Assembly: GCF_000485595.1 (NCBI RefSeq) | Contig: NW_014577115.1 | Coordinates: forward strand, 404,756 to 437,137 | Direction of reading: 5' to 3' | DNA from: Priapulus caudatus | Lineage: Eukaryota; Priapulida; Priapulimorpha; Priapulimorphida; Priapulidae | Length of the DNA: 32,382 nucleotides | Part shown: positions 1-32,382 of the stretch, piece after piece | Numbering within the stretch: the stretch's first letter is position 1 | Layout of the letters: every line of letters begins with the position of its first letter | The notes under the pieces: model-generated | Seen by the model: only the letters and a program-made list of their open reading frames with translations | Databases searched by the model: none | What the model was told of the DNA's origin: nothing | Translations under genes and position numbers: made by a program

Positions 1-72
1 ACACACAAACACACACCACACATACAAACGCGCGCGCACACACACACACACACGCATACGCATAAACACACA
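1..72. repeat. (CA)n-rich simple repeat at the window edge
   Basis: CA repeats with CG and TA interruptions, continuing out of the window. Confidence 0.9.
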
Positions 73-414
73 TGGGGCTAGTTCGACCCCGGGGCAAGTC
101 CGGCCATTGGCGATTTCTCGTGCCTGGGAGCAGCTAGCCTCGTTCTCGATATTCTAGAGAGACCGCGTGACTGCAACGATTGTCTTATGTGATAAAACCT
201 GACGATTTTGTTGAGGAAAACGCATTATTAGCAGTTGTAAGTAATTTCTTTACATTGTCTTGTCGATCTACTTACAGTCGCATAATTAGAGAATTCATTG
301 ATCCATTGGCATTCGATGTTAGAGAAGTATATGGCCTTCATAATGCATATTGATTTTCCTACTTTAGTTGACTCTTTTGGATGGTTATCACGTGATTATG
401 TACATTTTTTATTT

Positions 415-494
415 GGGGCAAGTTCGACCCAACGCCTGGGGCAGGTACGACCCCGGGGTCGTACCTGCCCCAGGCGTTAGGTCGAACTTGCCCC
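415..494. repeat. 80-bp near-perfect palindrome, no spacer
   Basis: Two 40-bp arms meet at CGACCCCGGGGTCG with a single mismatch (position 15 of the arm). The arm begins GGGGCAAGTTCGACC. A related sequence, GGGGCTAGTTCGACCCCGGGG, lies at 74-94. The only ambiguous base of the window (N, 522) follows 28 bp later. Confidence 0.85.
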
Positions 495-727
495 GCCGTC
501 CCTACATCACTCCAGTGCCCCNATGGGGGTCTGGGGGCCATGCCCCCCAGAAAAATTTTGAACGCATTTTTAAGCCATTTTTCCTGCAATCTGAGGCAAT
601 ACTGTGGACCATATTGCTCATGTCGTGATGGACACTGATCTCACCCTAGACTCACACCCTACAAGTTAGGATTCAAACACTTTTCATTACTTTTCAGAGA
701 CGTACACAGTTGTATGGTTTACTATAG

Positions 728-1006
728 GCTGATAGGGTCTATGTCCCACAGGGTAAGCTGCGAAACGTAACTCTAGCTGATATGGTTAGCGTTAGGGTTA
801 GGGTATTAGGGTTAGAGTTAGGGTTAGGGGATTAGGCCGTCCGCGGACTCCCTAGACTCGTTAGTGGAGTAGGCGAGGTAGGCGGCGGGATACTTAGTCT
901 AACTATCCCGGACCGTACCTCGCCTACTATTAGAGTAGTAGTATTTAGTACGCAGGTGCGCAGGGTACGTCTCGGCAGTACCCTGGGGAGCATAGACCCT
1001 ATCAGC
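728..1006. mobile_element. Inverted-repeat element with internal TTAGGG tract
   Basis: Ends GCTGATAGGGTCTATGTCCC and, inverted, GCTGATAGGGTCTATGCTCC; arms about 28 bp with few mismatches. At 786-835 it holds degenerate GTTAGGGTTAGGG repeats. No target duplication seen. Confidence 0.6.
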
Positions 1007-1029
1007 GCGTTACGCTGGTAATAATACAT

Positions 1030-2500
1030 GTATTAAACAACAAGCAGGTAAGAAATTGCAATTTCTCAACAATTTCACGGGTGTTTTTGTCAATGTTGCA
1101 ACCATATTTTTGTGGCCTATTTGTGAGTCTGGAAACATTTTCTTGAAGAGTCTGCATTGCATGGTCTGGCCGTCGCTCGCCTCAAGGCAACAATGTGTGT
1201 TCAATTAATTTAAGTCCGTAAATCTCAATCTGGCGTCAAAGACAGACAATTCTCTGTCTGCTGGCAAAGAAGCTTGATATATATTGGGTGTAAATTCTTA
1301 GCTGCAGCACCCGCAATAGCAGCATGTACTTTTTGAGAGACTATATGCCTCTGGGCATTCATCGTGCCTTCCTGCCGTGCCGCCCACTTGAAAGTGCTGT
1401 CTTGCATACCAATGGCAATAGCCGATTGATTTAATCAGCTGAATTGTAACTGTAAGGCTAAACAAGTTATACATACATTTAAAAAACTAATTCTCCTCAC
1501 ATCCTGAATTTTCAAAATAAATATATTGGATTTAAATTGTTAACATCAGAATTTCCGATTTTTTTTTTAGGATAAATCGTTCAAGAAATGAGCATCAGGC
1601 ATGGTAATAAATATACTTGACGTTTAAATCCAAAAAGACCAATCACTCAAACAATCAGCCATTTCATTCATAAGATTTGCCATAATTGCAAGATGACGAC
1701 AAGATTGAGCACGCTTTCGTGTTGCGTTAGTGGAGTTAGACGCTAGATGAGCTGAAAAACAATGACCATTAGATGTCGTCTATCACTCAGAGAACATTAG
1801 TTTACGATGCAACGCTACGCGTTCATTGATATATCACGCATATGATGGCCAGAAGTTATAATCGCTGGGACGAAGTCTTCCCTGTGGTGACAGCTTCAGA
1901 CAGCACGACCAATAAGAATACAAAGTAGCACGTAGAGACCCCGACGCCGCTGTACACAAAAATATCCGTAGAGCTCGATAGTCATATTATTGTGTAGGTA
2001 CGCATGATATGTTATGCCGAGCTGGATGAAAGGCGAACTGCGCTGGCTCAAGCTCATTTCACATAATATTTTTTGCGTATGCTCCTTTTCTTCCTACGTC
2101 TCTTACTTTTTTCTCTTCTTCTCTCTCTCTCTCTTTGGCCGGCGTTTTGGGGGGGCGACCGCCCGCCACCCCCCCCCCCCCCTGGCTACGCGCCTGCCCA
2201 CGCAGCATACACACATATACAGAATGATTTCTTCGTTCGCGAAGCGGCTGAAGAACAAGGGGTATAGCGGTTAGTGTAGTAAAGCGGAACCGGAGCCGCC
2301 TGTATCATACAGGTCATACAGGTTACCTTCACTCACCTGCTTGCTCGCGTTGCCATAGAGGTCATAGAGACTGTGTTGCAAACAAGCACACCACCAAGCG
2401 GCGAAATCTGGAAACCTTTCGTTTTTTTCTATTCGGACTTGTGTTATGTGTTTTTATTCTGTGACACGCCATATATATAGGCCCTATAATTATATATATA
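1030..2500. other. Gene-free stretch
   Basis: Two short minus-strand frames (1010-1204, 1225-1407) read like decayed protein (for example SDGQTMQCRLFKKMFPDSQI) and could be one broken transposon gene, but I cannot place them. A C/G homopolymer-rich stretch with a CT run is at 2105-2190. Otherwise nothing recognised. Confidence 0.4.
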
Positions 2501-2510
2501 TATTATATAT

Positions 2511-2952
2511 CAGTAAAAACCGCGCGTATTAAGAACATAGATTTTTCCAAGTTAGCCTCAATAGGTTCTTATATTAAATGGTGCTTACTGAAAAATTAAG
2601 GCTCAAAAGGTTCTTAATTGTTTCTACTTTTAATATGTATAAGCTTATACTTGATTCAAATTGTGTTAAAATTTTCTTACAAAGACTGCAATTTTTGCAT
2701 AATTAATACCCATGATGGGCTACAGTGTAAGTTTTTCAGTGCTTACCATACTGTATGATACAGTATGTATCCAAGGAAAATAAAACAACATGCCAAAAAA
2801 TGGAGGAGAAAAAATATGGAACAAAAAACATGGAAAATTAAGAACCTACTTTAAAATCTTAGCTAAAAACAGGTTCTTATGTAAAGGGGTCTAAATGGGA
2901 AATTTTAGCCTAACATGTTCTTAAAATCTATGTTCTTATATGGCGGTTTTTA

Positions 2953-2955
<3 letters not shown>
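2511..2955. mobile_element. MITE in a TA-rich tract, ends CAGTAAAAACCGC
   Basis: Left CAGTAAAAACCGCGCGTATT, right inverted CAGTAAAAACCGCCATATAA, both followed by AAGAACATAGATTTT. Internal GGTTCTTA/TAAGAACC repeats in both orientations. TAT adjoins both ends within (TA)n sequence, compatible with TA targeting (Tc1/mariner-like), but the flank is repetitive, so this is weak. Confidence 0.65.
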
Positions 2956-2997
<42 letters not shown>

Positions 2998-2999
2998 AT
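2956..2999. repeat. (TA)n microsatellite adjoining the MITE at 2511
   Basis: TA repeats directly after the element's right end; TA-rich sequence also adjoins its left end (2485-2510). Confidence 0.9.
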
Positions 3000-3144
3000 A
3001 TTAGGCTAATTGGTTTGATGAATCGCACTTAAGCCGGCACGGCATGCCTACACCCCGCTTACCGCCAGCCCGCCGTGCTGAGAGCAATGAATAATCTGGC
3101 CCTAGTGTCAGGTCGTTGCTACGCAAGCGCGTTCTGTTTATTCG

Positions 3145-3420
3145 CGTTCGTGTTTTTCATTCACATAACTGTGCATTCAATCAGAGTTGTGCATAGTCGC
3201 AAAGGCAGGTTTTCTATTGTACACATTAGTTATTTCAATTTTACAAAGTATTGTTTCTATTCGTACTTGTGTTGTTTTCATTTACAAAAGCGTGCATTTC
3301 ATTCAGTGTTGTGCATAGTCGCAATTAATGTGCAGGTTTTCTATTGTACAATTAGTTATTTCAATTTTACAAAGTATTGTTTCTTTCGTACTTGTGTTGT
3401 TTTCATTTACAAAAACTTTT
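3145..3420. repeat. Tandem repeat, about 120-bp unit, two full copies and a part
   Basis: Shared blocks include GTTGTGCATAGTCGCAA, AGGTTTTCTATTGTACA and TTTCAATTTTACAAAGTATT, seen in the copies starting near 3145 and 3268; a third starts at 3391 and is cut after about 23 bp. A diverged copy lies at about 3878-3955. The 117-codon open frame here (3075-3428) follows the repeat and is not a credible gene. Confidence 0.75.
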
Positions 3421-3435
3421 CCATTTGACGATAAA

Positions 3436-3871
3436 GCTGCGTTCCACGTATACACGGCTTAGCTGTACCGTACTTAGTTGGTGCTAAGTGCCGTTAAAAT
3501 GGCGTTCACACGAGATACACGAGATTGAGGCTTAGCTAGCTCGGTATAATATAGACTGGTACGCGGTCGACAGTTCCACACGCTACGCCTAACGTCGTGG
3601 CAGGGCGAACGGGTAGCAGTCTAGGTTAGAGCGCTACAGTTTCGCAATTCACACGAACAATGCGTTCACAATGCGCGAACAACACGAACAATGCGTTCAC
3701 ACGACAATCAATACGCGGCCAGCATGGTGCCGTATCTACGCGGTTTAGTTGGCGCGGAATATGATTCCGCGCTTAGCAAGCCGGAGCATTCGCGGCTAAG
3801 CAAGCCGTGGCTAAGCAAGCCGCGTATATTTTAGCGTGTGAACGCAACTTTTCTCCTCGTGTGAACGCAGC
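3436..3871. mobile_element. Possible inverted-repeat element splitting the 120-bp repeat array
   Basis: Left end GCTGCGTTCCACG and right end inverted GCTGCGTTCACACG. Inside are GTTCACACG and GCTAAGCAAGCCG subrepeats. It stands between the last tandem copy (ending about 3420) and a diverged copy (from about 3878), so it may have inserted into the array. No target duplication seen. Confidence 0.45.
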
Positions 3872-4006
3872 AATTGTGTGTTTTCTATTTATTGAAGTAT
3901 CGTTTCAATTTTACAAAGTATTGTTTCTATTCATACTTGTGTTGTTTTCATTCCTGATTTCAGTTTTGAAGGGAATGGCTTGCCATACCGGCGGACATCC
4001 GCTGCT

Positions 4007-4022
4007 CCCGTGACGTCACGGG
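4007..4022. promoter_or_regulatory. 16-bp palindrome containing a CRE-like TGACGTCA
   Basis: CCCGTGACGTCACGGG is a perfect palindrome with the full cAMP-response-element core. It lies in a locally GC/CpG-richer stretch (about 3700-4260). No gene can be tied to it, so function is unproven; other TGACGTCA copies lie near 5799 (flanked differently) and 18544. Confidence 0.3.
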
Positions 4023-4029
4023 ATCGTCA

Positions 4030-5170
4030 CGGTAACCCGCTCGTGTGTGTGGACGTTTCGCAGCAAGGCAAGCTGATGCGTACACGCGGTGGCGGCTGGC
4101 TAGTAAATGAGTATGCGCTGTGCGTACAGACTCTCTTCAGCGGTCGTTGCACTCATGCTGATGATGACACGTGTGTGGCGACTTACTGCACCGTTACTGT
4201 TCTCACCATCTCGACTTACGAACACATGCCGTAGAACACGTCAAACGAGCACGTGACACGCGCCAAAATATTTACCGATCGACGAATCAGAGCGTGCCGC
4301 GAAAACATTTATCGAAACTCGCCTCTCTTCGCAGGCAATTGCCATTTATTCATCTTAAAAGCTGTTTTGCTGCCATCATTCGAAAGAGCTACGCGTTGCG
4401 ATGTTTGTGCCGAGTCAGTGCAACGTCAAATATAAGAAAGAAAAATCTGCGTCGAGCAATTGTTATCTGTTACTAAACTAGCATTTCTATTTGTCGCTAC
4501 ACACCTATCTATGATTAGACTGTTTCGTCGTTTGTCACCATTTAATTAATTAATTAATTTATTTATTTAATTAAGCTGAGCACACTTGAAGCGATGTGGG
4601 GAGAAGATGGGGAGGAGTTCCACGAAAGGTACAATGTCTACGCGAAAATTAAACAGTGGTTATAAATTAAACACATTATATATACAAAAACAAAACATTA
4701 TAAGAATACCTTAATTATATTTAACCGTTGTAACAAAAATGCAAGGTACAAAGGAATTCGCAATGATACACTAATATGACACCCCGTGCGGCTGCTAAAT
4801 ATGACGACAGGTAACAAAACTGCAGCTATACACCGCAACAGTATTGTTTCTATACACACACGCGCGCACGCACGCACACATATAGGCCTATATATATTTT
4901 ATTATTGATTTATTCATCTATACATCCATATAAGATCATCTTTTTTCTTGAATAAGTTTATATGTATATCCAAACTGGTTACTAATTAGAAAATGACGCA
5001 GGCGGGCAGGTAGGCACGCACGCACGCACAAGCAAAAATGCCTATCTGTAATGACGGTCCGACGTCCGACTCACAGCCACTCGAAATTTCGCACACTGCC
5101 TGCAGATTGCCAAGAGACCATCATAGAAAAAGTCCATTTCTATTATGAACTCTTGCTATTACATACCAAC
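4030..5170. other. Gene-free stretch
   Basis: An open frame of 101 codons at 4171-4476 has no recognisable motif. (TTAA)n-like sequence at 4540-4570, and CA/CG repeats near 4855-4880 and 5005-5030. Nothing else supported. Confidence 0.4.
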
Positions 5171-5172
5171 AT

Positions 5173-5457
5173 GTTCTGCTAGCATCTATGACAAATACGA
5201 CATAAGCATAATTATACGCTCTTCTATGACACTAGTTGTCATAGGATAATTCTTCCTATGACAAATATTGGCGAGTCAACTTCGTTCCGCTTTACAGCTC
5301 AAATTCACTGCTTGCGTTCAGAATCGCGCTCCTAAACTCCTATGATGCGCACAACACATATAACAATATTTGTCATAGGAAGAATCTTCCTATGACAAAT
5401 AGTATCATAGGAGAGCGTATATACGTATGTCGTATTTGTCATAGATGCTAGCAGAAC
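5173..5457. mobile_element. MITE/foldback, 285 bp with arms of about 95 bp
   Basis: Arms begin GTTCTGCTAGCATCTATGAC and are near reverse complements at 5173-5270 and 5366-5457, with a loop of about 95 bp. The motif CTATGACAAAT/ATTTGTCATAG and CCTATGACAA recur within each arm. No target duplication found. Confidence 0.75.
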
Positions 5458-7190
5458 AGGCTGTACATACCTAACTCAGCATCGCAAGGCAGCGACAGCT
5501 AACGTAATCACGTACGTCATCAATGTACGTGCACAACAGCACATGTGCGCACTTTGTACACCGCCTGATATATATAATACTTGACATCGCGTCTCTGCCG
5601 AGAAATCATGTGAACAGTAAACAGAACAGTGTAGTAGTCCTAAAACACAGCCCAGCACACGGGCTATCCACGCGGACCCGAGCTCACCCACATGGGGTGG
5701 TAATATTACCGAAATGCTCACGTCGATTCTTTCCTTTTCTAATCCCACCGTGTCGCCGCGTGCAATTATCTCACGTTTGATCGAACATCGAATCTATGAC
5801 GTCAGCAAACACGACCAGACGGGCGGGGAGTGTGTGTGTGTGGAGGGAGGGGGTATACGAGTATGTGAGTATTATACGAGTATAACGATATTAACGAGTA
5901 TTATGAGGAGGTATACGCCCCGCATAATAAACCGCATAACAAGTAGGATTCGTCCCCGACTACATGAAGTTTACGTATCACATTGACCACCACAGCGCAC
6001 GGTTGTAGCATGTATACAGTACAGTGGTATACATATATGATAAGCATGCATATATGCATTACATTACACGCATTACAGCCGTAATACAATCAAGTCTGAT
6101 TTGAGTACGAACCGAGTACTACGATTCATCTCTAATTACATTGCGTTCCCCTCGGCCACCCTCGAGTACGGTTCAAGCAGGTATGTATGTCATATGAGCG
6201 GTAAGGCATGTCATGTCTACATGTACGACAGCCACACACACGGTTACGCACGCATTGACACCGCGTACCTCTACAAACCCCACAAACAACGACGACGTGC
6301 CACGAAGCCTCCGGTAACGAATACACGACGAGCAAGAGAGACAGAACAAAATCAACTTGAAGCGACGTTGAAAGCAACTCCGCAGTAGATGAGCGAGATA
6401 ACCTTTCTAACAGCATCGATCCACCACCTAACAGTTAATGTACTAGAAGCGGCAATGAAATACTAGCATGCGAATTTCGTCGTGACACTGCAATCACAAA
6501 TGCACCGTAAGTATAGGATCATTTCTACTGCTAGTGCCTGTTGATCACAACAGAATGCCCGCAGCACTAAATCAGACTGCGAATCATTGAAACACATTAT
6601 TCCAGGGGAAGCAGGGGCAGATTAAACCTCGTTGTTTCTAGACGACCGATGATGATAATTGATCGATTGATTGGTTGTTGATCGATTGATTTGATTGTTG
6701 ATGATTTTTTAGATGATGATTTGTCAGTATCCTCTCAACAGCCGGCACTCAACTGATCTATCCCTCCGTGAGAAATAACGACGAACCATTAAATATTGTT
6801 GGCCGGCCGGACAGTCTAGACTTTATACTATTTTTTCACACGCATGTGCCTAACTGTCGACTTTGCAACATTTCGTTACAACGCAACCTTTTATCACTAC
6901 TGATTGGGTGCAGCTGTCTCACAATTGTTGTTACATAATACTTTCAATTTCACCAGGCAGATAGGTCAATTCTGTTTTGCTCAAGATCGTGCATGCAACT
7001 GAACAACCATTATGCGGAACTTTACCATAGTAAAATATATACCACACACTGGAAGAATGATTGCTTCTACCAGATAAGATTAGGGGCTGACTGCAAAATT
7101 AATTATCACGGCATCTGAACAACATTCATACTAATCTCTAGCGTAAAGCCATCAATAATTGTGCATCAGAGAAATCGGGTTATATTGACA
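5458..7190. other. Stretch without a recognised gene, downstream of the big gene
   Basis: Short frames at 5476-5780 and 6101-6416 overlap on both strands and show no domain. 6650-6720 has TGATTGAT/GATGAT repeats. The part nearest 7190 could be 3' untranslated region of the big gene, but no clear polyadenylation signal was found on the minus strand. Confidence 0.4.
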
Positions 7191-7191
7191 T

Positions 7192-7374
7192 GTGTACTAG
7201 TGTGTACTAGTGTAGTACGTGTACTAGTGTACTCGTGTAGTACATGTGTACTAATGTGTATTAGTGTAGTACATGTGTACTAGTCTACTAGTGTAGTACA
7301 TGTGTACTAGTGTAGCACATGTGTACTAGTGTGTACTAGTGTAGTACATGTGTACTGGTGTACTAGTACTAGTG
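7192..7374. repeat. Minisatellite, about 19-bp unit TGTGTACTAGTGTAGTACA
   Basis: About nine imperfect copies, rich in the palindrome ACTAGT. Ends about 20 bp beyond the stop codon of the Tudor-MIF4G gene, so it probably lies in that gene's 3' untranslated region. Confidence 0.85.
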
Positions 7375-7395
7375 TGGCCGTCTCCTACGACGTGA

Positions 7396-9029
7396 CTACT
7401 TATACATGAGGTGTCGCTCCGTGCACTGATACACGATGTGTTTCTTGCTGCCGCATGACGTACAGACTCGCTGCTCTGCGCTGAACATCTCTTTCAGCTC
7501 CTCATTGGTCGGCTTGCCACGCGACGACGGCTGCCAGGGCGCGCGCGGCGCCTCAACCTCCGAGTCGGAGTCGGAATCGAAAACATCGCCTTCCACGTAA
7601 TCGATCGGAACGCTTTCGGTCGCCGCGGCAACGGGACAAGGCGGCTCCTCCACAGCCAGGGTCTCCCAGGTGTCCTCCTCCTCCAAGGGATTCCCCTCCG
7701 CCGGGAGGGAGGTGCCGTCCACGTCTTCTCTCCCCGCGAGGGGTTCCTCCTCGGCTATGCCCTCCTCCTCCTCCTCGGCCGCAGCAAACTTTCCCTCCTT
7801 CAGCTGCGTGGCGATGCTCTTGAGGGATAGCGTCGCCACGGCGACCGAGTCCCCGGCTCGCTCTCCTCCTTCGTGCGAGCCAGCGCGATCCTGGAACTGT
7901 GAAGCGCCACCGGTATCCTCTCGTTGCTGCTCCCTGCCGCTCGTCACCGCTAGACTCTCGCTGGCCGCTGCTGCTGCTGCTGCATCCGTCTCCTCGTATC
8001 GTATTACATCATCGTTGTCGTCGCGCGGCAGTGGCGTGTCGGAGGACGCGGGCGAGCCGCACGGACTGAACCAGTTCGTCGGGCACAGCTGCGACAGCTG
8101 CCTGCTCCCTATCCCCTCATCGTTATCGCTCGTCAGCCGCCTGCCACTGCGCGGCGACGCCGTCGGACTGAACCAGTCCGTCTCCGAGTCGACAACCAGC
8201 GGCGGCGGCACCGGTGTTACCCTCTCGACATCGTCGTCGTCGTCGCCGGCGGTGTAGAGGTCGTCGGGCGATGGTGTGTCGTGGTCGTCGGCCCGCGCGG
8301 CGTCCCGCCGCACGGTCGGCGCCGGCAGCGATGGCGGCGGCACGTTTCTGAAGTCGACGAGCTCGCTGAAGCTGTTGCGCGGGTTGCTGTTGGCGTTGTC
8401 TGCGACGTCGCGCTGCGCCGCCGGATCGAAGAAAGCTGACGGCGGCTGCAGATACTCGCTGCTGTCGCCGCTGCCGTCAAACAGCTGCGGACTCGACAGG
8501 CAGGGGGCGCCACCGGCGCGGCTGCATTCGGGCGTCACGTGCGCGAAGAGACGGTCCATCACGGGCGTGCGGCGCCTCCTAGTGGGATCGGACTTCTCGC
8601 CGTCGGGGCCCCTACCGACGAAAGCCGTCGCCGGGCGCGCAGCCGACGATGCGTCTCTACTCTCCAGGGAGATCACCGCACCAATCTCGGCGGACGCCCA
8701 CTTGTCGCGGTCGCTCGGCGCGTACCATCCCCGCGCGCCTCTGACTCTCTCGCCCGCCTTACTGTTCTTCACAGCGGTGCTGTAGTTGAACGGGGGCCTC
8801 GCGGCGTCGCCGGTCGCCGCTGCGTCGGCAGCAGGCGTCTGCGCCGCGTCGTCCTCCTGGCTGGACGATCTTCCGAACGCCACAAGCTTCACCTTGCTTG
8901 TCGTACCGCGCTGTATCGCCGGCCGCGCTCGCACGGGCTCGGGGGATGGCGGGGTCGGGTCAGGGGTCGTCCAACCGACGGGAAGCCAGCCTGCACGCTC
9001 ACGCTCCTCACTACGACTACGCAGCGACC
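7396..9029 (-). CDS. Last exon: 544-codon acidic, Ser/Pro/Ala-rich tail ending in a CCHC zinc knuckle
   Basis: A single GC-rich exon, clearly richer than its surroundings, which causes long antisense open frames on the plus strand (7670-8257, 8276-8785, 8539-9075). The frame joins exon 23 in phase: acceptor TTACAG before 9029. The tail is predicted disordered, with Asp runs (DDDDD), Ala runs and Glu runs (EEEEEGIAEEE). Two related short motifs occur: TDWFSPTASP (about residue 1321) and TNWFSPCGSP (about 1355). The last 24 residues hold CTSCGSKKHIVYQC, a C-X2-C-X4-H-X4-C zinc knuckle (C1560, C1563, H1568, C1573) of the retroviral nucleocapsid/CNBP type that usually binds single-stranded RNA. 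The stop follows eight residues later. Confidence 0.85.
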
Positions 9030-10875
9030 CTGTAATTGCAAAATACTGCTGAGATGGTGCAGCAGATACATGTAGCAGTAGCCTATAATTGGCTCAAACT
9101 ATTGTTTACCTGTAAAGCTTACAGCATGCACCCGTACACTGTTGATAATCGGAGATCGCTCTAGCGATGCTACATGGATTCATTATGTTACATAGTTACA
9201 GACTTTATAGCCGGATATCTGTCTGGATCGGTACAAATTATCACGCTGGGATTGTTAGGTGGGTAATGAGATTAGTATAGATTCAGTCGTGTAGCTGAGG
9301 CCATAATAAAAATATGGTTTGTTTGCCCTCACCCGACCAACCTGCCAAAAAGGGGCCGACTCAAAAATATTTATTGATCACTGTACATTATATAAATCTG
9401 TAGGCAATACATTATATGTACCAAGCAAAACAAACATTCAACATAAAACGTATCTCCACACAAGCACACCCGAGCATGTAGACACCATGCTGAATTTGTA
9501 AAAAAAAACGCCCTAAAAAAAGCTGACCTACCTACCCAAACTTTTCAGCCTGGGTCGGGTGAGGGCAAACAAATATTTTTTTAATTGTGGCCTGAGCGAT
9601 TCTAATTGACCTTTAGCACAACATCAGGAGTTGTGTCATAGATCTATATCTATTATTATTCACTCCTGGCAACATGATTATCGTACACTCACCGCTGTTT
9701 TCAAGGTAGCGTACTATCTCCAACACAGCTCCTATTGGCACACCACAGTCCTTGAGTAAATCAGTGAAGTACTTCTGCTCAGCTGTTAACAGAGTGTCCT
9801 GAGTACGAAAAAAAACATGTGAAGAATATCCCTGTAGCGCTTAGGCTCTCGTTATCGCCGTGCCTCAGTAATTCCTCAAAGTCGATTTTATTCGTCAGCC
9901 ATGTAAGCAAGGCCACTTGGCATATCTGTATGAAGCACTACCAGTCACGTGATTGCATGCGTGACTACCCCAATAAGCGTGAGTCGCCCTCTATAGTCAT
10001 ACACTTAGCTTTACCTGAAATTTGGCCCTTACAATCCTGGAGCAACTGAATGTACATGTGCGTGCATGCGTGAGACAGGGGAGCAGCTCACATAATACAC
10101 TACTTGAACCTTCTATGCGCTCAAAAAGCGGTAAAAATGTGCGCAAGGAAGTGTCTCGCGTAAGTACCCACACAGGAATGGATTCGTAGTACGTACCCGT
10201 ATGCCATTCTCTAGAAACACAGGCAGGAGATGCTGCAAGCCCAGTTGCTCGAGCATGCGCCTCACGGATGCGTAAGCATCCTTCGTAGACGACTGTCCTG
10301 CGACAGCCTGACCATTCTCCATGCCACCATGGTACGCTTCGACTGCTGGAGACGCCATAAGTGCGTTGGCCGGGCCAGCGTGATGCTGCTTGTCCGGCAT
10401 GGTAGGCACGCATGCGGCCTGCACGCCACTGTCGACGCCCGCCCAGTTAGACGCTCGCAACAACATCACGTCAAGCAGTTTGTTCTTGATAGACCTAGAC
10501 GTACAATGAAATCAGACGCCAATGTGGAACGCATTGCAACCAAAGTCCGAACGACTGACACTGCTATACGGCAAGTGTCACAACCTTAGCATCCATGAAT
10601 CACACTCCTTATTTGCATTGCATTGAAATCACACCATTTATGCATAGAAACAGAAGTTTAATTTGATCCCATTCGGGAGGATAGAATGGCATAATTTCAC
10701 TAAAGTCGTGATAAAAATGATTACAAACACGAGAAATATACACGTGACTACATTGTATAGGTAATATCCCTACTGTCGTAACTTTGTCACATCCCTAACT
10801 GACACCTGTAAACATTTAGCTGGTGCATAACAAATCCAGTAAGCGACAGAAAACACACCAGTACAAACGCACGCA

Positions 10876-10907
<32 letters not shown>

Positions 10908-13900
10908 CAATCGCACGCACGCACGCACATATACACACACGTCAACATGCATCAGGTTCATCTCTTTAGTAAGAACCCAGTAAAATAATACCATCACCCA
11001 GAATCACATTTCCATAAATACAAGAATGGAGTAATACAGCCTGTATTAAAGTACTCGTAATTATTCTGCTATAATTGTGAATTTAGGGCAGTGGGGTTCG
11101 TTTCTTGTGCCACTCAATGCTTGCAATCTAACAGGGTAACGTGAGTAACTCACTTCAGCACTTCCTCAGATAGGACAATCTCCCGTATGGTGTCAAACAT
11201 GAATTGAGTTTCGGCTGCGTAACAGCGCTCCATCGTGAGTCCGATGTGAGACAGGACGGAGTGCAGGCAGTCGGCATACAACATACGCTTTCCCATCTGT
11301 CCCATCTGATTCTTCTGCCATTGCAAACACAAGGATTAAACCATAAAACATTACTCTGTAGCATACGCCACCTGCTTTTTTGCACACATATTGATGACGA
11401 CATTCACACCAAGATCCAAGATGAGTAGGTGATCATAGAAGCTCAACTTCTAAAAAAAACATCCGTCATGGAGCACAGTTATTATATTTCACCAATGCTT
11501 ATGATGGCCTTGTGTCCCATTGGGGAAACAAAAGGATAAGAAGAAGAACGTCTTATGGGCATTTAGCTGGGGGGGGGGGGAAATAAGACAAAGAATTTAA
11601 AATAGAATGTTGCTGAAAAGAAATGGTCCGGTGACACTTATAGTAGATATACTTTGAAGTCATATATTATATGGTACACACTCCTAGCATGGTACTAACG
11701 CATGCAATAGAGAAATATGATAACAGAAAAAACCTAAGTAGAAAATAGTTTAGGACAGCCACCGCTCTACAATACCTGACTAATCTAAACATACCTGAGC
11801 CCATCTGTTAAAGTTGATCCACTTCTCAATCATGAAGCTTATGATGGTTTTCGGGACCCTATAAAGATAAGACCAGGAGGCCGTTGTCAGCAACATCGTA
11901 AAGTTAATGCTGAGATAGCACTTACAAATAATGTAATGTTAGGAGACTAGCGGTGACCGAAAGGCGTGGCAGCTCTGAGAAAGCTCACAATTTGCTGGAA
12001 CTTACTACTTGTTCAAAAACCCGCACTGCATTTCGGGTGTGCAGACGATTTGTTTTCACGGCATATCGACCATCCGAACACATACATCAGTCTCATCAAA
12101 CGCAGTCAATTACACATTACACTAAAATAACCTACACTAAAATATTACATACATATATTCATATTACACTAAAATAATCTAATACTTAGTAACTAAAATA
12201 ACTTTAAATAATTTATTACTTATAAATTTTGAATATAAGAACTTTGAAGATGGAACAGCCAGTTGAAAGAGTGTCGGTAGAATCGAAAGTATTGGATCAT
12301 GTAAGTATATGTACAAGTGCATCTACTAGTACTAACATTGTACTGCGTTCACAGACTTTACTTTCATGAATGTTTTCTATAATCACGTACACATCTTTCT
12401 CTGATTTAACAGGAGCAAAGACAACCATCACTCATCAGTTTTACAGAAGTCGAAAGACAAGTCGTGGAAGCCTACGTACCACTAGAGACTATCAATGGAG
12501 TAATTAAGAATTACATATATCTTGTAATGCTAAAATTGATTATTAAATGTATTTTAACCTATTTGTCTAAATTTTACAGTCTCAACACTAAATGTCCTAG
12601 GACCAAGTACAGCCAACGTTGATGGCATTGCAATTATCGAACCCCTATCATTGGAAGACACACAGAATAACAGCCAGTTGTCTCCGTCAAAACGTAAGGA
12701 CAGTGATTTTCCGCAATCGCGTTAAATGGACGGAAAACATGTAAACGTCCATTGGAAACAGAAAAGATGTTTTCAAACGGAAAAATGCGGAAAACGTAAT
12801 TTGAACATATTACAACATGGAAATTTCAATAAAATCACACACAAAAACCGTTAACAATAGCATTCATAATGATATGGTTTACATTCAGACAAGTTTCAGA
12901 GCGAAATGACTTACAATTATGACTTTTGGTAGCCCTGTGTTTCAGTATACCAAATACCTTCTTTTTTTCATGCAAATATACGTAAACGGAATTTTGCATT
13001 TTTGGTGTGTACAATCTCTATGGCAAAACAGAATTTCCATTTTTTCTTTACTTTGAAACGGAATTTTCCCAAACAGAAAAGGCAATTTTTTTAAACGGAA
13101 AATCACTGTCCCTAAAAACGGATGTTGCCTTCTCGCAAAAGGGCAAGAAAGGTCACTGAAAGAAAATACGCATGTTATATTCAGGATTGAGATGTCGGCA
13201 ATGCTATCCACTGGTTGGAAACATCTACGATGCACTTGAACACTTCACTGACTACTCTACAAACTGTAAATCTTTGAACTACCATCGCTTCACCAATTAC
13301 GTTGTAAAACACCCCCGATGACAAAAATCTTAGTGTAATACATACCTGAAACCACATCAATGAAATATACACTATGCACGTATTGTTCTCTGCTATATGA
13401 ACAGAATGTACGTATTTTTTGTTGTAAGTGAACGCTCTAAAATACAGTTACCCAAGTAAAGCGAAGTAAACTTTTAGCTGCGATTTTTTAACATCGTGTT
13501 TGTAGGACTTTCCTTTAAGAATTACTCTACTCATAGAAGTCATGATATTTTGTAGTATGTAACTGCAAAAGAGCCCCTGATATTTGGCCGTCTAGCAGCC
13601 CTATAGCCTAGCCATAGAGTGATAGACAGCTATGCTATGTCCAATTCCAGTATGAGGCAAAGGTCTAATACAGGCACAATGTTTAGTTATATATAAGTTT
13701 GAACGATGCAGGTACTATTAGTATTACACACTACTAATGCGATATAATAAGATGATTAAGTTATATAAATAACTTAAATAACTAATTAGAGTAACCAAGT
13801 ATAAAAAAGAAAAACAAATAAGCGATAGAAATAACAACCCAGAGGGAATAGCACTATTGCATCGCATCGGTATATCGTTGTACCAATATTTACATTGTAA

Positions 13901-16900
13901 CAGTGAATTAACTGCGCGGAAATATTCGTGAGTGTACTGAAATCCCTGTACAAAACTGAAATTTTAAACAAACGGACCTCACCTGCAAAATCGGGGCCAA
14001 GGCAGTGTCGACTAGTCACCCGTTTTAATCTTTCTGCGAACATTTCACTGATCAAGTAGATCGTGTTCCGCGTAACACGAAAGCGTTCGCGACACATCGC
14101 CTCGGTAAGATTTCCCATGTATGCTTGTATATCCTTTCGAATTAAGTTTGGTTCTTTCGCGTATATCACATTTGTTTGTGCTCGTCTGTGTCTAATTATC
14201 ATCGCGATTTTGTTTTTTGGTGTCAAATTTAATGTTACGAGTGGGTCTAGGGTCTCGTAATGTTAGGGAAATTTGCGAGGATTTTCGTTCTCATAACTTT
14301 AAGATGTTCCTGTTAACGGCCTAGGAGTCAAAGTTAATGTTAAGACTAATGTTAAGACTAATTTTGTTTCTGGCAACAGGCCTTGGGATAAATGGTCGAT
14401 AAGCAGATGAAACAAAGGACAAAATGATACGAGTATTTAATTTAATGGTAATATTAGTAATGAATTTGTAATAAAAGTCGTTTGTTAAAAAAAATCCAAA
14501 AAATTTAATCCCGAAGTATTTCTGGAGCCGTACGAACCCTGTGTTGGGCCAATCCTGAGCAGTGAGGAAGACTCGGCCAATCAACTCGCAGTAATTCCGC
14601 TGGAGCCGCTGAGACCTTGGAGTCGACGACGACTGAAAAACAGAAGAACATTTGTTATGCTGCGAAGCAATGCTGCGTAACCATAGATACCCGTTAAACC
14701 GTGATGGGTATTTTTTATGTATTACACTATTTCTCACTTGATAGTGTCACTGCACTGCTACTATATGCTAATATGTGATGTGTAAGTACATTAGTACAGT
14801 GTTTATATGTAGTCAAAATTGACCTGAAAGAAAACTAGAAGATGGTTCTAGAAATCTTCCATCTCTCATGTACCTTCTAGCCTAGTTAGTTTTATTTAAA
14901 AGTAATGCAGATTAAATTTCCCGCCATAAATTCTTTCTTTCTTGAGTTATCAAAAAACGGTATGTCACATCATTACACATCATTCATTTGATAGAATAAT
15001 CATCAAAAGCAATATGGAGTGAACATGCACATAAAATGACTCCCACCTTTGTGTATATTAATTCGCTCTGATACTTGACTAGTAACTTCATTACAATTTC
15101 AGAAAGGTCATCCTCATCTGAAACACAAAGTTCAGCAAGAATTTAAAATGAAGATGTTAGACAATATTCCAATGCACATTGTTACATCTACAATCGTTCA
15201 AATTGATGCTCGCTCGACTAACCTGGTAGTAAGAGACGTCAGCAATGTGCTGATAAGAAAATGGACTATCTAGTTATTGCAGCAGCGTAGCAATATATCG
15301 CAGTTATACTATACATTGTAGCTACCTCGGAAATTCTGGAGAAGACTGAAGACCTGGTTCGCTTCTGGAAACCCCATCACCAGGCATTTTCTTAGGATTT
15401 CTTCCACGCAAACTCTTACCCACTCCAGCCGAGTTACTGGTACACCAGCAGCTGCCACGAAAGTAAAATGAAAAACCAATCTGACCAACACAATACATGT
15501 GAAAGCATGCACAGGACCAGTTTAACTCACATTGTTAACACCTGTTAATATGCGCTGTTGACCAGCTGACCAGTACACACATCTAAAAGTAATTTCAAGG
15601 CTAGTAGTATTCGGTTGTGTGTATTAGTTAGAGAAGCTCTAACAGAGCCAAATGGTCATAATGCTAAGGCAGGTTGTTCCATGTGGCAATGAATCAGGGG
15701 CCCGTTGTCAGAAACAAAATTAGTCTTAACATTAGTCTTAACATTAACTTTTTCTTTTAGACCGTTGACAGAAACGCTGCGAAGTTACGAGAATAAAAAA
15801 TCGTAGCAGATTTCCTCATACCATATTAACAATACGAAACAAAGTGATGTCGACGGTCTAGGAGAAATTGTTAATGTTAAGACTAATGTTAAGACTAATT
15901 TTGTTTTTGACAATGGGCCCCTGGCCTATTAGCTGAGCTATGTTGCTGCACACAGGAGATGGAGTCGTAAACAGAAACCCCTCTGCTAACCACAGCAGGA
16001 CACATGCAGGGGTAGAAATAAACTTTTGAACACGGGAGTCCAATGGACTCCCTACCCTCAAAAAGAGAGAGTCCGTAGTAAAATGAGGGAGTCCGCAGTC
16101 TGGGGTTCAAAATTAAAGATATTTTAATAACGCATGTGCTTATTTGTAAGATTCATGCGGTTGCACGTCTGCCAAATTTCCGCGAAGCTAGTTAGTATGG
16201 CAGAATTTTCAGGGAGTCACACGGACTCCTGCATATGTCAAATCAGGGAGTCCGACAGTAAATCAGGGAGTATTTGACTCCGGACTCGCGTTAATTTCGC
16301 ACCCTGCACATGGTAGCCGCTATAACCCGCAGACACCGTCAAGCCAGCGCACCTCTAGCTGAGATCATCCGCAGCCTTTCGAAGGTCACCAGGTCGGCAT
16401 CGTCGGCGTGGATCGTGTTTAGCACCCTGGTGACACACTGTGAGATGACAAACATTCGCTGTTCTGTGTCACCTTTGTCAGGCTCACAGCTGGCCTCCCT
16501 GTGACAACAACAGAAGCAGTGTCGTACCATGATTAAACCTTCATTAAAACCCGGCACACGTGGCAATTTTTATCGCTAGTACTGGCGATTTTGTTGCCGG
16601 CGACAGAATCGCCGAGAGATCGCCACGTGTGCGCTGCATGGCAATGGCGATTTTGATGCCAGAAACTCGTCGCTAGAATATCAAACATGTTTGATATTTA
16701 TTGCCGAGTCGCTGAACAATCATGAACAATCTGAACAATGCAATAGTATGTTGCCGAGAGATCGTTGCATTGTCGCCGGGTCCAGCACACGTGGCGATTA
16801 AAATCGCCATGTGTGCGCCGTGCTTAAGGGGCCCTAGACTTGTTGCTCAACACTAAAGACATATTACGAACAAAGAAAGGTGAATGAAAATAACAAGGAA

Positions 16901-19499
16901 TGAAGTGTGTGGAGGAATTACGGTATGGATGCAGACGCCACTAGCTTCTAAATGGCTCGCAACCCTCCTGTGCTTCTACTTCAATGCGATCAAGATGGGA
17001 GAACCTACCTGGAGGAGCCGTCCTGTGTATTATCACCAGAAGGAACGTGCGCTCGCCTTTGCAGTTTAGATGCGCCCGTCTTTCTCTTCTCCTTCCGTGT
17101 GCCTTCCTCAACCTTGGAGGCTACGACACTGTCGCTAGCTCCTCCTGGTGGCTGCTTCTGTGCTAGTATAGCACCCTTCCAGTCCACAGCTCCAGTGGCT
17201 GGCTGGGAGGAAGTGGCACGTTGTTTTTCTGGCAGCAGAGCACTGGAAAACATATGCACGCATTATATATCACCACCATGATCACCAGACAAGTAAAACG
17301 TTACATGTCGAGAATTAACGAGAAATAACACATTCAATATTAGGGTAAGATAATACGTTTACATGCAGAATTCGTCTATTTTTGCACATAACGAATGTTT
17401 TCATCTATTTATCTGATAATTTATAACTAACTCCTACCTTTTGAAAGTCTTCAGCATCGGAAAATCATCCTCCTTCCAGCGACTTTTCCGACTCTTGGCA
17501 TTTATAGATGTTTGGCCATGATGGGAACCAGGATTGGCATTAGACTGCTTGCCCTTGTGCTGCCCCCTACAAGTCCACACAAATGAACATGCTTGAACGC
17601 TCAAACAGTACAGACTCACATGCAACATGGTTCTTAACATGTTCAATGCTGCCTTATTAACAATGAATCTATCGCCATGTGCTGGAATTTTCTGATTGTT
17701 CAAACGAGCTGACTCGTGTTTCGCATGGAACGTGATAAGCAAACATACACAGGGTTTCTTCTGAGGAAAAATTTGACAAAGGAGGTAATGGCCAGTTTGG
17801 GGAAAAAGCGCGCATGATGGATTCAAATACAGGATGTATTGATATACTTATAGGTATATAGATACAGGATATACTTATCAGTAAATACAGGAACATTTTC
17901 ACAACGGCGATGTTAAATTTGACACCGGGGTGCGCCACTGTGCCTCCTATGTATAAGAAACCCTGATACAACATCACAAGTGTCGGCTACCACAGACTAC
18001 CCTGTGTAATCAGCGGGAATGAAATTCTACCTGTCCTTTGAGGACACGCGCTTGTGTTGCTGCTCAGATGCGTTGCCGATATAATCAGCTGCGTCATCCT
18101 CTACGATAACATCCTCCGCATCGCTGCTTCCCACGTCCCGCGTCCGCACCAGCTCGTCACTCCTCTTTGGAACTTCCCTATAACAAGAGCAATCGAAGAT
18201 AGCAAACCTCCGCCACAGCGTAACAGTCATCGCTCTATCTTGCTGGTACACCCGATATAGTTTGATGGAATTTTCCGAAATTTGGAGAAAAAAAATCGAG
18301 GATTCTCCACCAGCTTCTCCCCTCCTCCTTCTCCACCACTTTCTCCCTTCTCCCCTTCTTCATTCTCCACCAGCTTCTCCCCCTCCTCCTTCTCCACCAC
18401 TTTCTCCCTTCTCCCCTTCTTCATTCTCCACCAGCTTCTCCACCTCCTCCTTCTCCACCAGCTTCTCTCCTCCTCCTTCTCCACCACCTCACCATGCTTC
18501 ACACTTCTGCATGTGAGATCGCTTTGCGATACAGCTGGATGTGACGTCACGAATACGCGATTACATCCGATTGGTTAACACAGACCACGTGACAAAATAT
18601 GCAAATTATCTCCTGTACCGGCCTGAATATAGACAACCCCTGCATTGTGGTCTGATGGTAACGAAGTGCATTGTGGGCTATGGCAGCGATAGACTGGTAC
18701 CCGGTCCCACCTCTCGGCTTAGTTACTCGATGGGTATCGAGGTGGGAGCGAGTACCAGTCTATGGCAGCGATAGGCCACTGTGAAAAACATTTAAATTTT
18801 TTTTTTTCATTTCATTGTTTTTTTGTTTTTTTCCATTTTCATTTAATTTTTATTTTTTTAATTTTCCTTATGGCAGTCCTAGGCCACCATAGTACTGTAT
18901 CACTCAGGAAAACATCTTTTTAACTACTCAACACTTACCTTAATCACTACTAGTAGAAAATATGCTCAAGTTTTTTTTGTATATATTTTTTCTTCATGCT
19001 GTATAGCATCGTATTGTACTATATCAGTCAGAAATTTCATCATTTTATCTACTCAACACTATTGCTTTTATCAGATTTTTTCTCCATGAAAAAAACTGTC
19101 GTCAGTACATGTATTTGTATCTGAATTACATGCAATGAAGATTTAATAATAATAAGGGTTGTCTTACACAATGGAGTGAGCACACCAAGGATTTGTTTCA
19201 TACTAATGCAACGGGGCAAACGATGCATGCGGGATCTCCCTATTGATTATAGATATACTTCAAAAACACAATGGCAGTCGTTACCTCATGATTAGGATTT
19301 TCCCAACTTGCTTGCTTATAACAGCTTTATTCTGTGTAGTTAATAGCTATATACATCTATCACTTTCTTTTCCACTTTACTCTCCCTTCCCCTTTCCTTA
19401 ACAGGCTGTTAATCTCAGCTTCCATTACAAGTTCAATTGATTCTCGCTCTCAATCTATCCTTCTCTCTCTCTCTCTCTATCTCTCTCTCTCACACTCTT

Positions 19500-19560
<61 letters not shown>

Positions 19561-22500
19561 ACACCTGTTAAAATATAAACTACATTCTACTGGTCATGTG
19601 TTCCTCTCTCACCTGTTACTAGTGGGCAAGTTGTCATGGACATCTGTGTGACTCCTGCTCTGGCTAAGCGCTCCTCTGCCTAGCTCATGGGCTGTGTCTC
19701 GACCTTCTCTGCCCGCTCTGGAATATCTCTCTACCTTGCCTGTAAGCTGTGTACTACTGCCTCCAGTGTAAACCTCGTTCCTGTTTCTGCCAGCTGCGTC
19801 GAGATTCCAGTTCATGGCCCACCCCTTGCCAGCATGTTTGTCGGCACCTGTAGGCTCGTCGTATTCAAAACGCGTCTGTTCGGCTGCAAACTGTACGGTC
19901 CGCTGTCTGCCAGTGCCACGACCGTCTTGCGATGCTGCACTCTTGTTCTCCGAGCGAGGGGTCGCCGACTTATTGCTACCCTTAACGTTCTCCTTGCCTG
20001 ATAATGTCACACAAGTAGAAATGTGACACAAATAGAATAATGTATATGTATATATACATATATATATGGATGTGATGCAACTAGATGATGGCATTAATGA
20101 TGGCTTCTTAGAGTTAGAAGCATTAAGAAACCCACATGCACTCCCCAACTTCCATTATGAAACCAAGCTAAGCAAGAAGCATACACATCCACGAAGAAAT
20201 TGGTAATTTTCGTCTCAAAACTGTGATAACTGTTTCTTCCAACTAGATCAATTTTATTATATATATTCACGATTTTCTACCGTTATGATATGCAAGGCGT
20301 CCAGTTGGTCCGGTCCATTCTGGCTGGTCTTCTGTAACGTACACAGGCAGTGAGCTATCCAGCTGACTTCGAATAACAGCCATCATGTTTCCATCACAGT
20401 TACGCTGCAGAGTCGGCTTTCCAAGATGTAGATCAGTCTTGTCTGCGAAAAGGGAAATGTGTAAACAGACATCTAGGACGATAACGGACCACTTCAATGT
20501 TGCTCATTTGAATATTGTGACAGTTAATCGGCTATGGGTGAAACGTGGGACTGTCAATTTGTATAATAAATGAGTGGAAGGAAAAATTGGAGTGTCAGTG
20601 TCCCGTAATTTGTTCAATGCCAAAAACGGAAATGCAGTCGGAGATGCAACTGTAGGATAGGAAGGAAAATTGTGATTGGAGCCTTTGATGTGAAGCAAGC
20701 AGTATGATCACTCAATTGCGATCACGAGTGCTGCTGCTACTGCTACTGCTACTGCTACTGCTACTGCTACTGCTACTGCTACTGCTACTGCTACTGCTAC
20801 TGCTACTGCTACTGCTACGACTACGGCTACTGCTACGGCTACTGCTACTGCTACTGCTACTGCTACTGCTGCTACTGCTACGGCTACTGCTACTGCTACT
20901 GCTACTGCTACTGCTACTGCGGCTGCTGCTGCTGCTGCTACTGCTGCTGTTAGCGATATAGCTCACAGCAATATATAACACAGCAAGTTCCACAGCGTGT
21001 GCGGATGCAAAATCCCTCGACCTGGGTCGTGTGGAAAATATCACACGTTTGATATTTTCTTCCACGTGTGGAAGTTTGAACACCGTGTGCAGGGTGTGTG
21101 TGTAAATGTTCTCAGCCGCCTCTATGTAGCCGACCAATAGCAGGCGGTTAAGCGAGGGATTTTGCATCCGCACACGCTGTGGAACTTGCTGCGCCACTTT
21201 CCACGTGTGGAAGTTGGCACAGCAAGTTCCACAGCCTGTGCGACAGGCTCAAGGGAACAGCCCCATGTAGACTCACTCCACTCCTGCTGGTCGACTGCAG
21301 AAACGTGTGCACCAAGAAGATGGATCTTCATCAGCTCCGTTTCACCTAAAGAGAATAAATAACCAACGCAAACAACATCGCGTAAGTGAAGATGCAGTTT
21401 ATTCCTTGCTAATGACTGTAAGTGATAAACGCAGAGTAGGCTGCGCCCAGGAAAAGCTAGATAACCTCACCAGCGTTGGAAATAAGAGAAAAAAATCAGG
21501 TTGTCAAGAGGACAACCTGATGGAAGAAAGTGGTTGTCCTCAACAAAATGTGGTTGTCCTGAATGTTAATACTATTAACTTTGTGGGAGGGGTTCTATAC
21601 AACTGCCTTTTGCACAGGCATTTCTTACTTAGGATTGCAGAGGATGGTGAAAATTAAATTAACCAGTCATGTGACCAAGAAAAATATTCAAAAATTGCGA
21701 CCGCCAGTGGTGCAACATGAAAATACTGGTTGTCCTGTGCCTGGAAGATGTTGGTTTTCCTGCATGATTTTTGGTTGTCCGGGACAACAGGATCAACACT
21801 ATTTCCAATGCTGCCCACTCTAAGTGCAGTACAGTGGCTCTGCATCAAGCACACGCTAATCTGCTTTACACTCACTAACTGCAATTGCACCTACCCTCAC
21901 TGGAGATGGTTTCCCTGTCAATATTATCATCATGAAGCAATTCCTTGTTGAAGCTGGGTACTGTTACCTCGTTGAATCGATCTGTGTGGAACAAGTTTCA
22001 AATAAGGTCTCAAGAAAACTAACAACATTGAACACAGATAAATGCTGGTAGTATAAACTCAATTTCAGATAAAGATTTTTCATTTTGACCTGATCACTAT
22101 TCGAAATCCCATCAAAGGAACTTAAAGTAAAGCTCCCAATGTTTCATAATGCATACCTTGTTGGTTTTCATCCTCATCAATTCTGTCCATTCCAGCGCTA
22201 TTTTGGCCACTGTCAATTAACCTGTATTCTTGCTGTGAGAGTAATGACGAAAACTATATAGGAACCATATACACAAGTAGACTTATATTAAAAGTGCACG
22301 TCACATTTCTTACCCTTGCATAGCTTGTGTAGAGTCAAAACAATCGCAGAAAACAAACACAGTACAATATTTTACGCGTTTTCACATATAGAAGGAACCA
22401 ACAGATTATGCATGCACTGATATGGGTGCAACCCACCACAATCTCACCATAGATGAATGATGCGCATTGTCTAGTCCCATGGAAACTAAACCGGCATTAG

Positions 22501-24785
22501 CAAGAACGGCAGCTATTTGATTCAGGCCATTTTGCCTGCGGAATAATAAAAGAAAACGTACTTACGAAAAACTGCAGCAGAGACTAGTCATTTATACAAC
22601 TGTGTACTAAAACATAGAATCTGAACATACTAGTACATTATCCTACACACGGTTAGATGAAATCTGTATAATGGCAATCATGAATTTCAACCTTTTACAA
22701 TTAAATCCAGTGTTTCCCCTGCATTGCCACGAGCGAGGCGGGCTGCCTTGCTCAAATTCTCAGCCGCCACACAGAAATTTGTCCAAAACACCACCTCACT
22801 GACGAAACTTTTGACAACTTGAAAAAGAGATTCAAGAGTCTCATACAATGTGTTCAGAATAGCTTAGAATGCACCAAATTGCACCATTTTTTCAAAAAAA
22901 ATCCCCGGAGGAGCATGCCCCCGGACCCCCTAGCTTGGCCAGCACCTGCACTGCTCGTTTTGCTAGGACCTCGAAATGCGCAAACACATCACAAAAAACA
23001 TTTACCACCTCACAGACTTTTTTGGCCAGGGGAAACACTGAAATCAATTGAATTTTAACAGGAACTGGTCAGTGCATGATGCACGCTTGATGCCTACGTT
23101 TGAGACAAGCCCATGCTCTTCACTCCGTGACACTGTGACTCCATCTTGCCCCACAAGACCACGCCTTCCACTAGCTCCCTGAATCTTCCAATGGCCTCGG
23201 CGCTATATTCCTCCTAGTGTGGAACACGTGTCGATAATCACATTTTAGTTTTACAAAACTGGAAGGTGCTAGTCTAATGTGTGAATGCATGAAACTCACC
23301 ACTGTCACACATTAGCTACCAGGAATATCAACTAAGATCTCATACACATCACCCTATTAACTACTATTCATTAACTATAAATTAAATTCACTATTAAATT
23401 ACTATTAATTGACCCTATTAATTATAACCATATTACTAATTGTTTGCACAGCTGTAATGCCATGTAATAATGAAGGGGATGAAATTATATTACCCTTTCA
23501 TGATTACCTCTAAGATCTACATGGAAACAGCAATGCCTCGTGGGTCCATCACGATCACCATCACTATATACATTTGGACATCGACGATATTCTTCTAAAC
23601 ACTAACAAGAATCCGAGTCAGCAATCGTTACTACAACAACGTTGTTTCTAGATTGACGTGCGCGCGTGCGAGTACGTACCGAATCCGTGAGCGGTGTAAC
23701 GTTCGCGAGGCTGCACATGAATGCTTGTGCTGGCAGCGCCTCGACTGAGAACTCATGAGGCATCAGCCGACTCGAGATCACGTGGTCCAGTGGAACTTTT
23801 TCAGAGAAGCCATAGTCCAGCAAGTAGGTGTCAACCTCATCTCTGCAATCAGTCACGAATGAACTGTATCATACAAACCCAGACATAGATTGCCGAACAG
23901 GCTTATAGTATTGCACTCTATGAGGACATAAGCCAAATATTCTATCAAGTCGTGGGAAGCTCTTGGTCCAAAGCAGGGATAGGCAATCTTGTTTTTCAAT
24001 GTGACCACAGGTGTAGCAAATGAAATTTGAAACTGGCTACACCAGACAAAAACTGAAATTAGATTTCCAAGTTAGAAATTGAATATGCTGTTTAATGAAG
24101 TTATTATATGATTCAACATGTATATTTTTACTATGCAGTTACAACTGCCTTGGATTCAAATGATGACAAAATGAGAAGAGATACGAGATCTCGTAATCCC
24201 CTTTCTATGCAAAAATATGACAAACTCAAATTCACCACATTTTTATAGCCAATTCACAACTCGTGATGCCTGTCAACAAGATTGCTCACTGCTGGTGTAA
24301 AGCATACCAAAAATTAAATTAAAAAGCACAATTTGTGTCATCACCACAAGAGGCATTTCCTAAAGTAACTTTTTACATTTCTTTCATTGATAATTCAACA
24401 GTGAAACTTGCTATGCAGCATAAATAAGTCAAAGCTCAACCAAAAATAACTGAAAACAGGGAGTAGTGTTACTCATTAACACTGTGGCAGTTTCTGTGTG
24501 GGTACTTCACAATGCTTAGCCATCGTTGTACTCCCTTACCCATCCAATGCCAGGACACTGGCGCGGTGCCAGCGGTCAGTGCGATGACTACTGATGCAGA
24601 TGAGACAGCCCTCGTAGGCCCACTCGTATGTCCCCGCCGTCTGATTCTCATCACACCAGTCTTGAAGACGATCCTCGAACTGGGTGAAATATTCGAGGGA
24701 GGCGCCTGCAGGGGAAAAAGAATTATGTTAGGCAGGGAGCAAGGTGTCTACGCAATCAACAAGATAGACTTGATATATACACTTG

Positions 24786-24844
<59 letters not shown>

Positions 24845-26379
24845 TATATTTATATACGAATATGGATTAAATAAAAACAAAGGCACAGGCTACAATATTG
24901 GAAAGCCAACACTTGCTAGCCCTAATTATCAATGATTTATTAGGTTTAATTCAACAAACCTGAGCAGAATCTACCTCAAACATTCTCCTAGCACTGCACA
25001 TAGTTAGTTTATCAATACACATTCCCAATCCACAGATATACAAAGAAATGTAAAACAGGTTTTTTTTTAATTCTAACTATAAAATGAGAGCCAATTTATT
25101 GCCTCATATTTTATGGTGAACATTATCAAAACTGTGTTGGGCATCTTTCTGCTGATTGTGAAGTGTATGGGAAAACGAATTACATTGATGCTAGGGGTCC
25201 GACTGTTTATTGAATTAAACATAAGAAATCCTAAATAGAATAGGGCTAGCAAACATTGGATTTCCAATAATTTTGCCTTGGATACTCTTGTTTTTATTCA
25301 CTCCTGGTGTGTGCGTGTGTGATTAATAAGATATTTAATTTGTGTAATTATTTAATTATTTCTCACTGCGAAGTTTATTCTCTCCGGAAATTATTCTCTA
25401 TTCTAGAAAACATGGTTTGTAAGTTGTCATAAATGGATAGGAATTACTTTTTACTTATTACTTCCTTATCAGTACAAGCCTCTATATGGCTGCTTCAAAG
25501 ACTATACAATGCAATTAATAAGGCTTACGCGATCCTATCTGTGCTGTGAAGTTCCTGGGATCGATCACGTGTGTGACACGTACTACCAGGTCAAGCAGAG
25601 TGGGTACTGCACTGCCAACATGATTCTCCCCAGCTTTTAGAATCCATCCACGTCCCTGCGATGATAAAAGATCATGTTTACTAGACAGGCAATAGAGAAT
25701 GATCGTAAAGCAAGGAAACAGAATTGACGGAAACAATTTCACAAAATATTTTATCTCTGAAATATTACTTAGTCGTTAGTCACTTATTACTGCAAATAAA
25801 AATAACTAATATAGCATTTTATTCTAACTCAATTAAATTTCCAGTGAAAATTATGTTGACATTTGTTAGCTTATTTTCTGGCGTGTATTATTAATTCTTC
25901 GTAGGGGTCGAAATTAACAGTCGCCCAAGCTTAATGAATTTGCACCAGCACTGTTATATTGTCAAAACTAACCAACCAGGATAATAAGTTTAATAATAAT
26001 AAGCTAGTAATAATTTTGGCTGGTTTCCATGTAGGCCCTGTTATCATACATGATACATCACTTTTACACACACGCACACATAATGAAAATGTAATAATAA
26101 ATATACTAAAGTATACAAAGACAAAATATTATACAGTATAAAATACACGCCTAGTAAAACCATTTGTGTAATTTAAGAGCTGGAGTCCCTGGTATTAACT
26201 AAAAACCTGATATATTTCCTGCGGAAAACCCTGGAGAGATTAAGGGTTAGTAAGTATTACTACAAGGTGTAGTACATTTTTATTTTGATAGCCCTGCTGG
26301 CTCGTTGGTCATATTAGTTAATTTCGACTCCTGCATAATAACATGTATTTTAATGACTCACCCTTCCGATTCCTTTCAT
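7396..26379 (-). CDS. 24-exon gene: Tudor - MIF4G - SAM - CCHC zinc-knuckle protein (1581 aa model)
   Basis: Hand-built spliced model, minus strand. Exons in transcription order: 26379-26362, 25655-25529, 24705-24540, 23842-23680, 23213-23098, 22535-22448, 22232-22157, 21981-21895, 21345-21277, 20442-20281, 19997-19613, 18177-18031, 17566-17438, 17242-17009, 16498-16353, 15451-15326, 15117-15047, 14632-14538, 11858-11795, 11449-11372, 11314-11154, 10494-10197, 9798-9693, 9029-7396. All introns are GT-AG and all phases agree, which is strong evidence for one gene. Start: ATG at 26379 gives MKGIGR followed by a GTGAGT donor, with an in-frame upstream TAG in the genomic sequence. Stop: TAG at 7398-7396. 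Least certain: the first exon, and the donor at 14538 (GTTCGT, weak; another exon may lie between 14538 and 11858). The domain order suggests a cytoplasmic RNA-granule or translation adaptor; that role is inference. I do not recognise the family. Confidence 0.85.
9299..9592. mobile_element. MITE, 294 bp, flanked by TGA
   Basis: Inverted termini GGCCATAATAAAAATATGG and GGCCACAATTAAAAAAATA, followed at both ends by the perfect TTTGTTTGCCCTCACCCGAC. TGA lies directly outside each end (9296-9298 and 9593-9595), compatible with a 3-bp target duplication. It sits in the intron before the last exon of the Tudor-MIF4G gene. A 60-codon open frame inside is not credible. Confidence 0.75.
9693..10265 (-). 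CDS. Exons 22 (3' part) and 23: SAM domain, residues about 978-1036
   Basis: The end of exon 22 reads VRRMLEQLGLQHLLPVFLEN, and after a clean phase-0 junction exon 23 reads DTLLTAEQKYFTDLLKDCGV then GAVLEIVRYLEN. This follows the SAM pattern (WL..LGL..Y...F..NGI, L..LT...L..LGI, G.R..IL..I..L). The usual first Trp is Met. SAM domains form homo- or hetero-oligomers or bind RNA hairpins (Smaug type); which applies here cannot be told. Between MIF4G and SAM lie about 50 low-complexity residues. Confidence 0.75.
10197..16498 (-). CDS. Exons 15-22: MIF4G-like helical domain, residues about 656-925
   Basis: Motifs in order resemble the MIF4G domain of eIF4G, PAIP1 and MIF4GD. Exon 15: VTRVLNTI and DLVTFERLRMIS. 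Exon 17: LLVKYQSELIYTK, like the family's LL...Q.E. Exon 18: RLQRNYCELIGRVFLTAQDW, like the hallmark R....N..FIGELF. Exon 21: ADCLHSVLSHIGLTMER, like LECLC.LL..IG...E, then FMFDTIREIVL. Exon 22 opens with NKLLDVMLLRASNWAG, matching the terminal R..FML.DV.DLR...W. MIF4G domains are HEAT-repeat-like and bind eIF4A, eIF3 or other translation and decay factors. The domain is split over eight exons, with a 2.7-kb intron (11859-14537) holding a Harbinger remnant, a MITE and a possible nested gene. The exon 18/19 junction is the weakest. Confidence 0.75.
10866..10927. repeat. (CGCA)n/(CA)n microsatellite
   Basis: ACGC and CA repeats in the intron between exons 21 and 22. Confidence 0.95.
12250..13321 (+). 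CDS. Possible small nested plus-strand gene, 4 exons, or its decayed remains
   Basis: Sits inside the big gene's 11859-14537 intron on the opposite strand. Exon 12250-12300 encodes MEQPVERVSVESKVLDH and ends at a strong GTAAGT donor. Exon 12413-12499 follows TTTAACAG and continues in phase (SLISFTEVERQVVEAYVPLE). Exon 12580-12693 follows TTTTACAG (STLNVLGPSTANVDGI, SQLSPSK) and ends at GTAAGG. Exon 13185-13321 follows TATTCAG in matching phase (LRCRQCYPLVGNIYDALEHF) and ends at TGA. Exons 1-2 and 3-4 agree in phase, but exon 2 to 3 does not with any donor I can find, so an exon is missing, a junction is misplaced, or it is a pseudogene. The last exon has a CxxC plus a later Cys (zinc-finger-like). 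Not recognised. Confidence 0.35.
12698..13111. mobile_element. MITE, 414 bp, termini GGACAGTGATTTTCCG
   Basis: Starts GGACAGTGATTTTCCGC and ends with the inverted copy CGGAAAATCACTGTCC. Inside, short ACGGAAAA-type repeats recur in both orientations. It begins four bases after a GT splice donor of the possible nested gene (12694) and makes up most of that intron. No convincing target duplication. Confidence 0.7.
13786..14226 (-). pseudogene. PIF/Harbinger-type transposase, N-terminal fragment
   Basis: A 146-codon open frame whose middle resembles the N-terminal helical part of Harbinger (HARBI1-like) transposases: MCRERFRVTRNTIYLISEMF corresponds to the family's E.FRM....F..L, and STLTNISAQLIHCYNVNIGT followed by TIYRCDAIV to ...S.R.IG..F.VS..TV....  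The frame then runs into unrelated hydrophobic sequence. No DDE catalytic region was found in the 500 bp downstream, so the copy is truncated. The sequence just upstream (14227-14383) is the element's terminal region, shared with the MITE at 15695-15923. Intronic, same strand as the host gene. Confidence 0.6.
14227..14383 (-). mobile_element. Terminal region of the Harbinger-like element
   Basis: Read on the minus strand from 14383 it begins GGCCTGTTGCCAGAAACAAA and continues with two copies of TTAGTCTTAACA. The same terminal sequence, followed by more than 100 bp of weaker similarity, forms the left end of the MITE at 15695. The opposite terminus was not found, so this copy is incomplete. 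Confidence 0.65.
15695..15923. mobile_element. Harbinger-derived MITE, 229 bp
   Basis: Termini CAGGGGCCCGTTGTCAGAAA and, inverted at the right end, CAGGGGCCCATTGTCAAAAA, then TTAGTCTTAACA twice at both ends; inverted repeats of about 55 bp. The left 120 bp align with the end of the transposase-bearing remnant at 14227-14383, suggesting a non-autonomous derivative. No clear target duplication. Lies in the intron between exons 16 and 15. Confidence 0.75.
16006..16308. mobile_element. Inverted-repeat element with GAAATTAAC-type ends
   Basis: Left end TGCAGGGGTAGAAATAAAC and right end, inverted, TGCAGGGTGCGAAATTAAC. The interior holds several copies of GGGAGTCC and its complement, so the element can fold on itself. 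Boundaries are approximate. Its right end is about 45 bp from the donor of exon 15. It is related in its termini to the element at 25903. Confidence 0.6.
16548..16823. mobile_element. MITE with TTAA flanks (piggyBac-like target), 276 bp
   Basis: TTAA occurs just outside both ends (16544-16547 and 16824-16827). Ends: AACCCGGCACACGTGGCAAT on the left and, inverted, GCACGGCGCACACATGGCGA on the right, both followed by TTTT and ATCGC. Internal GGCGATTTT/ATCGCC repeats occur. TTAA target duplication is characteristic of piggyBac-type elements; assignment is tentative. Lies between exons 14 and 15. Confidence 0.6.
17009..22232 (-). CDS. Exons 7-14: charged, low-complexity linker, residues about 227-655
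   Basis: Eight exons joined in frame between the Tudor and MIF4G parts. The encoded stretch looks mostly disordered. Exon 7 is Asp/Glu/Gln rich (RIDEDENQQ). Exon 11 (19997-19613), about 128 codons, has many Arg, Gly and Ser residues (DGRGTGRQRT, YSRAGREGRD, SQSRSHTD). Exon 12 is acidic (VIVEDDAADYIG). Exons 13-14 are basic (KSRKSRWKEDD, RKEKRKTGASK). Splice signals are good throughout, for example GTGAGA at 19612 and GTAGGT at 17008. RG/RS patches may bind RNA or be arginine-methylated; this is inference. No enzymatic motif, DEAD-box or KH domain was seen. Confidence 0.78.
18300..18490. repeat. Pyrimidine-rich minisatellite (CTTCTCCACCAG...)
   Basis: About three copies of a roughly 60-bp unit built from TTCTCCACCAGCTTCTCCCC and CTTCTCCACCACTTTCTCCC. 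Intronic, between exons 11 and 12; strongly strand-asymmetric. Confidence 0.85.
18693..18760. mobile_element. 68-bp hairpin insertion flanked by 14-bp direct repeats
   Basis: Arms ACTGGTACCCGGTCCCACCTC (18693-18713) and its near complement (18739-18760) surround a 25-bp loop. TATGGCAGCGATAG occurs exactly on both sides (18679-18692 and 18761-18774), as expected of a target-site duplication. A related start, TAGACTGGTACGCGGTC, occurs near 3552. Intronic. Confidence 0.65.
19068..19160. repeat. Dispersed repeat, copy A
   Basis: Shares CAGTACATGT.TTTGTA, TGAATTA.ATGCA and AAGATTTAATAATAATAA in the same order with 27215-27297. A fragment of an unidentified interspersed repeat in the intron between exons 11 and 12. 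Confidence 0.6.
19457..19558. repeat. (CT)n microsatellite
   Basis: Long CT runs broken by CTAT and CACACT. It precedes exon 11 by about 50 bp on the plus strand, that is, just inside the intron after the exon 11 donor. Confidence 0.95.
20730..20950. repeat. (CTACTG)n hexanucleotide satellite, about 220 bp
   Basis: Near-continuous CTACTG/CTGCTG repeats with a few CTACGG variants. Intronic (between exons 9 and 10). It creates spurious Leu-rich and Ser-rich open frames. Confidence 0.95.
20981..21191. repeat. Inverted repeat with perfect 39-bp arms
   Basis: Arms 20981-21019 and 21153-21191 are exact reverse complements, beginning CAGCAAGTTCCACAGCGTGT. The loop carries a second inverted pair (AATATCACACGTTTGATATT and TTCCACGTGTGGAA). 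A third partial copy of the arm follows at 21215-21241. Directly abuts the hexanucleotide satellite at 20730-20950. Confidence 0.8.
21495..21800. repeat. GGTTGTCC-rich repeat block with hairpin
   Basis: A perfect 11-bp stem (ATCAGGTTGTC at 21495-21505 and its complement at 21511-21521) is followed by several copies of GGTTGTCC spaced over about 280 bp. It sits in the intron between exons 8 and 9. Probably a decayed repeat element; no ends defined. Confidence 0.45.
22448..26379 (-). CDS. Exons 1-6: extended Tudor domain, residues about 28-226
   Basis: Exon 2 carries VRVTHVIDPRNFTAQIG, the N-terminal strand of extended Tudor domains (typically V.VTHV.SP..F). Exon 3 ends with YEGCLICI and DRWHRASVLALDG, matching the Tudor pattern G..C.....D..WYRA.V. 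Exon 4 continues with VDTYLLDYGFSEKVPL, then LPAQAFMCSLANVTP, the usual LP.QA..C.LA.V.P tail. Exon 5 (FRELVEGVVLWGKMES) and exon 6 (QIAAVLANAGLVSMG) fit the C-terminal SNase-like half. Tudor domains of this kind bind symmetrically dimethylated arginine in Piwi-type and other RG proteins. Oddity: the usual Asn of the DYGN.E motif is Phe here. The 25656-26361 and 22536-23097 introns contain mobile elements. Confidence 0.85.
22708..23040. mobile_element. hAT-like MITE, 333 bp
   Basis: Perfect 14-bp terminal inverted repeats: CAGTGTTTCCCCTG at the left and CAGGGGAAACACTG at the right. CAGTG..TCCC termini are typical of hAT elements. No exact 8-bp target duplication was found. The interior has the GC-rich stretch CCCCGGAGGAGCATGCCCCC but no transposase frame. 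It ends 58 bp before exon 5. Confidence 0.75.
24788..24850. repeat. (TA)n microsatellite
   Basis: Continuous TA repeats in intron 2, about 80 bp upstream of exon 3 in the gene's direction. Confidence 0.95.
25903..26332. mobile_element. Inverted-repeat element in intron 1, ends AGGGGTCGAAATTAAC
   Basis: Left end AGGGGTCGAAATTAAC, right end inverted AGGAGTCGAAATTAAC, 430 bp. A second inverted pair lies inside (for example AACTAACCAACCAG near the left). It fills more than half of intron 1 and stops 30 bp from the first coding exon. Confidence 0.65.
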
Positions 26380-26831
26380 TCTACAGCCAGAATTCCACCA
26401 CCTGACTGTAAATGCGCCCCCTAACAAGATATCCTGCTAGTGCTGCTACCATGAGACACAAGTTTATCAAATGCTGTGACTGCTCCTCATTAATTAGCCT
26501 TTCGCTCTTTCAGTCGTTCACTTCATAGTATGTACATCTGCAGGGTCTGCAATTCAAAGTCAATGCGTATAGACACCAAGACAGCGCAGCATTATGAATC
26601 ACTGTTAGTGTTACTGTGTAGATTGCTACCCACTGCTATATTGAGTGTCTACCTATAACTTAGTAATGATTAGTAGCATGTTGTAACTGTAAAAGTGTAA
26701 GTCGTAGTAGTGCTAATTACAGAATGTATGATTGCCAACTCAAGAACTTGAAAATATTTCTGTGTTCTGACGTTCCCAGGTAATTATAATAGTTCCCAGG
26801 TAAATATACCAGTAGATGAAGCAGAGTCTAC

Positions 26832-27490
26832 TAGTACTAGTACTACCAAGTTTTGGTCACTACATTTCTGACCTTCTCGCCACGTAGTGACAAGCGAGAA
26901 GGTAACTTGGGTTGGCAGCCGTTCCTAGTACTACTAATACTACTAGGATCCGTAGTGAACTCGCCTCGCTGGCAAACCCGACCCCATGTGTCCAGTTTAC
27001 CCGCCTGGAGGTCGGCCAACTCAGATAAGACTACACGCAGACTGTTATGATTTATTATATGATTATAATCTACGTATAATAAAACTTTAAATGGTTATTC
27101 CCAAAAAATGCTACATCATATGGACAGGCATCCGCAGCTACTAGAATGAGAGAACGACTAAAAGTGCCTCCAATAGAATACCTAATTAACCACGCTTATA
27201 TTCATATACAAATACATCTTTTCTCCGTGTAAGACTGTTTTCAGTACATGTGTTTGTACTTGAATTATATGCATCAAAGATTTAATAATAATAATATGAC
27301 ACTGACATGACATATCCATAGGATCTGGGGCGACAATGTATGCTTAGGCCGACTTTTCGCCGTCGAAGCGTGTGTGAAACATCTCAATGAGTTAGCCCGG
27401 GACGGGCTGCACCAACTCCAGGCGGGTCATTTTGACCCACGAGCCAACTAGTCCTCACTACGGCCAGTACTACTACTAGGCCCTACTAGA
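26832..27490. repeat. Possible foldback: loosely inverted CTAGTAGTA-rich ends
   Basis: 26930-27020 and the complement of 27384-27490 share CTACTAG-type runs, CCGTAGTGA and ACCCGCCTGGAG in the same order. The similarity is patchy and boundaries are unclear. No coding frame of note. Confidence 0.35.
27215..27297. repeat. Dispersed repeat, copy B
   Basis: Second copy of the repeat at 19068-19160, same orientation, about 75 percent alike by eye. It lies between the two inverted CTAGTAGTACT-type segments at 26832-27010 and 27384-27490. Confidence 0.55.
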
Positions 27491-27545
27491 CTTATTTCAA
27501 CACTTTCGAAAATGTTGTTGCAAAATATACGGTACTGACATTACT

Positions 27546-28085
27546 GGGTGCAAATCCACTTTAGGCACCTTAGCCTAGGTATCACGAAGTGATGCACAGA
27601 TTTCTCTGTATCATCAATTGATGCACAGATTTCTGTGTATCATCAACTGATGCACAGACTTTCCGTATATCAAAGAATGATGCAAAAACCCTAACCCTAA
27701 CCCTAACAGTAACACACTTCATGATACCATAGATATTAGTCAGCAAATGCAGAAGTTATAACTCCGCTTTGCTAATCTGAGGGTGCGGGTTTAGCTCACA
27801 TGCGGGTTCATCGCGCATCCCATTACTGGGGTCTGCGTCGGACTACATAGATATATACAAGTATTACAACACATACAACACAAATGTGTTGTATATATCT
27901 ATGGACAGTATGGTGATACCTAAGGCTAAGGTTATACTTTATGACTTAGGGTTAGGGTTAGGGTTTTTGCATCATTCCTTGATATACGGAAGTCTGTGCA
28001 TCAGTTGATGATACACAGAAATCTATGCATCACTTCGTGATAGGCTAAGAGTAAGGCTAAGGTGCCTAAAGTGGATTCGCGCCGC
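27546..28085. mobile_element. 540-bp foldback element with telomere-like repeats and ATTACT target duplication
   Basis: ATTACT lies directly outside both ends (27540-27545 and 28086-28091). The arms, about 160 and 130 bp, start at AATCCACTTTAGGCACCTTA and its complement. Inside each arm are palindromic units built on TGATGCACAGATTTCT/TGTATCATCAA; the left arm has one unit more. Each arm ends with (CCCTAA)n-type repeats (27689-27707; complement at 27947-27963). The 240-bp loop has a further palindrome (AACACAAATGTGTT region). No open frame. Confidence 0.8.
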
Positions 28086-28091
28086 ATTACT

Positions 28092-28900
28092 GACACTGTA
28101 CACCGATTCAGTGATTACTGCCTACAGTACTTTGAAACTAACAATAGCAGCAGAATTATATTTAACAGAATCCTGGGTTATTAAACGCATAATGCATTGA
28201 ATTTAACTAATAATAAACATTGAGTAACCTAGTAACTCGACTAAATAGAACTTGGAGTTGGAACCAACATCGAAAGCGCGAGTGTATATTGGTGTTCGAT
28301 CGTATCCCCTGATCAATAGATTCATGATCATCAAAATCTAAACCATGTAGCCTGTAGATGGCGCTGCCTTGCTCACTTATGCGCTACTGCAGTGACTCAC
28401 TGAGCGGTACCGGTGACAAATAGCGTTTATTATTATCAAAAGTAGATAATAGGGAATTCCCTATTATCTACTTCTGTTATATCAGCTTTAATCTTATATA
28501 AGCTTAATAACATATTATAATAATATCTCTATAAGCCTACTATAGCATCTAGACTTTAATATTAATTTTTATAATAATCTTTTATATTTAATTCGGACAC
28601 GTGCAGCACGTACCACACTAACATACATGTTATTTTGTAAAAAGAATGAATTTTAAGTAGAAAACACGCTTATCAGTTGTTTAGCATGAATAATATCTGT
28701 CTCAAAAGATCACAAAACGCTTTGGCGGTGTTTCCAAATTTCCCTATAACATAAGTCATAAAATTAACATATGGCCAACCCCTTTACCAAAGGAAAACTT
28801 ATTTTGTTGAAATTGTTATTTTGAAGTAGCGAGCACATACACATAAGGATGTCAATTAAGATGTCACAGTGACTATACTAATTGTGAGGTGCGTCTTCCC
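28092..28900. other. Gene-free, A+T-rich stretch
   Basis: Contains an inverted repeat around 28436-28472 (AGTAGATAATAGGGAATTCCCTATTATCTACT core). No coding frame or other element recognised. Confidence 0.45.
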
Positions 28901-29212
28901 ACATTTTTCTACAGAATGTCATTGGTTCGATCTGCGTTTGCGCATATATATACTTAGTATTTGCCAAATTATACATTGTTTCGTGGAAATTATACATTGA
29001 ACGTAGATAATTCATATTCGCAAGTATAGGCACGTTAACATGCCTAATATATGCCAAAAAAAATACCATTTTAAGAAAATTATACATTTATATAAATGCA
29101 TAATTTTCTTAAAATGATATTTTTATTATATAATATTAAATTATATATAAATTATAGAAATCAATACTCACTAAAATTTTCTATAATATATCAATTTCAT
29201 TGTCTTAACGTT

Positions 29213-30000
29213 CTGCGCGCCGCATGCTGCACATATCTCCCGAGCAGCAATCGTATCGTTTCAAAGACGGTTATGCCATTTAAATGAAGAGGATTGATCC
29301 TGAGCCTACGATTTACTATAAGTAACATTTTAATTCTGTAGACATCATTTAGAAATAGGCGAGAGACCTTCGCATGTAAGCGTCCCCGCCTGCCGCTATA
29401 CCAGCCAGTACACAATCTGGCTACGTTCGTGTGTTAGCGCATGCGCAATATCTCACCAGAGGAGTTATATTTTGTAATGAATATGCATTTAAAATGGTTA
29501 GGGGGTATCTCAGCATAGATTACTCTAATAAAACTTTATCAGTAGGCCTGTGTTTATAATTAGGAGAGCGCCCTAGCATGTAGGGTACAAAACACATACT
29601 TTATGCCCTCGCGTCCTTCCCCTTGCTTCCCTTATCCCTCGCTCAGCCTCCTTCTTCTTATACCGCCCCCTACTATTTTCCCTGCCGCCTTTCCTGTCTC
29701 CCATCCCCTCTCTCCCTCAGAAAGCTATATTATAATGTTTGCTTCAGACAGCACTGTACGCCTAACACGGTGCGCGCGCAAGCGCAATATCTCCCGAGAG
29801 AAATCGTATTTTGCAAAAATTATGCATTTAAAATGAAAAGGAGTTATCCTAGCATAGATTTATATAATAACATTCCATCAGTAGACATCATTTAATAAAT
29901 AGGAGGAAGACCTTGCATGTGTTTTACTTCAAGGCACTAACACTCCCTATTTTCCCTATAGGTCTACTGTAGCCTGTGTTATCTGTGTTAATTTACACAT
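29213..30000. repeat. Three diverged copies of a roughly 200-bp repeat within a larger decayed array
   Basis: Copies start near 29215, 29438 and 29772. They share GCGCAATATCTC, TATGCATTTAAAATG, TCCTAGCATAGATT, then CAGTAGACATCATTTA and AGACCTTGCATGT (copies 1 and 3). Related motifs (TTCGCACATGCC, GATATAAAATAA) recur near 28922, 30160 and 30345, so a degenerate repeat field probably covers 28.9-30.4 kb. Open frames here are repeat-derived. Confidence 0.6.
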
Positions 30001-30446
30001 GCCTGATACACGTGCCGAAAATAATATTAATTTGTTTAAATTTCACATTTTCACATAAAGCTTGTCATAAAAAATTATTATTACCTTATTTATTACATAT
30101 CTTAATTATTTACAAGACGACCTGTTTTCTCAAATTTTAATATACTGTAGCAATGGATCAATCTGTGTTCGCACATGCCCGGTACCTGACAAAATAAATT
30201 ATTTATTGAAAACTACTAGGTAAAGAGTGAATACTCACTATAGTAATTTGACAAGAAAAGTCGCGGACACTCGTCTCTCCCATTATCCAACTTTATTAAT
30301 TATGTGGCATTTTGCTTTCGCATAATTACGATACTAATATAATAGGAAATGGGGTTTGTGTTTGTGCATGCCTGATATAAAATAAAGACTAGTCTATTTC
30401 AATCTTTTATTTGTACAATGCGTTAACTTTTAATACGAGTACTTAC

Positions 30447-30483
30447 ATATGAACACTTTTCTTTTAGCTCGGTGTTTCGCCAT
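30447..30483 (-). CDS. Candidate first coding exon of another minus-strand gene
   Basis: ATG at 30483 in a good context (GTGAAATGG) opens MAKHRAKRKVFI and runs 37 bases to a consensus GTAAGTAC donor at 30446. The upstream 350 bp are unusually free of simple repeats. No following exon was found in 26.4-30.4 kb, where the sequence is mostly repeats, so this may be chance. The 117-codon plus-strand open frame at 30449-30802 covers the same place and resembles nothing I know. Confidence 0.2.
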
Positions 30484-31205
30484 TTCACCCACATCCTTCA
30501 AATGTCTTCTTGTTTCCTTCGGTTTGGTCTCCGCAAATCTTTTTTTCAGCTGCTGCCTGGATTACGTTGGGTTTTCCTTTCTTTTCCCTTATATGTTCTA
30601 CGTTAACGCTAGTTCGACTGTATCATCGGATGGTTGCGGATTGGTGAGGCCAATCCAAATGACGTTGCTAAGACTTCTAGCAAGAATCTGCTACTTTCGT
30701 GTACCACTCGAGAAGCCTATAGTTGTTGTGGCGGTTGAACAGTGTATCTTGAGGGTAGTAGTTACTAGGTGGTTAAATGTTGATAGGAAATTTAAAGTGT
30801 AATGTCAGAATTAAAGGGCCGGGTGTGTTGAAATGTCTGGTTAAATTATTAGAAAGACCGTCGATATGTTACGATGTATGAGACATCGTATATGGTCGCA
30901 TTTGTAATAATTTAATGTCTAGCTAATTGGTATTTTCGCGGCACTGCTGTGTTATAAGTCGAATTATTTTTATTATTCATTGTCGTGGTAGATTTGTAAT
31001 AAGCTGATATGGTATGTATATACTACATACAATGTTATTGTATCATACTATATCATGTGTGTGTATATAGATTAGTACGTGTACATTTTCCTGTGTATCT
31101 GTAAGATTGTGGGAGAGATATGTGTTTACCTGTGGAAACATTCAGTTACATTGTTATGGTGTCAGGATCGATCACGTATTATTCCGGATTTATATATTCG
31201 GCCTG

Positions 31206-31420
31206 CGATGCAGACAAGAGAATGGGGTAGGGAGAGAAAGAGAGAAAGAACGAAATAGAGGAAAGAGAGGATGAAGAAAGAATGAAGGAAAGAAGGAAAG
31301 AACGAAAGAAAGAACGAAAGAAAGAACATAAAAAAGAACGAAAGAAAGAAAAATGTAAACAGTGTGGGAGGGGGGCAGACGTACAGACAGAGCTCACAGA
31401 GAGAAAGAGATCGATAGAGC
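31206..31420. repeat. (GAAA)n purine-rich tract
   Basis: GAAAGAAC/GAAAGAAA repeats on the plus strand. The Lys/Glu/Arg-rich and complementary Ser/Phe-rich open frames here are artefacts of it. Confidence 0.9.
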
Positions 31421-31779
31421 GAGCGAGAGAACGAGGGGGAGTCAGGCAGATCGGACGATTGCAGAAGTGAGCGAAAAAGTACCCACTAGGGTACCTGTAT
31501 ACAGGGACCCTAGTACCCACCATACACCCACGCCATCTATTATCCACCGCCTCACCGATTAGTACCAGCACTACCTTACCACCATACATACACGAACGCA
31601 CACACACGTGGGCGCGCGCCCACACCTATCTGCATTACCACAGTGCACACACATCATCTCACAGTCTTGAACACGCCGATTAGCGTGCCAATAGATAGGT
31701 AGCGTTACAGGGCGTCAGACATGACATATCGGATTAAAGAGGCACTATATAACACCCACTAGAAACACACTATATAGGT

Positions 31780-31788
31780 ATATAATAG

Positions 31789-31837
<49 letters not shown>

Positions 31838-31855
31838 TATATACATATACTACAA
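31780..31855. repeat. (TA)n-rich microsatellite
   Basis: TATATA runs with CATATA interruptions. No gene nearby. Confidence 0.9.
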
Positions 31856-32382
31856 GGGTAGACGCTGTAGGGATCAATCAGCATAGATTGATGAATAATC
31901 TGCATGCTAGGAAAAACAACTCTACCCCTGGGACTTACCTCTATATGTTTAATGTCGTGCGGGAACCATCGTTGCGATAATGCATTCATAACAAAATGAT
32001 TCTGTAATTATATTTTAACATGCAGTATTGCGAAACAACCATGCCTATTAAAATACTTGCCATTACTGCACGATGACTGCCATATCCTTTGCATTCTTTC
32101 CGTCTACTCCCCTGCCTTTTGATTTTAGCTCAGTTCGGCCCGTTTTTGCATCACCAAAATGTTTAAAAGTCGTGATTTATTCCCAAACATGTCAACGCGT
32201 TATAGATCAATTAGATGTTGATTAACAAAGTCAAGAGCACAGAAACTAAACAGTTATGCGCTACTAAAATTTTGCTCTTGATAGAATTATAATCGATGAT
32301 AGACGTTGATATAACATTGGCAATTCGCTGGTACGGCCCCACCGGCGACTAGTATGCAAATCCGCGATGATGTGACTTACCA

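Follow-up and report, generated by a model that had tools for sequence, protein, structure and literature searches.

Does a single gene of Priapulus caudatus join a Tudor domain, a MIF4G domain, a SAM domain and a CCHC zinc knuckle in one polypeptide? Tudor proteins are organisers of germ granules and piRNA granules, and the MIF4G domain activates DEAD-box helicases during translation and decay. If a single polypeptide does carry both, it would connect a granule scaffold directly with helicase activity or translation, a link that would become testable in an early-branching ecdysozoan. Positions given below refer to the window, i.e., the whole stretch of DNA that was analysed (32,382 nucleotides; C55:404756-437137), and genome-wide searches were performed on the 385-Mb assembly of 2952 contigs to which it belongs.

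Gene model and splice structure

The gene was rebuilt manually, with open frames and splice borders as guides. The rebuild agreed with the original prediction of 24 exons joined in one frame on the minus strand, from 26379 to 7396 (Table 1), and yielded a spliced protein of 1581 residues with a numbering identical to that of the prediction. An AG precedes all 23 exons that follow exon 1, and a GT is found after every exon except exon 24. A single frame is open in 20 of these 23 exons and two frames are open in the other three (exons 3, 16, and 18). Every exon junction is in phase; because the exon borders were picked by eye, this agreement does not amount to an independent test of each junction. 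Exon 1 as the start of the gene is uncertain, and nothing convincing was found when upstream exons were sought by eye in the remainder of the window (26380-32382). Immediately beyond the window, the scaffold reads N on both sides.

Table 1 Exons of the predicted gene and the probable insertion in intron 18, with positions in the window
Feature	Position	Strand	Remarks
Exon 1	26362..26379	-	18 bases, six codons, ATG and donor gtgagt; provisional start
Exon 2	25529..25655	-	Start of extended Tudor; AG/GT, one open frame
Exon 3	24540..24705	-	Extended Tudor; Pfam TUDOR 31-151, PDB eTud matches; two open frames
Exon 4	23680..23842	-	Tudor core; Pfam TUDOR; coding score > 99.9% of size-matched controls
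Exon 5	23098..23213	-	C-terminal eTud flank; PDB matches extend to residues 173-184
Exon 6	22448..22535	-	Linker; one open frame, in phase; coding score undistinctive
Exon 7	22157..22232	-	Linker; one open frame, in phase; coding score undistinctive
Exon 8	21895..21981	-	Linker; one open frame, in phase
Exon 9	21277..21345	-	Linker; one open frame; coding score above every control segment
Exon 10	20281..20442	-	Linker; one open frame, in phase
Exon 11	19613..19997	-	Linker; one open frame over 385 bases
Exon 12	18031..18177	-	Linker; one open frame; coding score above every control segment
Exon 13	17438..17566	-	Linker; one open frame, in phase
Exon 14	17009..17242	-	Linker; one open frame, in phase
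Exon 15	16353..16498	-	Start of helical region; one open frame; coding score above every control
Exon 16	15326..15451	-	Helical region; two open frames, in phase
Exon 17	15047..15117	-	Helical region; one open frame, in phase; coding score undistinctive
Exon 18	14538..14632	-	Helical region; two open frames, in phase; donor gttcgt
Probable mobile-element insertion, most of intron 18	11874..14382		Ends resemble arms of MITE-like element
Exon 19	11795..11858	-	Leads into likely MIF4G C-terminal half; profile match from residue 819
Exon 20	11372..11449	-	Likely MIF4G C-terminal half; profile match 819-921
Exon 21	11154..11314	-	Likely MIF4G C-terminal half; profile match; coding score > 99.6% of size-matched controls
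Exon 22	10197..10494	-	Likely MIF4G end (LLDVMLLRASNW) and probable SAM first half; coding score above every control
Exon 23	9693..9798	-	SAM-like segment, second half; one open frame; SAM pattern mostly by eye
Exon 24	7396..9029	-	Disordered-type tail, two WFSPxxSP repeats, CCHC knuckle CTSCGSKKHIVYQC (1560-1573), stop

A second copy of the gene (paralogue or haplotype) was sought in the genome and none was found: 23 of the 26 matches were to this locus itself, and the other three were Tudor segments (30-35% identical, E 0.007 to 0.27). Scanning the window for Rfam families and tRNA gave no match. A long AGC/AGT triplet array lies in intron 9 (20710-20962), and the two WFSPxxSP repeats in the tail (residues 1323 and 1357) possibly constitute a short linear binding motif.

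Coding signal and one gene versus two

Codon usage was trained on 3425 codons from further loci of this genome, leaving out a repeat-derived ORF, and exons 2-23 were compared with 13771 open AG..GT segments of the window of similar size (260 to 7591 per exon), which overlap and are not independent; exons 1 and 24 have no size-matched controls. Coding scores were above all controls for exons 9, 12, 15, and 22, above at least 96% of them for exons 3, 4, 5, 21, and 23, above 91-95% for exons 8, 16, 18, 19, and 20, and above 85-89% for exons 2, 10, 11, 13, and 14, and those of exons 6, 7, and 17 were indistinguishable from non-coding open segments. The annotated frame was the best-scoring one in 15 of the 24 exons, with eight expected (stops unpenalised). 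Since some linker exons score as coding, the linker between the Tudor and MIF4G parts holds real exons, although a gene border could lie inside it.

Intron 18, a 2.7-kb intron (11859-14537), had originally been named as a place where the gene might break. A MITE-like element with terminal inverted-repeat arms that are 91% complementary was found in intron 15 (15695-15923). The right end of the putative insertion in intron 18 (14311-14382) is 85% like one of these arms, and the left end (11874-11895) is 86% like the other, over 22 bases, a length at which a chance match is possible. Intron 18 is probably mostly a mobile-element-like insertion, as judged from these ends, and the concern about a gene break at this intron is thereby lessened.

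These results bear on the alternative that two same-strand neighbours were fused in the reading, i.e., a Tudor gene (exon 1 to about exons 6-10) followed by a MIF4G-SAM-CCHC gene. Consistent with it are the undistinctive scores of linker exons 6 and 7, an exon 1 of merely six codons, and the fact that an in-phase join at any one junction has a chance of 1 in 3. It is opposed by the agreement in phase of all junctions together with the single possible frame in 20 of 23 exons, by linker exons 9 and 12, which outscore all size-matched segments, and by the probable nature of the 2.7-kb intron as mostly an insertion and no gene border. We consider such a fusion unlikely and favour one gene.

A 158-residue open frame within the insertion (13786-14262, minus strand) possibly encodes a transposon protein; its Pfam matches were weak (Myb-like and others, E 0.055 or more).

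Extended Tudor domain and its cage

The N-terminal Tudor domain is certain: it had been predicted at residues ~28-226 and was recovered with Pfam PF00567 at residues 31-151 (42.1 bits at a cut-off of 23, E 1.1e-10). With phmmer against PDB, eight to ten matches were obtained, including TDRD1 (E 4.8e-7), TDRKH, and Tudor-SN (CG7008), and the extended Tudor (eTud) matches, which take in the flanks, fall in residues 31-184.

When aligned with TDRD1, TDRKH, and Tudor-SN, the domain keeps W94, R96, and D113, of which R96 and D113 are the structural arginine and aspartate. The columns assigned to the aromatic cage read S88, H95, L111, and Y114, so that one of four aromatics is left, and F116 is found where Tudor-SN and TDRD1 have asparagine. 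According to PMC7255803 and PMC10711660, eTuds possess a cage of four aromatic residues, an asparagine that makes contact, and the structural arginine and aspartate, and those with an incomplete cage are able to bind unmethylated partners; precedents described there are SIMR-1, in which two of the four cage aromatics are lost, and TDRD2, which favours an unmethylated PIWIL1 peptide. With the asparagine and all but one of the cage aromatics replaced, the link to methyl-arginine-marked RNP that had been proposed for this protein is weakened. Given these changed cage residues, binding of symmetrically dimethylated arginine by this Tudor appears unlikely.

An eTud with the structural arginine and aspartate is shared with the extended-Tudor proteins TDRD1, TDRKH/TDRD2, Tudor-SN, RNF17, and SIMR-1 (the last by its published description). 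Unlike in these, the eTud is here a single N-terminal one that retains one cage aromatic of four, and it is accompanied by MIF4G-like, SAM-like, and CCHC parts, with no KH, RING, or further Tudor found by Pfam.

Elsewhere in the genome, the Tudor gene L021 (C426:135000-144500) has an open frame of 718 residues in which several Tudor repeats were recognised by eye, one or more of them with an intact aromatic cage (CCAQFTGDDRWYRAE...VYYVDYGN, likewise by eye).

MIF4G-like region

A MIF4G-like domain had been predicted at residues ~656-925. Its C-terminal half (819-921) was backed by home-made profiles, and the rest is putative. Pfam missed MIF4G: neither the whole protein nor fragments of it had the family listed at a maximum E of 10, with HMMER filters discarding most matches above about E 0.1. 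A genome-wide exon search with PF02854 gave six matches, none of them at this locus, where the search was handicapped because it reads exon by exon and the domain is spread over eight exons.

MIF4G profiles were built from PDB matches of eIF4G1, eIF4G3, DAP5, MIF4GD, and CWC22 and from the CWC22 of the genome itself. The four-member profile comprises eIF4G1, eIF4G3, DAP5, and MIF4GD, and the six-member profile adds human and own CWC22. The helical region alone scored 20.0 bits with the former and 22.7 bits with the latter, and none of 3000 shuffles scored as high. Against single sequences, the scores (with the number of shuffles at or above them in brackets) were 10.9 for eIF4G1 (1), 10.4 for DAP5 (0), 9.6 for MIF4GD (1), 7.9 for eIF4G3 (2), 0.6 for human CWC22 (184), and -1.6 for own CWC22 (1516), i.e., pairwise scores were higher with eIF4G1, DAP5, and MIF4GD than with CWC22. 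The whole protein was searched together with 2637 control ORFs (from fetched loci and the window) and matched the four-member profile at residues 819-921 (17.2 bits, E 3.7e-4) and the six-member profile at residues 862-921 (20.3 bits, E 5.4e-5); the rows ranking above it (12 and 13) all came from the MIF4G loci L001-L005, some overlapping and counted twice.

Alignment of the single sequence with hhalign gave a probability of 68% over 144 columns at 22% identity, starting from about residue 764. Residues 656-935 are hydrophobic and poor in proline and glycine; residues 656-818 had no match to a MIF4G profile, and for this part there are the make-up and the start of the weak hhalign alignment. 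No PDB match to the helical region was obtained with phmmer at E ≤ 10. The ending LLDVMLLRASNW resembles those of eIF4G1 and MIF4GD.

The helical region might instead be a HEAT/ARM-like domain that resembles MIF4G in its last repeats only, in which case the gene would encode a Tudor-plus-helical-repeat protein of another kind. The failure of Pfam and of the genome-wide family search to find MIF4G, the confinement of the match to residues 819-921, and the hhalign probability of 68% fit this explanation. The higher-scoring rows of the control search, all from MIF4G loci of the genome, the absence of a shuffle (0 of 3000) reaching the profile score, and the ending similar to those of eIF4G1 and MIF4GD argue against it, and we regard it as rather unlikely. 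On the basis of the profile matches, the C-terminal half is likely to be MIF4G. It would share this half and the closing motif with eIF4G1/3, DAP5, and MIF4GD, in contrast to which the domain is here below Pfam detection, has an unrecognised N-terminal half, and is fused to a Tudor, with no match in the protein to the eIF4E-binding YxxxxL-phi pattern; the PAM2 pattern likewise had no match.

SAM-like segment and zinc knuckle

For the SAM domain, predicted at residues ~978-1036, the first half was made probable by a profile of the genome's own SAM exons; the segment is below the Pfam cut-off and its second half was recognised mostly by eye. For a 67-residue piece, Pfam listed two families, SURF4 (13.8 bits, E 0.046) and behind it SAM_2 (12.7 bits at a cut-off of 20.5, E 0.15), and in an 88-residue piece no SAM was listed by Pfam at E ≤ 1. 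None of the 20 matches of a genome-wide SAM_2 search lay at this locus, and phmmer against PDB with the SAM region returned four non-SAM chains (best E 0.02). The own-genome profile scored 14.8 bits, which none of 5000 shuffles reached (best shuffle 10.6); in the whole-protein control search it scored 9.7 bits (E 0.13, rank 28), and it aligns residues 978-1006 only. Taken as a whole, the SAM assignment is weak, with the first half probable.

An open segment directly before exon 23 (9799-9925, minus strand; KIDFEELLRHGDNESL) resembles, by eye, the central part of a SAM domain and was omitted from the gene model, as no frame-keeping donor was seen. Joined to exon 22, it gave a SAM_2 match of 13.8 bits (E 0.067), with the score mostly from exon 22.

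The predicted CX2CX4HX4C knuckle is present as a motif at residues 1560-1573 with all four ligands and falls below the zf-CCHC cut-offs of Pfam. CTSCGSKKHIVYQC is the only match to this pattern in the whole protein. With zf-CCHC_3 (cut-off 27), the last 37 residues scored 17.3 bits (E 0.0045) and the whole protein 9.8 bits (E 0.96); B-box and zinc-ribbon families were also found below cut-off in the last 37 residues. The predicted order Tudor-MIF4G-SAM-CCHC is therefore supported at unequal strength, with the Tudor certain, the MIF4G C-terminal half likely, the SAM probable, and the knuckle recognised by its motif.

Relatives and known families

Relatives were sought with a protein search that needs exact shared 5-residue words and limited lengths and that would miss distant orthologues. 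Region 650-1060 gave no hit among 4887 candidates at E ≤ 0.001, region 1-230 gave one among 1734 at E ≤ 0.01 (duck RNF17), and a condensed MIF4G/SAM/CCHC query gave none among 105 at E ≤ 10. A relative with the Tudor-MIF4G-SAM-CCHC order was not found by this word-based search, and no domain is therefore backed by conservation; the absence of relatives is in itself weak evidence because the search depends on exact shared words. Among the literature matches listed, no paper describes a Tudor-MIF4G protein, and none on Tudor and piRNA names Priapulus. In PMC5458760, the MIF4G domain and the Tudor domain belong to separate proteins.

The gene could be a rapidly evolving member of a known orthologous family, in which case other animals would already possess this domain order and the word-based search would have missed it. 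The need for exact 5-residue words speaks for this explanation, as the Tudor region retrieved one Tudor protein only, and so does the succession of SAM, long disorder, and C-terminal CCHC, which is reminiscent of ZCCHC14/GLS-1. ZCCHC14, ZCCHC2, and GLS-1 have a SAM, then long disorder, then a C-terminal CCHC knuckle, as here, and are not known to carry Tudor or MIF4G, unlike this protein. The lack of a paper on a Tudor-MIF4G protein among the literature matches listed speaks against it, and we consider the explanation possible and somewhat doubtful. A domain order common to other animals would mean an undescribed family; otherwise, it would be a lineage-specific fusion.

Proposed function

We put at about even the prospect that the product of one gene is an RNP scaffold of several domains, composed of a cage-less eTud, a long disordered-type linker, a MIF4G of eIF4G/DAP5/MIF4GD type, a SAM, and a zinc knuckle. 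In such a scaffold, the Tudor would bind a protein of the PIWI pathway or of granules through an unmethylated or hydrophobic peptide, the MIF4G would engage an eIF4A-, Vasa- or DDX6-like DEAD-box helicase or some other translation factor, the SAM would multimerise the protein or bind an RNA hairpin, and the zinc knuckle would contact RNA, and the protein as a whole would recruit such a helicase or factor into a granule organised by Tudor. Through its MIF4G part, the protein may thus be tied to translation or to helicases. Piwi-domain matches in the genome numbered 16 on three contigs, with C751 being PIWI-clade and C260 and C613 AGO-clade by eye, and the PIWI-clade gene was counted in favour of the granule scaffold.

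As stated in PMC5458760, MIF4G domains stimulate DEAD-box ATPases by contacting both RecA-like domains, and the LOTUS domain present in Oskar, TDRD5, and TDRD7 is a Vasa binder that uses a different surface from MIF4G. The LOTUS-Tudor proteins TDRD5/TDRD7 resemble the present protein in being Tudor proteins that also bear a DEAD-box helicase regulator; they differ in that their regulator is a LOTUS, which binds Vasa on a surface other than that of MIF4G on its helicases (PMC5458760). More speculatively, a Tudor protein may have gained a MIF4G as a second, LOTUS-independent means of attaching and activating a DEAD-box helicase in germ granules, with its Tudor re-tuned to an unmethylated partner, a scenario that we rate as improbable.

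Mitochondrial contig

Priapulid mitochondrial gene order is treated in PMC5068742. One contig of the assembly (C2952; loci L042, L046, and L047) is mitochondrial, with 14919 bases and invertebrate code 5. Its ORFs, named by eye, follow the order nad1, cob(-), nad6(-), nad4L, nad4, nad5, nad2, cox1, cox2, atp6, cox3, nad3, i.e., the order of arthropods except that one block is inverted, and this is the priapulid order.
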